Positions 1 through 64,000 of a DNA stretch of 64,000 bases are shown here, piece after piece. A program made the position numbers and the translations under genes. The DNA is from an uncultured Alphaproteobacteria bacterium (GTDB lineage Bacteria; Pseudomonadota; Alphaproteobacteria; UBA6615): the NCBI GenBank assembly GCA_943787445.1, contig CALSML010000017.1, positions 84,137 through 148,136 on the forward strand, written 5' to 3'. The notes below the pieces were generated by a model that had not been told where the DNA came from, did not search any database, and was given only the letters and a program-made list of their open reading frames with translations. Numbering within the stretch: position 1 is the first letter of the stretch; each line of letters opens with the position of its first letter.

Positions 1-999
1 CGCCTGGTTGACCACATCGAAGCCGGTATCGGTGGCGATCCGTTTGGCCATGGCGGCCGCGACCGTTGTTCCATGGGCGCTGTTATCCAGCATCCAGGCG
101 CCGCGATGGATCATCAGCCGCGCGGATTCGAGTTCAGTGGCCATATCGGCAAGACGGAACTGCAAGGCCTGAAAATCAGCAAGTGGCTGCCCAAACTGCT
201 GACGCTCCTTCAGATAGTCCCGACTGGCATCCAGACAGGCGCGCGCGCCACCAATCGAGCAGGCCCCGATATTCAGTCGGCCTCCATCCAGGCCCCTCAT
301 GGCAATGGTGAAGCCATCACCCTCGGCGCCGACAATATTCTCGACCGGCACCCGACAATTCTCGAAGATCACGGCTGCGGTCGGCTGGCTGTTCCAGCCA
401 AGCTTCTTCTCCAGCTTCCCGAAAGACAGTCCGGGCGTGCCTTTCTCCACAACAATGCAGCTGATTCCCTTGGGACCGTCCCCCCCGGTGCGCACCATGC
501 AGACATAGACATCCGAAACCGAACCGCCGGAGATGAAGGCCTTTGCGCCATTGATCACGTAGTGGTCGCCGTCCCGTTCCGCCCGCGTGCGCAGGGAGGC
601 CGCATCGGACCCCGCACCCGGTTCGGTCAGGCAGTAACTCGAGAAATGCTCCATAGTCATGAGCTTGGGCAGGAAACGCGCGCGCAACGCGTCATCGCCG
701 AAGGCATCAATCATCCAGGCGCACATATTGTGGATCGAGATATAGGCCGCTGTGGACGGACAGGCGGTGGAGAGTTCTTCAAAAATGATCGCGGAATCCA
801 GACGCCCCAGCCCCGAGCCGCCATGCTCTTCCCCGCAATATATCCCCGCAAGCCCAAGGGCTGCTGCCGCGCGCAATGTCTCGACCGGAAAGACGTTGTT
901 CTCGTCCCAGTCCTCGGCATGCGGCAGCATTTCCTCGGCCGCAAAGCTGTGTGCCATGTCCTGAATGGCAATCTGTTCTTCCGAAAGCTGAAAGTCCAA
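1..999 (-). CDS. Acyl-CoA dehydrogenase, isobutyryl-CoA dehydrogenase-like (3' end outside window)
   Basis: FAD-dependent alpha,beta-oxidation of an acyl-CoA, most like the isobutyryl-CoA dehydrogenase (ACAD8/MmgC) branch of valine breakdown. The 333 visible codons begin LDFQLSEEQ, with the N-terminal helical domain to about residue 115 and the family signature [12 protein letters not shown] at residues 122-133, which contacts flavin and substrate. SIHNM at about 88-92 also fits this branch. The full family length is about 380 residues, so roughly 45 residues lie beyond position 1. There is no ATG in frame; I chose TTG at 999 because GGGGAA lies just upstream and the protein then starts at the usual family position. 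It diverges from the beta-propeller gene at 1118. Substrate is inferred from similarity only. Confidence 0.88.
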
Positions 1000-1117
1000 A
1001 ACCCGTTCCCCGCCGCGCGTTCCCTGATCGACAGGGGACTCTAGCAACTTGGTCTGGGTGAACCAATACCCGCCCGCGCGCGACGGATCAGCTAGACTGG
1101 ATAGCAAGGAGCACGCC

Positions 1118-2089
1118 ATGAACGACACGTCCCATATGTCCAACCGTCTAATCCTGCTCACGGTGAAAGAGAATGTCAGCCTGACCGCCCTCAATGCCGA
1201 AACGGGTGATATCGTTGCCTGCGTCGAGGTCGGCACGCGCCAGACGGCGAAGCCGCACGAGATCACCCTGTCGAAGGATGGCAGACGGGCCTTTGTCTCG
1301 CTTTATGGCAGCGCGGACTACGGCTCGAACATTCCCGACAACCGGATCGCCGTTGTCGATCTGACAACGATGACCCTGGCCGGCCATATTGATCTCAATC
1401 TCTACAAGGGCCCCCATGCGCTGGTCACCGGTACCGACGGCAAAATCTGGGTGACCGTCGATGGCAGCCGCTGCGTTTTGGTAGTCGATCCGGACAGCTG
1501 GGAGATCGAACACAGTCTGTGGCTCGAAATGCCGGGGCATTTCTTTGCCGCAGCGCCCGACGGCAACACCCTCTATGTGTCGGCCAAGGAATATCCGGTC
1601 ATCACCGAAATCGACATGGCCGCCCGGGCCATCATTGCCCGGATCCCCGTACCGGTCGGTGCGCAGGCGATCCGCGTCTCCCATGTCGGCGCGCAATTGT
1701 TCGTGGGCGATTTTTATCGCCCGCTACTCCATGTGATCGATTGCGCCGCGCGACAGGTTATCAGCAGCCACAGCCTGGCCGGGGTGCCGGGCTGGCCCTT
1801 CCTGTCTCCCGATGGAGCAACCCTCGCGGTCACGACATATAACGAGGCCGATGATCAGGGGTTTCTCGAATTGCTCGATCCAAGCCGCCCGGACGAACGC
1901 CGATCCCTTCAACTACCCGGCGAACCGTTTCATGTTCTGTTCACCGACGACAGCTCGCATCTCTTCGTGGTGCAGGCCGACGGGATGCTCCCGAAGGTGA
2001 ACATCAACACAGCACAGATTGTCGAGGGGGGATTCAACGCGGGCGGCACCATGCCCGAAGCGATGATCTACTGGACCCCGCCCGCGTAA
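1118..2089 (+). CDS. YncE/YVTN-family beta-propeller protein
   Basis: A 323-residue protein made of repeated strands typical of YVTN/YncE beta-propellers, with blades such as [19 protein letters not shown] and [19 protein letters not shown]. Such proteins usually act as binding or scaffold domains and a specific ligand cannot be read from the sequence. I see no signal peptide, so it is probably cytoplasmic, unlike many YncE proteins. The frame is open further upstream to 1049, but AAGGAG at 1106-1111 lies six bases before the ATG at 1118, which decides the start. It is flanked by a divergent acyl-CoA dehydrogenase and a convergent SDR gene, so it looks like a single-gene unit. Confidence 0.75.
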
Positions 2090-2095
2090 GCCCCG

Positions 2096-2854
2096 TCAGG
2101 TGACGGTCAGCGCGCCATCCACAACCAGCAGATGGCCGTTGATGTATTCGGATTTGGACCCGGCCAGAAACGCGACCGCTTCGGCCGTATCTTCGGGTTC
2201 GCCAAAACGTCCCATCGGAATACGGCTGAGATTCCATTCCCGCACTTCCGGGTTGGCGGCAAAATTGGCGGCGCGGATCTTGGTCTCCGTGGCACCCGGC
2301 CCGACAGCGTTGACCCGAATGCCGTATTTCGCCCAATCCGCAGCCAGATGGCGGGTAATCCCCGCCACGGCAGCCTTCGAAATGCCGTAGACTGAAACAC
2401 CCGGTACACCAATCACGGCAAAGGTCGAGGCGAGATTCACAATCGAGCCCTTACGGTCGGTATCCACAAGATGCCGCGCAAAGCGCTGGCACATGAAATA
2501 GCAACCGCGCACATTGATGTTCTGCACGTTGTCGAACTCATCCGGCTCGACGTCCAGAGCGGGCTTGGACAGCGGGACACCGGCATTGTTGATCAGAACA
2601 TCGATCTTCCCCATGCCCTCGATCGTCGCGGCAATCGCGGCATCGATACTGTCCACCGAGCGCACATCAAGTGACGTGGCAAAAGCCTTGCGGCCATGCT
2701 TCTCGATCAGGGCAATCGTGTCTGCCAGATCATCCACATTCAAATCCGTCACCGCGACATCGAAGCCGTCACGCGCCAGATAATCCGCCGTCATGGCCCC
2801 AAGGCCGTAGGATGCACCGGTGACCAGAGCCACCTGTCCTTCATTCGTTGTCAT
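2096..2854 (-). CDS. SDR-family NAD(P)-dependent oxidoreductase
   Basis: A classical short-chain dehydrogenase of 252 residues. The cofactor-binding motif TGASYGLG lies at about residues 12-19, NNAG at about 88-91, the catalytic Ser about 143, and the active-site pair Tyr156-Lys160 in YGISK. The motif pattern and length match 3-oxoacyl reductase or alcohol-dehydrogenase-like members; substrate is not determinable. The ATG at 2854 is preceded by a GGGGAG-type ribosome site. The next gene upstream on the same strand is a beta-hydroxyacid dehydrogenase, whose stop lies 20 bases away at 2875, so the two are likely co-transcribed and may act on the same hydroxy- or oxo-acid intermediate (inference). 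Confidence 0.85.
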   Translation of the reverse strand: MTTNEGQVALVTGASYGLGAMTADYLARDGFDVAVTDLNVDDLADTIALIEKHGRKAFATSLDVRSVDSIDAAIAATIEGMGKIDVLINNAGVPLSKPALDVEPDEFDNVQNINVRGCYFMCQRFARHLVDTDRKGSIVNLASTFAVIGVPGVSVYGISKAAVAGITRHLAADWAKYGIRVNAVGPGATETKIRAANFAANPEVREWNLSRIPMGRFGEPEDTAEAVAFLAGSKSEYINGHLLVVDGALTVT

Positions 2855-2874
2855 TCTCGGACACTCCCCATGTT

Positions 2875-3750
2875 CTATGTCTGATCCGCGATGTAGCGGT
2901 AGATCTCTGTAAAATCACTGCCGGGCATTGCGTCATGCGCCGCATTCCAGAGCGCGGACATGGACGATCCCACGGCATCAGGCGTTCCTGCCACACCTAC
3001 CTGTTCCAGGTACAGAGCAACATCCTTGGTCATCAACGCCATTGCAAAACCGGCATCGAAGCTTTCGGGCACAACGCGATTGGGAAACTTGTCCATTGTC
3101 GCCGTGTTCCGACCCGTCGAGACATTCACGACGTCGAGGATCGTCGACATGTCCACGCCGTGCTTTTGCCCGAACAGGACCGCCTCCGATGTCGCCGCCA
3201 TGGCTGTTGCCGAAAGAAAATTGTTGAGCAGCTTCACCGCCTGCGCCTGCCCGGGGTTCGAACCGACATGGAAAATATTGCCGCCGACGGCCTCAAACGG
3301 ACCGGCCAGATCGGCCACCGCGCCGTCCGGCCCGGAGACAATCACAGTCAGCGTGCCTGCCACAGCACCCGCCTTGCCACCGCTGACCGGCGCATCCACG
3401 AAGGCGATCCCGGCTTCGGCCAGAATCGCAGCCGCCTGAGCCGCGGCCTCGGGACCGGTAGTCGAAAAATCCACCACCGTGGTCACCCGCCGTGTATCCG
3501 CGGCGACAATTTCCGCACAGACGGCATGCACGACCCTGCCATCCGGCAGGCTCAGAAAAATCGTATCAGCCTGCGCTGCCAGCACCTCGACACTCTCGAC
3601 AATGGTGCTTCCCTCTGGCGCAAGCGCAGCCGTATCCGCGGAATCGAAGACGTGAACGGACAAGCCCGCACCAATCAGGTTGGCGCACATCGGTCCCCCC
3701 ATATTGCCAAGACCGGTGAAGCCGAAAGTGTTTGCTGCCATAGTACTCAT
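2875..3750 (-). CDS. 3-hydroxyisobutyrate dehydrogenase-like beta-hydroxyacid dehydrogenase
   Basis: NAD(P)-dependent oxidation of a beta-hydroxy acid; 291 residues, the usual length. The N-terminal Rossmann motif GLGNMGGPM lies at about residues 14-22, the substrate-binding DAPVSGG loop at about 122-128, and the catalytic lysine is Lys173 in AQAVKLLNN. The C-terminal all-helical domain is complete. The frame remains open upstream to 3936, but homologues begin near MSTMAANTF; start 3750 or 3741 is possible. The gene overlaps no neighbour and diverges from the MBL-fold gene at 3821. With the nearby isobutyryl-CoA-dehydrogenase-like gene this suggests branched-chain or related acid oxidation, but the exact substrate is inference. 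Confidence 0.82.
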   Translation of the reverse strand: MSTMAANTFGFTGLGNMGGPMCANLIGAGLSVHVFDSADTAALAPEGSTIVESVEVLAAQADTIFLSLPDGRVVHAVCAEIVAADTRRVTTVVDFSTTGPEAAAQAAAILAEAGIAFVDAPVSGGKAGAVAGTLTVIVSGPDGAVADLAGPFEAVGGNIFHVGSNPGQAQAVKLLNNFLSATAMAATSEAVLFGQKHGVDMSTILDVVNVSTGRNTATMDKFPNRVVPESFDAGFAMALMTKDVALYLEQVGVAGTPDAVGSSMSALWNAAHDAMPGSDFTEIYRYIADQT

Positions 3751-3820
3751 CCCATTGATCGCTGGCCTCTGCCAGTCTGCGGATGGGAGTATAGCCGAGC
3801 ATGAAAGCCGGGAGGAAATG

Positions 3821-4627
3821 ATGACGTCACCAAGGGTCTGGAAACTGTATGCGGTCAAATACGGCACACTGATCGAACGCATGCGTCGGGAAAGTTTTGT
3901 CAAACTCGACCCCCATGACGATGGTCCGATGCCCATCGACTATTATGTCTGGGTGGCCGTTTCACCGGAGCAGACAATCGTCATCGACACCGGGTTTGAC
4001 GACGCAGAGGCCACCAAACGCGGCCGCAGCCTGATCCGCAGCGTGACCGAAGGACTGGCCACCATCGGCGTCGATGCTGCCCGGGTGAGTGACGTGATCG
4101 TCACCCATCTTCACTACGATCACATCGGCGGGCACTCCCAGTTCCCGGCAGCGAAATTCCATCTTCAGGAAAAGGAGATGCAGTTCGCCACCGGCCCCCA
4201 CATGTGCAGCCATGTGGTCAATGCATCCTTCACCCCGGACCATATCGCGGACATGGTGCGCAATGTCTTTGCCGGGCGCGTTTCCTTCAGCGACGGCACG
4301 AGTGAAATCGCCCCAGGCATCACGGTTCATCACGTGGGGGGCCATTCGATGGGGCTGCAATTCGTGCGCGTGCTGACCAAACGCGGCTGGGTGGTGGTCG
4401 CCTCGGACGCCACGCATTTCTACGAGAACATGCAACGACGGATGCCGTTTCCGGTGATCTACAATCTCGGTGACATGGTACTGGCCTTCGATGCCCTGAA
4501 AGCACAGGCCGACACCCTGCAGCACATCGTGCCAGGTCATGATCCGCTGGTGCTGGATCGTTATCCTGCGCCCGATGATCGCCTCAAGGGGATCGTCGCA
4601 CGCCTCGATGTGGCGCCAACCGGCTAA
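3821..4627 (+). CDS. MBL-fold hydrolase, N-acyl-homoserine-lactonase-like
   Basis: Metallo-beta-lactamase-fold hydrolase of 268 residues. The dinuclear zinc motif HLHYDH is at residues 96-101, followed by the later ligands in VHHVGGHSMG (about 173), ASDATH (about 193) and VPGHDP near the C terminus. The overall arrangement resembles AHL lactonases and related lactonases, which open ester or lactone rings; substrate is not proven. GGAGGA at 3811-3816 supports ATG at 3821 (3818 is also possible); the frame is open further upstream but overlaps the divergent dehydrogenase. Its end overlaps the convergent VOC gene by four bases. No signal peptide is seen, so it should act in the cytoplasm. Confidence 0.8.
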   Translation: MTSPRVWKLYAVKYGTLIERMRRESFVKLDPHDDGPMPIDYYVWVAVSPEQTIVIDTGFDDAEATKRGRSLIRSVTEGLATIGVDAARVSDVIVTHLHYDHIGGHSQFPAAKFHLQEKEMQFATGPHMCSHVVNASFTPDHIADMVRNVFAGRVSFSDGTSEIAPGITVHHVGGHSMGLQFVRVLTKRGWVVVASDATHFYENMQRRMPFPVIYNLGDMVLAFDALKAQADTLQHIVPGHDPLVLDRYPAPDDRLKGIVARLDVAPTG

Positions 4628-5169
4628 CCGGGTTTCCCAGCTGTCGCCATCTTGGCAGACCACTCGGCGCGCGGCAGGAAGCCTTCTGTCTCGCGACACA
4701 TGCTTTCCGTCAGCGCAAGAATCTCGTCATTGCTCAGATCAAAGTCGAGATACTCACCAAAGGGCTGGGGCACATGGAACGGGGAATCGAGATAGACCTC
4801 AAGGTTGTTCCCCTCGGGATCGTCGAAATAGACCGACCAGGCATTGCCATGATTGCGCGGCAGCAGGTTCTCGACATTCCGCGCGACGACCCGGCGATAC
4901 ATGGTGCGCAACTCGTCGAGCGACTTCACCAGAAATGAGAGCTGATTGACGGTGCTCGGCACATCGGCCGGGCGACCCTCGGCAAGGATCACCTGATGAT
5001 GGATGGTCGGGTCATTGGACATGAAGGTGATGTGGCCGTTGTAGCGCGGCACAAAACCGCGATCAGACACATGGAAGCCCATCACGCCGGTGTAGAACTC
5101 TTCCATGCCTTCCATGTCACGTACCCATATCCCTGCATGGGTCAGAGTCGGCTTGATATCTTCACTCAT
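4624..5169 (-). CDS. VOC-family protein (extradiol dioxygenase/glyoxalase fold)
   Basis: A 181-residue vicinal-oxygen-chelate protein. It opens with the beta-alpha-beta module TLTHAGIWVRDM (His at about 11) and ends the fold with DPEGNNLEVY (Glu at about 129), two of the three usual metal ligands of ring-cleaving dioxygenases. The middle ligand position, normally His in a motif like NHxAF, reads VNQLSF here, so metal binding may differ. AGGAG upstream fixes ATG at 5169. It is the last gene of a minus-strand operon after an amidohydrolase and a CoA-transferase, which suggests a role in breaking down a cyclic or aromatic acid (inference). Confidence 0.78.
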   Translation of the reverse strand: MSEDIKPTLTHAGIWVRDMEGMEEFYTGVMGFHVSDRGFVPRYNGHITFMSNDPTIHHQVILAEGRPADVPSTVNQLSFLVKSLDELRTMYRRVVARNVENLLPRNHGNAWSVYFDDPEGNNLEVYLDSPFHVPQPFGEYLDFDLSNDEILALTESMCRETEGFLPRAEWSAKMATAGKPG

Positions 5170-5179
5170 AGAAAAACTC

Positions 5180-6385
5180 CTAGTCGTCTGACGCGACAAC
5201 GCCGTTCTCATGCAGAGCTTCAATGTCGTCTGCGCCATAGCCCAGATCTTCGAGAATCTCGCGGGTCTGGGCACCGACTTCCGGCGGGGCAACCGCAAAG
5301 GAACTTGGCGTCCGGCTTAGTGAAACCGGCTGACGAACGAATTTCATTTCACCCAGTGCTGGTGAAGTCAGCGGCTGTGCCAGCCCGAGATGTTCCACCT
5401 GCGGATCCCCAAACAACTCACCGATGTTGTAGATCGGACCACAGGGTACGCCGAGTTCATTGAAACTCTCCACCCACGCGGCGGTGGTTTTCGCTGCGAT
5501 GGCATCCCCGATCAGCCCGTTCAACCGATCCCGGTTTTCCGAGCGCGCCGGCGCATCCACGAAATCGGGATCGCTCATCCAGTCCTCCTGACCGAGCGCC
5601 CGGCAGAACCGGCCCCAGATCTCCTGTCCCGCCACCGCGATATTCATATGTCCATCCGCCGTTGCAAAAACCCCGGTCGGAATGCTCGTCGGGTGATTGT
5701 TTCCTGCCTGTTGCGGAACCTCCGCATCGACCAGCCACCGAGCGGACTGAAAGTCGAGCATGAAGGTCTGAGCCTCCAGCAGTGAGGTATAGAGCCACTG
5801 CCCCTTGCCAGATTTTTCCCGTTCCAGCAGTGCAAGCATCACGCCCTGAGCCGCGAACAGGCCCGCCGTCAGATCCGCAATCGGGATGCCAACCCGAACC
5901 GGTCCCTGTCCCGGCAGACCCGTGATCGACATCAGACCACCCATACCCTGGGCAACCTGATCGAAGCCCGGTCGTTTGGCGTAAGGGCCGTCCTGCCCGA
6001 AGCCTGAAATACTGGCAAGGATGATCCGCGGGTTGATCTCGGAAAGGGACTCATAATCGATACCCAGCCGGGTTTTCACATCCGGGCGATAATTCTCGAC
6101 CACCACATCGGCCTCCGCAACCAGACGGTAGAAGACTTCCTTGCCGGCCTCCTCCTTCAGATTGAGAGCCAGTGAGCGCTTGTTGCGATGCAGGTTCTGG
6201 AAGTCCGAGCCGTGACGGGCCCCGCCCAGCGACGCGCCACCCTCAACGGCTGGCGGCATCTCGACCTTGATCACATTTGCACCCCAGTCCGCCAGCTGGC
6301 GGACACAGGTCGGGCCCGAACGGACCCGTGTGAGGTCGAGCACCGTGATGTGATCAAGAACGGTAGCAGCAGGAATATGAGGCAT
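5180..6385 (-). CDS. CaiB/BaiF family III CoA-transferase
   Basis: Transfers CoA between carboxylic acids by a mixed-anhydride mechanism; 401 residues, normal for the family. The N-terminal segment LDLTRVRSGPTCVRQLADWGA matches the family start, HRNKRSLALNLK lies about residues 66-77, and the catalytic aspartate is Asp171 in GIPIADLTAG. The frame is open upstream to 6439, but that would overlap the end of the preceding amidohydrolase; ATG at 6385 fits the family N terminus. The gene lies between an amidohydrolase (6408-7376) and a VOC protein (4624-5169) on the same strand with gaps of 22 and 10 bases, so the three are probably one operon. The acyl substrate is unknown. Confidence 0.88.
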   Translation of the reverse strand: MPHIPAATVLDHITVLDLTRVRSGPTCVRQLADWGANVIKVEMPPAVEGGASLGGARHGSDFQNLHRNKRSLALNLKEEAGKEVFYRLVAEADVVVENYRPDVKTRLGIDYESLSEINPRIILASISGFGQDGPYAKRPGFDQVAQGMGGLMSITGLPGQGPVRVGIPIADLTAGLFAAQGVMLALLEREKSGKGQWLYTSLLEAQTFMLDFQSARWLVDAEVPQQAGNNHPTSIPTGVFATADGHMNIAVAGQEIWGRFCRALGQEDWMSDPDFVDAPARSENRDRLNGLIGDAIAAKTTAAWVESFNELGVPCGPIYNIGELFGDPQVEHLGLAQPLTSPALGEMKFVRQPVSLSRTPSSFAVAPPEVGAQTREILEDLGYGADDIEALHENGVVASDD

Positions 6386-6407
6386 CGGAAAACTCGCTTG
6401 GAACGCG

Positions 6408-7376
6408 TTAGAGTTTGAGCAAACGCCGGGCGTTGCCATTCAGGATTTTAGCCTTGTCCTCGGCATTGAGGTGCAGGCGCTCGATCCACTCCGTGCCCAG
6501 CGCGTTCGGCACAAACGGCCAGTCGACCGAGAACAGGATGCGATCCGCACCCATTTCCTGCAGCGAGCAGAGCATGGCCGGATCGGAAAAATTCCCGCTC
6601 GTGGTGATGTAGAAATTACGGCTGAACACCTCCCGGAAATTCATCGGCTTGTTGCCGGGTCGGGACAGGGCGTGATCGACCCGCCAGAGCAAGAAGGGCA
6701 GGCCTTCGCCGAGATGGCCGAGCATGATTTTCACATCCGGGTACTTGACCAGAACGCCGCTCAGGACCAGCCGGATGGCTTGGGTGGCGGTCTCCACCGT
6801 GAAGCCCCAGCCCGCGTTCAGAAGTGCAGGAAAATCGTCCACATAAGGCTGGTAGTATCTTTCAATGACCGTCGGATCCGGTGCAGCCGGGTGCATATAG
6901 AGCGGTACATCCAGCGCCTGAGCGCGCTCGAATACCGGCCAGAATTTCGGATCGTCGAAGAACACGCCATGGGTCAGGCCGTGCACCATCGCCCCCTTGA
7001 ACCCGAGCTTGTCGACACAGCGTTCCAGCTCATCGGCGCAGGCCTCCGGGTCCGGCGTCGGCAGATTGCCGAACGCGGCAAACCGGTCAGACCGCTCCGC
7101 GACAATTTCCTGCAACCTGTTATTGGCTGTCCGGGTGATCTCCGCTGCGCTGGAGGGATCAAGACGCTGAGTCGATGGCGCGCCGTGAGAGAGCACCTGA
7201 ATATCGATCCCGGCCGAATCCATTTCCGCAATCCGTTCATCGTAGAGATCTTCGAGCTTCGACCGTATCGCGCCTGCGCCGCCGGTCGCGTCGGTTCCCG
7301 CGTAATGAGCGACCAGTGCCGGGTCCCAGTAATGTTCCTCGATTGCAATAACTTCGTGACCGGATGGCGTGGCCAT
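6408..7376 (-). CDS. Amidohydrolase family 2 (ACMSD-like TIM barrel)
   Basis: A 322-residue metal-dependent hydrolase or decarboxylase of the amidohydrolase-2 family. Visible metal-site pieces are IEEHYW at about residues 12-17, YMHP at about 160, LGHLGEG at about 219 and the catalytic Asp in SVDWPF at about 286. Family members include ACMSD and gamma-resorcylate decarboxylase, so either hydrolysis or decarboxylation is possible. An AGGGGGAAGAG stretch precedes ATG 7376. It heads the operon with the CoA-transferase and VOC genes and diverges from the CocE-type hydrolase at 7637; the 260-base gap between them probably holds both promoters. Confidence 0.85.
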   Translation of the reverse strand: MATPSGHEVIAIEEHYWDPALVAHYAGTDATGGAGAIRSKLEDLYDERIAEMDSAGIDIQVLSHGAPSTQRLDPSSAAEITRTANNRLQEIVAERSDRFAAFGNLPTPDPEACADELERCVDKLGFKGAMVHGLTHGVFFDDPKFWPVFERAQALDVPLYMHPAAPDPTVIERYYQPYVDDFPALLNAGWGFTVETATQAIRLVLSGVLVKYPDVKIMLGHLGEGLPFLLWRVDHALSRPGNKPMNFREVFSRNFYITTSGNFSDPAMLCSLQEMGADRILFSVDWPFVPNALGTEWIERLHLNAEDKAKILNGNARRLLKL

Positions 7377-7636
7377 GTCTCTTCCCCCTGAAGAATATTT
7401 TTATGCCCGCGATGGTAGCGATAGGGTGCCCCATTACGAAAGTAAAGTTGCTCCACCGCAGCGCCCGGCCCCGCGTATTCTGTTATCCGGACAACGCAGA
7501 AAACCATATATCTTCGCTATCTCAGCCCAAAATCTTTTCCTATAGTGGAATTCTGCGCGTGCGCCATTTCACGTTCCGTGCCCGCCAAGGAGACCGGCCG
7601 AACACATAACGGCCGCCACGACTGGGAGGAAACATC

Positions 7637-9354
7637 ATGATTATTGAACGCGATTTACCCATCAAAATGGATGACGGCGTTGTCTTGCGCGCCGATGTCT
7701 ATCGACCTGATACCAAGGCGAAGGTGCCGATCGTCATGGCCGGCGGCCCTTATGGCAAAGGTGTGAAGTACCAGGAGCACTACAAACCGCTCTGGGACTC
7801 TCTGGTCAAAATGCATCCCGATATTCTTCCCGGTTCGAAGCATCAGTGGCTTACCTGGGAAACCGTCGATCCGGAAATCTGGGTCCCCTGGGGCTATGCC
7901 TGCGTGCGGCTCGATTCCCGCGGCGCCGGTCGTTCCCCCGGCTATCTGGATATCTTCTCGCCCCGCGAGACACAGGACTATGCCAATGCCATCGAATGGG
8001 CGGGCCAGCAAAAATGGTCCAACGGCAAGGTCGGCCTGAACGGCGTCTCCTACTACGCCATCAACCAGTGGCAGGTGGCCGCCCTGCAGCCCAAGCATCT
8101 CGCCGCAATGATCCCATGGGAGGGCGCGGCCGATCACTACCGCGACTGGGCACGCCATGGCGGGATCCTGTCCAACAAGTTCATGGAAATCTGGTTCCCC
8201 CGTCAGGTGGAAGCCGTCCAGCACGGCTATGCCATGGGTCCGAAGGATCACTGGATGGGTGAACGTGCGACAGGTCCGGCAAAGCTCTCCGCAGCTGAAC
8301 TCAAGGAAAACCGCGCCGACACGCTTGAGAACTTCCGCGTGCGCGAGATGGATGACGACTGGTACCAGTCCCGTTCACCAGACTGGGACAAGGTCAAGGT
8401 TCCGTTCCTGAGTCCTGCCAGCTGGGCCGGATTCGGCCTGCATCCCCGTGGCAATTTCGAAGCCTATACCCAGGCCGCCTCGAAGGAGAAATGGCTCGAA
8501 GGCCATCCGGGCCGCCACGAGGAATGGTTCTATCTGGAATACGGTATGGAGCTGCAGAAGCGCTTCTTCGACTATTACCTCAAGGGTGAGAAGAACGGCT
8601 GGAACAAGGAGCCGCGCGTCTGGATCAACCTGCGCCGACCATTCACGGATGAGGTGGAACTTCGCAAGGAAAGCGAATGGCCCCTCAAGGGCACCAAATG
8701 GACCAAGCTGTTCCTCGATTCAGGTGGCAAGGGCAAGCTCGACTGGAAAGCCCCCAAGGCCAAGCGTGGTAAGGAGTTCCGTGCCCTGACCCGCGGAATC
8801 ACTTGGCGTACACCGCCACTGGAACGGGAAACCGAGATCACCGGCCCGATGACGGCCAAGCTCTTCGTCTCCTCCACGACCGAGGATTGCGATCTCTTCG
8901 TCACCATGCAGGCCTTCTCGGACAAGGGGCGCGAAGTGCACTTCCAGGGCACCGTCGATCCCAAAACACCTCTGGCCCAGGGCTGGCTGCGGGTGTCCCA
9001 TCGCAAGCTCGATCCGGAGAAGTCCGAACCCTGGCGCCCCTATCACACCCATGACGACAAGCAGATGCTGATGCCGGTGAGATCTATGAGGTCGATGTGG
9101 AAATCTGGCCCCAGTGCATCGTCCTGCCCAAGGGCTTCCAGATTGCCCTGAACATTGCGGGACAGGATTTCGATCGTCCCGGACCTTCCGTGGAGGCCTA
9201 TGTCCCCTCACGCGGTTCCGGACCATTCCTGCACGATCATCCGACCGACCGACCGAAGGAAATCTTCGGCGGCAAGACAACGATCCACACCGGGCCGAAG
9301 CATCCGTCCCACCTGTTGCTGCCGATCATTCCGAAGAACCGGAAATCGATCTAG
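7637..9354 (+). CDS. CocE/NonD-family serine hydrolase, frameshifted near 9073
   Basis: Alpha/beta hydrolase of the X-Pro dipeptidyl-peptidase/cocaine-esterase type. The nucleophile Ser lies in NGVSYYAINQW (about residue 139), after the SRGAGRSPG loop, with the C-terminal jelly-roll domain (PPLERETEITGP onward). As given, the first frame ends at 9151 in nonsense after DDKQMLMP. Shifting at about 9073 restores GEIYEVDVEIWPQ and runs to 9354, giving about 572 residues, the family length. One G missing from a CCGGG run would explain it. GGGAGGA precedes ATG 7637. The reading is good on both sides of the shift, so this is either a read error or a very recent mutation. A strong terminator follows. 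Confidence 0.83.
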
Positions 9355-9374
9355 CTAACCGACAAACCAAGATG

Positions 9375-9401
9375 AAAGGGCGGCCCTGTGGCCGCCCTTT
9401 T
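9375..9401 (+). terminator. Rho-independent terminator after the CocE-type gene
   Basis: A perfect 11-base stem (AAAGGGCGGCC, 9375-9385) with loop CTGT and the matching arm 9390-9400, ending in a run of four T. It lies between the convergent CocE and MFS genes. The A/T flanks of the stem make it partly usable from the other strand too. Confidence 0.9.
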
Positions 9402-10571
9402 CTATGCGCCGCCGGTCGCGGCACGGCGGGCCGCCAGCCCGAGCAGAAGGGCAAGCACACAGACGAGTGACATGGCGTAGAAGGCATCGCCCCCCAGCGC
9501 GCCATACATCGCTCCTGCTGACAGCATGGCAATACCCATCACGACACCGGACACGGATGCATAGGTGCCCTGGGCCGACGCCTTAAGACCGTCGGGCGCG
9601 CGGGCGGCGATGAAATGCATGGTGGCCAGATAGGTGGCCCCGAACGTTGCGGCATGGAGCAGCTGGGCAACGATCAGCCCGGGCAGCGCCGTGGTTTCGG
9701 CGAGGATGATCCAGCGCACCAGCCCGGCGCCTGCCCCCAGACCGCAGCAGCCCGAACGGCCCCAGCCGCCGCACCACCGCACCACTTACGGAAAACAGGA
9801 TGATCTCGGCCACCACGCTGCCGCCCCACAGACAGGCGATCAGGGTTCCCGACAATCCGGCCTCGCGCCAGTGGATCACCGAGAACCCGTTCAACACCGC
9901 GTGACTGGCCTGCACGGCGCTGGCAGCCAGCACGAAATAGAGAAAGGCGCGGTCACGCAGGAGATCGAGGAACCCGCCTGTCGGCCGCCTCCCGGGCCGG
10001 CGCGTTCTGCTCGCGCAACAGCAACGTGGTCAGCAAGGACCAGCAGCAGGCCCGCAAACACCACCGGGACGATCACGTCCGGGGTGCGGTCCGTGAGCAG
10101 CCAGCCGGCCCCGAAGGTGCCGGCAATGAAGGTCGCCGAACCCCACAGACGAATGCGGCCGTAATCGAGCTTGTCGCGCACCACGGCGACCATGGTCTGG
10201 GAATCCCCCAGCGGAATCAGCACGTGATAGATCGGGGCGAAGATGATCGTCACAAGAACGATCAGCCAGAAAGGACTCGGCGAGGAAGAACCCGGAAAAC
10301 GCCACCACACTGATCGCGGCAAACAGCACCAGCGCGCGCTTTCCCGTGACCGGACCGGTCGACACCCGCGGGTGATCAGCGGGTCAGCAATCACCCGCAG
10401 CCACGGTCCGATGGCCAGGACCAGCCCGATCTGACCTGCATCCAGCCCCCGGCTCTTCAGCCAGACCGGCCAGAAGGGCAGCATCACGCCAAGCACCAGG
10501 AACAGCGCGCCGTAGAACGCAGCAAAACGCGCGGCAATACGAAAGGGTGTTTCGTTCACATAATCCGCCAT
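9402..10571 (-). pseudogene. MFS transporter (MFS_1-like), multiple frameshifts
   Basis: An inner-membrane transporter of the 3-phenylpropionate/nucleoside-transporter-like MFS branch, as shown by LDYGRIRLWGSATFIAGTFG in the middle and twelve predicted membrane segments spread over three frames. Reading starts at ATG 10571 (MADYVNETPFRIAARF), needs frame changes near 10370 and 10270, again near 10010-9970 and near 9745, and ends at 9402 with AARRAATGGA. Hydrophobic segments keep their family pattern in every piece, so the disruption is recent or artefactual. Total length (1170 bases) fits an intact 390-residue transporter. Its ATG sits directly behind the T run of the upstream gene's terminator. 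Function is not inferable beyond transport. Confidence 0.8.
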
Positions 10572-10611
10572 AAAAAACGCCGGCCGCCCGCACGAAGCGA
10601 ACGGCCGGCGC
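10572..10611 (-). terminator. Rho-independent terminator of the deiodinase-like gene
   Basis: On the minus strand the 9-base stem CGGCCGGCG/CGCCGGCCG (10602-10610 with 10578-10586) is followed by six T (10577-10572). The T run directly abuts the ATG of the MFS gene at 10571. Confidence 0.85.
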
Positions 10612-10647
10612 CGTCAATATGAAACGACCGACAGGTCAAGGATGCCC

Positions 10648-11475
10648 TTATTCGGCGGCCTGCTTTGATCCCACTTCGTCCGGTGCGCCCACCTTGTCGG
10701 AATCGGCCTCACCGGCTGCCAGACGTGCTGCGATCTCTTCCTCGGTCAGCGGTTGATTGCGGAACCGGCCATGCTTTTCATAGTAGCGGTCGATCTGGAT
10801 ATGCTTGGCCACGGTCAGCGGCGCATTCTTGAAGAAGTCGTACAGCGCGATGAAGCCGCCGGTCCACATGGTCCGCATCATATGCGGCATGGACCGCGTG
10901 GCACGCAGTTCGGCCGTCGGCGCATTTTCGATCTTGTGATAATTCTCACGATCCTGCAGCGCAGCCTGAATCAGATGCGGTGCGGCCCAGTTGCAGCGAT
11001 AGTGGATCGTGCCGTCCGGGCGGATGATGTAGACCACATTCGGCATCGCGCCATAGGCCCGGTGGAAGGTGCCTTCGAGATCATCTACCAGCACCCGGCG
11101 GAATTCCTTGTAACGCGGCGCGACGAGCTTGGCGGCCTTGATCTTGTCATCCATGCTCTGATGCGGCCCCATGCGCTCACCCGGATGGGCTTCGCGGACA
11201 TAGACCATGACAAATTCCACATCGGGGAACTCGGCCACGATATCCTGATAGATGCCGATATTCTTGGTGTACATCGAACAGGTCGAGGACCCGGTCTCGA
11301 TCACCAGCCACTTGCCATCGAAGTCCGAGATCTTGACCTCTTCATTGGTCTGCAGATCGGTGAATGTGGCATCGATATATTTTTCACCGGCAGCCGGACC
11401 GACAAACGTATCGAAGTTGTAGTCGACCACGCGAAAACGCGAATTGTTGTAAACAGGCTTCTGAACGTCAGACAT
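10648..11475 (-). CDS. Deiodinase-like thioredoxin-fold protein
   Basis: A 275-residue protein whose core matches the iodothyronine deiodinase branch of the thioredoxin fold: a beta strand, then ETGSSTCSMYTKN with Cys66 at the position of the animal selenocysteine, then FVMVYVREAHPGE at about residues 90-102, the conserved (I/V)-x-EAH signature. The codon for residue 66 is TGT, so this is a cysteine form. A second conserved strand (NVVYIIRPDGTIHYR) follows at about 145. The C-terminal 90 residues are helical and charged. AGGGGGAGG precedes ATG 11475; an in-frame ATG at 11538 lacks a ribosome site. Bacterial members probably work as thiol peroxidases or reductases; no substrate can be assigned. 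Confidence 0.78.
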   Translation of the reverse strand: MSDVQKPVYNNSRFRVVDYNFDTFVGPAAGEKYIDATFTDLQTNEEVKISDFDGKWLVIETGSSTCSMYTKNIGIYQDIVAEFPDVEFVMVYVREAHPGERMGPHQSMDDKIKAAKLVAPRYKEFRRVLVDDLEGTFHRAYGAMPNVVYIIRPDGTIHYRCNWAAPHLIQAALQDRENYHKIENAPTAELRATRSMPHMMRTMWTGGFIALYDFFKNAPLTVAKHIQIDRYYEKHGRFRNQPLTEEEIAARLAAGEADSDKVGAPDEVGSKQAAE

Positions 11476-11684
11476 GTCAGGCCTCCCCCTAATGTGTCGA
11501 AATTTGTCTCTTGCATGCATTTCCATGCACGTCTGCAAGCATTATAGCAAAATTCACCCTGTTATTGCGAATCACATTGGCTCGGAATCACACGAGGTTG
11601 ATGGCGACTATCCCTGCCAACACATCGCGACATGCTATATCCTCCCTCACGATTTGATGGGACCACTCGCCCAAGGAGCACCAA

Positions 11685-12236
11685 GTGACATTACGCAGCC
11701 TGATAATTGCCACCGCATTCGCATTGACCGTATCCTTCATATCCGCAGATCCCGGTCTGGCCCAGAATGCGACCGGCGCCACCGGCACGCCCTATCTCAA
11801 GGACACACATGGCGCCTGGCAGATTCAGTGCCTGCGTCAGGGCTCTGGCGAGCGGTGCCAGCTCTACCAGAAATTGAATGCAAGCCAGGGCAATCCGATT
11901 GGCGAGATCAATATCTTTCCACTTCCGGCCGGTCAGGGTGCAGCCGCCGGAGCGGTGATTATTGTCCCTCTGGAGACATTGCTCACCTCGCAGCTCAACC
12001 TCGAGATTTCCGGCATCGAGAGCAAGACTTACCCTTTCGCCTGGTGTTCCAATACAGGCTGCGTGGCGCGGATCGGAATCACGGCTGATGAACTCGGTGC
12101 GCTGAAACTTGGCACCCTGGCGACCATCACGATTGTCTCGATCCGGGCCCCCGATGCGCCCCTAAAGCTTCCTGTGTCGCTGCAGGGGTTTACCTCCGGC
12201 TTCAACGCGATGCTGGCAGCCAACAATCCGGGCTGA
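11685..12236 (+). CDS. IalB-family periplasmic protein (invasion-associated locus B)
   Basis: A 183-residue exported protein of the IalB family, widespread in alphaproteobacteria. A signal peptide covers residues 1-26 (hydrophobic core, cleavage after GLA-Q). The mature part shows the family pattern HGAWQIQC...ERCQLYQ, a central beta region, and the cysteine pair in WCSNTGC at about residues 125-131. Start is GTG 11685, preceded by AAGGAG at 11672-11677 region. It diverges from the deiodinase-like gene; the 209-base gap between them probably carries both promoters. Despite the family name there is no reason to infer invasion here; IalB proteins are common in free-living relatives. Confidence 0.85.
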   Translation: MTLRSLIIATAFALTVSFISADPGLAQNATGATGTPYLKDTHGAWQIQCLRQGSGERCQLYQKLNASQGNPIGEINIFPLPAGQGAAAGAVIIVPLETLLTSQLNLEISGIESKTYPFAWCSNTGCVARIGITADELGALKLGTLATITIVSIRAPDAPLKLPVSLQGFTSGFNAMLAANNPG

Positions 12237-12260
12237 GCCCGGCCGCCACTCCTTTTCCTT

Positions 12261-13319
12261 CTAGAGCGCGAGTTTCGCGGCCATCCAGTCGGCCATCAGC
12301 GGGCGCGCCTTGAAAGGAATATTGTCACAGACATGATTTCCCTCAGGGAAGATAACCAGTTCGGCATCATCCCCGGCTTCATCGATCATGCGCTGGGATT
12401 CCTCCACCGGACAGATTTCGTCCATCCCGCTATGAACGATCAACAGCGGACAGGTGATCCGCCCCAGCACCCCTTCCAGCGTGAAACCTTTCGCTGTTTC
12501 ACGGCCTTGGTCAACGGTCGCATCCCCGAAACCGAAGCGCAGCGTATCCTGCACCGTGAAGGGCAACCGGTCCCACAGATCGACCATCGCGTAGAACCCG
12601 CCGATTGAGATGCAAGCCTTCATGCGCGGATCTATCGCCGCCCGTGGCGCGGCATAACCGCCATAGCTGCGCCCCCAAATGCCGATACGGTCGCCATCGA
12701 TCTCCGGGCGCGCCGACAGGGCATCCATAACCGCTCCGACAGGCACCTCCCAGTCCGGTCGCAGGGGCCACTTCTTCAGGGTCAGGCTCTGTCCCGGTCC
12801 GTCATAGGAGCAGGTCGCGATCCCGCGTTTGAGGAACTCATTTTCCAGTGTGTAGAACTCTTCCTTGGTGGAATCCGCACCGCAGGTCAGCATCACACAG
12901 GGGACAGGTCCGTCACTGGCCGGCACCCGCAGATTGGCGGGGAAGCTGTCCCCGTTATAGGGAATGTCGATGATCGACGCCGGGATCGCCAGATGCGGAG
13001 CCGCCTTGGCATAGGCGGCGCGCTGGCGTTCCTGCATCCGTTCCTTCTCGGCCCGGTCCCCGAAGGATACGGACTGCCCGATGTGAAAATACAGCGAGGC
13101 CCGTTGAAAGGCCTCTCCCGCGGTCAACAGCCGGCCATCGGCCAGTGCAGCCTCCCCCATGGTTTCATGGGTTTGCCCCAGCTCTTCCCAGACCGGCAAC
13201 CACTGGTCCATCCGGGTAACCTTCGACAGCATGGTGTGGGCGTCATTGTAATCGACCCCCGCCGCAAGAAATCGCGGAAAGCGATGCTGAATGGTTTCCT
13301 GCAATTCGGCATCCGCCAT
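12261..13319 (-). CDS. Alpha/beta hydrolase, FrsA / 2,6-dihydropseudooxynicotine-hydrolase type
   Basis: A 352-residue hydrolase with a helical N-terminal domain (about residues 1-125) followed by an alpha/beta-hydrolase domain. The nucleophile is Ser218 in GRSYGGY; the acid lies in HSGMDEICP (about 297) and the catalytic His in EGNHVCDN (about 328). This domain order matches 2,6-dihydropseudooxynicotine hydrolase and FrsA-like esterases, which cleave C-C or ester bonds. Its start, nine bases from the upstream dienelactone-hydrolase stop, indicates an operon 14577-12261 with that gene and the molybdenum-hydroxylase remnant. The substrate is unknown; an aromatic or N-heterocyclic compound would fit the neighbours (inference). 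Confidence 0.83.
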   Translation of the reverse strand: MADAELQETIQHRFPRFLAAGVDYNDAHTMLSKVTRMDQWLPVWEELGQTHETMGEAALADGRLLTAGEAFQRASLYFHIGQSVSFGDRAEKERMQERQRAAYAKAAPHLAIPASIIDIPYNGDSFPANLRVPASDGPVPCVMLTCGADSTKEEFYTLENEFLKRGIATCSYDGPGQSLTLKKWPLRPDWEVPVGAVMDALSARPEIDGDRIGIWGRSYGGYAAPRAAIDPRMKACISIGGFYAMVDLWDRLPFTVQDTLRFGFGDATVDQGRETAKGFTLEGVLGRITCPLLIVHSGMDEICPVEESQRMIDEAGDDAELVIFPEGNHVCDNIPFKARPLMADWMAAKLAL

Positions 13320-13328
13320 GGGACCTCC

Positions 13329-14033
13329 TCAGTCGAGATGTTGCTGAAAGAATTCAATGGACCGCGCCAGCGCCCGTTCGGCTTCCGGCGCGCTGTAGGT
13401 CGTCCCGCCATGGCGCGCAAAGGCATGATCCGCACCGGGATATTTCTCGATCTCCACCAGCGGATTGGGGGACAGGCGCCGCTCGATCATCGCGCAGACC
13501 ACCGGCGGCACCCATTTGTCATCCAGCGCCTGATGCAGGAGAAAGGGTTTGGAGAGGTTCGGGGCCTCCCGGATCGAATGCTCGATATAGGTGCCATAAT
13601 AGGCAACCGCGCAGTCGATATCGCTGCGGCAGCACATCAGGTAGCCCATCTTGCCGCCCAGACAGTACCCCACCGTGCCGACCTTGCCATTGCCACCCTC
13701 GATGGTGCGCAGAAAGGCCGTCACATCCTCCATGTCCTGCACGCCCAGGTCGTAATCGAAGTCGTAATAAAGATCGATTGCCTTGTCCCAATGTGCCGGG
13801 TCGGCATCGGACAATTCGACCCCGGGCTCCAGTCGCCAGAACAGATCGGGCACCAGGGTGATCCAGCCGGCCTCGGCAAATTCCTGGGCATGGGCGCGCA
13901 TGGTGTCGTTGACGCCCCAGATTTCCATGATCGCGATGATCGCACCCACGGGTTTCGCATCCGGGAAGGCCACATGGGCCCCCATCTTCGAACCATCCCG
14001 GAGTGTGACCTGAATATCCTCGGTGCGAGCCAT
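13329..14033 (-). CDS. Dienelactone hydrolase family protein
   Basis: A 234-residue carboxymethylenebutenolidase-family enzyme. The nucleophile is Cys124 in GYCLGG, with the acid in ALDDKWVP (about 172) and the His in GADHAFARHG (about 204), the classical Cys-Asp-His triad. The MEIWGVND segment at about 36-43 carries the Glu that holds the cysteine in place in dienelactone hydrolase. Length is normal. It hydrolyses enol lactones or simple esters. It sits 13 bases downstream of the molybdenum-hydroxylase remnant and just upstream of the FrsA-like hydrolase on the same strand. Confidence 0.88.
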   Translation of the reverse strand: MARTEDIQVTLRDGSKMGAHVAFPDAKPVGAIIAIMEIWGVNDTMRAHAQEFAEAGWITLVPDLFWRLEPGVELSDADPAHWDKAIDLYYDFDYDLGVQDMEDVTAFLRTIEGGNGKVGTVGYCLGGKMGYLMCCRSDIDCAVAYYGTYIEHSIREAPNLSKPFLLHQALDDKWVPPVVCAMIERRLSPNPLVEIEKYPGADHAFARHGGTTYSAPEAERALARSIEFFQQHLD

Positions 14034-14046
14034 GCGGGATCTCCCT

Positions 14047-14577
14047 CTATCCGTTCAGCGCAGCCCAGACCCGTTCCGGGGTCATCGGCAGATCAATCCG
14101 AGGCGCACCGGCACTCTCTAGCGCATCCGCCACATCCGGTACCGCCGGCAACGCCTCGATATCCGGCACAACAGCCTCAGCCGCATCCACCGCCTGAGCG
14201 GCGGTTTCAGCCACCACCAGCGCGATGGCCTCACCCGCATGGCGAATTTTTTCATAGGCCAACACCGGCTTGGGCGCCGAAGCCATCGTCATGCCGTCCT
14301 TGCCGGGGAAAGTAATCGCGGGCGGGATATCTCCCAGCCCGGCCGCTTTCAGATCTGCGCCTGTCAGAACGGCCAGCACACCGGGCATGGCCAGCGCGGC
14401 CGCGGTCTCGACCCCGCGCAACATGCCATGACCGACCATGGCGCGCACAAATGCACCATAGGTCTGGCCGGGCACGCGAATATCATCAACAAAACGGCCC
14501 GCCCCGGTCAGAAGCGGCGCATCCTCGCTACGCAGGGAATCGTCATCGCTGCCAAAACGTCCGGAAAGCTCATTCAC
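14047..14577 (-). pseudogene. Molybdenum hydroxylase large subunit (CoxL/XdhB type), internal deletion remnant
   Basis: An open frame of 176 codons that reads as the two ends of a ~770-residue xanthine-dehydrogenase/CO-dehydrogenase large subunit. Residues 1-150 match the N-terminal a/b hammerhead domain (SLRSEDAPLLTGAGRFVDDI, then VRAMVGHGMLRGVETA and VLAVLTGADL). The last ~18 residues, RIDLPMTPERVWAALNG, match the extreme C terminus of the same family. The molybdopterin-binding core is absent, as are the FAD and Fe-S subunits. The joint falls in or near AGAP, which is common at both places in the family, suggesting deletion between short repeats. It cannot be active as a hydroxylase. Confidence 0.75.
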
Positions 14578-14681
14578 GGGCGCGCCTCCTCGTCATGTGC
14601 CTCAGTCCCCGGTTTTGATCCGTGGTTCAAGAAACAGTCTAGGAGATAAGCGCGCCCGCGAGAAGCCGAAGAGAAAAGCGC

Positions 14682-15566
14682 CTAGAACCCGTAAAACTTC
14701 GCCGGGTTGTCGACCATGATGCGCTGGCGCATCGCCTCGTCGGGCACCCACTGACCGAAGGCCTCGACCGGGTCGGCGTCGTTCGGGTTAACCTCATACT
14801 TGTTGGGATGCGGCCAGTCCGTGCCCCACATGACGTGGTCGGCATTGGCCTCGATCAGCGCGCGGGCCAGGGGCTGACAATCGTCATAGGGCGGCAGGTC
14901 GGTGGCGCTGACCCGATTAGCACCGGAAATCTTGATCCAGGTGTTTCCATCACGCATCAGCTTGAGCAGAGCCTGAAAGCCCTCGGCCTCCACACCCGCG
15001 GTGGCCGGCTGATAGGCAAAATGGCCGATCGACATCGGGGTCATCATCTTTTCGAAGACCGGCATCAGGGCGACGATGTCCTTGCCCGGAAACAGCCACT
15101 CGATGTGCCAGTTGAACGGCTTGATGCGTGCTTCCAGCTCGGGGATCGCATCAAGTTCCAGCGGCATGCCTCCCTTGTTGTCGATGTTCAGACGAACGCC
15201 GCGAATGCCCTGGGCATCCAGATCGGCAAGCTGCTCATCGGTGAAATCCATGGTCATGGCGCAGACGCCGCGCGCCCGGTTCGGCGTCTCGGCGTTCAGC
15301 GCATTCATGCCATCGAGAATGGCCGAATTGTCGACGCCATAGATCGACGGCTGGGTGAACACCACCCGGTCGATGCCAAGCGTATCATGGAGCTTCTTCA
15401 GCTCGGAGAGCGGCGAATCTGGCGGGGTGTAACCGCGGTCGGGAGACAGGGTGTAGTGGGAATCAAACACATGCACATGGGTGTCGATCGACCCCTTCGG
15501 CAGGGTGATGTTGGGTTTGCGCGGATTGCGGTCCGGTGCGATGCAGTCTCTGATTTCGTTGGCCAC
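14682..15566 (-). CDS. Amidohydrolase family 2 (LigI / lactone-hydrolase-like)
   Basis: A 294-residue TIM-barrel hydrolase resembling 2-pyrone-4,6-dicarboxylate lactonase and D-galactarolactone isomerase-type proteins. The first metal motif DTHVHVFD is at about residues 29-36, IGHFAY at about 181, and the catalytic Asp in WGTDWPHP at about 250. The frame is open to ATG 15590, but only GTG 15566 is preceded by a good ribosome site (AGGGGAAA), so I start there. It probably opens a lactone ring or hydrolyses a cyclic acid. It stands between the molybdenum-hydroxylase remnant and the DUF1194 gene with no tight coupling. Confidence 0.83.
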   Translation of the reverse strand: MANEIRDCIAPDRNPRKPNITLPKGSIDTHVHVFDSHYTLSPDRGYTPPDSPLSELKKLHDTLGIDRVVFTQPSIYGVDNSAILDGMNALNAETPNRARGVCAMTMDFTDEQLADLDAQGIRGVRLNIDNKGGMPLELDAIPELEARIKPFNWHIEWLFPGKDIVALMPVFEKMMTPMSIGHFAYQPATAGVEAEGFQALLKLMRDGNTWIKISGANRVSATDLPPYDDCQPLARALIEANADHVMWGTDWPHPNKYEVNPNDADPVEAFGQWVPDEAMRQRIMVDNPAKFYGF

Positions 15567-15656
15567 GACGGTTTCCCCTGTGAATGTCATTCAAAATGTG
15601 CGTGTCGGTCTGGTCCGGATAGTTTGTCCGGACAAATGAAAGGGTTGGGTATCACA

Positions 15657-16434
15657 TCACCCGCCGGGCCGAAACCCGATTTCTCGAGCCGCCAGATCAC
15701 CCGGTGCATGCGGGCCCGATGCGATCTCCAGAACCAGCTTGTTCACCACCGTGCGCGGGAAGTCTTCGGGTGAGTCCGTCACCACGGTGAAGGCACCGGG
15801 ACCGCCAATCACCACCTCGTGGAAATAGCCTTCGAGATCGTATTTCACCCCTTCGACCTCACTCTGTTCCTGCTGCGGATTGATCACCAGTCCGTTGATG
15901 ATGATCCCGCGCGAAACGGCCCGGTCCCGGGCTGCCGCAACCTGGGGCTCGTCCCCCTTGGAATCGCGTCCATCCGCCGAAAGATCGATCACCCGGCGGG
16001 TACCCTCGATCCCGTTCCGCTCGAACAGCAGGGACGAAAAATCCAGCGCCGTGGTGATGGAGGTCAGCCCGCCCTTTGGAATGGGAAAGGCCTGAATGCC
16101 AACCGCAAACCGCCGGGCATCCGCCGCGCTGGCGATCACTTGCCAGCCAACCGTCACCTGTGCCGTGTCGGACCACTCCACATAGGTCAGAGCGACCCGT
16201 CCCAACGGGCCGGACAACATCGCCTCGATGGCACGCGGATCAGTCAGCGCGGCGACATAGCCGGCCCGCTGCAGATTGACCTCGCCGCCATCGATGGATG
16301 CCGAAACGTCAACGGCAAGGACCAGTTCCACATCCACGGGAATATTCCTGCGCCTGCGCCACCGACACAGCCAGATGCCATCCGGCCAGACACAGTCCGG
16401 CTAGTACGGCGGCAGGCTTAAGCCAGTGCGCCAT
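15657..16434 (-). CDS. DUF1194 (VWA-like) exported protein, frameshifted near 16345
   Basis: A periplasmic protein with a von Willebrand factor A-like fold. The main frame from 16337 down starts in DVELVLAVDVSASID, whose DxSxS is the metal-dependent adhesion site, and runs through RVIDLSADGRDS to the stop at 15657. The missing N terminus is present in another frame: ATG 16434 begins MAHWLKPAAVLAGLCLAGW, a clear signal peptide ending VAQAQE. Moving one base near 16345 joins QAQE to IPVDVELV, the expected family sequence. The start overlaps the end of the downstream-coded hydrolase by 17 bases. Function of the family is unknown. Confidence 0.8.
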
Positions 16435-17299
16435 TGTAGAACTCCAGCAGCTTTTTTATGACCCCGGCATAGACCGCCGGGTTGCGGGGCTCATAGACCT
16501 CGGCATGATTGATATCGGGAATGGTGTGCAGTTCCTTGGGTACGCCGGCGCGGGCCAGAATGTTTTCAGCCTCCACATGGCGCACCATCGTGTCCTTCTC
16601 GCCATGGATCAGCAGCAACGGCCGCGGCGAAATCTGCCCCACCCAGTCTTCTGCATTGAACCCGCAGGCAAGTTCCACATTCTCGATCGGGTACCCGTCG
16701 GGATAAGCATCCTCGGTCTTGTACATGGTCTTGAAGGCCTCGCGCTCGGCCGGGCCCGGTGGCGACATCTCCTGATATGGCAGGGTGCGTCCTTCACCGG
16801 TCAGGGCCCGGGTCACCCGGTCGGCAGCCAGTTCCGCCTGAAAGGCATCCCACTCTTCCGGAGTGCGTTTGGAGCGGTGCCAGCGTTCGCCATTTCCCGG
16901 GGCACCCACAGTGGCAAGCGCCACGATTTCTAGGTCCACCGCCGTCGCCTTGATCGAGGCACCACCACCATGGCTCAGCCCCATCACGGCGACCTGCGAC
17001 ACATCATCCCGTGCGGACAACCAGATGCGCGCGGCCAGAATATCGCGAACCTGTTCTTCCGGGATCCACCCGGCGCGGCGTGCCATCGCTGTCGCCAAAA
17101 CCCCGGTGATAGAAATCCAGCGTGTGATAACCCGCGGCCGTCAGATCGCGCACGAAAGACGGCATGTAGGTTTCCTTGCGGCCCGTATAGCCATGCACAC
17201 AGACAATCGCGGGCCGCACACCGCCACGCTGTCGGTCGGTGTGAAGGTTCCCGCCAGTCGAATGCCATCGGCGTAGAAAGTGGCAGCTTGGCTTGTCAT
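16418..17299 (-). CDS. Alpha/beta hydrolase (dienelactone/S9-like), two frameshifts
   Basis: An esterase or peptidase-like alpha/beta hydrolase of about 293 residues. Reading starts at ATG 17299 (MTSQAATFYADGIRLAG), shifts near 17245 into NLHTDRQRGGVRPAIVCVHGYTG, and shifts again near 17085 into ARRAGWIPEEQVRDIL. The nucleophile Ser is in MGLSHGGG, the acid in IHGEKDTMV and the His in INHAEVY near the C terminus. Sequence on each side fits the family, so an indel in a G run (first shift) and one in a CGCCGCGCC stretch (second) explain the break. The GGACGGAAAG before 17299 can serve as ribosome site. It precedes DUF1194 on the same strand. Confidence 0.76.
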
Positions 17300-17404
17300 T
17301 CCGGCTTTCCGTCCTCTCGGTTGAATATCAGACGCGCGCGTGGCTCAATCACCACAACACATACAACATTGCGACCCGATAGGAACGCAACAGGAGCGAA
17401 CACC

Positions 17405-17968
17405 ATGCGCACGACAACCCCCACCCCCGAAGAGATGGAACGCTATATTGCGCGCTTCGACGACCTGCCCGCCAACAAAGACCGGACCGCGGGGAAGATT
17501 CCCCCCGAAGCCCGGGAGATGATGACTGCGCGCGCCACCCGGACAGTCATCGCGACGGTCGACAAGGACACGCCATGGGGCAATGGGGTCATCCCCGGCC
17601 CGGCAGAATTCGCCGTGGTGATCGCCGAATGCGAACCTGGCAACGGACCGGGCCTCCATTCCCATGCCCATACCACCGAGACCTTCACCTGCCTGCAAAG
17701 CCGGTTTGTCATCGAATGGGGTGACGAGGGCGAACATTCGGTGGAACTCGGCAAATTCGACACGATCTCCGTTCCGCCCGGCGTGATGCGCCGCTTCGCC
17801 AATATCGGAAACGAGCGCGGGTTGCTGCACGTCACCCTGCAGGGCCCCCTGCGCGATGTGGAATTCGCACCCAGTCTGGGGGCCGAACTGAAGGAGCGCT
17901 TCAGCGAAGAGGTGGTGAACGAATTGCTGGGGCTTGGCTACACCTTCAATGCGGGGCTGGAAGACTAG
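17405..17968 (+). CDS. Cupin-domain protein
   Basis: A 187-residue single-domain cupin. The first cupin motif is GPGLHSHAHTTETFTCLQ at about residues 79-96, giving two His and one Glu as metal ligands. The second motif, DTISVPPGVMRRFAN at about 118-132, has Arg where the usual third His stands, so metal binding may be weakened. Start ATG 17405 has AGGAG upstream; the open frame reaching back to 16970 lies antisense to the hydrolase and is discarded. Similar proteins act as small dioxygenases or sugar/acid-binding regulators; no specific role can be given. It converges on the NMT1-like gene. Confidence 0.75.
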   Translation: MRTTTPTPEEMERYIARFDDLPANKDRTAGKIPPEAREMMTARATRTVIATVDKDTPWGNGVIPGPAEFAVVIAECEPGNGPGLHSHAHTTETFTCLQSRFVIEWGDEGEHSVELGKFDTISVPPGVMRRFANIGNERGLLHVTLQGPLRDVEFAPSLGAELKERFSEEVVNELLGLGYTFNAGLED

Positions 17969-17994
17969 ACTTCCCAACTCCCACAATAATCATA

Positions 17995-18067
17995 CCCGGA
18001 CTCGATCCGGGTTTCCCGACGAGGTCGCATCGCAGGTTGACGAGATGGCCGGATCAAGTCCGGCCAT
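17995..18067. repeat. Pair of REP-like palindromes between convergent genes
   Basis: Two hairpins: CCCGGA-ctcga-TCCGGG (17995-18011) and the 9-base stem ATGGCCGGA-tcaag-TCCGGCCAT (18045-18067). The CCGGA...TCCGG core with a TCAAG or CTCGA loop has the form of dispersed extragenic palindromes in alphaproteobacteria. Placed between convergent genes, they may also end transcription or protect mRNA 3' ends. Confidence 0.6.
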
Positions 18068-18084
18068 GATGAAAATGGCGGTGT

Positions 18085-18966
18085 TCAGCTCGCCAGCGAG
18101 ACAGTCGCTTCGTCATAGCCGGTCTGGCCAATCCCATCGCCCTCGAAAATACCCCGTTCGGCAATCCACTCCTGAGATTGCTGAAACACGTCGACGGTAT
18201 AGGGTTCGAACACGATCCGCTCCCCCGGCCCCATACGACGCACGTCCACCATATCGTGGAACCGCTCAGGAAGTTCGTTCAGATAGTAATGGGTGTAGAG
18301 TTCGGGCCGCAGATCGATATCCCGCTGGGCGCGCTGCAGGGCCGCATAGAACTTACGAACATCCTCCATGTCCGGCTCACCGGTGACCATACCGGAAATC
18401 ATGAAACTCGAATCACAGATCTTCCGGAAGCCCAGCAATTCACACACATAATAGGGCGCGCTGAACAGGGATGCCGCCGGCACCTTGCGATCGACCAGGT
18501 TTTCAAGGCGCTTGAACAACAGGCCATCGCTGAACGACAGGTTGATGTCATCGGGGGACAACCATTGTTCCAGCGTCTGGATCGTCGAGTAGTGACTGCC
18601 CGACTGGTACCCGACGGAGATCGGCACACCGGCCAGGTCTTCCGGGCTCTGAATGTCGGATTCGGGCGGCACGAAAATGCCGCAGGGTGCCACCGAATAA
18701 GCATCGCGATAGAGCTTCCCGTGACCTGATGCGGCCGCAGCATTCACCGTCCAGTGACAGGCCGAACTGATATCGCAGGAGCGGCCTTTCTCGAAGGTCT
18801 GATAGGCACCAACCTTGTCCCCAAGATCGTGCTTCTTGCCATCCTCCGAAACCAGTTCCTCGCCAAACACATAGTCGAGGCCTTCATCGGCGAAATAACC
18901 CTTCTCTTCGGCAACCCATTCCTGCAACCGCATATGCGGTGCGATGACAAATTTTTCCTTGGCCAT
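18085..18966 (-). CDS. NMT1/ThiY-like substrate-binding-fold protein without signal peptide
   Basis: A 293-residue protein with the type II periplasmic-binding-protein fold used by NMT1/ThiY and SsuA/TauA proteins: QEWVAEEKGYFADEGLDY at about residues 13-30 is the typical opening, then DISSACHWTVNAA and PEDLAGVPISVGYQSGSHYS. Unlike transport-linked family members, it has no signal peptide or lipobox, and no ABC permease or ATPase lies nearby. GGAGAAG five bases before ATG 18966 decides the start over 18978. A cytoplasmic enzyme or sensor role (compare the cytosolic THI5/NMT1 and dihydroxyphthalate decarboxylase branches) is possible. The next gene upstream encodes a PPOX flavoprotein, 43 bases away. 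Confidence 0.7.
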   Translation of the reverse strand: MAKEKFVIAPHMRLQEWVAEEKGYFADEGLDYVFGEELVSEDGKKHDLGDKVGAYQTFEKGRSCDISSACHWTVNAAAASGHGKLYRDAYSVAPCGIFVPPESDIQSPEDLAGVPISVGYQSGSHYSTIQTLEQWLSPDDINLSFSDGLLFKRLENLVDRKVPAASLFSAPYYVCELLGFRKICDSSFMISGMVTGEPDMEDVRKFYAALQRAQRDIDLRPELYTHYYLNELPERFHDMVDVRRMGPGERIVFEPYTVDVFQQSQEWIAERGIFEGDGIGQTGYDEATVSLAS

Positions 18967-19009
18967 GGTCTTCTCCATTCACCGGGTTCGCTTAACCGGC
19001 GTGCCGGTC

Positions 19010-19627
19010 TCAATACAGGTTGTTCTTGTAGTCGTTGGCCAGCCGGGCGTCGGTCTCGTCGGCATCCACTCCGTACCAGTCCTGATTGATCTTGCCCAAT
19101 GTCGGGAAGTCTCCCTTCTGAACCTTGTTTTCCGGGTTCCAGAGATCCGAGCGGATCACCGCCTTGCCGCAGTGAAAATAGACATAGCGGATATCGATCA
19201 CCAGCGCCGCGCGCGGCGCCTTGCCATTGGCGTACATCTGATCGAGCAAGGCGGACTCGGTCGTCAGGCGTGCGCGACCGTTCAGGCGCATCACCTCGTT
19301 CAGGCCGGGCACCATGAACATCACCGCAACTTCCGGATTTTCCATGATGTTGTGGAAGGTGTCCGTGCGTCGATTGCCCGGCCGGTCCGGAATCGCAATG
19401 GTGGTGCGATCGATAACGTGAACAAAGCCGGGCGCATCCCCGCGGGGGCTACAGTCTGCCGGGCCATCACCTGCTGCCGATGTCGACAAAACACAGAATG
19501 GCGACAACTCCAGAAACCGGATGCAATGATCGCTGAGCTCGGGCTTTTCCTTTTCCGCCAGATGGCCTTGCGGCGACCCGTAGTGGTCAACCAGCTCCTC
19601 AACCGTCTTGATATCACCGTCCGGCAT
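19010..19627 (-). CDS. Pyridoxamine 5'-phosphate oxidase-family FMN protein
   Basis: A 205-residue split-barrel flavoprotein of the PPOX family, closest to the MSMEG_1061-type FMN-dependent subgroup. Recognisable parts are PFCVLSTSAAGDGPADCSPRGD at about residues 43-64, IAIPDRPGNRRTDTFHNIMENP at about 77-98, and the C-terminal FHCGKAVIRSDLW. The PRGD and RPGNRR motifs bind flavin phosphate in the family. GGAGGA upstream of ATG 19627 fixes the start; longer frames to 19687 are not needed. Probably reduces or oxidises a small substrate with flavin or F420-like cofactor; no specific reaction can be named. Confidence 0.82.
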   Translation of the reverse strand: MPDGDIKTVEELVDHYGSPQGHLAEKEKPELSDHCIRFLELSPFCVLSTSAAGDGPADCSPRGDAPGFVHVIDRTTIAIPDRPGNRRTDTFHNIMENPEVAVMFMVPGLNEVMRLNGRARLTTESALLDQMYANGKAPRAALVIDIRYVYFHCGKAVIRSDLWNPENKVQKGDFPTLGKINQDWYGVDADETDARLANDYKNNLY

Positions 19628-19711
19628 GCCCGTTCCTCCGTTGTTGGACCCAGCGTGTCGTGCATTCAATCCGACGTCAACATTCAAGCCGGAACCCGCT
19701 AGACTGTGCCC

Positions 19712-20581
19712 ATGACTGAAAAGATATATCTCGACTACACCCGCGACGAACTCGACGCCCAGTACACCAACGTCAAGAACGACGCGGACGCAGCCACCCA
19801 GAAGCGGCTGCAGTCACATTCCGCTGACGTGGCCGAACGGCTGGCAACCTCGCGCGACCTGTCCTATGGCGACCACCCGAGCAACCGGTTTGACCTTTAC
19901 AGGGCCGAGGGCCCGCCGGGGCCTGTCATCGTCTTCACCCATGGCGGGCAGTGGCAGCGCGGCTCCACCACCGCGTCCTGCGGCTGGGCCGAAGCCGCCC
20001 TCTCCCACGGGATATCCTTCGTCGCCGGCACCTTCCCGATGATCCCGGAGGTTCGTCTGCCCGAGATGGTCGATCACGCAACGGCGCTGGTGCGCCATGT
20101 GCGCGCGCAGGCCGATGAACTGGGCGTGGACCGGAAACGGATCTGCATCGCGGGCCATTCGTCGGGCGCCCATCTGGCCGCGGCAACCCTGGTGCGGCTG
20201 GCCAATGAAGGTGATCTGGACGGCATCGTCTGCGGCATGACCGTCAGCGGCAATTACGACATGCGCCCACTGATGCTGAGCTACCGGCAGGACTTCATGC
20301 AACTCGATGACGCAGAGACAATCGCAATGTCACCGCTGCTTACGCTGGACAAACCCATGCCGCCCATGCAGGTGGCCCATGGCGCTGCCGAAAGCGACGA
20401 GTTCAAACGCCAGGCCAGCACCTGGCACGCCGCGCTGGCCGAACAAGGGGAGACAAAGCTCGTCGCGGTCCCCCAGGCCAATCATTTCGATGTGTTTCTC
20501 GGACTGGAAGACCCCGCCGCACCGCTCTGGGATTTTCTCACCGGGCATCTGGGCACCTCGACGGCGCACGCCGCCGAATAG
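19712..20581 (+). CDS. Alpha/beta hydrolase (BD-FAE / kynurenine-formamidase-like)
   Basis: A 289-residue esterase of the HGGxW group. The oxyanion motif HGGQWQRG is at about residues 78-85, the nucleophile Ser in AGHSSGAHL at about 148-156, and the catalytic His in ANHFDVF near residue 254. These match kynurenine formamidase-like and bacterial feruloyl-esterase-like hydrolases. ATG 19712 is used; GTG 19706 would add two residues. The ribosome site is weak. It lies divergent to the PPOX gene with 84 bases between starts and is convergent with the CoA-transferase at 20589. A formamide or ester substrate is likely; kynurenine itself is unproven. Confidence 0.82.
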   Translation: MTEKIYLDYTRDELDAQYTNVKNDADAATQKRLQSHSADVAERLATSRDLSYGDHPSNRFDLYRAEGPPGPVIVFTHGGQWQRGSTTASCGWAEAALSHGISFVAGTFPMIPEVRLPEMVDHATALVRHVRAQADELGVDRKRICIAGHSSGAHLAAATLVRLANEGDLDGIVCGMTVSGNYDMRPLMLSYRQDFMQLDDAETIAMSPLLTLDKPMPPMQVAHGAAESDEFKRQASTWHAALAEQGETKLVAVPQANHFDVFLGLEDPAAPLWDFLTGHLGTSTAHAAE

Positions 20582-20588
20582 GCGCACC

Positions 20589-21821
20589 TTATTCTGCAGC
20601 TTTTGCCGTCACCTCCGGCTCAATGATCGCGCCAGAGCCGATCAGCCCGTCGATTTCATCAGCGGCGAAGCCGAACTCTGCCAGCACCTCACGCGAGTGC
20701 TCACCCATCAGCGGCGCACCGCGGCGAATGGTTGTGGGATCAGCCGAATACTTGACCGGATGGGCTATCACGCTGTGTTCGCCACCGGTGGCGGCCGGAA
20801 CCTTGGCGATCATGCCCCTGGCGATGGTGTGCGGGTCTTCCGACATTTCCTTGACGTCATAGACCGGGCCAGCCGGCACGCCCTTGGCCTCGAGCCGTTC
20901 GAGCCACTCGCCCGTGGTCCGGTGCGAGAGAATCTCGGTCAGGGTTTCCACGAGCGCATCCAGATTGGTCATGCGGGAATTGCTCGTCTCGAACCGGGGA
21001 TCTTCCGCCAGTTCGGGGGAATCGATCGCCTCGACAAATTTCAGCCAGGTGCTCTGATTGGCCGCGCCCACCACCAGTGAGGTGTCTTTCGTCGGAAAGG
21101 CCTGATAGGGCGCAGACAGGGGATGAGCCGAACCCATGGGCTGAGAAATCTCGCCGCTCGCGTGATAGATCGCCGTTTGCCAGAAGGTGTGCATGATCCC
21201 CGCCTCATAGAGCGAGGAATCCACATACTGGCCTTCGCCGGTCTCATAACGGCTGACCACCGCACCCAGAATGCCGGTGGCAGAGAGGATGCCTGCCGTG
21301 ATGTCGGTGATCGGAGCGCCGACCTTGATCGGCGGGCGGCCCGGCGCTTCGCCGGTGATGCTCATGATCCCGGACATGCCCTGGGTGATCAGATCAAACC
21401 CGCCGCGCTCGGCATAGGGTCCCGTGCGCCCAAACCCGGACACCGAGCAGTAGATCAACCGCGGATTGACTGCATGCATCTCTTCCCAGCCAATGCCGAA
21501 ATGCTCCATCGCGCCCTTGCGATAGTTCTCGATGAAGACATCGGCTTGGGCGATGACCCGGTGCAGGGCGGCGCGCCCTTCTGCGGATTTGGTGTTCACG
21601 GCCAGGCCGCGCTTGTTGCGGTTCATCATGGCAAAGGCTGCGGAATCTCCCTGCTCGCCCTCACCGAACCGCCGGGTGTCATCTCCCGCAGGTGCGCGCT
21701 CCACCTTGATCACGTCTGCCCCCATATCCGCGAGCATCTGGCCGCAGGTGGGCGCCGCCATGATGTGGCTCATTTCGATAACCTTCAGGCCATGCAGCAG
21801 GCCGGCATTTTTCGTCGTCAT
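20589..21821 (-). CDS. CaiB/BaiF family III CoA-transferase
   Basis: Second family III CoA-transferase of the window, 410 residues. The N-terminal LHGLKVIEMSHIMAAPTCGQ, RNKRGLAVNTK at about 68-78, the SGFGRTGPYAERGGFD loop, and the catalytic Asp173 in GAPITDITAG are all present. It lies two bases downstream of an enoyl-CoA hydratase gene on the same strand, so the pair probably activates a carboxylic acid as CoA ester and then hydrates or isomerises it, as in carnitine-type (Cai) pathways; the acid is not identifiable. The C-terminal EPEVTAKAAE tail is short and unremarkable. Confidence 0.88.
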   Translation of the reverse strand: MTTKNAGLLHGLKVIEMSHIMAAPTCGQMLADMGADVIKVERAPAGDDTRRFGEGEQGDSAAFAMMNRNKRGLAVNTKSAEGRAALHRVIAQADVFIENYRKGAMEHFGIGWEEMHAVNPRLIYCSVSGFGRTGPYAERGGFDLITQGMSGIMSITGEAPGRPPIKVGAPITDITAGILSATGILGAVVSRYETGEGQYVDSSLYEAGIMHTFWQTAIYHASGEISQPMGSAHPLSAPYQAFPTKDTSLVVGAANQSTWLKFVEAIDSPELAEDPRFETSNSRMTNLDALVETLTEILSHRTTGEWLERLEAKGVPAGPVYDVKEMSEDPHTIARGMIAKVPAATGGEHSVIAHPVKYSADPTTIRRGAPLMGEHSREVLAEFGFAADEIDGLIGSGAIIEPEVTAKAAE

Positions 21822-21823
21822 AA

Positions 21824-22627
21824 TCAGCGTCCCTCGAACTCGGGTTTCTCCTTGGCCAGAAAGGCCCGGAACCCGGTGTTGAAATCATCAGTGTCGAAAC
21901 AGGCAAAACCCTCTGCCTGTTCGGCCTCACTCAGCGGAGGTCCGCCAGCAAGCACCCGGTCGACAAACTTCTTGTGCCAGCGATTGACCAGTGGCGCACC
22001 ATCGGCAATCCGGCGCGCTGTCTTGTAGGCTTCCTCCTCAACCGCGTCATCGGCTACGACGCGGTTCACCAGACCCTTGTCCTTGGCTTCGGCGGCACCA
22101 AAAACGCGCGCCTCATAAAGAATTTCAAGTGCCACCGAACGCCCGACCAGTCCGACCAGCGCCTCCACCTCCGGATAGGCCATCACCAGCCCGAGCCGGT
22201 TGATGGGCACCCCGAAGCGCGATCCCTCTCCACAGATACGAAGATCACACATCAGAGCGATCTCCATCGCACCGCCCACGCACAACCCCTTGATCAGGGC
22301 GATCACCGGATGGGGGCAGTCGCGGATGGCGTGCATGGCGTTGTGCATCAGGGCGCCATATGCGGCGGCCTGATTGGAATTGGCGCGTTCGGTCTCGAAC
22401 TCCGAGATATCCGCACCGGGGCCCATTGCCTTGTCGCCAGCCCCGCGCAGCACCACGCAACGGACCGAGTCATCAGCGCCGAGTTCGTGCATCACCTCGC
22501 CGACGCGCCGCCACATGGCCTTGTTGAGTGCATTCAGTTTCTCGGGCCGGTTCAGCACGACCGTGGCGATATCGCCGTCACGCTGGACCAGAACCACATC
22601 ACCATCACCGGCTGCGTTTTCACTCAT
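21824..22627 (-). CDS. Enoyl-CoA hydratase/isomerase family protein
   Basis: A 267-residue crotonase-fold enzyme. Family marks include NRPEKLNALNKAMW at about residues 26-39, the first oxyanion-hole segment GPGADISEF at about 69-77, and the second oxyanion segment KGLCVGGAMEIALMCDLRI at about 113-131. The usual catalytic acid position in NRLGLVMAYPE is compatible with hydratase activity but not diagnostic. GGGGAT upstream favours ATG 22627 over 22633. It is coupled to the CoA-transferase and divergent from the polysaccharide-deacetylase gene at 22757. Confidence 0.87.
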   Translation of the reverse strand: MSENAAGDGDVVLVQRDGDIATVVLNRPEKLNALNKAMWRRVGEVMHELGADDSVRCVVLRGAGDKAMGPGADISEFETERANSNQAAAYGALMHNAMHAIRDCPHPVIALIKGLCVGGAMEIALMCDLRICGEGSRFGVPINRLGLVMAYPEVEALVGLVGRSVALEILYEARVFGAAEAKDKGLVNRVVADDAVEEEAYKTARRIADGAPLVNRWHKKFVDRVLAGGPPLSEAEQAEGFACFDTDDFNTGFRAFLAKEKPEFEGR

Positions 22628-22756
22628 AAACATCCCCAGAATTCGTCCGGCCGGGCCACCCCGTGCCTTTTGTCAGTCTTCGCACAACAGTATAGTGCGA
22701 CCAACAAAATAACGTACGCCCACAGAAAACAACCGGGCGGCAAGGGGAGAGAGACC

Positions 22757-23686
22757 ATGAAAGGCATGATGCCGGGCGACCGCCTGCCATTTTCTGCAAT
22801 CACCGACCGCAAGCCGCTCGTCCTGCCGGACGGGGCCAAGCTCGTGCTCTGGCCCATTCTCGCGCTGGAGGTCTGGGACATTGCCCGCGCCATGGCCCGT
22901 ATGGTGATCCCGCCGCCCCAGGGCGTTCCAATGATCCCCGATCACCCGAACTGGAGCTGGCACGAATACGGCATGCGAGTCGGATTCTGGCGGATCAAGT
23001 CCATGCTCGAAGATCTGGGCGTGCGCCCCACGGTCACCCTCAACGCCCGCACCATCGAGGACTATCCCCGCACCGCCGAAGCCGTGCTCGATGCAGGCTG
23101 GGAATTCAACGCCCATTCCTACGAGCAGATGCCCATGCACAAGCTCAAGGATGAGCGCGCCGTCATCGACAAATCCCTCAAGATCATCGGCGATTTCTGC
23201 GGCAAGACCCCGCGCGGCTGGTTCGGCCCGGGCCTGACCCAGACCTATCAGACTATTGATCATCTGGCCGATGCCGGGGTCGAATATATCGGCGACTGGG
23301 TGCTCGACGATCAGCCGGTGCGCCTGAAAACCGAAGGCGGCAAGCCGATGGTGGCCTTGCCCTACAATTACGAGCTGCATGACATCGTGATGATGGCGAT
23401 CCAGCATCAGCCTTCCGAGGTCTTCAAGAACCGGTCCATCGACTATTTCGAGACGGTCTATGCCGAGAGCCATGAGCACACCCGGATCATGGCTGTGGCC
23501 ATGCATCCCTATCTGTCAGGCTCACCCCACCGGATCAAATATGTGCGTGAGACCTTCGAGCATATCCTCTCCCATCCCGGGGTTGTGTGCTGGGACGGCG
23601 AGCAGATTCTCGACTGGTTCAACAAGGAACGTCCCGCGCCGAAATCTGCGAAAGCGAAAAAGGCTGGCAGCCGAAAAAAGAAGTAA
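22757..23686 (+). CDS. Polysaccharide deacetylase family protein (PuuE-like)
   Basis: A 309-residue NodB-homology-domain protein, most like the PuuE/allantoinase-type bacterial deacetylases rather than secreted chitin deacetylases: it has no signal peptide and starts directly in the domain. WHEYGMRVGFWRI at about residues 72-84, NARTIEDYP at about 95-103, EFNAHSYEQMPMHK at about 115-128 (metal His) and GWFGPGLTQTYQT at about 153-165 are family signatures. The C terminus is a Lys-rich tail (KSAKAKKAGSRKKK). GGGGAGAGAG precedes ATG 22757. It heads a plus-strand run with an amidase, glycerol kinase and a serine hydrolase. Likely cleaves a C-N bond of a cyclic amide or acetamide (inference). Confidence 0.82.
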   Translation: MKGMMPGDRLPFSAITDRKPLVLPDGAKLVLWPILALEVWDIARAMARMVIPPPQGVPMIPDHPNWSWHEYGMRVGFWRIKSMLEDLGVRPTVTLNARTIEDYPRTAEAVLDAGWEFNAHSYEQMPMHKLKDERAVIDKSLKIIGDFCGKTPRGWFGPGLTQTYQTIDHLADAGVEYIGDWVLDDQPVRLKTEGGKPMVALPYNYELHDIVMMAIQHQPSEVFKNRSIDYFETVYAESHEHTRIMAVAMHPYLSGSPHRIKYVRETFEHILSHPGVVCWDGEQILDWFNKERPAPKSAKAKKAGSRKKK

Positions 23687-23729
23687 CCCCGATCCGATCC
23701 AACCGCGGCCCTTGGGCCGGGAGATGACC

Positions 23730-24935
23730 ATGACCGATCCGAACATCCCCGCCGACCCGGTTGGCGCTCTGGTGCCGCACACCATCACCGCCCCCCTCAA
23801 GGGTGCGGCAACCGGCCCGCTGGCTGGCAAAACCTTTGTGGTGAAGGACCAGTACCATATCGCCGGACGGAAGATTTCCAATGGCAGCCCGGACTATCTC
23901 GCCCAGGCAGAGGTCAACGACACCACATCCCCCACGGTGCAGAAGCTTCTCGATGCCGGAGCCGATATCGTCGGCATCGCCGTCTGTGACGAGTTCTATT
24001 ACAGCCTCACCGGTGCCAATGCCCATTACGGCACACCGGTGAATGCCCGCGCGCCCGGGCGCATGCCGGGCGGGTCATCATCAGGTTCCGCCGCGGCCAT
24101 GGCGGCAGAGATGTGTGATTTTGCGCTTGGCTCCGACACCGGTGGATCGGTGCGCATCCCCGCATCCTTCTGTGGTCTCTACGGCATTCGCCCGAGTCAT
24201 GGCCGGGTCGATCTGTCCAACGCCCATGGCATGGCGGCCTCCTTCGACACCGCCGGCTGGTTCGCCAATGACGCAACACTGTTCCGCGAGATCGGCCCGA
24301 TCCTGCTCGACGAGGCTTCTATGCACGGCACTCCGGAGAGGATGCTGGTCGTTGCGGATGCCTTCGAACGCACCGACCCCATGGTCGGCGATGCTCTCAG
24401 CACGGTGATCGGCGCCGCGGCCGGTGTCCTGCCCGAAGCCGAACCTGTGCAGATCGCCGGCGATGACACGCTCGAAATCTGGTGGGACGCCTTCCGCGTT
24501 CTGCAGGCCGGTCAGGTTGCGCAATCCAATCTGCCCTGGGTGCGCGAGCACAATCCCGATCTGGGTCCGGGCATTCGCGAACGCTTTGCCATGGCTGCCG
24601 CGATCACCCCCGAAGAAACTGCCGCCGCCACCAAGGTGCGCGAACGGGTGCTCGCCCGGGTGCTCTCTCTGGCGACACCGGGCACCATCCTGTGCCTGCC
24701 AACTGCACCTGTGATCGCGCCAAAAACCGACGCCTCGGCCGAAGATCTGGAATTTTTCCGGGCCAACACCATGGCCCTGACCTGCATTGCCGGTCACACC
24801 GGCCTGCCGCAGATCAGCATTCCCGCCGCTGAGGTCGAGGGATGCCCGGCTGGACTGTCCTTCATCGGCTGGCCCGGGGGCGACGAAGCCTTGCTCGATC
24901 TCGCCGTGGCCATGCAGCCCTTCTGCACGCGCTAG
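23730..24935 (+). CDS. Amidase, AMI1-like
   Basis: Amidase-signature hydrolase of 401 residues. The Ser-cisSer-Lys triad is Lys39 (FVVKD), Ser116 (PGGSSSG) and Ser140 (DTGGSVRIP); spacings of 77 and 24 residues equal those in plant AMI1, the indole-3-acetamide hydrolase, which it also matches in length. GGGAG precedes ATG 23730 (ATG 23724 possible). It follows the polysaccharide-deacetylase gene by 43 bases and precedes glycerol kinase by six, so it is likely co-transcribed. Together with the deacetylase it suggests stepwise hydrolysis of an amide. Two further paralogues lie at 58.3 and 59.5 kb. Confidence 0.88.
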   Translation: MTDPNIPADPVGALVPHTITAPLKGAATGPLAGKTFVVKDQYHIAGRKISNGSPDYLAQAEVNDTTSPTVQKLLDAGADIVGIAVCDEFYYSLTGANAHYGTPVNARAPGRMPGGSSSGSAAAMAAEMCDFALGSDTGGSVRIPASFCGLYGIRPSHGRVDLSNAHGMAASFDTAGWFANDATLFREIGPILLDEASMHGTPERMLVVADAFERTDPMVGDALSTVIGAAAGVLPEAEPVQIAGDDTLEIWWDAFRVLQAGQVAQSNLPWVREHNPDLGPGIRERFAMAAAITPEETAAATKVRERVLARVLSLATPGTILCLPTAPVIAPKTDASAEDLEFFRANTMALTCIAGHTGLPQISIPAAEVEGCPAGLSFIGWPGGDEALLDLAVAMQPFCTR

Positions 24936-24941
24936 CCCCAA

Positions 24942-26426
24942 GTGGCTGGGCCACGCCACATCCTGGCAATCGATCAGGGCACGACCAGCACCCGTGCGAT
25001 TCTCTTCGATGAGTCCGGCCATCCCGTCCACACATCTCAGCGGGAACTACGGCAGATCTTTCCCCGGCCCGGCTGGGTGGAACACGATCCCGAAGAGATC
25101 TGGTCCGCGACGGTAGCGGTCTGTCGCGAAGTCCTGAAATCAGGCCACGATGTCGCCGCGCTCGGCCTCACCAACCAGCGCGAAACCACACTGCTGTGGG
25201 ATCGCGACACGGGTCTGCCCCTGCACAACGCGATCGTCTGGCAGGATCGTCGCACCGCACAGGCCTGCCGCGACATTGCCGAAGCCGGCCACACGGACAT
25301 CATCAACGCGCAAACCGGACTGCGGCCCGACGCCTATTTCTCAGCTTCCAAACTCGCCTGGCTGCTCGACCATGTGGACGGCGCCCGCGCCCGGGCTGAA
25401 ACCGGCGAACTGGCCTTCGGCACGGTCGACAGTTTCCTGCTCTGGCGCCTGACCGGCGGCGACCTCCATGCCACCGATGCAACCAATGCCAGCCGCACCA
25501 TGCTGTTCGACATTCACAAACAGGCATGGAGCCCGGAGATGCTGGATTTGTGGGACATCCCCCGCGCCGTCCTGCCCGAAGTGCGCGACAGCGCCGGTGA
25601 TTTCGGCACCACGCAAGCCGACACGATTGGTGCCGCCCTGCCCATTCGCGGCATCGCCGGTGACCAACAGGCCGCCACGGTGGGGCAAGCCTGTTTCGCG
25701 CCGGGCATGATCAAAAGCACATTCGGGACCGGCTGCTTTGTTCTGATGAACACGGGCGCGAACCCGGTCACTTCGAACCATCAGCTTCTCACCACCATCG
25801 CCTATCGCCTGAAGGGCCAAACCACCTACGCCCTGGAAGGATCGGTCTTCGTTGCCGGTGCCGCCATTCAGTGGTTGCGGGACCGCTTGCAGGTGATCGG
25901 ATCTGCCCCGGAAACCGAGCAGCTGGCCCGCTCACTCGGCGCCAACAACGGGGTCTATATGGTCCCCGCCTTTGCCGGACTGGGTGCTCCACATTGGGAC
26001 CCGGATGCGCGCGGTGCGATTCTGGGACTGACACGGGATTCAGGCATTGCCGAGATCGCCCGCGCCAGCCTCGAAGCCGTCGCCTATCAGACCCATGATC
26101 TGCTCAACGCCATGTCGGCCGATCTGGGCACCGACCCGGGCACCATCCGGGTCGATGGTGGCATGGCCGAAAATGACTGGCTGATGCAATTTCTTGCCGA
26201 CATTCTCGACATCACCATCGAACGACCTCAGGTGACCGAAACCACCTCATTGGGCGCCGCCATGCTCGCCGGGCTCGGAGCCGGTCTGTATGACAGCCTC
26301 GAAGGGATTTCAGTCCAATGGCATCTTGATCGGAACTTCAACCCCGAGATCACGGCCACGGAACGGGACAATCTGCTTTCCGGCTGGCAGGATGCCGTGG
26401 CTCGAACATTATCCGGGTCGTGCTAG
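24942..26426 (+). CDS. glpK: Glycerol kinase
   Basis: ATP-dependent phosphorylation of glycerol to sn-glycerol 3-phosphate; 494 residues, the normal length. The opening [17 protein letters not shown] carries the phosphate-binding loop, [14 protein letters not shown] and IVWQDRRTA the glycerol-binding Arg-Glu and Trp, [11 protein letters not shown] and the C-terminal [18 protein letters not shown] the ATP site. Start is GTG 24942, six bases after the amidase stop; no strong ribosome site is visible, which suggests translational coupling. Unusually it is not next to glpD, glpF or glpR but in a group with amidase, deacetylase and serine hydrolase genes. Confidence 0.95.
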
Positions 26427-26488
26427 CAGCATTTGCGTTCAACACGCCCGCAACCGATACTTTTGCATCACATCTTCAGAGGACCGGC

Positions 26489-27640
26489 ATGAGCGCAGAA
26501 ATCCAGGGCAGCTGCGAAGCCCAATTCACCCCGGTGCAGGACGCGCTCGCGCGGAACTTTGCCGAGCATGACGAGATCGGCTGCGCGGTTACCGTGTATC
26601 ACGACGGCAAGAAGGTCGTTGACCTCTGGGGCGGCCACATGGACACCCAGCGTACCAAACCATGGCGCGAAGACACGCTGTGCATCATGTACTCCATCGC
26701 CAAGAGCATGTGCGCCACCTCCGTGCACATTCTGGCAGACCGGGGTCTGGTCGATCTGGACGCGCCGGTGGCCGACTACTGGCCGGAATTCGCCCAGGCC
26801 GGCAAGGAGAACGTGAAGGTTCGTCACGTCATTTCCCACTATTGCGGTGTGTGCTTTGCCGATGCCGGCAAACCGGGCGATATCTATGACTACGACCGCA
26901 TGATCGGGCTGATCGAGCAACAGGCACCCGCCTGGCCCGCGGGCACCAAGGGCGCCTACAACACGGTGAATATCGGTTATCTCGCCGGTGAAATCGTCCG
27001 CCGGGTCACCGGCACCCCCATTGCGCAGTTCGTAGAGGAAAACATTTGTGCACCGCTGGGCGTGGATTATCAGATCGGCGTGCGCGAAAGCGATCTTGGC
27101 CGGATCGCCGATCTGACCCCCAATGCCAAGGGCAATACAATGATGAAACTGGGCGTCAGCAGCGAAGAAAGCCCGTTGTCACGGGCCTGGAAACCCCTGC
27201 CCCAGCCTTTCGGAACAGACACCCAGAACAGTCGCGAGTTTCGGCTTGCCGGCATTCCGTCCTTTGGCGGCTTTGGCGAAGCGCGCGCCATGGCGCGCAT
27301 CTACGCCATGCTTGGAAATGGCGGGGAACTGGATGGTGTCCGGATTCTCTCACCTGAAGCCGTGGCGCGCGCGACCACACTGCAATGGGAAGATGATGTG
27401 GATGGCATGACAGGACGCCCGATGCGGTATGCCATGGGCTATGCCAAGAGCACGCCGGTCCACGCCTATATGGGTCCCAACCCCAACGCCTTCGGCCATC
27501 TGGGATCAGGTGGTGCGCGCGCACTGGCCGACCCGGCACGCAATCTCGCGGCCTGCTTTGTCTCGAACTATCAGAGCGAAGGCATGGGCGTGGGCGTGCG
27601 AACCGAAGCCGTGATCGAAGCGATCTTCGCCAGCCTCTAG
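26489..27640 (+). CDS. Serine hydrolase of the beta-lactamase/EstB family
   Basis: A 383-residue class C beta-lactamase-fold esterase. The nucleophile motif SIAK is at residues 69-72, the second catalytic motif Y-N in GAYNTVNIGY at about 158, and the third motif appears as HLGSGG near residue 338. Lack of a signal peptide and the HLGSGG form favour an EstB-like cytoplasmic esterase over a real beta-lactamase. AGAGGA upstream of ATG 26489 decides the start. It is the last gene of the plus-strand run after glpK (62-base gap) and converges on the ketopantoate-reductase-like gene. Confidence 0.85.
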   Translation: MSAEIQGSCEAQFTPVQDALARNFAEHDEIGCAVTVYHDGKKVVDLWGGHMDTQRTKPWREDTLCIMYSIAKSMCATSVHILADRGLVDLDAPVADYWPEFAQAGKENVKVRHVISHYCGVCFADAGKPGDIYDYDRMIGLIEQQAPAWPAGTKGAYNTVNIGYLAGEIVRRVTGTPIAQFVEENICAPLGVDYQIGVRESDLGRIADLTPNAKGNTMMKLGVSSEESPLSRAWKPLPQPFGTDTQNSREFRLAGIPSFGGFGEARAMARIYAMLGNGGELDGVRILSPEAVARATTLQWEDDVDGMTGRPMRYAMGYAKSTPVHAYMGPNPNAFGHLGSGGARALADPARNLAACFVSNYQSEGMGVGVRTEAVIEAIFASL

Positions 27641-27647
27641 GCGAAGC

Positions 27648-28634
27648 TCAGTCGTCGTAACATCCGGCAAGCCGCGCCCGCTGCTTCACCAACCCGAGCA
27701 CCGCATCAATGGTCGGGGTGGCAATGTCAACGATCCGACCAAGTTCCTGAACCGAGGCCACCAGGGCGTCAATTTCCATGGGCCGGCCCAGCTCCAGATC
27801 CTGCAGCATGGATGTCTTGTGATCCCCCACTTCCCGGGCCCCGGCGATGCGCTTGTCCACATCGATGGCAAATTTCACGCCCAGAGCTTCACCCACTGCC
27901 TGTGCCTCGATCATCGAAGCCCGGATCACGGCATGCACATCGGCATCATCGATCATCTCGGCCAGCGTTCCGCCCGTCAGGGCCGAGATCGGGTTGAGTG
28001 AAACATTGCCCCAGATCTTGACCCACATATCATCGCGGATGCGCGGTCGCACCGGCGCACGCAACCCGGCATCCGACATCAGTTTCGACAAAGCCTGCAC
28101 CCGCTCGGTTCTCTCCCCGGACGGTTCGCCGATGGAAAAACGGTTGCCATATGCATGATGGATCACCCCGGGCTCGGCGATTTCCGCAGCCGGATAAACA
28201 ACACAGCCGATCGCGCGTTCCGGGCCAATCAGGTCCCATTGCCGCTGATCCGGGTCCACAGAGTGAACCCTTGTGCCTTCAAAGGGTCCTTCCAGTTTGT
28301 AGAAATACCACCAGGGGACACCATTCTGCGCAGTCACCAGGGCTGTCTGTGGCCCGAACAATGGCAGCATCTGATCGGCCACCGCGGCGGATGAATGCGC
28401 TTTCAGGGCGACAATCACATAGTCCTGCGGACCGGCCTCAGCCGGGTCATCCGTAGCCTTCACGGGCACGACATGTTCGGTGCCATCTTTCATGACCAGC
28501 TTCAGCCCGTTCTGCCGCATGGCGGCCAGATGCGGCCCACGGGCAATACAGGTCACCTCACAATCACCCGCCCGAGCCAGTTCGGCGGCTATGTAGCCGC
28601 CAATCGCACCCGCTCCGAAGACACAGACTTTCAT
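27648..28634 (-). CDS. Ketopantoate reductase family protein (ApbA/PanE)
   Basis: NADPH-dependent reductase of 328 residues. The Rossmann motif GAGAIGGYIA is at residues 7-16, the ALKAHSS segment with the conserved Lys at about 77, TAQNGVPWW at about 99, and the catalytic Lys in DMWVKIWGNVSLNP at about 205. Many paralogues of PanE in alphaproteobacteria act on other 2-oxo acids, and the operon partner here is an acyl-CoA synthetase (three-base gap), not pantothenate genes, so 2-dehydropantoate itself is uncertain. I leave the gene symbol empty for that reason. Confidence 0.85.
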   Translation of the reverse strand: MKVCVFGAGAIGGYIAAELARAGDCEVTCIARGPHLAAMRQNGLKLVMKDGTEHVVPVKATDDPAEAGPQDYVIVALKAHSSAAVADQMLPLFGPQTALVTAQNGVPWWYFYKLEGPFEGTRVHSVDPDQRQWDLIGPERAIGCVVYPAAEIAEPGVIHHAYGNRFSIGEPSGERTERVQALSKLMSDAGLRAPVRPRIRDDMWVKIWGNVSLNPISALTGGTLAEMIDDADVHAVIRASMIEAQAVGEALGVKFAIDVDKRIAGAREVGDHKTSMLQDLELGRPMEIDALVASVQELGRIVDIATPTIDAVLGLVKQRARLAGCYDD

Positions 28635-28637
28635 GAT

Positions 28638-30155
28638 CTAGAGCCCGAGTTTTTCATGCAGACCGATACGCTGCAGCTTGCCGGTTGCACCCTTGGGAAT
28701 TTCTTCAAGGAAGACCACCTTGCGCGGCACCTTGAAGTCCGCCAGATGGGTGGCGGCGAATTCGCGAATATCGGCTTCCGTGGCCGATTCGCCGTCTTTC
28801 AGCACCACGGCCGCAGCCACCTCTTCACCCAGTTTGTCATGGGGCAAGGAAAAGGTGACAGCCTGACCCACGGCCGGGTGATCAAGCAGAATTTCATCGA
28901 CCTCCCGCGGGCTGATCTTTTCACCGCCGCGGTTGATGATCTCCTTCAGGCGACCGGTGATGCTGAGATACCCGTCTTCGTCGAACATCCCCTGATCACC
29001 TGTACGGAACCAGCCATTGGTAAAGCCTTCCGCATTCGCCTTCTCATTCGCCTCATACCCTTTGGTCACATTGGGGCCCCGGATCACGATTTCACCAGTG
29101 GCACCCCGTTCAAGTATGTTTCCGTCCAGATCCATGATCTCGACCTCCGGACCCGCGGCAACGCCGACGGAACCGGCCTTGCGCGCGCCCGGTGGCAACA
29201 GGTTGGATGCCATTTGATGTGCGGCCTCCGTCATGCCGTAGGACTCGATCACCGGACAAACAAAGGTCTCCTCCAGAGCTGCCATCACTTGGGGCGGCAA
29301 CGACGACGAGGATGAGCGAATGAACCGCAGATCCATATTGTCGAGAATCTCCTGATTGCGCCCGGCGCGTGACAGAATGGCCTGATGCATGGTCGGTACG
29401 GCCGTGTACCAGCTCGGATTCGCGTCCTCGAACCAGCGGAAGACTCGCAGGGCATCGAATCCGGGCGTGCAATAGGTACTGCCCCCAGCGGCCATGCTGG
29501 AAAGGACGGCCGCGATCAGGCCATGGATGTGAAACAGCGGCATGATATTCACGCAACGATCATCACCAGTCAGGCTCAAAGTCTCGCTAATATGGCGCCC
29601 GGAAGCACAGATATTGGTCTGGCTCAGCGGGACAATCTTGGGTCGCGAAGTGGTGCCCGATGTGTGCAGAACCAGTCCGACATCCTCCGGCTCCGCCGGA
29701 CCAGGCAGCGCCGCCGGTCCGGTTCCTGTCTCGCCCGCGACGATCTCGAAACTTCCCGCTGGCGCACCCTCGGGCACATTCAGTTCATAAACCGAAACGC
29801 CCAGATCACGCGCCACCTCTATGGCCGGGGACTCGCTGCCAGCTTCGACAAACAGCGCCTTGGCGCCCAGATCCTCCAAATAAAAGCGAAACTCCTCACC
29901 ACGATAGGCCGAATTCAACGGCGCCGTTGTGGCCCCGGCTCCGACCGCCAGAAAAGCAGCAGCCATCTCTGGTCCATTGGGAAGAACGATGGCTACCCGA
30001 TCATTGCGACCAATACCCAATGCGTTCATATCGGAAATGGTCTTGCTTGCGAGTGCGAGCAGCCCGGCATAGGTCAGCGAATCACGGTCCGGCGCAGCCA
30101 GTGCCACTGCATCATCCACACCACCACCAATCAGGTTCAGGATTGTTTCCGCCAT
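28638..30155 (-). CDS. AMP-dependent acyl-CoA synthetase, oxalyl-CoA-synthetase-like
   Basis: ATP-dependent activation of a carboxylic acid to its CoA ester; 505 residues with all ANL-superfamily core motifs: LHTSGTTSRPKIVPLS (A3, about residues 167-182), ESYGMTEAAHQM (A5, about 304), GWFRTGDQGMFDEDGYL (A7, about 385) and the catalytic Lys near the C terminus in PKGATGKLQR. The architecture is close to the AAE3/oxalate-CoA ligase branch, though short-chain substrates in general are possible. The ATG at 30155 is preceded by GGGGGATGAGAG. It forms an operon with the ketopantoate-reductase-like gene. Confidence 0.87.
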   Translation of the reverse strand: MAETILNLIGGGVDDAVALAAPDRDSLTYAGLLALASKTISDMNALGIGRNDRVAIVLPNGPEMAAAFLAVGAGATTAPLNSAYRGEEFRFYLEDLGAKALFVEAGSESPAIEVARDLGVSVYELNVPEGAPAGSFEIVAGETGTGPAALPGPAEPEDVGLVLHTSGTTSRPKIVPLSQTNICASGRHISETLSLTGDDRCVNIMPLFHIHGLIAAVLSSMAAGGSTYCTPGFDALRVFRWFEDANPSWYTAVPTMHQAILSRAGRNQEILDNMDLRFIRSSSSSLPPQVMAALEETFVCPVIESYGMTEAAHQMASNLLPPGARKAGSVGVAAGPEVEIMDLDGNILERGATGEIVIRGPNVTKGYEANEKANAEGFTNGWFRTGDQGMFDEDGYLSITGRLKEIINRGGEKISPREVDEILLDHPAVGQAVTFSLPHDKLGEEVAAAVVLKDGESATEADIREFAATHLADFKVPRKVVFLEEIPKGATGKLQRIGLHEKLGL

Positions 30156-30201
30156 GATCTCTCATCCCCCCGGGTTCATCGACCCTCTCATTGCGTGAGT
30201 T

Positions 30202-30252
30202 CCCCTTTCAATAGGCGAAAGGGGGCCTCTCCCGCAACGGGAGACAGGTCTC
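30202..30252. repeat. Cluster of stem-loops between two minus-strand genes
   Basis: CCCCTTTC/GAAAGGGG (30202-30209 with 30217-30224, 7-base loop) and TCTCCCG/CGGGAGA (30228-30234 with 30238-30244, loop CAA), followed by the partly palindromic GAGACAGGTCTC (30241-30252). There is no clear T run after either, so a factor-independent terminator is unlikely; an mRNA-processing or stabilising role after the hypothetical gene ending at 30275 is possible. Confidence 0.5.
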
Positions 30253-30274
30253 AAAAAACAAAAATGAGTGTTGC

Positions 30275-30694
30275 TCAGACGCGAATGTCGAGGCGGCGGG
30301 AAACATCGGCAAGGACGATTTCCTCACCGGGCAGGAAAATGTCCAGATCCGACACGAGCGACGGATAAGTCGCCCCCCCTTCCGCCGGAGTGACCTGTCG
30401 ACCTCTGTCGGCCTGTGCCAGCATCTGGGCAACAAAGCCCAGGCTCGGACCCCGACGAACGTGATAGTTCGACGTCCGGACCCGGTCTTCGCGCACATTC
30501 TCTGCTTGCCCCCCCACACGGGCCGAAGATGCAGCCTCGTCCGTGCGAAGGGCGGTCTGAGGATGCTTCCGATCGGTGTTCCCGGTGCCCGGCGCAAACC
30601 CGACACTGTGAACCGCGGCATTGGCAGCAGCATGCAGACGCGACGCGACAGCGTGTGCATTATTCCCGATTCGGTCTGAAAGGCTGAGTGTCAC
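30275..30694 (-). CDS. Hypothetical protein with C-terminal LGFVAQMLAQ segment
   Basis: A 139-residue protein I do not recognise by name. It starts MTLSLSDRIGNNAHAVASRL. The middle (about residues 30-80) is polar and rich in Thr, Arg and Gly. A conserved-looking end, SLGFVAQMLAQADRG then FLPGEEIVLADVSRRLDIRV, is the part most likely to be under selection. There is no signal peptide or membrane segment. Coding is supported by normal codon use and by the absence of any better frame, but not by a known domain; the start at 30694 lies at the edge of an AT-rich promoter-like region. Another frame, 30208-30660, is less convincing. Confidence 0.55.
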   Translation of the reverse strand: MTLSLSDRIGNNAHAVASRLHAAANAAVHSVGFAPGTGNTDRKHPQTALRTDEAASSARVGGQAENVREDRVRTSNYHVRRGPSLGFVAQMLAQADRGRQVTPAEGGATYPSLVSDLDIFLPGEEIVLADVSRRLDIRV

Positions 30695-30958
30695 TTTATG
30701 TCCAGAGTTGCGATCTTCAGATACCCAAAAATTTATATAAGTTTTCCTAAAGTTGAAATCCAGATTTCAGACAATTTTATCTTTCGTTAACCATAATTAC
30801 TTGGGAAATTAATGAACAAGTCGGCAAATATTTCCTACCGGCAATAACCCACGGCAATTCTTACCCTTTGTTAACGCCTGCCCGGTTATCGTCCCCGGGA
30901 ATTGTCCGCGCAGGATGTGCGGCCGAAGAACTCAGACCTCAGGCAGGAGGTGCGAAAT
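30695..30958. promoter_or_regulatory. AT-rich intergenic promoter region with TTAACCAT boxes
   Basis: The space between two divergent genes is far more AT-rich than the rest of the window. It holds TTAACCAT at 30787-30794 followed by AATTAC, and a second GTTAACG at about 30871, which resemble CtrA-type half-sites (TTAA spaced by seven from TTAA/TTAC). A strong AGGAGGTG ribosome site at 30945-30952 serves the GGDEF gene. I cannot assign -35 and -10 boxes with confidence. Confidence 0.4.
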
Positions 30959-32474
30959 ATGTCAGATACAGCCTCCATGGCCATCCCGAGCCTCGAGCCC
31001 GATCCAGATGACGGCACGACTCTGCCCGAGCTGATCAATCTCCTCGTGGCATCCGGAGATCTCTTCTACGACTGGGATCTGGTGGACGACACCATGATCT
31101 GGACTGGCGATTATCCTGAATCCCTGAACATCCAAGAACATGGCACGCTGGATTCCGGCGATAGATTCCTGAGCCGCATCCATCCTGAAGACCTCCCGCA
31201 CCGCATGATTTCCATGTCCCGTCACCTCGAACGTGACGATGTGTTTGATCATGAATACCGTGTGCGCGACGACACCGGAAACTTCGTGTGGATTCAGGAA
31301 CGTGCCATCGCGACGAAATCGGGCAACGGCAAACCAAACCGTCTTACCGGCATTATTCGCAATGTGGATGCGCGCAAGAAATCGGAAGAGGAAGTTACCT
31401 TCCTATCCAATCATGATGCGCTAACAGGGCAATACAACAAATTGCGCCTGCGCGAGTCACTTGAACATGTGATTGCGCAAAGTCTTCTCACCCAGCAGCC
31501 GGGCGGACTTCTGCTGGTGGGGATCGACAAACTGAACGCCCTGTCCGACGTCTATGGTGAAGAATCCGCCGACACGATCGTGCTGGCAGCCGCACGCCGC
31601 ATCGAAACATCGATGCGCAGCGGTGACGTTGTGGGACGTGTCGGCTATGACAGGTTTGCGGTGATCGTCGAAAACTGCAGCCGCTCCAAGCTCACCATTG
31701 TCGCCGAGCGTTTTCTTTCGGCCATTCGGGACAACCCAATCGCGACACCCGCAGGCGCCATGACCATCACCGCCTCAGTCGGCATCTCGGTCTTCCCCGG
31801 CGATGCCAGCACAGCCCGTGATGTCGTGTCTCATGCAGACAACGCATTGCGCGCCGCGCGCCGGCTCGGCTGTGACTGCTATCTCGACTATATCAATGTC
31901 CCCGAACATGCCCGGACCGAGCGCCCGGAACTCGTGATCGCCGAGCAGGTCAAACAGGCCCTGAAGGAGGATCGCTTCAAACTCGCGTTCCAGCCTGTGG
32001 TTTCGGCCCGGACCGGAGACGTCGCGTTCTACGAGGGTCTGGCTGAAAACCCTGGAAGATCGTCTGCACAATCGGCGCGATCTGGCTTCGCGGCTCATTC
32101 TGGAGATCACCGAGACCGTGGCCCTGGACGATGTCGATGAATCTTCATGCTTCGTCTCATCCCTGACAAAATAAGGATGTCGCGTGGCACTGGATGACTT
32201 CGGCGCTGGCTTCACCTCATTCCGTCATCTGCGCGCCCTGAACGTGGCGATCGTGAAAATCGACGGATCCTTTGTCCGTGGCATCATCGAGAAGCCCGAA
32301 AACCTGCTTTTTGTGCGCACCATGATCAACCTCTCCAAGGGGATCGGCCTGAAATGCGCCGCGGAATGGGTCGAGAACGAAGACGAAGCCAAACTGCTTC
32401 TCGAAGAGGGTGTCGATTTCCTGCAGGGCTGGCACTGCGGCAAACTGGAAATCGATCCCGACTGGCTCCAGTGA
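30959..32474 (+). pseudogene. PAS-GGDEF-EAL protein with internal EAL deletion, frame change and stop
   Basis: Remnant of a cyclic-di-GMP signalling protein. A PAS-like domain (about residues 25-140) is followed by a GGDEF domain whose active site reads GYDRF instead of GGDEF, so cyclase activity is not expected. The EAL domain starts (LAFQPVVSARTGDVAFYEGL), then breaks at about 32042. Coding continues in the next frame as VWLKTLEDRL...ILEITETVALDD, meets TAA at 32172-32174, and resumes in the same frame as GCRVALDDFGAGFTSFRHL to 32474. About 60 family residues are missing between YEGL and VWLK. GGTCTG at the junction fits both sides. AGGAGGTG fixes ATG 30959. Confidence 0.8.
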
Positions 32475-33056
32475 TCAGCGGGACATTTCGTCCAGTTGGC
32501 GACGCAGTTTTTCGATCTGTGACCTGAGATCATCAAGCTTGTCGTCGGAGCCGCCGCCCGAAGCCGATGCGTCGTCTTGTGGCCTTGCCTCACTGGTGTC
32601 GCGCGGCGTGAACATCTGAAAAGCACGTTCAAACATCGCAAGATGCTGCCGACCCATATCTTCCCATTGATTGAACGGGAACAAATTGCGTCCGGCAGAG
32701 CCATCCACATATTCGCGCATGCGTTCCTGATTGCTCGAAAACGCATCCATCGAAGCTTCGAGATAGTTCGGCACCACGGATTGCAGACTGTCGCCATAGA
32801 ACTGGATCAACTGACGCAGGAAGGTAACCGGGAGCAGGTTCTCTCCCTTCGCTTCTTCCTCGAAGATGATCTGGGTCAGCACCGAGCGGGTGATATCATC
32901 CCCTGACTTGGCATCCACAACGACAAAATCGTCTCCGGCCTTGACCATGACCGACAGGTCATCGAGCGTCACATACTTGCTCGTGGACGTGTTGTAGAGC
33001 CGCCGATTGGCGTACTTCTTGATCGTTATGGGATCTTGTTTTTCTGAATCGGCCAT
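32475..33056 (-). CDS. phaR: Polyhydroxyalkanoate synthesis repressor PhaR
   Basis: DNA-binding regulator of PHA granule genes, 193 residues. The N-terminal PHB/PHA accumulation regulator domain ITIKKYANRRLYNTSTSKYV (residues 11-30) is diagnostic, followed by the LTQIIFEEEAKGENLLP segment at about 59-76. The C terminus is polar with a short coiled coil (LDDLRSQIEKLRRQL) as in other PhaR proteins. It is transcribed away from the phaE-like/phaC genes beginning at 33194, so the 137-base gap probably contains its operator. The stop abuts the stop of the EAL remnant. Confidence 0.95.
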   Translation of the reverse strand: MADSEKQDPITIKKYANRRLYNTSTSKYVTLDDLSVMVKAGDDFVVVDAKSGDDITRSVLTQIIFEEEAKGENLLPVTFLRQLIQFYGDSLQSVVPNYLEASMDAFSSNQERMREYVDGSAGRNLFPFNQWEDMGRQHLAMFERAFQMFTPRDTSEARPQDDASASGGGSDDKLDDLRSQIEKLRRQLDEMSR

Positions 33057-33193
33057 GATTTACGGCCCCAAATGTTGCTTCTGTTGCGTTACTATAGCAG
33101 ATCAGAAGCATTATGCTGCAACGCAACCTATGACGGACAATTCTTGCGATGCCGATGGTGCATCCGGTCCGGCGATGGCTATAGTCGTCGATC

Positions 33194-33616
33194 ATGAATG
33201 ACCAACCCGATTTCGCGAAGCTTGCGCGTCAATACCTGGACCTCTGGGAAGGTCAGCTGACCGCCATGTCGGCAGATCCGGACCTTGCCGAACAGAGCGC
33301 GCGCTTCTTCGAGGTGATGACCCAGCTCGGCAAGGACGTGAATCCGATGCTAACCGCCAATTTCGCCGAATTCCTCGACCGCGCACAAATGGGGACCCGC
33401 AATGCGCCAGACCCAACCTCCTCCGCTCCGGACCGGGCCGCGCCCCCTCCCGCTGCATCTGGCGACCGCGACAAATGGATGGATCAGCTCTCGCGCCGGC
33501 TTGCCGCTCTTGAGGAACGCCTCGACAAACTGGAGGCCGGAGGTCGCAAAAAAGGTGGCGGAACTAAAAGCCGCGCTCGGGCCAGGTCTCCAGCTCGAAA
33601 ATCGGGAACATCCTGA
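33194..33616 (+). CDS. Small PhaE-like / phasin-like protein upstream of phaC
   Basis: A 140-residue protein with an amphipathic helical N-terminal half (FAKLARQYLDLWEGQLTAMS, then ARFFEVMTQLG), a Pro/Ala linker, a short coiled coil (LSRRLAALEERLDKLE, about 101-116) and a Lys/Arg-rich tail. The class III PHA synthase needs a partner, PhaE, with comparable helical and coiled-coil layout, and this gene directly overlaps the synthase start in another frame by about 60 bases. A PhaE-like or phasin role is therefore likely, but the sequence similarity I can see is weak. Confidence 0.65.
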   Translation: MNDQPDFAKLARQYLDLWEGQLTAMSADPDLAEQSARFFEVMTQLGKDVNPMLTANFAEFLDRAQMGTRNAPDPTSSAPDRAAPPPAASGDRDKWMDQLSRRLAALEERLDKLEAGGRKKGGGTKSRARARSPARKSGTS

Positions 33617-34655
33617 TTCCGCGGACCCTTTCGCCGCGGCGGTGGACCGGGAAATTCACGCACGCCTGACGGCATTTTCTGACGGCATTCAGTCTTATCG
33701 CGATCACCCCTATCAACGCGAACTGGCCGAACCACCCGTCATCTGGTCCGATGGTGCCACCCGGTTGCTTGATTACGGACCCGAGGATGGCACCCCAGTG
33801 CTGTTCATCCCGTCCCTGATCAACCGCGCCTATATTCTCGACCTCTCAGAACGCCGATCCCTGCTGCGATGGATGGCGGCGGAAACCGGTTTGCGCCCCC
33901 TGCTGGTGGATTGGGGGGTCCCGGGAGACGCTGAACGTAAATTCTCACTGACCGACTATATTGCTGGCCCGCTGACAGGAGCGCTGGCCCATACACGATC
34001 CCTGTCCGACCGGGCCGTACCGGTTGTTGGCTATTGCATGGGCGGCTTACTGGCCCTTGCGCTCGCAGCGCTGAAGCCCGGCGATGTGACGGGGCTTGTT
34101 CTGATGGCAACCCCCTGGAACTTCCACGCGGAACGGATTGCCCAGGCCGAAGCACTCGCCCGCGCCGTGGAAGCTGGCAGCCCGCTTCTCGATGCCTATG
34201 GGGAGCTGCCGGTCGACATCATCCAATCCCTGTTTTCAGCCCTCGACCCGTTCCTCGTGACCCGAAAGTTCATCGACTTCGCCCGAACCGACCCTGCAAG
34301 CGAGGCGGCAGAGGACTTCGTCGCGCTGGAAGACTGGCTCAATGACGGGGTGCCGCTCTCCGGACCGGTCGCGCATGAATGCATGGGCGGCTGGTATCGC
34401 CGCAACACCCCGCACCGGAACGCATGGCGCGTCGGGGACACCGATATCATACCTCGGAACATCGACACACCCGCGCTCGTGCTGGTGCCACAACGCGACC
34501 GGATCGTCCCCCCGGCCTCGGCGCATGCGCTGGCCGAAGCTCTGCCCAATGCGGAATGTCAGAACCCACCGCTGGGGCATATCGGCATGGTGGCGGCCTC
34601 GCGGGCTCGGACCGATGTCTGGGAACCGATGGCACTCTGGCTACGCGGGCTCTAG
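33555..34655 (+). CDS. phaC: Poly(3-hydroxyalkanoate) synthase-like alpha/beta hydrolase (class III size)
   Basis: Polymerises hydroxyacyl-CoA into polyester. The 366-residue length matches class III PhaC. The lipase-like box carries a cysteine nucleophile, Cys161 in GYCMGG, with Asp315 in QRDRIVPPAS and His342 in PLGHIGM completing the triad; FIPSLINRAYILDL and VDWGVPG are typical PhaC segments. The start is GTG 33555 inside the preceding gene, with GGAGG upstream; an open frame extends back to 33402 but no better start is seen. phaA and phaB follow on the same strand, and phaR is divergent. Confidence 0.82.
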   Translation: MAELKAALGPGLQLENREHPDSADPFAAAVDREIHARLTAFSDGIQSYRDHPYQRELAEPPVIWSDGATRLLDYGPEDGTPVLFIPSLINRAYILDLSERRSLLRWMAAETGLRPLLVDWGVPGDAERKFSLTDYIAGPLTGALAHTRSLSDRAVPVVGYCMGGLLALALAALKPGDVTGLVLMATPWNFHAERIAQAEALARAVEAGSPLLDAYGELPVDIIQSLFSALDPFLVTRKFIDFARTDPASEAAEDFVALEDWLNDGVPLSGPVAHECMGGWYRRNTPHRNAWRVGDTDIIPRNIDTPALVLVPQRDRIVPPASAHALAEALPNAECQNPPLGHIGMVAASRARTDVWEPMALWLRGL

Positions 34656-34789
34656 CCGGGCATATGCTGGACTCTGGATTGTCGGAGGGTTATATCCAAA
34701 CCAACGTCTAAAACTGACGGATTTGAGGGGTTTTGGCGCAAATATGGCGCGTCCCGAACCAACAAATTCCGCACCACAGGAGAGATAGT

Positions 34790-35965
34790 ATGTCGGATGT
34801 CGTGATCGCCGGAGCCACCCGGACCCCTGTCGGCGCCTTCAATGGTGCCCTGTCCAGCCTCACAGCAGCAGAACTTGGCACCGTGGCCATTCAGGCTGCG
34901 CTCGAGCGTTCGGGCATTCCGGCCAGCGACGTGGATGAAGTCGTCCTCGGTCAGGTCCTCACAGCCGCCACCGGCATGAACCCGGCGCGACAGGCGCTTC
35001 TGGCGGCAGGCATTCCCGAAGATCGCACCGCCTATCTGGTCAATCAGGTCTGTGGTTCCGGCCTGCGTTCGGTTGCCCAGGGCTATCAGGCCATCAAGCT
35101 CGGCGAAGCTGGCGTGGTCGTGGCCGGCGGTCAGGAAAGCATGAGCCAGTCGCCACATGCCTCGCAGATGCGCAACGGCACCAAGATGGGTGACGTCAAA
35201 ATGGTCGACACGATGATCAATGATGGTCTGTGGTGCGCCATGATGGGCTACCATATGGGCAACACGGCCGAAAACGTGGCCGGGCAGTGGCAGATCACCC
35301 GCGACGACCAGGACGAGTTCGCGGCTGGCTCCCAGCAGAAAGCTGAGGCGGCCCAGAATGCGGGGCGCTTCAATGACGAAATCACCGCCGTGACCATTTC
35401 CGGCCGCAAGGGCGACACCGTGGTCGAAGCCGATGAATATCCACGCCACGGCACCACGACCGAAACGCTCGGTAAGTTGCGCCCTGCCTTCAGCAAGGAC
35501 GGCACGGTCACCGCGGGCAATGCTTCGGGCATCAATGACGGTGCGGCCGCGATTGTCCTGACCTCCTCCGACGAAGCCGAACGCCGCGGCCTCAAGCCGC
35601 TCGCCCGGATCGCCTCATGGGCCACCGCCGGTGTCGAGCCCTCCGTTATGGGTTCGGGGCCGATCCCGGCCAGCCGCAAGGCGCTGGAGCGCGCCGGCTG
35701 GACCGTTGATGATCTCGATCTTGTCGAGGCCAATGAAGCCTTCGCGGCGCAGGCCATCGCGGTCAATCGCGACATGGGCTGGGATCCGGAGATCGTCAAC
35801 GTCAATGGCGGTGCCATTGCGATCGGACATCCGATCGGCGCGTCGGGTGCACGGGTGCTCGTGACCCTGCTGCACGAAATGGAAAAACGCGATGCCAAGA
35901 AGGGTCTCACCACCCTGTGCATCGGCGGTGGCATGGGTATCGCCATGTGCATCGAACGGAACTAG
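34790..35965 (+). CDS. phaA: Acetyl-CoA C-acetyltransferase (thiolase)
   Basis: Condenses two acetyl-CoA into acetoacetyl-CoA, the first step of PHB synthesis. 391 residues. The acyl-carrying cysteine is Cys88 in [10 protein letters not shown]; the C-terminal base His is in [11 protein letters not shown] (about 347) and the second active Cys in TLCIGGGMG (about 377). NEAFAAQ at about 315 completes the thiolase signature. AGGAGAG precedes ATG 34790. It lies between phaC and phaB on the same strand (134- and 78-base gaps), so it belongs to the PHA locus. Confidence 0.94.
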
Positions 35966-36043
35966 CCGGGGAACGTCCACCACAACGGTCCGGAATGTGT
36001 ACTCGGCAGAGGTGCCACCAGACCATCAAATATGGAGAGTATG

Positions 36044-36766
36044 ATGGGTCGAGTGGCATTGGTAACCGGCGGCACCCGGGGTATCGGAGCGGCGATCAGC
36101 CGCAACTTACGGGACGCGGGTCGTGACGTCATAGCGGCATATGCTGGAAACGAGCATGCCGCGAAGGAATTCGAAGAAAACACCGGCATCAAGACTGTCA
36201 AAGTAGACGTCTCGAACTTTGATCAGGTCCACGAGGCCGTGACAAAGATCAAAACGGACATGGGGCCGGTCGAGATTCTGGTGAACAACGCGGGCATCAC
36301 CCGCGACAGCACGATGCACCGGATGAGCTTCGAGCAGTGGAAGGACGTCATCGACACCAATCTGTCCGGCGTCTTCAATTGCTCCCGCGCCGTGATCGAG
36401 GACATGCGGGAACTCAACTTCGGACGCATCGTCAATATCGGCTCGATCAATGGTCAGGCTGGCCAGTACGGTCAGGTCAACTACGCCGCCACCAAATCCG
36501 GCATTCACGGCTTCACGAAGGCCCTTGCCCAGGAAGGCGCTGCAAAAGGCATTACGGTAAATGCCATCGCACCGGGTTATGTGGACACGGACATGGTCCG
36601 TGCCGTACCGCCTGAGGTGCTGGAAAAGATCGTTGCCCGTATCCCGGTGGGACGCCTCGGACAAGCCGATGATATCGCACGCGGCGTGCTCTTTCTGACC
36701 GCCGACAATGCTGGCTTCATCACCGGATCGACCCTGTCGATCAATGGTGGTCAGCACATGTACTAG
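36044..36766 (+). CDS. phaB: Acetoacetyl-CoA reductase
   Basis: NADPH-dependent reduction of acetoacetyl-CoA to (R)-3-hydroxybutyryl-CoA. SDR of about 240 residues with TGGTRGIG near the N terminus, NNAGITRD, the catalytic Ser in NIGSINGQAGQYGQ and Tyr147-Lys151 in YAATK. GITRDSTMHRM and the QAGQYGQVNYAA stretch are typical of PhaB rather than FabG. The start is uncertain among ATG 36032, 36041 and 36044; GGAGAG at 36034-36039 favours 36044. It closes the phaC-phaA-phaB run. Confidence 0.92.
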   Translation: MGRVALVTGGTRGIGAAISRNLRDAGRDVIAAYAGNEHAAKEFEENTGIKTVKVDVSNFDQVHEAVTKIKTDMGPVEILVNNAGITRDSTMHRMSFEQWKDVIDTNLSGVFNCSRAVIEDMRELNFGRIVNIGSINGQAGQYGQVNYAATKSGIHGFTKALAQEGAAKGITVNAIAPGYVDTDMVRAVPPEVLEKIVARIPVGRLGQADDIARGVLFLTADNAGFITGSTLSINGGQHMY

Positions 36767-36790
36767 GCCCGGCCGGCCTTTTCGAAAACG

Positions 36791-37006
36791 ATGCCCATGC
36801 TCGAACTTCTGACCGATCCCGGTGCCTGGGCCAGCCTTGTAACGCTGGCCCTCGCCTTCCTGCTGCTGATCGGTGTGGCCCTGATTGCCGACGGGTTCGA
36901 ATTCCACATCCCGCGCGGCTATCTCTATTTCGGTGTGGCCTTCACCACATTGATCGAAATCCTCAATCTGATTGCCCGCAAGCGCCGTACCCGGAACGCC
37001 GCATGA
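36791..37006 (+). pseudogene. TerC-family membrane protein reduced to its two ends
   Basis: A 71-codon open frame. Residues 1-20 (MPMLELLTDPGAWASLVTLA) match the start of TerC/YgdQ-family proteins, and residues 21-71 (LAFLLLIGVALIADGFEFHI, PRGYLYFGVAF, then LNLIARKRR) match their C terminus. The family is normally about 240 residues, so about 170 residues containing the conserved acidic membrane segments are missing in frame. What remains could insert two helices but lacks the metal-site region. The frame joins at CTGGCCCTC, plausible as a short shared sequence. The stop overlaps the Nudix start (ATGA). Confidence 0.72.
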
Positions 37007-37512
37007 GCGACCGCGAATACCCCGACAGCCCGATCGCCGGTGTCGGGGTGGTGGTGCTTCGGGACGACCATGTCCTGATGATCCGGCGCGGCCGCGAACC
37101 CCGGATCGGCCAGTGGAGCATTCCCGGCGGCAAGCAGGAACTCGGCGAGACCTGGCGTGAGGCCGCAGCGCGCGAAGTGCGCGAGGAAACCGGGGTGGAG
37201 ATCAACATCGTCGGGATCGTGGATGTGGTCGATGCGATCATTCGCGACGGCGACCCGGCCCGGCCCGGCACTCAGGGGGTCACCGCGCCGGTAATACCCG
37301 CGGCCAGTGATCCCGCTGACAACCGCCCGGTCAAATACCACTACACGCTGGTCGATTGCGCCGCGCTCTGGTCCGGGGGCGATGCGGTAGCCGGGGGAGA
37401 TGCGGCCCATGCCGAATGGTGGCCCCTCGACCGCATCGACGAACTCGGACTGTGGACCGAGACCATCCGAATCATCCGCGAAGCCGCCATCCTGGCCGCC
37501 GCCGAAGCCTGA
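37003..37512 (+). CDS. Nudix hydrolase
   Basis: A 169-residue pyrophosphohydrolase. The Nudix box is complete: GGKQELGETWREAAAREVREETG (residues about 42-64), with the Glu residues that bind magnesium. Upstream strands PIAGVGVVVLRDDHVLMIRRG match ADP-ribose/NADH or MutT-like members. An insertion of roughly 30 residues (about 84-112, rich in Pro, Ala and Asp) splits the domain after the Nudix helix; this is longer than in most relatives. It overlaps the TerC remnant by four bases and precedes a DMT transporter. Substrate not assignable. Confidence 0.85.
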   Translation: MSDREYPDSPIAGVGVVVLRDDHVLMIRRGREPRIGQWSIPGGKQELGETWREAAAREVREETGVEINIVGIVDVVDAIIRDGDPARPGTQGVTAPVIPAASDPADNRPVKYHYTLVDCAALWSGGDAVAGGDAAHAEWWPLDRIDELGLWTETIRIIREAAILAAAEA

Positions 37513-37520
37513 CCGCCAGC

Positions 37521-38418
37521 ATGTCGTCGCCCCCTCCGGACACGCGCCACACTGACGGGCCTCCTCGCCATTCTGATCTGGTCAACCCTGGCCATTCTCG
37601 GTGTCATCATCGGCGACATGCCACCACTGCAGCTGGTGGCCATGGCCTTCTCGGCGGTCTTCGTCATGACGGTTGTCATCTGGGCCGTGCGCGGCGAGAC
37701 TCCCTGGCAGCATTTCCGGCAACCGGCCCGGGCCTGGGCGCTCGGGATCGGCGGCCTCTTTGGCTATCACCTGCTCTATTTCATCGGTATCCAGAATGCC
37801 CCGCCCGCCGATGCCAATCTGATCAACTATCTCTGGCCCGTCCTGATCGTGCTCTTCTCCACCCTGCTCCCCGCCCATGCCGGGGTCGGAGCGCTGCGCT
37901 GGTTTCACATCGCAGGCGCCGGGCTGGGATTCCTGGGCACCGGGCTGATCGTGACCGGCGGCACCGGCCTCGCCTTCAATCCCGATCACCTGCCCGGCTA
38001 TGCCGCCGCGGTCGCCGCTGCGCTGGCCTGGTCGAGCTATTCGGTGCTCTCGCGCCGCTTTGCCCATATCTCCACCAATGCCGTCGGCAGCTTCTGCGGT
38101 GCCACGGCCCTGCTCGCTTGGCTGGCGCATCTCGCGCTGGAGACGACCGTCTGGCCCGCCACCCCCGGTGGCTGGCTCGCCGTGCTGGCAATCGGGCTGG
38201 GTCCGGTGGGATCGGCCTTCTTTCTCTGGGATCATGCCGTCAAGCAGGGCGATCTGCGGGTGGTCGGCGCCAGCGCCTATGCCGCACCCATGCTGTCGAC
38301 GCTCCTGCTGGTGGTCTTCGGCTTTACCGATCCGACCTGGACCCTGGCCATCGCCTGCGCCCTGATCGCCGGTGGCGGTCTGCTCGCCGCGCGGGACATG
38401 ATCGCCGGACGCGGCTAG
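37521..38418 (+). CDS. EamA-family DMT transporter, start frameshifted in a C run
   Basis: Ten-helix inner-membrane metabolite exporter or importer of the EamA family; the frame is intact from about 37540 to 38418 (LTGLLAILIWSTLAILGVIIG through GGGLLAARDMIAGRG). The only plausible ATG, 37521, is one base out of frame. Reducing the C5 run at 37530-37534 to four gives MSSPLRTRATLTGLLAIL, a normal start eight bases after the Nudix stop. In-frame ATG 37618 would lose the first helix. A homopolymer error is the simplest reading. The end overlaps the convergent ferredoxin-like gene by four bases. Confidence 0.8.
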
Positions 38419-39095
38419 CGAGCGGACCTCTGGGCCGCCCGAAAGGCCTGCATGTGAAAACCGGCCTGAGCCGGATCATAGGTGAAATCGACCCCCACCG
38501 GGCAGGCCCGGCGCGCCCGACAGCCCAAAGTCATGCAATCCGCCCCCGCCGGGGTTTCCAGATGGGCCACACACGCGGGCACGTCATATCCCCGGGAACT
38601 GAACGCGCCCACGGGACAGGCGGAGAGACAGGGTTTGTCATCGCAATTCGCACAGGACGAAGCCGGAGCTGCCTGTGCCGGCAGATCGATCACGGCCTTG
38701 AAGGCCAACGCCCCGCGCCAGGCATGCCAGAGGCCATATTCGGGATGGATCAGCACCCCCAGCGGTGACGGGCTGACCGGTTCGGCCTGCTGCGCCCAGC
38801 GCTGAAAGGGCAGAAAGGGCGGCCCACCGAACGGAAACAATGCCGTCCCGACCAGTTCCGCTGCCACGCCTTGCAGCCGGTCCCGCACCCAGTCATCAAG
38901 AGGGTTTGCACGATCGGCATAAGCCGCACGCTCCGTCGCGAAGGCCTGCCACATCCCGGGGCCCGCATTGCCCACAAGTACGAGCGTACCCGGCCTGTCC
39001 GGCACGTCGTCACCCGCTGCAGGATGAAAGCCGCCGCGAACCGTCAGGCCGTGGGCGTGAACGAGATGTTCAATGTCCCGATAGGCGACCGGCAT
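38415..39095 (-). CDS. Ferredoxin-like protein with two cysteine clusters
   Basis: A 226-residue protein whose C-terminal third binds iron-sulfur clusters: CANCDDKPCLSACPVG (C-x2-C-x4-C-x3-CP) at about residues 147-162 and CMTLGCRARRACPVG at about 188-202. The layout resembles the ferredoxin half of epoxyqueuosine reductases, without their cobalamin-binding region. The N-terminal 140 residues include GTLVLVGNAGPGMWQAF and a GVLIHPEYGLWHAWRGAL strand-turn. It probably passes electrons or is a QueG-like relative; no reaction can be assigned. It follows asd by seven bases, same strand. Confidence 0.75.
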   Translation of the reverse strand: MPVAYRDIEHLVHAHGLTVRGGFHPAAGDDVPDRPGTLVLVGNAGPGMWQAFATERAAYADRANPLDDWVRDRLQGVAAELVGTALFPFGGPPFLPFQRWAQQAEPVSPSPLGVLIHPEYGLWHAWRGALAFKAVIDLPAQAAPASSCANCDDKPCLSACPVGAFSSRGYDVPACVAHLETPAGADCMTLGCRARRACPVGVDFTYDPAQAGFHMQAFRAAQRSAR

Positions 39096-39102
39096 CTGCC
39101 CG

Positions 39103-40137
39103 TCACTCGGCGGCGATCGCCTTTTTCAGGTAGTCCCGGTCGAGTAGCTCGGCGATCTGTACCGTGTTGAGGGCCGCACCCTTGCGCAGATTGTCGGAGA
39201 CCACCCAGATGTTGAGACCATTCTCGATGGTCGCATCCTCGCGGATCCGGCTGACATAGACCGCGTCCTCACCGGCGGATTCCTCCGGCGTCACATAGCC
39301 TTCATTGGCGCGATGATCGATCACCGACACGCCCGGTGCGTTGCGCAAAATCTCGCGCGCAGCCTTGGCCGAAACCTCCTGAGAGAACTGGATATTGACC
39401 GCTTCGGCATGACCAATGAACACCGGCACACGCACACAGGTCGCCGTGACCTTGATCTTGGGATCGAGAATCTTCTTGGTCTCCACCATCATCTTCCACT
39501 CTTCCTTGGTGGACCCGTCATCCATGAAGACGTCGATATGGGGGATCACATTGAACGCGATCTGCTTGGTGAACTGCTTCGGCTCGATGGGGTCGTTCAC
39601 ATAGACGGCCCGCGTCTGATTGAAAAGCTCATCCATGGCGTCCTTGCCGCCACCCGAAACCGACTGATAGGTCGAGACGACCACCCGCTCGATACCAAAA
39701 GCCTCGTGCAATGGCTTGAGCGCGACCACCATCTGGATCGTCGAGCAGTTCGGATTGGCGATGATATTGCGCTTGGTGTAACCGGCCGCATCACCCGGGT
39801 TGACCTCGGGCACGATCAGCGGCACATCCGGGTCCATGCGGAACTGGGATGTGTTGTCGATCACGATACAGCCCTTGGCAGCCGCCTTGGGTGCGAATTC
39901 CGCCGAAATCGACGAACCCGGCGAGAACAGGGCGATATCGGTCCCGGTGAAGTCGAAATCGGCAAGCGACTGCACTTTCAGAATGGTTTTTTCCCCGAAA
40001 GACACTTTCCGTCCGATCGAGCGTTCGCTCGCCAGTGCAACCACTTCATCCGCAGGGAACTCGCGTTCCGCCAGCGTCTGCAGCATTTCGCGACCGACAT
40101 TGCCCGTCGCACCAACCACCGCAACCTTGTAACCCAT
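39103..40137 (-). CDS. asd: Aspartate-semialdehyde dehydrogenase
   Basis: NADPH-dependent reduction of aspartyl phosphate to aspartate semialdehyde, leading to lysine, threonine, methionine and diaminopimelate. 344 residues. GATGNVGREML at residues 9-19 binds NADP, the nucleophile is Cys131 in NPNCSTIQM, and the C-terminal RVPVFIGHAEAVN holds the substrate Arg and catalytic His (about 243-250). It lies on the same strand as the downstream ferredoxin-like gene and below a methyltransferase gene; asd next to leuB/C/D is a common alphaproteobacterial order. Confidence 0.96.
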   Translation of the reverse strand: MGYKVAVVGATGNVGREMLQTLAEREFPADEVVALASERSIGRKVSFGEKTILKVQSLADFDFTGTDIALFSPGSSISAEFAPKAAAKGCIVIDNTSQFRMDPDVPLIVPEVNPGDAAGYTKRNIIANPNCSTIQMVVALKPLHEAFGIERVVVSTYQSVSGGGKDAMDELFNQTRAVYVNDPIEPKQFTKQIAFNVIPHIDVFMDDGSTKEEWKMMVETKKILDPKIKVTATCVRVPVFIGHAEAVNIQFSQEVSAKAAREILRNAPGVSVIDHRANEGYVTPEESAGEDAVYVSRIREDATIENGLNIWVVSDNLRKGAALNTVQIAELLDRDYLKKAIAAE

Positions 40138-40235
40138 GGGTCCTATCCTTGTTCCCCCGGCGCGCCATGCATCGAGTGCGGCGATGACTTAAGCCCCAAA
40201 TGCCGGTTTTGCAAGATTTTCGGGCAGATTTCCGC

Positions 40236-41039
40236 TCAGGCCCGTGTGGCGATCAGGCTCACATAGTTCATGAAACCGTAAAATGCCCCGATCTCGATCC
40301 GCCGGTGACATTCGACGACCAGCGCATCCCGCATCGCCACATCAATGCGACCCCACTGATACATGTAGAGAGCACCACGCTCGGTCCAGCCCTTGGTCAG
40401 AGCCGGCGTGGTGGTTTCCAGATGCCCGTGGCTGCGAGCTGCCTGCGGCGCAAATCCGGCCTCGATCAGAATCTGAGGCAGACGCCGGACGAGCCACTTG
40501 TCATGGACATTGCCTTTGACAAAGGCATTGATACAGGCCTGCAGCGGGTCTGCATCGGAGGTGGCCACACTCATGGTGCTGAAATCACCATCATAGATCG
40601 CCACGCATCCACCCGGCCTGAGTACCCGATGCACTTCGCTCAGAACCCCGTCCGGTCCCGGCACATGGGTAAGCAGAGTGTGGAGCACGACCACGTCGAA
40701 GCTGCCATCCGCAAAGGGCAGTTCGCGCGCATCGGCCTGTTGAAACGACAGGTTGGGAATCTCCGCCGCCAGCTCGCGGGCGCGCTCAAGAAACGGTTCG
40801 AGCTGGTCCACCCCGACCACCTCGCGTACCCCCGGCCAGCCCGCCAGCCGCCGAGCCTGGGGGCCGGTGCCACAGCCAATGTCGAGCACCCGTGCACCTT
40901 CTGGGAAATCCACATCCGAGAGATAGGATGTCAGGGCCGCACTCTGCTGTGGCGTGGCCGCACGTCGTTCCAGACTGTGTTTGATCTCTTCGACCACCGC
41001 GGCCGGAATGGCCTCCGGGTTCACGTAAATATCGGGCAA
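40236..41039 (-). CDS. Class I SAM-dependent methyltransferase
   Basis: A 267-residue methyltransferase with the seven-strand fold. Motif I is LDIGCGTGPQARRLAG (about residues 45-60), followed by the acidic strand end VVGVDQLEPFL, motif II DVVVLHTLLTHVPG and motif III LRPGGCVAIYDGD. The family resembles UbiE/COQ5 and Methyltransf_11 proteins; substrate unknown. There is no ATG near the expected start; TTG at 41039 is preceded by GAGGAG, so I use it. It diverges from the Mpo1-like gene (47-base gap) and lies about 100 bases upstream of asd. Confidence 0.82.
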   Translation of the reverse strand: MPDIYVNPEAIPAAVVEEIKHSLERRAATPQQSAALTSYLSDVDFPEGARVLDIGCGTGPQARRLAGWPGVREVVGVDQLEPFLERARELAAEIPNLSFQQADARELPFADGSFDVVVLHTLLTHVPGPDGVLSEVHRVLRPGGCVAIYDGDFSTMSVATSDADPLQACINAFVKGNVHDKWLVRRLPQILIEAGFAPQAARSHGHLETTTPALTKGWTERGALYMYQWGRIDVAMRDALVVECHRRIEIGAFYGFMNYVSLIATRA

Positions 41040-41086
41040 TTTCGTCTCCTCGCATTGACGGGAACATTTGTGCCAGAATTCTGACC

Positions 41087-41446
41087 ATGGCCGAACGTTT
41101 TTCCAGCTATGCCGAGTTCTGGCCCCATTACCTGCGCGAACATTCCCGGCCGCGCACACGGTCCATCCACTATGCCGGCACCATAACCGCATTGCTGCTG
41201 CTGGCCATTGGCGTCGTCTCCGGACCCTGGTGGCTTCTAGTCATTGCTCCCTTCGCCGGATACGGACCGGCCTGGATCGGACATATGTTCATCGAACACA
41301 ACCGGCCGGCCACCTTCACCCATCCGGTCTGGTCCTTGCTCAGCGATTTCCGCATGTTGTTTCTGTGGCTCACCCTGCGTCTCGAAGCAGAACTCAGAGG
41401 CGCCTGTGTCCCAGGCACAGTGCATGGTTCCCCTGACCCAGACTGA
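41087..41446 (+). CDS. Mpo1-like (DUF962) membrane protein
   Basis: A 119-residue protein of the DUF962/Mpo1 group, named for the yeast dioxygenase that takes part in alpha-oxidation of 2-hydroxy fatty acids. It has the family pattern FWPHYLREHSRPRTRSIHYAG with conserved His residues, two hydrophobic helices (about 31-62), and GHMFIEHNRPATFTHPVWSL, which holds further conserved His. These His residues are the proposed iron ligands. ATG 41087 lies right after a TTCTGACC stretch; no strong ribosome site. The end overlaps the lipoprotein gene by 23 bases. Confidence 0.82.
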   Translation: MAERFSSYAEFWPHYLREHSRPRTRSIHYAGTITALLLLAIGVVSGPWWLLVIAPFAGYGPAWIGHMFIEHNRPATFTHPVWSLLSDFRMLFLWLTLRLEAELRGACVPGTVHGSPDPD

Positions 41447-41864
41447 TCCGGCGCGGCCACACCGGAAACGCCGACCGGTCTGCTGGGCACTCGCTCTGCT
41501 CCTGACTGCCTGCGCCAACAGCCCGCCGGACAACGCACTGATCGGCGACTGGCAGGTCAATCTGCCGACAACCCCACGCGCCCATGGCAACATCATCGGA
41601 TTCCGCAAAGCCTGTCTGATTGTGCGCGGCAACTGGTTCGATATCCGGGTCGCCCGGCCCATCACCTATCTGGCCAACGGCGCGCAGCTCTCGGTCTGGT
41701 ACGGACCGCCTGCCGGGGAGGTACATCCCAATCCGGCGTTGGCCGCACGGGTCACCTTTCTGGCGCCGGACCGCATACGCGTGGTCTGGCCGGAAGGCTT
41801 CGTCGCCGACTACATGCGGACGCTGGGCACACAGGCATCAAATCGAGATTGTCGGGTGCGCTAG
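41424..41864 (+). CDS. Putative lipoprotein
   Basis: A 146-residue hypothetical protein with an N-terminal lipoprotein signal: positive RPHRKRR, hydrophobic core ALALLL, lipobox LTAC with Cys at about residue 30. The mature part (GDWQVNLPTTPRAHGNI, then AQLSVWYGPPAGE) is beta-rich without a recognised domain. Start ATG 41424 lies inside the end of the Mpo1-like gene; the open frame reaching to 41244 is antisense-like there and lacks a start that would place the signal peptide properly. Its end overlaps the convergent gene at 41861 by four bases. Confidence 0.65.
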   Translation: MVPLTQTDPARPHRKRRPVCWALALLLTACANSPPDNALIGDWQVNLPTTPRAHGNIIGFRKACLIVRGNWFDIRVARPITYLANGAQLSVWYGPPAGEVHPNPALAARVTFLAPDRIRVVWPEGFVADYMRTLGTQASNRDCRVR

Positions 41865-42166
41865 CTGCCCGGACGCGGGGGAAACACCAAGGGGGACTGC
41901 GCCGTCTGGCCGGGCTTCGAACGGGCCAATGCAGCATTGAGAAATGCGTTGAGTCGCGTGCGGGTCTCAGCCTTGCCCGCGGCTTCGCCATCCTGGATCG
42001 CGGTCAGCATGGCTTCACTCACCGCGCAATTGCCGCCGGCAACATGCTTGCCCGTGGACGTTTCCACGATCTGCTGTGCCTGTGACGGCACCGCCAGAAA
42101 GGCCATGCCACACACGGTCAGGGCTGCACCAAGCAAACGCAAAATCCATCTCCACTGGTGAAACAT
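41861..42166 (-). CDS. Small exported protein of unknown function
   Basis: A 101-residue protein starting MFHQWRWILRLLGAALTVCG with a signal peptide cleaved near AVPSQAQQ (about residue 31). The mature 70 residues include HVAGGNCAVSEAMLTAIQDGE and a helical Ala/Arg stretch; one Cys only. I do not recognise a family. A start at ATG 42190 would add eight residues before the signal peptide and is less natural. It lies 34 bases downstream of leuB on the same strand. Confidence 0.6.
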   Translation of the reverse strand: MFHQWRWILRLLGAALTVCGMAFLAVPSQAQQIVETSTGKHVAGGNCAVSEAMLTAIQDGEAAGKAETRTRLNAFLNAALARSKPGQTAQSPLVFPPRPGS

Positions 42167-42199
42167 CAACGCTAGAACAGGGCCCGACACTGCGTCAAA

Positions 42200-43315
42200 T
42201 CACGCAGACAGGCGGTCGAGTTCCTGCAACAGCTTGGTGCCCATTTCCTCGGTTGTGACCTGGGTGCAGCCATCCTGCATGATATCGCCTGTGCGATAGC
42301 CCTCATTGAGGACGTTCTGCGCGGCTTTTTCGACCATGTCGGCTTCGGTGCCGAGATCGAAGGAATAACGCAGCATCATCGCAAAGCTCAGCAGCATGGC
42401 CAGCGGATTGGCCTTGCCCTGACCGGAAATATCCGGGGCCGAACCGTGGACCGGCTCATACATGGCACGACGTGCGCCCGTCACCGGGTCTTCGGCACCC
42501 AGACTGGCCGAGGGCAGCATGCCAAGCGAACCGGTCATCATGGCCGCTTCGTCAGATAGGATATCGCCGAACAGATTGTCCGTGACTATTACGTCGAACT
42601 GATGGGGATCGCGCAGCAGCTGCATGGCGCAGTTGTCGGCCAGAATGTGCTCGAACTCCACATCGGGATATTCTTCGGCGGCAACGCGACCGGCGATTTT
42701 CCGCCAATAGGCCCCGGTCTCCATGACATTGGATTTCTCGGCCGAATGCAGCTTGTTGTTACGTTTGCGTGCCAGCTCGAATCCCACCCGCAGAACCCGG
42801 ACGATTTCGTCCTCAGTGTAGGACTGGGTGTCGACCACCCGGGTCGTGCCATCTTCCAGGGTCTGCTCACCACGGGGCTCGCCGAAATAGACGCCCGATG
42901 TCAGCTCCCGCAGGATCATGATGTCGAGACCCTTGACCACTTCAGGCTTCAGGGTCGAGGCGTCCACCATGGCATCCATGACGATGGCCGGACGCAGATT
43001 GGCAAACAGGTCGAGATCCTTGCGCAGACGCAGCAATCCCGCCTCCGGGCGGTGTTCGCGCGGCACATCATCCCATATCGGACCGCCCACGGCACCGAAC
43101 AGGACCGCATCCAGGTTCATCGCCTTGTCCATGGTCTCATCGGTGATCGAAACACCATGCGCGTCATAACAGGCGCCGCCGACGAGCTCCTCATCGACCG
43201 CGAAGGACACAGCTTCCTTGGCCTCGAACCAGCCCATCACACGCTGGACCTGTTCCATCACCTCGGGTCCGATGCCATCACCCGGCAGGACCAAAACACT
43301 CTTGTTGGCGGGCAT
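42200..43315 (-). CDS. leuB: 3-isopropylmalate dehydrogenase
   Basis: NAD-dependent oxidative decarboxylation of 3-isopropylmalate, third step of leucine synthesis. 371 residues. [13 protein letters not shown] near the N terminus, the substrate Arg segment [15 protein letters not shown] at about 96-110, FGEPRG, and the metal-binding [15 protein letters not shown] (about 245-260) are all present, as is the NAD-binding [16 protein letters not shown]. Members that use isocitrate or tartrate lack this exact combination. It follows leuD by 36 bases in the minus-strand leu block. Confidence 0.96.
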
Positions 43316-43351
43316 GAACCCCTCCCCTTTTAAAACGTGTTGGGGCGTCGC

Positions 43352-43972
43352 TTACGACGCATCCCGATACAGCCAGGGCTGCTGATTTTTCTGACCACCC
43401 TCAAAACCGCCGATCGTATCGCCGCGTTTCATGGTCAGGCCGATGTCATCGAGCCCATCGAGCAGGCATTCCTTGAGGAACGGATCAATCTCGAACGGAT
43501 AGACAATCCCGTTGGGGGCATAAACTTCCTGCTTTTCCAGATCGACGCTGATCTCGGGGTTTTCCGGATCACTGGCGACGAGCATCAGATTGTCGATCTG
43601 TTCCTGAGGCAGCTTGATCAGCAACATGCCGTTCTTGAAACTGTTGTTGTAGAAAATATCGGCAAAGGTCGGCGCGATCACCACCTTGATCCCGAAATCC
43701 TGCAACGCCCAGGGCGCATGTTCGCGCGACGAGCCACATCCGAAATTGTCGCCGGCGATCAGGATTTCCGCATTGGTGTAGGGCTCACGATCGAGCACGA
43801 AATCACCCGACGGCTTGCCGCTCTCATCCGTGCGCAGTTCATAGAACAGGCCCTTGGCCAGCCCCGTGCGCGCAATCGTCTTGAGGAACTGCTTGGGGAT
43901 GATCTTGTCCGTGTCGATATTGACCATCGGCAGCGGCGCGGCAACACCCGTAACCTTGTTGAACTTTTCCAT
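43352..43972 (-). CDS. leuD: 3-isopropylmalate dehydratase small subunit
   Basis: Swivelling-domain subunit of isopropylmalate isomerase, which converts 2- to 3-isopropylmalate with LeuC. 206 residues. VNIDTDKIIPKQFLKT near residues 18-33, GDNFGCGSSREHAPWAL at about 69-85 and NNSFKNGMLLI are diagnostic. The ATG at 43972 is preceded by AGGAG; an in-frame GTG farther upstream is not needed. An RDD membrane gene separates it from leuC, which is unusual since the two subunits are normally adjacent. Confidence 0.96.
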   Translation of the reverse strand: MEKFNKVTGVAAPLPMVNIDTDKIIPKQFLKTIARTGLAKGLFYELRTDESGKPSGDFVLDREPYTNAEILIAGDNFGCGSSREHAPWALQDFGIKVVIAPTFADIFYNNSFKNGMLLIKLPQEQIDNLMLVASDPENPEISVDLEKQEVYAPNGIVYPFEIDPFLKECLLDGLDDIGLTMKRGDTIGGFEGGQKNQQPWLYRDAS

Positions 43973-43982
43973 CACGCAACTC

Positions 43983-44441
43983 CTAGCGTTTGAGCACGAC
44001 ACATCCGGCGAACATGTCGTGTACGGCCTGCCGCCGTCTAGTCAGCAAAATTGGAAGAAAACCCGAACCCATCGGCGCAAGCGAAAGAAAGCGCATCCAG
44101 AACCGGATTGTGGCGCGCCCCATCCCGAGACGTGCGCCCGTCATATCGGCGAGATAGATACCCATCACCGCCATGCCCAGCGTGGCCTGCAGCCCGCTGG
44201 CCTCCAGACCGGCCATGTAGAGCCAGGCGGCAAAGAGGACGATGGCGATCAGCATGTGGACCCGGGACGTATCGGCCAGTTGTTCGGCTGTTCCCGCCAG
44301 AAAGGGCAGCCCGAGCAGCGCCGAGACCAGCCACGCAAAGAGCCAGATCACGCCGATATCGGCCAGACCGGCGATCAGGCGCAGCAGCAGCCCCGCATAG
44401 CGGAGCTGAAGAATATCGTCGGTGGCAGATGTCTCGCTCAA
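43983..44441 (-). CDS. RDD-family membrane protein
   Basis: A 152-residue inner-membrane protein with the RDD pattern: [19 protein letters not shown] (Arg and Asp in the first helix) and a C-terminal [16 protein letters not shown], the characteristic end where the family keeps its Asp. Three hydrophobic helices are visible (about 16-42, 62-84, 108-130). RDD proteins have been linked to ion exchange, but no specific function is safe. Its start overlaps the leuC stop by four bases (ATGA) and its stop lies 10 bases before the leuD start, so it is translated within the leu operon. Confidence 0.82.
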
Positions 44442-45850
44442 GCGTCAAGGTCACGCACATCCGTGAGCTTGCCGGTTATGGCAGCAGCCGCGGCCATTGC
44501 CGGGCTCACCAGATGAGTGCGTCCGCCACGACCCTGGCGGCCTTCGAAATTGCGGTTGGAGGTGGAGGCGCAGCGTTCGCCCGGCTCCAGCTTGTCGGCG
44601 TTCATGGCCAGACACATCGAGCAACCCGGCTCGCGCCAGTCAAACCCGGCCGCCGTGAGGATCTTGTCGATCCCTTCGGCCTCGGCCTGTTCCTTGACCA
44701 GTCCCGAACCCGGAACAACCATGGCGTGGACACTGTCGGAGACGGTGCGCCCTTCGGCCACGGCGGCCACAGCGCGCAGGTCCTCGATCCGGCCATTGGT
44801 GCACGAACCGATGAACACCTTGTCGACCGAGACGTCCTGCATCTTCGTGCCGGCCTTCAGATCCATATATTCGAGCGAACGTTCCCAGGCCTGACGCTGA
44901 TTGTCATCGCGGGCATCATGCTCGGGGTCCGGGACGGCGCCGGTGATCGGCACAACATTCTCCGGGCTGGTTCCCCAGGTCACCTGAGGCGGGATGTCGG
45001 CGGCCGATAAGCGAACTTCCTTGTCGTATTTCGCGCCCTCATCACTCGGCAGTGTCCGCCAATAAGCTTCGGCCTGTTCCCATGCTGCGCCCTTAGGCGC
45101 CATCGGACGGCCCATAAGATAGGCATAAGTCGTGTCGTCCGGTGCCACGAGACCGGCGCGCGCCCCGCCCTCAATGGACATGTTGCACACGGTCATGCGG
45201 CCCTCCATGGAAAGGGCACAAACCGCATCACCGGCATATTCGATCACGGTACCGGTGCCGCCGGCAGTACCTATGGCGCCGATGATCGCCAGAATCATGT
45301 CCTTCGACGTCACGCCCAGGGAAAGGTCACCATCAACCGACACCAGGAAATTCTTCGCCGGGCGCTGCAGCAGGGTCTGAGTGGCTAGCACATGCTCCAC
45401 CTCAGATGTGCCGATGCCAAAGGCCAGTGCACCAAATGCGCCATGGGTCGCTGTGTGACTGTCACCACAGACAATGGTTGTCCCCGGCAGGGTGAAGCCC
45501 TGCTCCGGCCCGATAATGTGCACGATGCCCTGACGGATATCGGCCATATCGAACAGATCAATTCCGAACTCCTCACAGTTCCGGGTCAGGGTCTCGACCT
45601 GAATGCGGGATTCCTCATCTTCGATTCCGCCGCTGCGATCCGTCGTCGGCACATTGTGATCAGCAACCGCCAGCGTGGCATCGGGACGGCGCACGGTGCG
45701 ACCGGCAAGGCGAAGACCTTCAAAGGCCTGAGGGCTGGTCACTTCATGGACGAGATGCCGATCAATATAAATCAGACAAGTGTCATCATCATTGGCATCG
45801 ACCAGATGCGAGTCCCAAATTTTATCGAACAGTGTTTTTGGCTGCGCCAT
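44438..45850 (-). CDS. leuC: 3-isopropylmalate dehydratase large subunit
   Basis: Fe-S subunit of isopropylmalate isomerase, aconitase superfamily. 470 residues. [19 protein letters not shown] near the N terminus, [20 protein letters not shown] at about 131-150, and the cluster ligands in GSCTNGR (about 350) and CSMCLAMN (about 410-413) are present. A stem-loop terminator and the rplS gene lie upstream on the same strand. It is followed without gap by the RDD gene, then leuD and leuB. Confidence 0.97.
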
Positions 45851-45885
45851 CGTCTTTTCTTCCTGCTGAACATTGTCGCAAAAGC

Positions 45886-45916
45886 AAAACGCCCCGCGAA
45901 CATGTGCTCCGGGGCG
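45886..45916 (-). terminator. Terminator between rplS and leuC
   Basis: On the minus strand CGGGGCG-like arms (45910-45916 with 45890-45896: CGCCCCG/CGGGGCG) enclose a 13-base loop and are followed by TTTTGCTTTT (45889 downward). It ends the rpsP-rimM-trmD-rplS transcript before leuC. Confidence 0.82.
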
Positions 45917-45955
45917 CTGCCTTCAAACCTCGGCCCACCTGTCGGAGCCGCGTAT

Positions 45956-46426
45956 CTACTCGGTCGTGTTTTCGGCCTCTGCGGCAGGCGCGGCGTCGTC
46001 AGGACGCTCGGCGCTTCCGGTCTCGGGAACAACAACACCCTTGGCCTTGCGCGGTACCATGCCACGACCTGTTGTCCGCTCGGTGATACGTGCGCGTTTG
46101 CCCGTGCGGCCGCGCAGATAATAAAGCTTCGCACGACGGACCTTACCGCGGCGCACAACATCAATGGAATCGATCCGCGGACCATAGAGCGGGAACACAC
46201 GCTCGACGCCCTCACCGAAGGAAATCTTGCGAACCGTGAAAGCAGAATTGATTCCGTCATTCTTCACCGCGATGCACACACCCTCATAGGCCTGGATACG
46301 CTCGCGCTCGCCTTCAACGACGCGCACATTCACACGAACCGTGTCACCCGGACCAAAATCGGGGGTTTCGCGGCTGGCCTGCAGCTTTGCCAGTTGATCG
46401 GCCTCGAACTTCTGAAGCGTGTTCAT
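45956..46426 (-). CDS. rplS: Ribosomal protein bL19
   Basis: Large-subunit ribosomal protein at the 30S-50S interface. 156 residues with the bL19 core [35 protein letters not shown], and [16 protein letters not shown] at about 98-113. After residue 120 an Ala/Glu-rich tail ([22 protein letters not shown]) extends it beyond the usual 115-125 residues, as also seen in rpsP here. The ATG at 46426 shares one base with the trmD stop (TGATG), so the two are translationally coupled. Confidence 0.96.
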
Positions 46427-47160
46427 CACTCTTGTCCTTCTTCGTCCTGCTTCGCGTAACGCTGCCAGAGGTCCGGCCGGCGCTCGCGCGTAATCTGTTC
46501 CGCCTGTTCTCTACGCCACTGTTCCACCCGACCATGATGGCCGGAGGTCAGCACGTCGGGCACCAGACGCTCATTGCCCTGCCGATCAGTCCAACTGGCC
46601 GGCCGTGTATACTGCGGGTATTCGAGCAACCCGCTTTCAAAACTTTCTTCCGACAGAGATTCTGCCGCACCGAGCACGCCCGGCAACAAACGAACGATAG
46701 CGTCGAGCAAGACAAGTGCTGCGGGTTCACCACCCGAAAGCACATAGTCACCAACGCTGACATCCTCGGCCTGCCATGCATCGAGCACACGCTGATCGAC
46801 ACCCTCGAACCGGCCACAGAGCAGTATCGCGCCGGGGCCGTCCGCCAAGTGCCGGACGCGCGCCTGATCCAACGGACAACCGCGGGGCGTGAGATAGATG
46901 ATCGGCCGCTGGTCGTCAACCTGATTGACGGCTTTCTGCAGCGCCAAATCCACGATATCCGGGCGCATGACCATGCCCGCCCCTCCGCCAAAGGGCTGAT
47001 CATCGACTGTGGCATGGCGATCCGTCGCCTGATCCCTGATATTTCGGGCATCCAGCGACCATATTTTCTTTTCCAGCGCCCGCCCGTGCAATGACAGCCC
47101 CAGGGGTCCGGGAAACATGTCCGGGTACAAAGTCAGCACACTGGCTGCCCAGGTGGTCAT
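46426..47160 (-). CDS. trmD: tRNA (guanine-N1)-methyltransferase
   Basis: Methylates G37 of tRNAs to m1G, preventing frameshifts; essential in most bacteria. 244 residues of the SPOUT class. [13 protein letters not shown] at the start, [13 protein letters not shown] at about 53-65 and the knot region [12 protein letters not shown] plus [15 protein letters not shown] (about 113-150) bind SAM. It sits between rimM (one base upstream) and rplS in the conserved rpsP operon order. Confidence 0.97.
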
Positions 47161-47161
47161 G

Positions 47162-47722
47162 CTAGTCCCCCCGCTCCGGGCCGTGCGTGTTTCCGCCGGT
47201 TCTCAGGATCTGGGTGACATCGACCACCACACGGCCTTCGGAAAGCCGAATCTCGGGAACCGCAGCAAGGGTGAACGGAATGTTCGATATGCTGCCATCG
47301 GCTTCGGTGATTTCCAGAATGTCGCCACCGCCGAAATTCTGGACCGCACGTACCATGCCGATAACCTCGCCTGCCTGGCCGACAATGGTCAGTCCCAGCA
47401 GGTCCGCATGATAGAATTCATCGTCATCGGCCTCGGGCAGGCGATCCCGCGGCACAAAGAATTTCAGGCCCTTGAGCGCCTCAGCCCGGGTTCGGTCATC
47501 GATGCCCTCAATCTGCACGAGAATCTGTCCCTTGCCCGCTCGGTTGCGCACATCGAGCACGAAGGATTGTGACCCGTCTTCAGTCTCGACGGGACCATAA
47601 GCCCCGACATCTTCCGCCATGTCCGTGAACGGTCGCACGCGCACGAGCCCTCGGAGCCCATGGGCGCCTGTCACGACACCGACGCAGACACGCTTGTTCG
47701 AATCCTGGTCGGTGTCGTTCAT
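47162..47722 (-). CDS. rimM: Ribosome maturation factor RimM
   Basis: Binds uS19 and assists 30S maturation. 186 residues with an N-terminal beta-barrel ([20 protein letters not shown] at about 14-33) and a PRC-barrel C-terminal half ([20 protein letters not shown] at about 102-121, [10 protein letters not shown] near the end). Standard place between rpsP and trmD; gap to rpsP is 20 bases. Confidence 0.95.
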
Positions 47723-47742
47723 CTTTCAGGCAAGCCCCGTCT

Positions 47743-48279
47743 TCAGGACTTCTCTTCTTCCGTGCTGTCGTCTGCAGCGGCGTCTTCGGCCGGAGCCTCC
47801 TCAGCCGGTGCCTCTTCTGCAACAGCTTTCTCGGCAGGCGCGTCTTCGGCGGCGGCTTCTTCAGCAGGAGCCTCGTCAGCGGGTGCCTCGTCGGCGGGGG
47901 CTTCCTCTGCCGGTGCTTCCTCAGCAGGGGCCGCAGCAGCTTCGGCGGCAGCAGCGGCTTCGGCAGCGCGCTCCTGTGCCTTCGCCTTGGGCAGATGCTG
48001 TTTGGTCTGATCGCGCAGCACAGGCGCATCCATCAGGCCGGCAGCGGCAAAGAACTTCGCCACGCGGTCAGACGGCTTGGCACCAACACCAATCCAGTGC
48101 TTGGCACGCTCTTCGTCGAACTTCACCCGGTTCGGGTCGTCTTTGTTGAGCATCGGGTTGTACTGCCCGATCCGCTCGATGAAGCGTCCATCACGCGCGC
48201 GCGCCTGATCGGCAACAACGATGCGGTAGAACGGCCGCTTCTTCGCGCCACCGCGCGCCAGTCGAATACGTAAAGCCAT
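47743..48279 (-). CDS. rpsP: Ribosomal protein bS16 with long Ala/Glu tail
   Basis: Small-subunit assembly protein. Residues 1-82 are a normal bS16: [36 protein letters not shown], then the [16 protein letters not shown] segment. From about residue 100 to 178 comes a low-complexity tail of repeated [20 protein letters not shown]-type units, nearly all Ala, Glu, Pro and Asp, negatively charged. Alphaproteobacterial bS16 proteins often carry some extension, but this one is about as long as the domain itself. It starts the ribosomal operon after the VOC pair. Confidence 0.95.
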
Positions 48280-48330
48280 GAGTTACTTCCTTTTCTTTCG
48301 CGAAATCGGTTGTGTTGGTTGCAAAGACGC

Positions 48331-48720
48331 TCACACCGCAGAACGGCACATCGCCTCAATCTTGTGTCCATCAGGGTCCAGTGCGAAGGCCCCGTAATAG
48401 GTCTCGCTGTATTCGGGTCGCAGCCCGGGTGCGCCGTTGTCTCGGGCGCCAGCGGCCATGGCCGCGGCGTGGAAGGCATCGACCGCATTCGGGTCCGGTG
48501 CGGTGAACCCCACATGGCTGCCCCGCGATGGCGTGATCTCCGCATCGGGCTGAACGATCCAGAACATCATGCCCTCCCGACCAGGGCCGGGCCCGTAGGC
48601 ATAGCCGATACCCTTCTCGACCACACGCGCAGAACCCAGCGGCGCCAGTGCCGCGTCATAAAACGCACCGCTGGCGGCAAGGTCACGGACCCCGAGGGAA
48701 ATATGATCGAGCACCGCCAC
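48331..48720 (-). CDS. VOC-family protein (tandem copy 1)
   Basis: A 129-residue glyoxalase/bleomycin-resistance-type protein: DHISLGVRDLAASGAFYDAA at the start, HVGFTAPDPNAVDAFHAAAM in the middle, YYGAFALDPDGHKIEAM at the end. His in DHIS, His in SHVGF and Glu in HKIEAM are candidate metal ligands. It has no ATG; GTG 48720 lies five bases below the stop of the paralogue at 48725, so coupled translation is likely. The two copies share the layout and the end motif and look like a tandem duplication. It is an uncommon insertion between ffh and rpsP. Confidence 0.8.
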   Translation of the reverse strand: MAVLDHISLGVRDLAASGAFYDAALAPLGSARVVEKGIGYAYGPGPGREGMMFWIVQPDAEITPSRGSHVGFTAPDPNAVDAFHAAAMAAGARDNGAPGLRPEYSETYYGAFALDPDGHKIEAMCRSAV

Positions 48721-48724
48721 AGGT

Positions 48725-49105
48725 TCAGGCCGGGGGCATGTGCATGGCTTCAATCTTGTGCCCATCCGGGTCAAGAACGAAAGCGCCATAATAAGTGTCG
48801 CGATATTGCGGGCGAAGTCCCGGGCGACCGTCACCGACCGCGCCGGAGACGATGGCGGTTTCATAGAAGATATCGACCTGCATCTGCGATTCCGCTGCAA
48901 AGGCGATGTGACGTCCGTCATCAGCGGGTACGCTCAGCTCCTCGCGTGCGTTGATCCAGAAGACACCGCCACCGTTTAACGGTCGCCAGGACACGGTCCC
49001 GGGTTTCTCCATGTGACGCACATGTCCGAGCACCCCCAGCACCGCGTCATAGAACGCCGCCGAACGGTCCAGATCAGAAACCCCGATGGACACATGATGG
49101 AACAT
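48725..49105 (-). CDS. VOC-family protein (tandem copy 2)
   Basis: A 126-residue VOC protein: FHHVSIGVSDLDRSAAFYDA, then RHIAFAAESQMQVDIFYE, ending YYGAFVLDPDGHKIEAM. It carries the same three possible metal ligands as its neighbour (His in HHVS, His in RHIAF, Glu in HKIEAM). It starts two bases after the ffh stop (49108) and so is probably translated from the ffh message. Family members detoxify methylglyoxal, resist antibiotics or act as dioxygenases; none can be chosen here. Confidence 0.8.
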   Translation of the reverse strand: MFHHVSIGVSDLDRSAAFYDAVLGVLGHVRHMEKPGTVSWRPLNGGGVFWINAREELSVPADDGRHIAFAAESQMQVDIFYETAIVSGAVGDGRPGLRPQYRDTYYGAFVLDPDGHKIEAMHMPPA

Positions 49106-49107
49106 GA

Positions 49108-50508
49108 CTAGCGCCCCATTCCCGGTGGAAGCATGCCCGGGGGCAGACCACCGCCGCCCATGCCCGGCATTCCGCCGCCACCCATGGGCATCTTGCCGCC
49201 CATTTTCTTCATCTTCTTCATCATCGTCTGCATCTGCTGATACTGCTTCAGCAGCTTGTTGATCTCCTGCACCGAGGTGCCCGAGCCCGCGGCAATGCGC
49301 TTCTTGCGGGACGCCTTCACCAGCGCCGGTTTCAGACGCTCCTGCTTGGTCATGGACAGGATGATGGCTTCCTGGCGCTTGATCAGGCTGTCATCGAGAT
49401 TGTGGTCGGCCATCTGCTTCTTCAGCTTGCCCACGCCGGGCAGCATCGACATGACGCCGCCAAGCCCGCCCATCTTCCTGAGCTGGCGCAGCTGGTCGAG
49501 CAGATCGTTCAGGTCAAACTCGCCCTTGGCGAGCTTGCGTGCGATCTTCTCGGCCTCTTCCTCTTCCACGAGCTCATGAGCGCGTTCGACGAGCGTCACC
49601 ACATCGCCCATATCGAGAATGCGCCCGGCGATACGTTCGGGATGGAAGGGCTCGAGCTCATCCATCTTCTCGCCCACACCCACGAGCTTGACCGGCTGCC
49701 CGGTCACCGCACGCATGGAGAGGGCGGCACCGCCGCGGGCGTCACCATCCATCCGGGTCAGCACGATGCCCGTGATCCCAACCTGCTCGTGGAAGGCCTG
49801 TGCGGTGTTCACGGCGTCCTGGCCAGTCATCGCATCGGCCACCAGCAGGGTCTCATGGGGTTTGGCGGCGTCCCGGATTGCGGTGGCCTCGGCCATCAAT
49901 CCGTCATCGATCGCCAGACGGCCGGCGGTGTCGAGCAGCACCACGTCATAGCCTTCACGGCGCGCCTGTTCCATCGCCCGCTTGGCGATCATGACCGGCA
50001 TTTCGCCGGGGCGAATATCAAGTGTGGGCACCAACACTTGGTCGCCCAGCACCCGCAGCTGCTCCTGGGCAGCGGGACGACGCACATCGAGGGAGGCCAT
50101 CAGGACCTTCTTGCGCTGCTTGTCGGCGAGGTGATGCCCGATCTTGGCGGTCGTGGTGGTCTTGCCCGAACCCTGCAGGCCGACAACGAGGATCGCCACC
50201 GGTGCAGGAGCATTGAGATCGATTTCGACCGCTTCGGCACCTAGGGTCTCGATCAGGGTGTCATGAACGATCTTGACGACCATCTGGCCCGGGGTGATCG
50301 AGCGCACGACCTCCTGGCCAACAGCCTGTTCCTGAACCTTGGCAATGAAGTCACGCACCACGGGCAGGGCGACATCGGCTTCCAGCAAAGCCACGCGCAC
50401 CTCGCGCAGCGCCGCTGCGACATCCTCTTCGGACAGCGCGCCGCGCCGCTTCAGGCGGTCAAAGACTTCTCCCAGGCGTTCGCTCAGTGACTCAAACAAC
50501 GCAGGCAA
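49108..50508 (-). CDS. ffh: Signal recognition particle protein Ffh
   Basis: GTPase that with 4.5S RNA binds signal sequences of nascent membrane proteins and docks with FtsY. 466 residues: N domain to about 90, G domain with P-loop GLQGSGKTTTTAK (about 107-119), DTAGRL (about 189-194) and TRMDGDARGGAAL, then the methionine-rich M domain from about 300 (RKMGGLGGVMSMLPGVGK) ending in a Gly/Met/Pro tail. The M-domain motif SMTKQERLKP and SRKKRIAAGSGTSVQEINKL are standard. Complete. Confidence 0.97.
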   Translation of the reverse strand: MPALFESLSERLGEVFDRLKRRGALSEEDVAAALREVRVALLEADVALPVVRDFIAKVQEQAVGQEVVRSITPGQMVVKIVHDTLIETLGAEAVEIDLNAPAPVAILVVGLQGSGKTTTTAKIGHHLADKQRKKVLMASLDVRRPAAQEQLRVLGDQVLVPTLDIRPGEMPVMIAKRAMEQARREGYDVVLLDTAGRLAIDDGLMAEATAIRDAAKPHETLLVADAMTGQDAVNTAQAFHEQVGITGIVLTRMDGDARGGAALSMRAVTGQPVKLVGVGEKMDELEPFHPERIAGRILDMGDVVTLVERAHELVEEEEAEKIARKLAKGEFDLNDLLDQLRQLRKMGGLGGVMSMLPGVGKLKKQMADHNLDDSLIKRQEAIILSMTKQERLKPALVKASRKKRIAAGSGTSVQEINKLLKQYQQMQTMMKKMKKMGGKMPMGGGGMPGMGGGGLPPGMLPPGMGR

Positions 50509-51052
50509 CCCTTACGGACGACCCTTTTGGATCGCCCAACGACAAACGCGCCAGTGCGCGAAACTCGCGGACTGGCGGAGCACCGGCCTTGCGGCCCGTG
50601 CCGCATCGGCCATCGATGCGGAATGGCGGAGAACTTAGGCGAAGGGGAAATCCGGGTCAAGCATCATGGACCGCCATCACACCAAACCGGTTCACGGTGC
50701 GAAACTAGGGGTATTTACGCATGTGAAAACAACCGGAACGTAACAGAAGCTGCATAAGTTCCAAATATGTTACTTTTGCAACAATTACATTACAAATATC
50801 TGATAAATAACACAAATTGCAATATTAGAAATATGAGATACAATTCCCTTGTATACTCGTTTTGCTTGTGACATAAGCTTCGGCATGTTCACCGGACATC
50901 GTTAAACAGAATTTGGTGCTTCAGGGCCAGTGAGCGCACAAAACAAATGTTGACGAAACAACGACCTGCGGTGCACGACCGACCCGGTTGCCAAATGAAA
51001 GTATGTTCCACCGCGACAGCCCAGTACCAAGGTGAACAGGGGAATTTCGAAG
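50509..51052. other. Intergenic region with AT-rich segment, no gene found
   Basis: A 540-base space between divergent ffh and an XRE-regulator gene. The part 50740-50880 is much richer in A and T than the surroundings and contains repeated TTGCAA (50777, and AATTGCAA near 50815), GTAAC...GTTAC ends around 50738-50772, and TATACT at 50852-50857 that could be a -10 box. Short frames here are either antisense or lack start and family support. It probably carries both promoters and binding sites for the XRE protein. Confidence 0.45.
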
Positions 51053-51433
51053 TTGCCCAATCCAATTGTCACCCATGTCGGTCGCCGCATGCGATCCCGG
51101 CGCGAAATGTGCGGCATGCCGCAAAAGGAACTGGCCAAACAACTCGGCATCAGTTTCCAGCAGGTTCAGAAGTACGAAAGCGGTGCCAACCGGATCAGCG
51201 CCTCCAAGCTCTGGCAGCTTTGCGATGTTCTCGATGTGGTGCCCGGATATTTCTTCGAGGGACTGACCGGCGGGCGCGCACGGAGCGGCCAGTCGGAAGG
51301 CACCGGCGGTGCCGACCCCGATTCCCGTTCGGCGCGTCAGGTGCTCGATCTGAACCAGGCCTTTCAGAAAATTCCGGACTCACGGGTCCGTCGTCAGGTC
51401 GTCCAATTGGTGAAAACCCTCGGACGCACATAA
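51053..51433 (+). CDS. XRE-family helix-turn-helix regulator
   Basis: A 126-residue transcription regulator with a Cro/C1-type HTH at about residues 6-62: VGRRMRSRREMCGMPQKELA, KQLGISFQQVQKYESGANRI, SASKLWQLCDVLDVVPGYFF. This matches the short alphaproteobacterial group seen near cell-cycle and quorum genes. The C terminus (VRRQVVQLVKTL) may form a dimer helix. No ATG is suitable; TTG 51053 has AGGGGA a few bases upstream, GTG 51032 would add seven residues. It is 57 bases upstream of dapF. Confidence 0.8.
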   Translation: MPNPIVTHVGRRMRSRREMCGMPQKELAKQLGISFQQVQKYESGANRISASKLWQLCDVLDVVPGYFFEGLTGGRARSGQSEGTGGADPDSRSARQVLDLNQAFQKIPDSRVRRQVVQLVKTLGRT

Positions 51434-51490
51434 GCCGGCAACAAACGGCAGGGCTGGACGCGGGGGGCCTCCCGGCCCTATATCCCGGCC

Positions 51491-52342
51491 ATGGTCAAAC
51501 GTGAATTCATAAAGATGCATGGTCTGGGCAATGATTTTGTCATTGTCGATGCACAGGCACGTCCGATTTCCATCGACGCAACGGGCACGCGTCGCCTTTC
51601 CGACCGGCACACGGGCATCGGCTTCGATCAGTTGATTACCATCGAGGCGGCGCCCGATGCAGAGGCGGATGTGCGGGTGCGGATCTACAATGCCGATGGC
51701 TCGGAAGTGGGCGCGTGCGGCAATGCCATGCGCTGTGTTGCGCGACTGATGCTGCAGGACAAAGACCGTAAGCTCACAATTCGCTCCGATGCCGGTTTGC
51801 TCGAAGCCTGGCGTGTCTCGTCGGACGGCCATCAGTTTTCGGTCGACATGGGGCGCTCCCGCGACCACTGGCAGGACATCCCGCTCGCAATCGAGTGTGA
51901 CACCAATCATGTGCCGCTGGCCCGCGGCCCGGTCTCCGACCCCGTGGCCGTCAACATGGGAAACCCACACGCTGTGTTCTTTGTCGAGGACGTCGATGCG
52001 ATCCCGGTCGAGACTCTGGGCCCGGAACTCGAACATGACCCTCTGTTTCCCGAGCGCGCCAATATCGGCTTCGCCCAGATTACAGGAACGAACGCAATAC
52101 GTTTGCGCGTCTGGGAACGCGGCGCCGGCCTGACACTGGCGTGCGGCACGGGCGCCTGCGCCGCCGCGGTGGCCGCTCATCGCCGGGGTCTGACCGGTCC
52201 CAAGGTTCAAATCACGGTTGATGGCGGCGAATTGCATATCGAATTGCGGAATGATGGCCATGTGGTCATGTCGGGTCCCGCCGAAGAGAGTTTCCGCGGC
52301 ACCATCGCCGAAGACGCCTTTAACACCAGCGCAGGGGCCTAG
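51491..52342 (+). CDS. dapF: Diaminopimelate epimerase
   Basis: Converts LL- to meso-diaminopimelate for lysine and peptidoglycan. 283 residues. The two active-site cysteines are Cys76 (GACGNAMRC) and Cys218 (LACGTGACA). KMHGLGNDFVIVDAQ at the start and NMGNPHAVFFVED at about 156 are standard. It precedes mtaB directly (one-base gap) in the dapF-mtaB-ftsY order common in alphaproteobacteria. Confidence 0.96.
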   Translation: MVKREFIKMHGLGNDFVIVDAQARPISIDATGTRRLSDRHTGIGFDQLITIEAAPDAEADVRVRIYNADGSEVGACGNAMRCVARLMLQDKDRKLTIRSDAGLLEAWRVSSDGHQFSVDMGRSRDHWQDIPLAIECDTNHVPLARGPVSDPVAVNMGNPHAVFFVEDVDAIPVETLGPELEHDPLFPERANIGFAQITGTNAIRLRVWERGAGLTLACGTGACAAAVAAHRRGLTGPKVQITVDGGELHIELRNDGHVVMSGPAEESFRGTIAEDAFNTSAGA

Positions 52343-52343
52343 G

Positions 52344-53603
52344 ATGAGCACCCCCGAGGTCATCACATTCGGCTGCCGGCTGAACACCTATGAATCCGAG
52401 GTCATGCGCAACCATGCCCTCGCCGCAGGCTTGTCCGATACGGTGATCGTCAACACCTGCGCGGTGACCGCCGAAGCGGAGCGTCAGGCCCGCCAGGCCA
52501 TCCGCCGGGCGCGCCGCAACAAGCCCGACGCCAGGATCATCGTCACCGGCTGTGCTGCCCAGATTGACCCTGCGGCCTATGCGGCCATGCCCGAAGTGAA
52601 CGCGGTACTCGGCAATCAGGAAAAACTCGAAGCAAGCTCCTTCCTTGCCCTGAATGACGAACCGGTGCGCGTCGACGACATCATGTCGGCTCGAGAAACC
52701 GCCGCCCATCTGATCGAAGGATTCGATGATCGCACCCGCGCCTTCATCCAGGTCCAGAATGGCTGCGACCATCGCTGTACCTTCTGCATTATCCCCTTCG
52801 GACGCGGCAATTCCCGCAGTGTCCCGATCGGGGTCATCGTCGAACAGGTCACCCAACTGGTCGAGAACGGCTACCGTGAAATCGTTCTCTCCGGTGTCGA
52901 CATCACCTCCTATGGTGCCGATCTGCCGGGTCAGCCCCGGCTGGGACAGATGGTCCGGCGCCTGCTCACGAATGCCCCATCTCTCCCACGTCTGCGCCTG
53001 AGTTCCATCGATGTCGCGGAAATCGACGACGATCTGCTGCACCTCATCGCCGAGGAACCGCGCCTGATGCCCCATCTGCATCTCAGCCTGCAGGCCGGTG
53101 ACAACATGATTCTCAAGCGCATGAAGCGCCGCCACACCCGCGAGCAGGCGATTGCCTTTTGTGAGACCGCGCGCCGGTTGCGCCCCGATGTGGTGTTCGG
53201 CGCAGACATCATTGCCGGCTTCCCGACGGAAACCGACGCCATGTTTGCCAACAGTCTGGACCTCGTTGAAGCGTGCGATCTGGCCCATCTGCATGTCTTC
53301 CCCTACTCGCCACGTCCGGAGACCCCCGCCGCCCGGATGCCACAACTTCCGCGCGACGTCATCAAGCAGCGCGCCGCACAGCTTCGCGCCGCCGGCGATG
53401 CCACACTCGCCCGCTTCCTGCAGAACGAAGTCGGAAAGACCCGCGCGGTTCTGGTTGAAAAGCCCGGCCTTGGCCGCAGCGAACAATTCGCGCTGGTCAA
53501 TATCGCCGACACCACGATCGAAACAGGACGGATCGTTCCGCTCGACATCACGCACGCAGAACCCGGTCGTCTGAGCGGCCACCCGGCACGTCACGCAGCA
53601 TGA
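52344..53603 (+). CDS. mtaB: tRNA (t6A37) methylthiotransferase MtaB
   Basis: Radical SAM enzyme that turns t6A37 to ms2t6A37 in tRNAs decoding ANN codons. 419 residues. N-terminal UPF0004 domain begins VITFGCRLNTYESEVMRN (first cluster cysteines at C10, C39 and C71 region), radical-SAM motif C141-x3-C145-x2-C148 (CDHRCTFC), then the C-terminal TRAM-like part. GGCCTAGG precedes ATG 52344; the frame is open farther upstream within dapF. Its stop overlaps the ftsY start by four bases. Confidence 0.93.
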   Translation: MSTPEVITFGCRLNTYESEVMRNHALAAGLSDTVIVNTCAVTAEAERQARQAIRRARRNKPDARIIVTGCAAQIDPAAYAAMPEVNAVLGNQEKLEASSFLALNDEPVRVDDIMSARETAAHLIEGFDDRTRAFIQVQNGCDHRCTFCIIPFGRGNSRSVPIGVIVEQVTQLVENGYREIVLSGVDITSYGADLPGQPRLGQMVRRLLTNAPSLPRLRLSSIDVAEIDDDLLHLIAEEPRLMPHLHLSLQAGDNMILKRMKRRHTREQAIAFCETARRLRPDVVFGADIIAGFPTETDAMFANSLDLVEACDLAHLHVFPYSPRPETPAARMPQLPRDVIKQRAAQLRAAGDATLARFLQNEVGKTRAVLVEKPGLGRSEQFALVNIADTTIETGRIVPLDITHAEPGRLSGHPARHAA

Positions 53604-54533
53604 GCACCAACGGCTGGCTTTCCCGGCTGCGGTCCGGACTCTCGCGCACCTCCTCGCGCCTTGCCGAGGATATCGGCGGTGTGTTCAGCGGCCGGAAGGT
53701 TGACGCGGCGACTCTCGACGAACTCGAAGACATCCTGATCATGGCGGATCTGGGCGTGGCGACAGCCGGACGTCCTGCGCAGCGATCTCGAACGCAAACG
53801 AATCGACAGCGACGCCGACGGGGACGATGTACGCCGCATTCTGGCCGATGTGGTGACCGACATTCTGACCCCGGTGGCGCGACCACTATCCGATCTCACA
53901 TCACCACCGGGCCTTCGTGTCATTGTCATTGCCGGGGTCAATGGAACGGGCAAGACCACCACCATCGGAAAACTCGCCGCGCGATTTACTGAAGACGGCC
54001 ACAAGGTGATGCTCGCCGCCGCCGATACGTTCCGCGCCGCCGCCATCGACCAGATCAAGATCTGGGGTGAACGCGTTGGTGTGCCCGTCATCGCGGGCGC
54101 CCAAAACAGTGATCCGGCCGCGCTCGCCTTCGATGCCATGCAACGGGCGCAAGCCGAGAATATGGACATCCTCCTGATCGATACGGCCGGTCGCCTGCAC
54201 AACAAGGGGGACCTGATGGCCGAGCTGGAAAAAATCGCCCGGGTGATCAGAAAAGTGGATCCGGCAGCGCCCCATGAAACACTGCTCGTTCTCGATGCCA
54301 CCACCGGGCAGAACGCTCATGCGCAGGTGGAAACCTTCCGCGATCTTGTCGATATCAGCGGCCTGATCGTGACAAAGCTGGATGGATCGGCACGCGGCGG
54401 CGTGATTGTCTCACTGGCTGACCGGTTCGCCCTGCCGATCTATGCCGTCGGCGTTGGCGAAGGTATCGATGATCTGCGCCCATTCGAGGCGGCGGCATTC
54501 GCCAACAGCCTGTTGGGTCTTGAAGCCGAGTAG
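53600..54533 (+). CDS. ftsY: Signal recognition particle receptor FtsY, frameshifted near 53765
   Basis: Membrane-docking GTPase for the SRP. It starts at ATG 53600 (STNGWLSRLRSGLSRTSSRL), overlapping mtaB, and the N domain reads to LDELEDILIMADLGVATA at about 53765. There the frame changes and continues DVLRSDLERKRIDSD, then TPVARPLSDL, P-loop GVNGTGKTTT (about 53934), DTAGRLHNKGDLM and TKLDGSARGG to 54533. Compared with relatives, a few residues of the N domain are also missing at the joint, so the loss is more than one base (my estimate about 11). The gene is essential in bacteria, so an assembly error is likely. The A domain is short. Confidence 0.88.
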
Positions 54534-54550
54534 TCACGAGACGAAGGTCG

Positions 54551-55414
54551 ATGAGCACAATCGTGGTTCTGGCAGTGCTGCTGTCCGCTCTCTTGCACGC
54601 CAGCTGGAACGCACTGGTCAAAGGTGGAAACGACCGCTGGTTGACCTCCGGCATGATCGGCGGGTTCGGAGGCATCGGCGCATTGCTTGTCGCGCTACTG
54701 TTTCTGCCGCTGCCGCAGTTACATCACTGGCCATGGTTGATTGGATCGGGCGCACTGCATGCGGCCTATTTCTTATTTCTCGTGAACGCATACGCCCATG
54801 GTGACCTCGGTAAGGTCTATCCCATCGCACGGGGCAGCGCGCCGCTGATCATCATCGCGCTTTCGGCCCCTATCGTCGGGGATGTTCCCGACATCCTCGA
54901 ACTCGTCGCCGTTCTGGTTCTGGTCGCCGGCGTGATCGCACTGACCATCGAACCCGCTCAGGTCGCCGCTACCAATCTACGAACAATCATCCTGGCTTTG
55001 CTGACCGGGGCCTGCATCGCGGCTTATTCACTGTTCGATGCACTGGGCATTCGCACAATTGGACCAGAGGTGGAGAACGGGACTCTGTTCTATCTGTGCT
55101 GGATCATGGTGTTTGCCGCCATCCCGATCATGACAGCCACGTATATTGTGCGTCGGGGCCATATCGCTGCCTATATCCGCACCCATGCAATACAGGGTAT
55201 CGGCGGTGCCACCATTGCCGTCACCAGCTATGGGCTTGTCCTGTTTGCCTTCACCCATGCATCGGTGGCCAGCGTCGCGGCGCTGCGCGAAACCGGCGTG
55301 GTCTTCGCGGCTCTGATCGGGGTCGTGATTCTGGGCGAAAATTTCGGCAAACGTCGAATCCCAGCCGCAATTCTTGTTGCTCTTGGCGCTGGCGCACTAA
55401 AATTTGCCGGTTAG
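54551..55414 (+). CDS. EamA-family DMT transporter
   Basis: Inner-membrane transporter of 287 residues with about ten helices in two EamA repeats (VVLAVLLSALLHASWNALVK at the start; the second half from AYSLFDALGIRTIG). GKVYPIARGSAPLIIIALS and the C-terminal ASVAALRETGVVFAALIGVV are typical. Probably exports a metabolite or amino acid; direction and substrate unknown. It begins 17 bases after ftsY and precedes yciB; the ribosome site is weak. Confidence 0.85.
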   Translation: MSTIVVLAVLLSALLHASWNALVKGGNDRWLTSGMIGGFGGIGALLVALLFLPLPQLHHWPWLIGSGALHAAYFLFLVNAYAHGDLGKVYPIARGSAPLIIIALSAPIVGDVPDILELVAVLVLVAGVIALTIEPAQVAATNLRTIILALLTGACIAAYSLFDALGIRTIGPEVENGTLFYLCWIMVFAAIPIMTATYIVRRGHIAAYIRTHAIQGIGGATIAVTSYGLVLFAFTHASVASVAALRETGVVFAALIGVVILGENFGKRRIPAAILVALGAGALKFAG

Positions 55415-55464
55415 GGTCGGAAGGACTTTCGCTTCGCCATCAACCCACGTAGGTTCGCGCCATC

Positions 55465-56088
55465 ATGCGCCCATGGTTAAAACTCACGATTGAGGCAGGA
55501 CCTCTCGTCGTCTTCTTTTTGGTCAATGGCCGGAAGGGCTTGCCGGAGTTCCGACATTTCTGGCTCCCGGATGGCGCAGAGCCACTGGTGGGACAATCAC
55601 TGTTCGAGGCCACTGGTGCCTTCATGATCGCAACCCTGATCGCGCTAGTGATCGGCTGGGGCGCAGAGCGGAAACTTCCGGTGATGCCATTGGTCAGCGG
55701 AATATTTGTCCTGTTCTTCGGTGGCCTTACGCTGGTGCTGGCCGATGAAACCTTCATAAAACTGAAACCGACTCTCGTGAATATCCTGTTCGCCGCCATC
55801 CTGTTTGGAGGGCTGGTACTGGGCAAATCTCTGCTCAAGCCGCTGTTCGGAGCAGCGGTGAAACTGAGCGAACGAGGCTGGCGAATTCTGACTTGGCGCT
55901 GGGCCATCTTTTTCGTGGTTCTGGCCGTGCTCAACGAAATCGTATGGCGCAGCTTCTCGACCGACTTCTGGGTCTCTTTCAAACTGTTCGGCATCATGCC
56001 GCTGACGTTCATCTTCGCGGCGTCGCAGACGCCGCTGTTCCTGCGAGAACAACTCGAAGATGACACTGGCGAAGACTCCGCCATTTAG
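55465..56088 (+). CDS. yciB: YciB/IspZ-family septation-associated membrane protein
   Basis: A 207-residue inner-membrane protein of the YciB (IspA/IspZ septation) family. Family marks are KLTIEAGPLVVFFLVNGR at the start, GGLTLVLADETFIKLKPTLV at about 90-109, and WRILTWRWAIFFVVLAVLNEI with the conserved Trp-Arg-Trp. Five to six helices. It follows the DMT gene by 50 bases. Family members affect cell envelope integrity; a direct role in septation is not fully established. After it come only gene remnants up to pgk. Confidence 0.92.
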   Translation: MRPWLKLTIEAGPLVVFFLVNGRKGLPEFRHFWLPDGAEPLVGQSLFEATGAFMIATLIALVIGWGAERKLPVMPLVSGIFVLFFGGLTLVLADETFIKLKPTLVNILFAAILFGGLVLGKSLLKPLFGAAVKLSERGWRILTWRWAIFFVVLAVLNEIVWRSFSTDFWVSFKLFGIMPLTFIFAASQTPLFLREQLEDDTGEDSAI

Positions 56089-56106
56089 CGCTAAGTCGCT
56101 GTCTAG

Positions 56107-56265
56107 ACAGGTAATTGGGATCCTAGTGTCGGCCTGAGCAGCCTGTTTCCTGGCTCACCGAACTTCCTGTCCGCCAATTACATTGATGGCGGCACCGGCG
56201 TGAACACCCTGTTCGGCTCCGAAGGTTCTGACATCATCTTCGGCGGTGAGGCGGACGGTGTTTTC
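56107..56265 (+). pseudogene. Fragment of an RTX-type calcium-binding repeat protein
   Basis: A short open stretch without a start codon reads LFPGSPNFLSANYID, then GGTGVNTLFGSEGSDIIFGG, the nonapeptide repeat of RTX (haemolysin-type calcium-binding) proteins. Upstream the frame meets TAG at 56102-56104; downstream the match ends at about 56265, where the complementary strand continues as the unrelated fragment below. It is a remnant, not a gene. Confidence 0.55.
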
Positions 56266-56472
56266 GATTCCAATGGCTTCGAGCTGCGAGCGCTCAGGCC
56301 GTTTGCGCCGGGTGGCGATCACGGATCCATCCGCGAACTCGACCCGAACCGAACGGCGGGACCGGCTGGCGGGCCAGTCAACGTTGATCGCCTTCCGGCC
56401 CAGAATTTTCCAGCTGGCATCTCTGGCCTCCCGGCCAAAGGCCGCCGGGTCCTGAATGCGACGGGAGGCCAA
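56265..56472 (-). pseudogene. Truncated gene following pgk
   Basis: Starts 12 bases downstream of the pgk stop with MASRRIQDPAAFGREARDAS, then WKILGRKAINVDWPASRSRR and VEFADGSVIATRRKRPER, a soluble, Arg-rich N-terminal piece. The wording resembles aminoglycoside-phosphotransferase-type kinase N termini, but I am not certain. Coding character stops near 56265, where the RTX fragment starts on the opposite strand; the frame merely stays open to 56155. It looks like a gene cut by a rearrangement. Confidence 0.5.
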
Positions 56473-56483
56473 GTCAGATCACT

Positions 56484-57677
56484 CTAGCGGGACAGCGCAG
56501 CAACACCAGGCAGCGTCTTGCCTTCGAGCCACTCTAGAAACGCTCCGCCCGCGGTCGAGACATAGCTGAACCGGTCGGCCACACCGGCGTGATTGAGCGC
56601 AGCCACGGTATCCCCGCCGCCGGCAACAGAAAGCAGCCCACCGCGCGCTGTCAGATCGGCAGCAGCCCGGGCCACGCCATTCGTACCTTTATCGAAGGGC
56701 GCAATCTCGAACGCCCCCAGTGGCCCATTCCAGACCAGTGTGCGAACATTTTCCAGTTTCGCCGCCAGCCCCATAACGGTGCCCGCGCCAACATCCAGAA
56801 TCATCTGGTCGTAGGGAACAGCATCAACCGGCACCTTGCGGTTCGCCGCGCCAGCCTTGAACGCACCAGCGATCACTGCGTCTGAAGGTAGGATAATTTC
56901 ACAACCCAGTTCGTCAGCACGCTTGAGAATCTCACGAGCCGTATCGGCCATTTCGTGTTCGCACAGCGACTTGCCAACATCGATCCCCATCGCATTCAGG
57001 AAGGTGTTGGCCATACCACCGCCGATCGCCAGGTGATCAACGCGCGCAATCATATTGCTGAGAAGATCGAGCTTGGACGCGATCTTGGCGCCGCCAACAA
57101 TTGCCATCACCGGACGCTCAGGCGCTTCCAGTGCATGTTCCAGCGCCTCCAGCTCCGCCTGCATCAGGCGACCGGCATAGGCCGGTAACACATGGGCCAC
57201 ACCCTCGGTCGTGGCATGCGCGCGATGTGCCGCGGAGAACGCATCATTCACATAGGCATCAGCAAGCACGGCCAGCGATTGCACGAATTGGGGGTCATTT
57301 GCTTCTTCCCCCGCATGATACCGAGCATTTTCGAGCACCAAAATCTGCCCGTTCTCCAGTGCCACCGAAGCCTCAAGGGCCACATCACCCACACAATCCG
57401 CCGCAAATCCAACATCACGATCCAGCATCCGGGCCAGCTCCCGGGCAACAGGAGCCAGCGACATATCAGGAACACGTGCACCCTTCGGTCGACCAAAATG
57501 CGAAGTGACAAGCACCCGCGCGCCACGCTCTGTAAGTTCCGCGATGGTCGGCACCAGACGCTCCAGCCGGGTGCGGTCAGTTACCTTGCCATCCGCCATC
57601 GGCACATTGAGATCGGCGCGCAACAGAATGCGTTTTCCTGCCGGATCAAGATCATCAAGGGTCTGGAACGCGCTCAT
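56484..57677 (-). CDS. pgk: Phosphoglycerate kinase
   Basis: Glycolysis and gluconeogenesis: transfers phosphate between 1,3-bisphosphoglycerate and ADP. 397 residues. [19 protein letters not shown] (residues 19-37) and [13 protein letters not shown] bind phosphoglycerate; the nucleotide domain has [12 protein letters not shown] (about 197), [10 protein letters not shown] (about 320) and [12 protein letters not shown] near 355. Length and motifs are complete. The fragment at 56265-56472 is next on the same strand and was probably its operon partner. Confidence 0.97.
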
Positions 57678-57753
57678 GGTGTTGCTCTCACGACAAATAG
57701 AATAAGCGACAGTTATACCAGCCGTCCCGGGACCGTAAAGTGGTCGCGGATAT

Positions 57754-58231
57754 TCACCCCTGACTCAGACGCCGGGTTTCGATCTGTCGCAAGACGAGCA
57801 TCAGCCCACTTCCGACCACAGCGGCTGCCACAAGCGTCACGGGCGCAACGTTCCAGCCCCCCAGATGAGTCACGACCCATGCCATGGCCACCGGACCAAC
57901 AAGTTGTCCCAGTTGCGACCCCTGTATCATCAAACCCGTGGTCGCGCCCACGAGCGACGGGGATGGCGCCACAAGCGGCGTTGCCGCGAACAGACAGGCC
58001 GGGATCATGCCGGCAATGAAAGAGAGAAAAATCGCGGCGCCCAGACGTACTGAAAAGGACAGGACCATCGTCATACATCAGCAGGGCACTGACAGCGATC
58101 AAACCGAAGGTCCCGATCACCAGTATCCATCGCGGCGTGCCACGGTGCATGGCAATGCCGGCGATCACATTCCCACCGACATTCACCACCGCCACAAGCG
58201 CTGTCAGAAATCCTCGACGTTTCACATCCAT
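57754..58231 (-). pseudogene. C-terminal half of an MFS transporter, frameshifted
   Basis: Only about six membrane helices remain of a twelve-helix MFS transporter. From ATG 58231, MDVKRRGFLTALVAVVNVGG runs to DDGPVLFS, changes frame at about 58060, and continues RLGAAIFLSFIAGMIPACLF, then LVGATTGLMIQGSQLGQLVG, to the stop at 57754. No N-terminal half is found in the 91 bases up to the next gene. It lies just downstream of two amidase genes on the same strand and may once have been their transporter. Confidence 0.7.
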
Positions 58232-58322
58232 CCCCCAAAGACGGCGTTAGGAAAGTATTTACCATCACGGCGGGACCTGCCGAATCACAAAATGGTTGGT
58301 TAGTTAACGGCGCTTGCCGCGC

Positions 58323-59513
58323 CTAAGAGGCGAGGGCAACAGCCATGTCGAGGAGCATTTCGTCATTGCCATGACCTGCGATCACGCCCAGGCCCACAGG
58401 GCCTCGTTCCGTTTCACCCAGCGGCAATGACACTTGCGGCAGGCGCGCGAGTGGCGCGGTGCAATTGTACAATTCATTGGCGCCACGCAGCCGATCATAA
58501 ACGTCTTCATCAGCCCCCCCCTGCGGTGCCGCGCTCGGAGCTGCCGGCACCAGCATAACCGCATCATCACGCAACAGCCCGGCCATGTACCCTTCCACCA
58601 TTGCGCGCTTGGCCATGGCATCAGCAATATCTGCGCGGGTGTAATCTCCGCCCGCCTCAAAACGCGCGCGAAATCCGGGGCCCATCCTCGCATCAGCGGC
58701 CCTGATCCATGCCAGATGGGACGCAGCGGCTTCCGACCCGCGCGTGATCTGCATGACGGATCTCCAAACGTCATAGTCCTGCAAGCCAGCCATCTCACTC
58801 GGGCGGATGATCTGAATGTCACCGTAGCATTCCTGCACGCGCTTGATGGCCGATTCCAGAGCCATTCGCACATCCTCGTCGGCAAGATCGAAGGCATCCT
58901 CGGCCGCCAAGATACGTTGCGGTGCCAGCGCCAGAGATTCGTCCAACAGCACAGTCCCAATCGTCCGGAGCAATTCGGCATCACGTGTAAACCAGCCACA
59001 CGTGTCCAGGCTCGGCGCTAATGGCATGATGCCGGTCAATGACACCCGCCCATGGCTGGGGCGAATTCCATAGAGGCCGCAGAAACTTGCCGGAACACGT
59101 ACGGAACCACCGGTATCCGTACCAAGCGCGAAATCCGCCTGACCACTCGCCACCACCGAAGCCGAACCCGACGACGAACCGCCAGGCACTCCCCCGACGA
59201 CCCTCGGATTCACCGGGGTCCCGTAGTGATAATTCTCACCAATCAATCCGTATGCGAATTCCTCCGTGATGGTCTTGCCGACCATGTTCGCGCCCGCATC
59301 GAGCAATTGCTGCACTGCGCGGGCATGCCGGGTGGCAGGAGCATGATCATTGTACCAGTCCGGGTTCCCCGCCCCGGTTGTCTGGCCGGCCACATCGATG
59401 ATGTCCTTCACCGCGAATCCCAGTCCCACCAGCGGCCCGGTCCCGGATCCGGCAACCTCAATATTGTCGTGACTGCAGAAGCCCGACACGAAGGATCGAT
59501 ACATCTCATTCAT
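58323..59513 (-). CDS. Amidase, AMI1-like (tandem copy)
   Basis: A 396-residue amidase-signature enzyme. The triad is Lys36, Ser113 and Ser137 (AVKDIID, PGGSSSG, DTGGSVRVP), the same residue numbers as in plant AMI1 indole-3-acetamide hydrolase. GAGNPDWYNDH and NYHYGTPVNP fit that group too. The start ATG overlaps the stop of the next amidase upstream by four bases, so both are co-translated. The exact amide is unknown. Confidence 0.88.
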   Translation of the reverse strand: MNEMYRSFVSGFCSHDNIEVAGSGTGPLVGLGFAVKDIIDVAGQTTGAGNPDWYNDHAPATRHARAVQQLLDAGANMVGKTITEEFAYGLIGENYHYGTPVNPRVVGGVPGGSSSGSASVVASGQADFALGTDTGGSVRVPASFCGLYGIRPSHGRVSLTGIMPLAPSLDTCGWFTRDAELLRTIGTVLLDESLALAPQRILAAEDAFDLADEDVRMALESAIKRVQECYGDIQIIRPSEMAGLQDYDVWRSVMQITRGSEAAASHLAWIRAADARMGPGFRARFEAGGDYTRADIADAMAKRAMVEGYMAGLLRDDAVMLVPAAPSAAPQGGADEDVYDRLRGANELYNCTAPLARLPQVSLPLGETERGPVGLGVIAGHGNDEMLLDMAVALAS

Positions 59514-60727
59514 TGCGGTATCTCCACATTGGCAACCATGCCGGCATCCCGCAGGGACATGGCAAGTTCCAGCAAGATTTCATCGTTCCCGTTCCGTGCA
59601 GCCAGACCCAGCCCCAGCGGAACACCATCCACCTCTGCCATCGGCAATACAATTTGCGGCAAACGACCCAGTCCGGCAATCGCACCCAGTGGTTCATTGG
59701 CGGCCCGAAAAGGATCAATATCGGAATCGCTGCCACCAATCAGCGGCGCAATGCCCGGTGCCGACGGCAACGCCATGATCGCGCCGTCATCCAGCATTAC
59801 ATTCAGGTGGCTCGAAATTGCCTCGCGCAGCACACCGGCCTGCACAGCGTCCGCAGCGCTCACCTGCGACCTTGCGACGAACCGCGCCGCCACCCCCGTT
59901 CCGAATTTCGGCTGAACCGCCTCGATCCAATCACGATGTTCCGCCCAGGATTCGGCCCCCCAAAGCGTACGTGCCACGAGGGCCCAGGAGTCCAGACCCT
60001 GGCCCGGAGCATCGTCTCCGGCGACCTGAACCGGTGACGCCGATCCGAGCAATTCCTCGACCCTGGCAACAGCACCCAGCAAGGCGTCTGCGGTGGCGCG
60101 ATCCAGCTGTTCGAACGCGTCTGCAGCGACCAGAAAACCTCCACGGGTCTGATCTCGCGGCGGGCCCTCCAGAAGCACCTGTCCCACCGCCGCAAGCATA
60201 TCCGGGTCTCGGGCAAACCACCCGACCACATCCAGACTGGCTGCCAGCGGCATCACACCGGCCATCGGAATACGACCATGGCTGGGACGAATGCCATAAA
60301 TTCCGCAAAAACTCGCCGGGGAACGCACCGAACCGCCCGTATCGGAACCAAGGGCAAAATCCACCAGTCCCGCGGCCACCGCAGCCGCCGATCCCGAAGA
60401 CGATCCACCGGGCACCCGGCCCGGCGCGTTGCAGTTGCGCGGCGTGCCGTAATGCGTGTTCTCACCGGTCAGACCAGTTGCCAGCTCCTCGGTTACCGTT
60501 TTCCCGTAAAACTCCGCACCGGCATCGAGACAGCGTTGGATCGTTGGTGCCGTAACCAAGGCTGGCTCATGTGTGCGCAGCCAATCAGGATTCCCGCAGC
60601 CCGTCACATAATTGGCAACATCGATGATGTCCTTGGCCGCGAAGGTTCTGCCAACCAAAGCACCATAGCCCGAACCCGCGATCGCGAACTTTCCGTGCGG
60701 CACAAACGCACCAATACTGTCGTCCAT
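59510..60727 (-). CDS. Amidase, AMI1-like (tandem copy)
   Basis: A 405-residue paralogue of the gene at 58323 with triad Lys32, Ser109, Ser133 (AAKDIID, PGGSSSG, DTGGSVRSP). The two share the CGNPDW and ENTHYGTP motifs and order throughout but differ widely in the C-terminal substrate region. GGGAGGG lies before ATG 60727. It heads the amidase-amidase-MFS group; its upstream region carries a 14-base direct repeat toward the divergent membrane-protein gene. Confidence 0.88.
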   Translation of the reverse strand: MDDSIGAFVPHGKFAIAGSGYGALVGRTFAAKDIIDVANYVTGCGNPDWLRTHEPALVTAPTIQRCLDAGAEFYGKTVTEELATGLTGENTHYGTPRNCNAPGRVPGGSSSGSAAAVAAGLVDFALGSDTGGSVRSPASFCGIYGIRPSHGRIPMAGVMPLAASLDVVGWFARDPDMLAAVGQVLLEGPPRDQTRGGFLVAADAFEQLDRATADALLGAVARVEELLGSASPVQVAGDDAPGQGLDSWALVARTLWGAESWAEHRDWIEAVQPKFGTGVAARFVARSQVSAADAVQAGVLREAISSHLNVMLDDGAIMALPSAPGIAPLIGGSDSDIDPFRAANEPLGAIAGLGRLPQIVLPMAEVDGVPLGLGLAARNGNDEILLELAMSLRDAGMVANVEIPQ

Positions 60728-60755
60728 CGATCCCTCCCAGACGCCGGATGAATGT

Positions 60756-60810
60756 CAGACTACGATTCATCACCGGCTTGCACAATTTCGGGGCGACAGA
60801 CTACGATTCA
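60756..60810. repeat. 14-base direct repeat upstream of the amidase pair and a membrane-protein gene
   Basis: CAGACTACGATTCA occurs at 60756-60769 and again at 60797-60810, 41 bases apart start to start, which is close to four helical turns. It lies between two divergent genes; the second copy ends three bases before the ATG at 60814. It could be an operator pair or a small duplication. Confidence 0.45.
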
Positions 60811-60813
60811 GCG

Positions 60814-61389
60814 ATGAGCACTTCCTCTGTCAGTGACGCCGATATCCGGATCGACTGGCGTAACCTGATCTGGGTCGCGCTGGCCCTCGCCGCGATGATT
60901 GCGGCAATCCTCAGCACCAATGACTGGTTTCTGAATTTCGTGCATGTCATCACCGGTCTGTTGTGGACCGGGATCGACCTGTTTATGGGTTTCGTCATCG
61001 GACCAATCATGCGGCGCGTGGCCTTTCCGGTACGACAGGCAATCACCATACGCCTGATGCCCCGGATGATGTTCATCCTGCCAACTCTCGCGGTCATAGC
61101 CCCCACAGCCGGGTGGTTCCTCGCTGTTCAGCAGGGCTATCTGGAGCTTGCATTTCCCGAACTCTGGTGGCTGATCGCAGCGCTCGCGATCACCACGATC
61201 CTGAGCATCCAGGGTGTCGCGGTTCTCCTGCCCACAAACATCATGGTGTATCTGGAGATGCGCAAATCCGAACCGGATGGTGAACGGATTGGCCGACTGA
61301 TGCGCCGCTATGTGCGCGTCGTCGCCTTCCAGGGCAGTATGCAGGTCCTGATCATCATCATCATGTCCCGTTTTGCAACGGGCCTTTAG
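60814..61389 (+). CDS. Conserved integral membrane protein (DUF2269-like)
   Basis: A 191-residue protein with about five helices. [20 protein letters not shown] at about residues 40-59 with a conserved His-Val and Trp-Thr-Gly is typical of small CopD/DUF2269-like membrane proteins that may bind haem or metal. A helix pair ([20 protein letters not shown]) and a C-terminal helix ([16 protein letters not shown]) follow. The frame is open to 60748, but ATG 60814 after the repeat is more natural. It converges with the Lrp gene by four bases. Function unknown. Confidence 0.7.
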
Positions 61390-61874
61390 GACACAGCGCC
61401 AAGATGGGCCAGAGGCAATGCGGTCCGATAGCTCACCTGTTTAAGGGCGATACTTGATTTGATGCTGGCCACCCCGGCAATGCGCGTCAGGTGCTCAAGC
61501 AGAAATCGCTGGAATGACTCCAGGTCCGGTGCCACGACCCGCAGCAGATAATCGCTGTCACCGGTCATCAGATAGCACTCCATCACCTCCGGACGGGTGA
61601 CGATCTCCCGCTCGAAATTTTCCAGCGCTCCATCGACCTGACGCTCCAGAGACACCTGGACAAAGACACTGACCGGCAGGCCAACCTCGGCTGGGTCGAG
61701 CAGGGTGGCGTAGGACCGGATCGTGCCTTCCGCCTCGAGCCGCCGCACCCGTCGCAGGCATGGCGAGGGAGACAGATTGACCTTCTCCGCAAGCTCCACA
61801 TTCGAGATTCGCGCGTCCTTCTGAAGCGTCTCCAGAATATTACAATCAATCGCATCAAGGTCATATATTGGCAT
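61386..61874 (-). CDS. Lrp/AsnC-family transcriptional regulator
   Basis: A 162-residue leucine-responsive-type regulator. HTH at about 6-55 ([40 protein letters not shown]) and the RAM ligand-binding domain ([48 protein letters not shown]). Divergent from the pyruvate-dehydrogenase-E1-like gene at 62001 with a 126-base gap; such placement, as in BkdR-type regulators, suggests it controls that gene in response to an amino acid or 2-oxo acid. Confidence 0.93.
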
Positions 61875-62000
61875 TTTTGCCTCTTTTTCTGAACTTTTTC
61901 TGAAACTTATTGCTCCACATTCGCGTTATTTGGGCATCTTCGCAATTCATCATTTCGCATCGGATGCTAACCTCAACGGGTCACACACCTCCGGACACAG

Positions 62001-64000
62001 ATGATGACCAAAAACGCTTCTCCCAAAACCATGCTTTCCAATGTGGATATTGCGATGCTCAAGGAACTGGAGCAGAAGATCCTCTGGCTCTCCTCCTGGA
62101 CCATTCACAATGCCAACCACATTCGTGAAAGCCGCGACGGGCTGAAGGTGGGTGGCCATCAGGCCTCCTGCGCGTCCTCGGCCACACTGCTGACCGCGCT
62201 TTACATGCACACATTGCGGCCCGAAGACCGGGTCGCTGTAAAACCACACGCTTCCCCCATCTATCACGCGATCCAGTATCTGCTCGGGCGCCAGACCCGC
62301 GAGAAGCTTGAAAAATTCCGATCACTTGGCGGCGCCCAGTCCTACCCCTCGCGCACCAAGGACAGCGACGATGTCGATTTCTCTACCGGGTCGGTCGGGC
62401 TCGGCGTGGCCGCTACCCTCTTCGGCTCCATGGTCCGTGACTATGTGCGCCTGCACGAACTTGGAGATACACGCCCCAACAATCGGCTGGTTGCCCTGGT
62501 GGGCGATGCCGAACTCGACGAAGGCAATGTTTTCGAAGCCCTGCTCGAAGGGTGGAAACATGACGTGCGCAATCTCTGGTGGGTGATCGATTACAACCGA
62601 CAGAGCCTCGACGGCGTGGTGCATGACTATCTGTTTCAACGTATCGCCGATTTCTTCGGTTCGGTCGGATGGAAGGTCGTGGAGATCAAATACGGCAAGC
62701 TGCTCGAAGCCGCCTTCGCAAAACCCGGCGGCAAGAAACTGCAGAACTGGATCGACAACTGCCCGAACCAGCTCTACGCCGCCCTCACCTTTCAGGGTGG
62801 TGCCGCGTGGCGCACCCATCTGGAAAACGACCTTGGTGACGTGAAGGGTATTCAGGCGCTGCTCAAGGCTCATGATGATGACGCCCTGCAGAAGTTGATG
62901 ACCAATCTGGGGGGCCATGACATGGCCGCCACGCTGGAGGCGTTTGCCAGTGTCGGCGACGACGACACACCGCATTGTTTCATCGCCTATACGATCAAGG
63001 GGTTCAACACGCCGCTGGCCGGGCACAAAGACAATCATTCCGGCCTGATGAAATTGGACCAGATGGCCAGCTTCAAGGCCAGCCATGCCATTCGCGACGG
63101 CCATGAGTGGGCTTTTGCTGAAGGTCTTGGCGTGAGCGAAGACGCGTTACAGGCTTTTCTCGAAGATGTCCCATTTGCCCAACGTCCGGATCCGGGCGAT
63201 ATCGCCAAAATACCGATCGAACCCCTGCCAGCACCCGAGGCCGCGCAGATGTCATCTCAGGAGGCCTTCGGACATATTCTCAATGACCTGGGACGCGGGG
63301 ACAGCGTCATGTCCCGACACATCGTGACCACCACCCCCGATGTGACGGTCACCACAAATATGGCCGGATGGGTAAACCAGCGCGGATTGTTCCACCATGA
63401 GGACTTGGCGGACGTGTTCCGCGAAGAAAAGGTGCCATCGGCCTTCAAATGGTCGATGAGCCCATCCGGGCAACACATCGAACTGGGCATTGCCGAAAAC
63501 AATCTGTTTCTTCTACTGGCCGCGCTGGGATTGTCGGACAAGCTCTTCGGGGCTCGCCTGCTGCCGGTCGGTGCCCTGTATGACCCCTTCATCGCTCGCG
63601 GTCTGGATGCTCTGAATTATGCCTGCTATCAGGATGCCCGCTTCATGCTTGCTGCGACCCCCTCGGGGATCACGCTGGCACCGGAAGGCGGAGTCCATCA
63701 GTCCATCAACTCACCCCTGATTGGGTTGTCACAACCGGGGCTGACATCCTTTGAGCCGGCCTATGCCGACGAGCTGGCACATATTATGGGCTGGGGGTTT
63801 GAACACATGCAGGCCGAGGATGGCGGCGCAGTCTATCTGCGCCTGTCGACACGGGTGATCAATCAGCCACAACGAAATTTTGCGGATATCGCGGATGACG
63901 TTATCGCCGGAGCCTACTGGCTGCGCGAACCCGAACCGGGCACGGAACTGGCGATTGCCTATACCGGCGTGATCGCGCCCGAAGCGATGGCCGCCCATGA
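62001..64000 (+). CDS. Pyruvate dehydrogenase E1 (homodimeric, AceE-like) or related transketolase, incomplete
   Basis: Thiamine-diphosphate enzyme; 666 codons visible, 3' end outside. LKELEQKILWLSSWTIHNAN at about 15-34, GGHQASCASSATLLTALYMH at about 50-69, the TPP-magnesium motif GDAELDEGN beginning at residue 168, and HKDNHSGLMKL (about 340) match AceE-type E1 or its close paralogues. The pyrimidine-domain segment follows (GIAENNLFLLLAALGL, DPFIARGLDALNY). Full AceE is about 880 residues. ATG 62001 (or 62004) is the start. Some alphaproteobacteria place this paralogue beside an Lrp regulator, and it may act on a branched or other 2-oxo acid. Confidence 0.85.
   Translation, partial: MMTKNASPKTMLSNVDIAMLKELEQKILWLSSWTIHNANHIRESRDGLKVGGHQASCASSATLLTALYMHTLRPEDRVAVKPHASPIYHAIQYLLGRQTREKLEKFRSLGGAQSYPSRTKDSDDVDFSTGSVGLGVAATLFGSMVRDYVRLHELGDTRPNNRLVALVGDAELDEGNVFEALLEGWKHDVRNLWWVIDYNRQSLDGVVHDYLFQRIADFFGSVGWKVVEIKYGKLLEAAFAKPGGKKLQNWIDNCPNQLYAALTFQGGAAWRTHLENDLGDVKGIQALLKAHDDDALQKLMTNLGGHDMAATLEAFASVGDDDTPHCFIAYTIKGFNTPLAGHKDNHSGLMKLDQMASFKASHAIRDGHEWAFAEGLGVSEDALQAFLEDVPFAQRPDPGDIAKIPIEPLPAPEAAQMSSQEAFGHILNDLGRGDSVMSRHIVTTTPDVTVTTNMAGWVNQRGLFHHEDLADVFREEKVPSAFKWSMSPSGQHIELGIAENNLFLLLAALGLSDKLFGARLLPVGALYDPFIARGLDALNYACYQDARFMLAATPSGITLAPEGGVHQSINSPLIGLSQPGLTSFEPAYADELAHIMGWGFEHMQAEDGGAVYLRLSTRVINQPQRNFADIADDVIAGAYWLREPEPGTELAIAYTGVIAPEAMAAH

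Follow-up and report, generated by a model that had tools for sequence, protein, structure and literature searches.

Enzymes of c-di-GMP signalling are known to have been lost in host-associated Campylobacterota, namely Helicobacter and Campylobacter (PMC9239204), and to be strongly reduced in Opacimonas immobilis, a streamlined and non-motile marine bacterium (PMC12844025). The losses described here resemble those of such reduced or specialised lineages in that diguanylate cyclase and phosphodiesterase genes were removed and motility genes were absent, FlhA having no match in genomes G000-G004. They differ from the Helicobacter/Campylobacter and Opacimonas immobilis cases in that intermediates (fresh pseudogenes and remnants) were still visible in this genus, and in that at least two losses fell within one genus of uncultured Alphaproteobacteria.

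The window, by which we mean the whole stretch of 64,000 nucleotides analysed, corresponds to G000:C17:84137-148136 in an assembly of 2.63 Mb in 29 contigs that is about 89% complete (G000). Its sister genome is the metagenome-assembled genome (MAG) Alphaproteobacteria bacterium SI073_bin183 (G003); the yidC-argB tree gave the topology ((G000,G003),G001), placing G001 outside this pair. The remaining members of the genus are likewise uncultured Alphaproteobacteria MAGs. We consider it highly probable that the window holds an ordinary recent pseudogene, in which a PAS-GGDEF-EAL gene was killed by a 188-bp deletion at a short repeat as one step in a wider loss of c-di-GMP signalling. That pseudogenes of this sort arise by deletion between short direct repeats is textbook knowledge; a literature search on short-repeat pseudogenes in bacteria returned nothing useful.

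Layout of the pseudogene and its intact relatives

The features of the locus, in window coordinates, were as follows.

30959-32474, plus strand: PAS-GGDEF-EAL pseudogene, start ATG at 30959
30959..32140, plus strand: remaining open frame of the pseudogene, 393 aa (ORF list, Pfam)
32037..32044, plus strand: deletion junction GTCTGGCT with one repeat copy left, 188 bp absent relative to G003 (two-sided alignment to G003; alignments to G003 and G002)
32037..32474, plus strand: downstream (3') portion of the EAL coding sequence, out of frame with the upstream (5') portion (translation VWLKTLEDRLHNRRDLAS..., EAL profile positions 97-235)
32172..32174, plus strand: second lesion, an in-frame TAA at the position of residue 468 of the G003 protein, which is Leu or Phe in relatives (sequence, alignments)
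32184..32474, plus strand: GTG-initiated residual ORF, 96 aa, EAL profile positions 150-235 (ORF list, Pfam)
32475..33056, minus strand: phaR-type PHB accumulation regulator, an intact neighbour (Pfam PHB_acc_N; synteny)

The 393-aa frame was native for residues 1-359 and ran on into an out-of-frame tail, and a Pfam search of it recovered PAS_3 at 62-133, GGDEF at 150-304 and positions 2-35 only of the EAL profile. Profile searching thus found the EAL domain split into positions 2-35 and 97-235 in two frames with one internal TAA, and no complete single-frame EAL domain (profile positions about 2-236) was present in the window gene. Translation read YEG(L) in the frame of the ATG at 30959 but VWLKTL... 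in that of position 32037, which bears out the two frames of the preliminary description. The EAL catalytic set (Glu, Asn of NxS, DD and Lys) was also incomplete: by G003 numbering, E359, DD475-476 and K496 remained merely as sequence, and N413 was gone. The residual ORF at the 3' end has no functional EAL domain.

The nearest intact orthologue was that of G003, a stop-free open frame of 595 codons whose protein was 88% identical over its N-terminal 361 residues. This identity, together with gene order kept over 18 kb, identified the window gene as a pseudogene of the PAS-GGDEF-EAL family; synteny of the phaR neighbour was kept with G003, G001 and G004. Intact copies were found in four other genomes of the genus (G003, G002, G004 and G005) and in other genera of the family. 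The window gene shares with the PAS-GGDEF-EAL composite phosphodiesterases of Alphaproteobacteria the domain order and EAL catalytic motifs of its intact relatives, but differs from them in lacking EAL codons 360-422 and in carrying a stop. The GGDEF motif had the degenerate form G-F/Y-D-R-F in the aligned relatives (GFDRF; GYDRF in the window). Because this motif is degenerate and the EAL catalytic residues are complete in the intact relatives, the ancestral protein was, judging from its motifs, probably a c-di-GMP phosphodiesterase.

Adjoining the pseudogene, an intact polyhydroxyalkanoate cluster occupied window positions 32475-36766, comprising phaR, a small PhaE-like ORF and PhaC-like, thiolase and reductase genes. 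A plasmid collection searched with the pseudogene DNA gave no match.

The 188-bp deletion and its flanking repeat

Alignment to G003 showed a single gap at 32036/32037 of exactly 188 bp, that is, 62 codons plus 2 nt, and a single deletion therefore gives both the loss and the change of frame, as had been proposed from the sequence before the intact relatives were aligned. The segment lost corresponds to codons 360-422 of the G003 protein, which agrees with the earlier estimate of about 60 missing residues and includes the EAL motif asparagine N413.

The preliminary description had correctly placed the junction GAGGGTCTGGCTG at 32033-32045, had taken GGTCTG within it to be a sequence shared by both flanks, and had suggested a comparison with an intact relative. 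When this comparison was run, the missing segment was indeed bordered by a repeat at either end in G003, but the repeat was GTCTGGCT / G[A/T]CTGGCT, at 32037-32044 in the window; it reaches further 3' than GGTCTG, whose first G is not common to G003. The flanks of the missing piece in G003 were GGACTGGCT on the left and CGTCTGGCT on the right, 188 bp apart, forming a direct repeat of 6 exact bases, or 7/8 with one mismatch at a wobble position of the left copy. In the two-sided alignment, GTCTGGCT of the window matched the left flank GACTGGCT at 7/8 and the right flank GTCTGGCT at 8/8. The corresponding flanks in G002 were GGTCTCGCC and GGTCTGGCTG, and both motifs were equally spaced in 6/6 relatives tested (G003 and five more).

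Homology of this extent exceeded chance. Among all possible deletions of 60-600 bp simulated in the G003 gene, 0.18% had at least 6 exact bases of junction homology, and a 7/8 match was reached by 0.29% of random junctions, so that a junction this good arises by chance in about 0.2-0.3% of random junctions in the gene. With the repeat at both flanks in the undeleted relative and one copy at the junction, the locus resembles pseudogenes formed by short-direct-repeat deletion (replication slippage or microhomology joining), whose endpoints lie at a 6-8 bp repeat with one copy kept, and such endpoints were seen at three junctions of G000. It differs from them in nothing essential; the repeat in G003 is imperfect, as expected after divergence. 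The pseudogene is a well-resolved case of a known kind.

In our reading, one 188-bp deletion between two G(A/T)CTGGCT copies removed codons 360-422, including N413, and shifted the frame, and the junction suggests misalignment at the short repeat in replication or repair as the most likely mechanism. Hairpin-assisted deletion was rejected, the DNA fold of the deleted segment being barely better than that of shuffles (z -1.2). The TAA had been described as a separate lesion at 32172-32174; it lies there, and all relatives compared have Leu or Phe at that position. This stop at residue 468 is independent of the deletion and would alone be enough to truncate the EAL domain.

Age of the inactivation and competing readings

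Between the window and G003, dN/dS was 0.059 over the full gene and 0.033 over its 3' fragment, with dS about 0.9. Most of the divergence thus built up under selection, and the 3' fragment past the break is still marked by strong purifying selection; the gene was therefore inactivated recently, late on the window branch. In this fragment, three otherwise invariant residues had changed on the branch to the window, compared with none on the branch to G003.

The 5' part has remained open, and its dN/dS against G003 is also low (0.04-0.10), as it would be if a truncated 393-aa PAS-GGDEF protein were still made and kept for sensing or regulation, with no EAL activity. We regard such retention as unlikely: since the dead 3' part has an equally low dN/dS, the low value of the 5' part reflects the time before inactivation, and the GGDEF motif is degenerate in every relative aligned. 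Among the matches listed, the truncated form was absent except in G008, where the copy is itself interrupted by stops.

Still less probable is an assembly artefact, in which a short overlap led to two contigs being joined across the missing 188 bp while the organism itself has an intact gene. Poor sequence in places, and a tract that is probably chimeric, do occur on other contigs of the assembly; against this, the pseudogene itself contained no stray or 1-bp indels relative to G003, the surrounding synteny was kept, an unrelated second lesion (the TAA) lay in the same gene, and another c-di-GMP locus, in clean sequence, was lost at a junction of this type. An overlap of 6-8 bp is, moreover, below what assemblers normally use. 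Recoding by ribosomal frameshift and stop readthrough, for which the recognisable and conserved state of both halves might speak, has a negligible chance of restoring a working protein, because the DNA lacks 63 codons, among them that of the conserved asparagine N413, and no decoding event can restore the EAL domain.

Two stretches of the G000 assembly were suspect. Around G000:C15 41870-43970, dense 1-bp insertions relative to G003, mostly of C or G, break dapE and later genes, and the sequence here seems error-rich rather than decayed. On C18, identity to G003 rose from 82-87% elsewhere to 98% in a 4.4-kb tract (39599-43974) whose only differences lay near its ends; DNA of the sister species may have entered this tract by recent exchange or by a chimeric join. 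On the same contig, a uvrD/pcrA-like helicase gene (positions 3800-6080 of the segment G000:C18:32000-46000) was in two frames with stops, through decay or sequence error. Because of these low-quality stretches on C15 and C18, not every broken gene in G000 is trustworthy; breaks within them were counted as unproven, and the apparent uvrD and dapE pseudogenes were left out as evidence, the dapE stretch looking error-rich.

Other c-di-GMP loci in the source genome and its relatives

The pseudogene belongs to a broader loss of c-di-GMP signalling, which also proceeded by short-repeat deletions and in parallel in a related species. Four GGDEF loci and three EAL genes were counted in G003, against two GGDEF matches and two EAL halves in G000. 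The EAL halves of the pseudogene were the only EAL found in the about 89%-complete G000 assembly, which besides the pseudogene has just one other GGDEF, a damaged one; no intact GGDEF gene was found in it, one locus lying at a messy join.

In G003, an operon between argB and a HAD gene (3420-9597 of the locus examined) encodes an uncharacterised protein, a DUF2336 protein, a PAS-GGDEF protein and a PAS-EAL protein. It was intact in G003 and G009, and was removed from G000 by two deletions with the 6-bp junction repeats ATGGGC and CGTGAA (in G003), leaving two pieces of the PAS-EAL gene. The diguanylate cyclase gene at G000:C4:64465 had lost 48 bp of its GGDEF domain in frame, between two Leu-Ser codon pairs, and also carried a TAG. 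Its copy in G003 (G003:C175, GGDEF 14643-15097) carried a 1-bp frameshift in the GGDEF motif, and decay of this cyclase may have begun in G003 too. The C18 diguanylate cyclase of G000 was without its GGDEF domain but was cut at a messy join adjoining the tract 98% identical to G003, and was downgraded as a further clean loss. The expected locus of a transmembrane EAL protein, which we take to resemble TipF, would fall past the end of contig C9 in G000. A canonical HD-GYP protein, its HD and HHExxDGxGYP motifs intact, was still present in G000, and no PilZ was found in this genome.

Several c-di-GMP signalling genes have been lost from the G000 species by similar deletions, the pseudogene being one of them. 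That c-di-GMP synthesis has been lost completely is not proven, because the C18 cyclase lies at a messy join and the TipF-like EAL locus at a contig end; from the genes found, we infer that c-di-GMP may be absent from the living cell.

In G001, which is a second species of the genus, no GGDEF, EAL, PilZ or HD_5 match was detected. The argB-HAD operon was cleanly gone there, with its flanks 18 bp apart compared with 6.2 kb in G003, and the pha locus retained a decayed 33-codon remnant of the PAS-GGDEF-EAL gene. The genes are still present in G003 and the breakpoints are not the same in G000 and G001, which makes independent loss of the c-di-GMP genes in these two genomes most likely. GGDEF and EAL domains were also absent from the genus g2 genomes G006 and G014 and from G012.

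With some reserve, we incline to the view that repeated deletions at short repeats have brought the G000 species midway through a complete loss of c-di-GMP synthesis, and that a second species of the genus has, in parallel, already finished. The value of the pseudogene lies in being one well-dated stage in how a second-messenger system was taken apart, step by step and in parallel, in uncultured aquatic or marine Alphaproteobacteria. Its deletion junctions, like those of the other loci, are still readable, and the intermediates allow one to ask in which order signalling genes are lost after flagella are gone.

A literature search on DUF2336 with GGDEF returned nothing useful. The DUF2336 operon between argB and the HAD gene was lost as a block in several lineages, and DUF2336 may be functionally tied to c-di-GMP.
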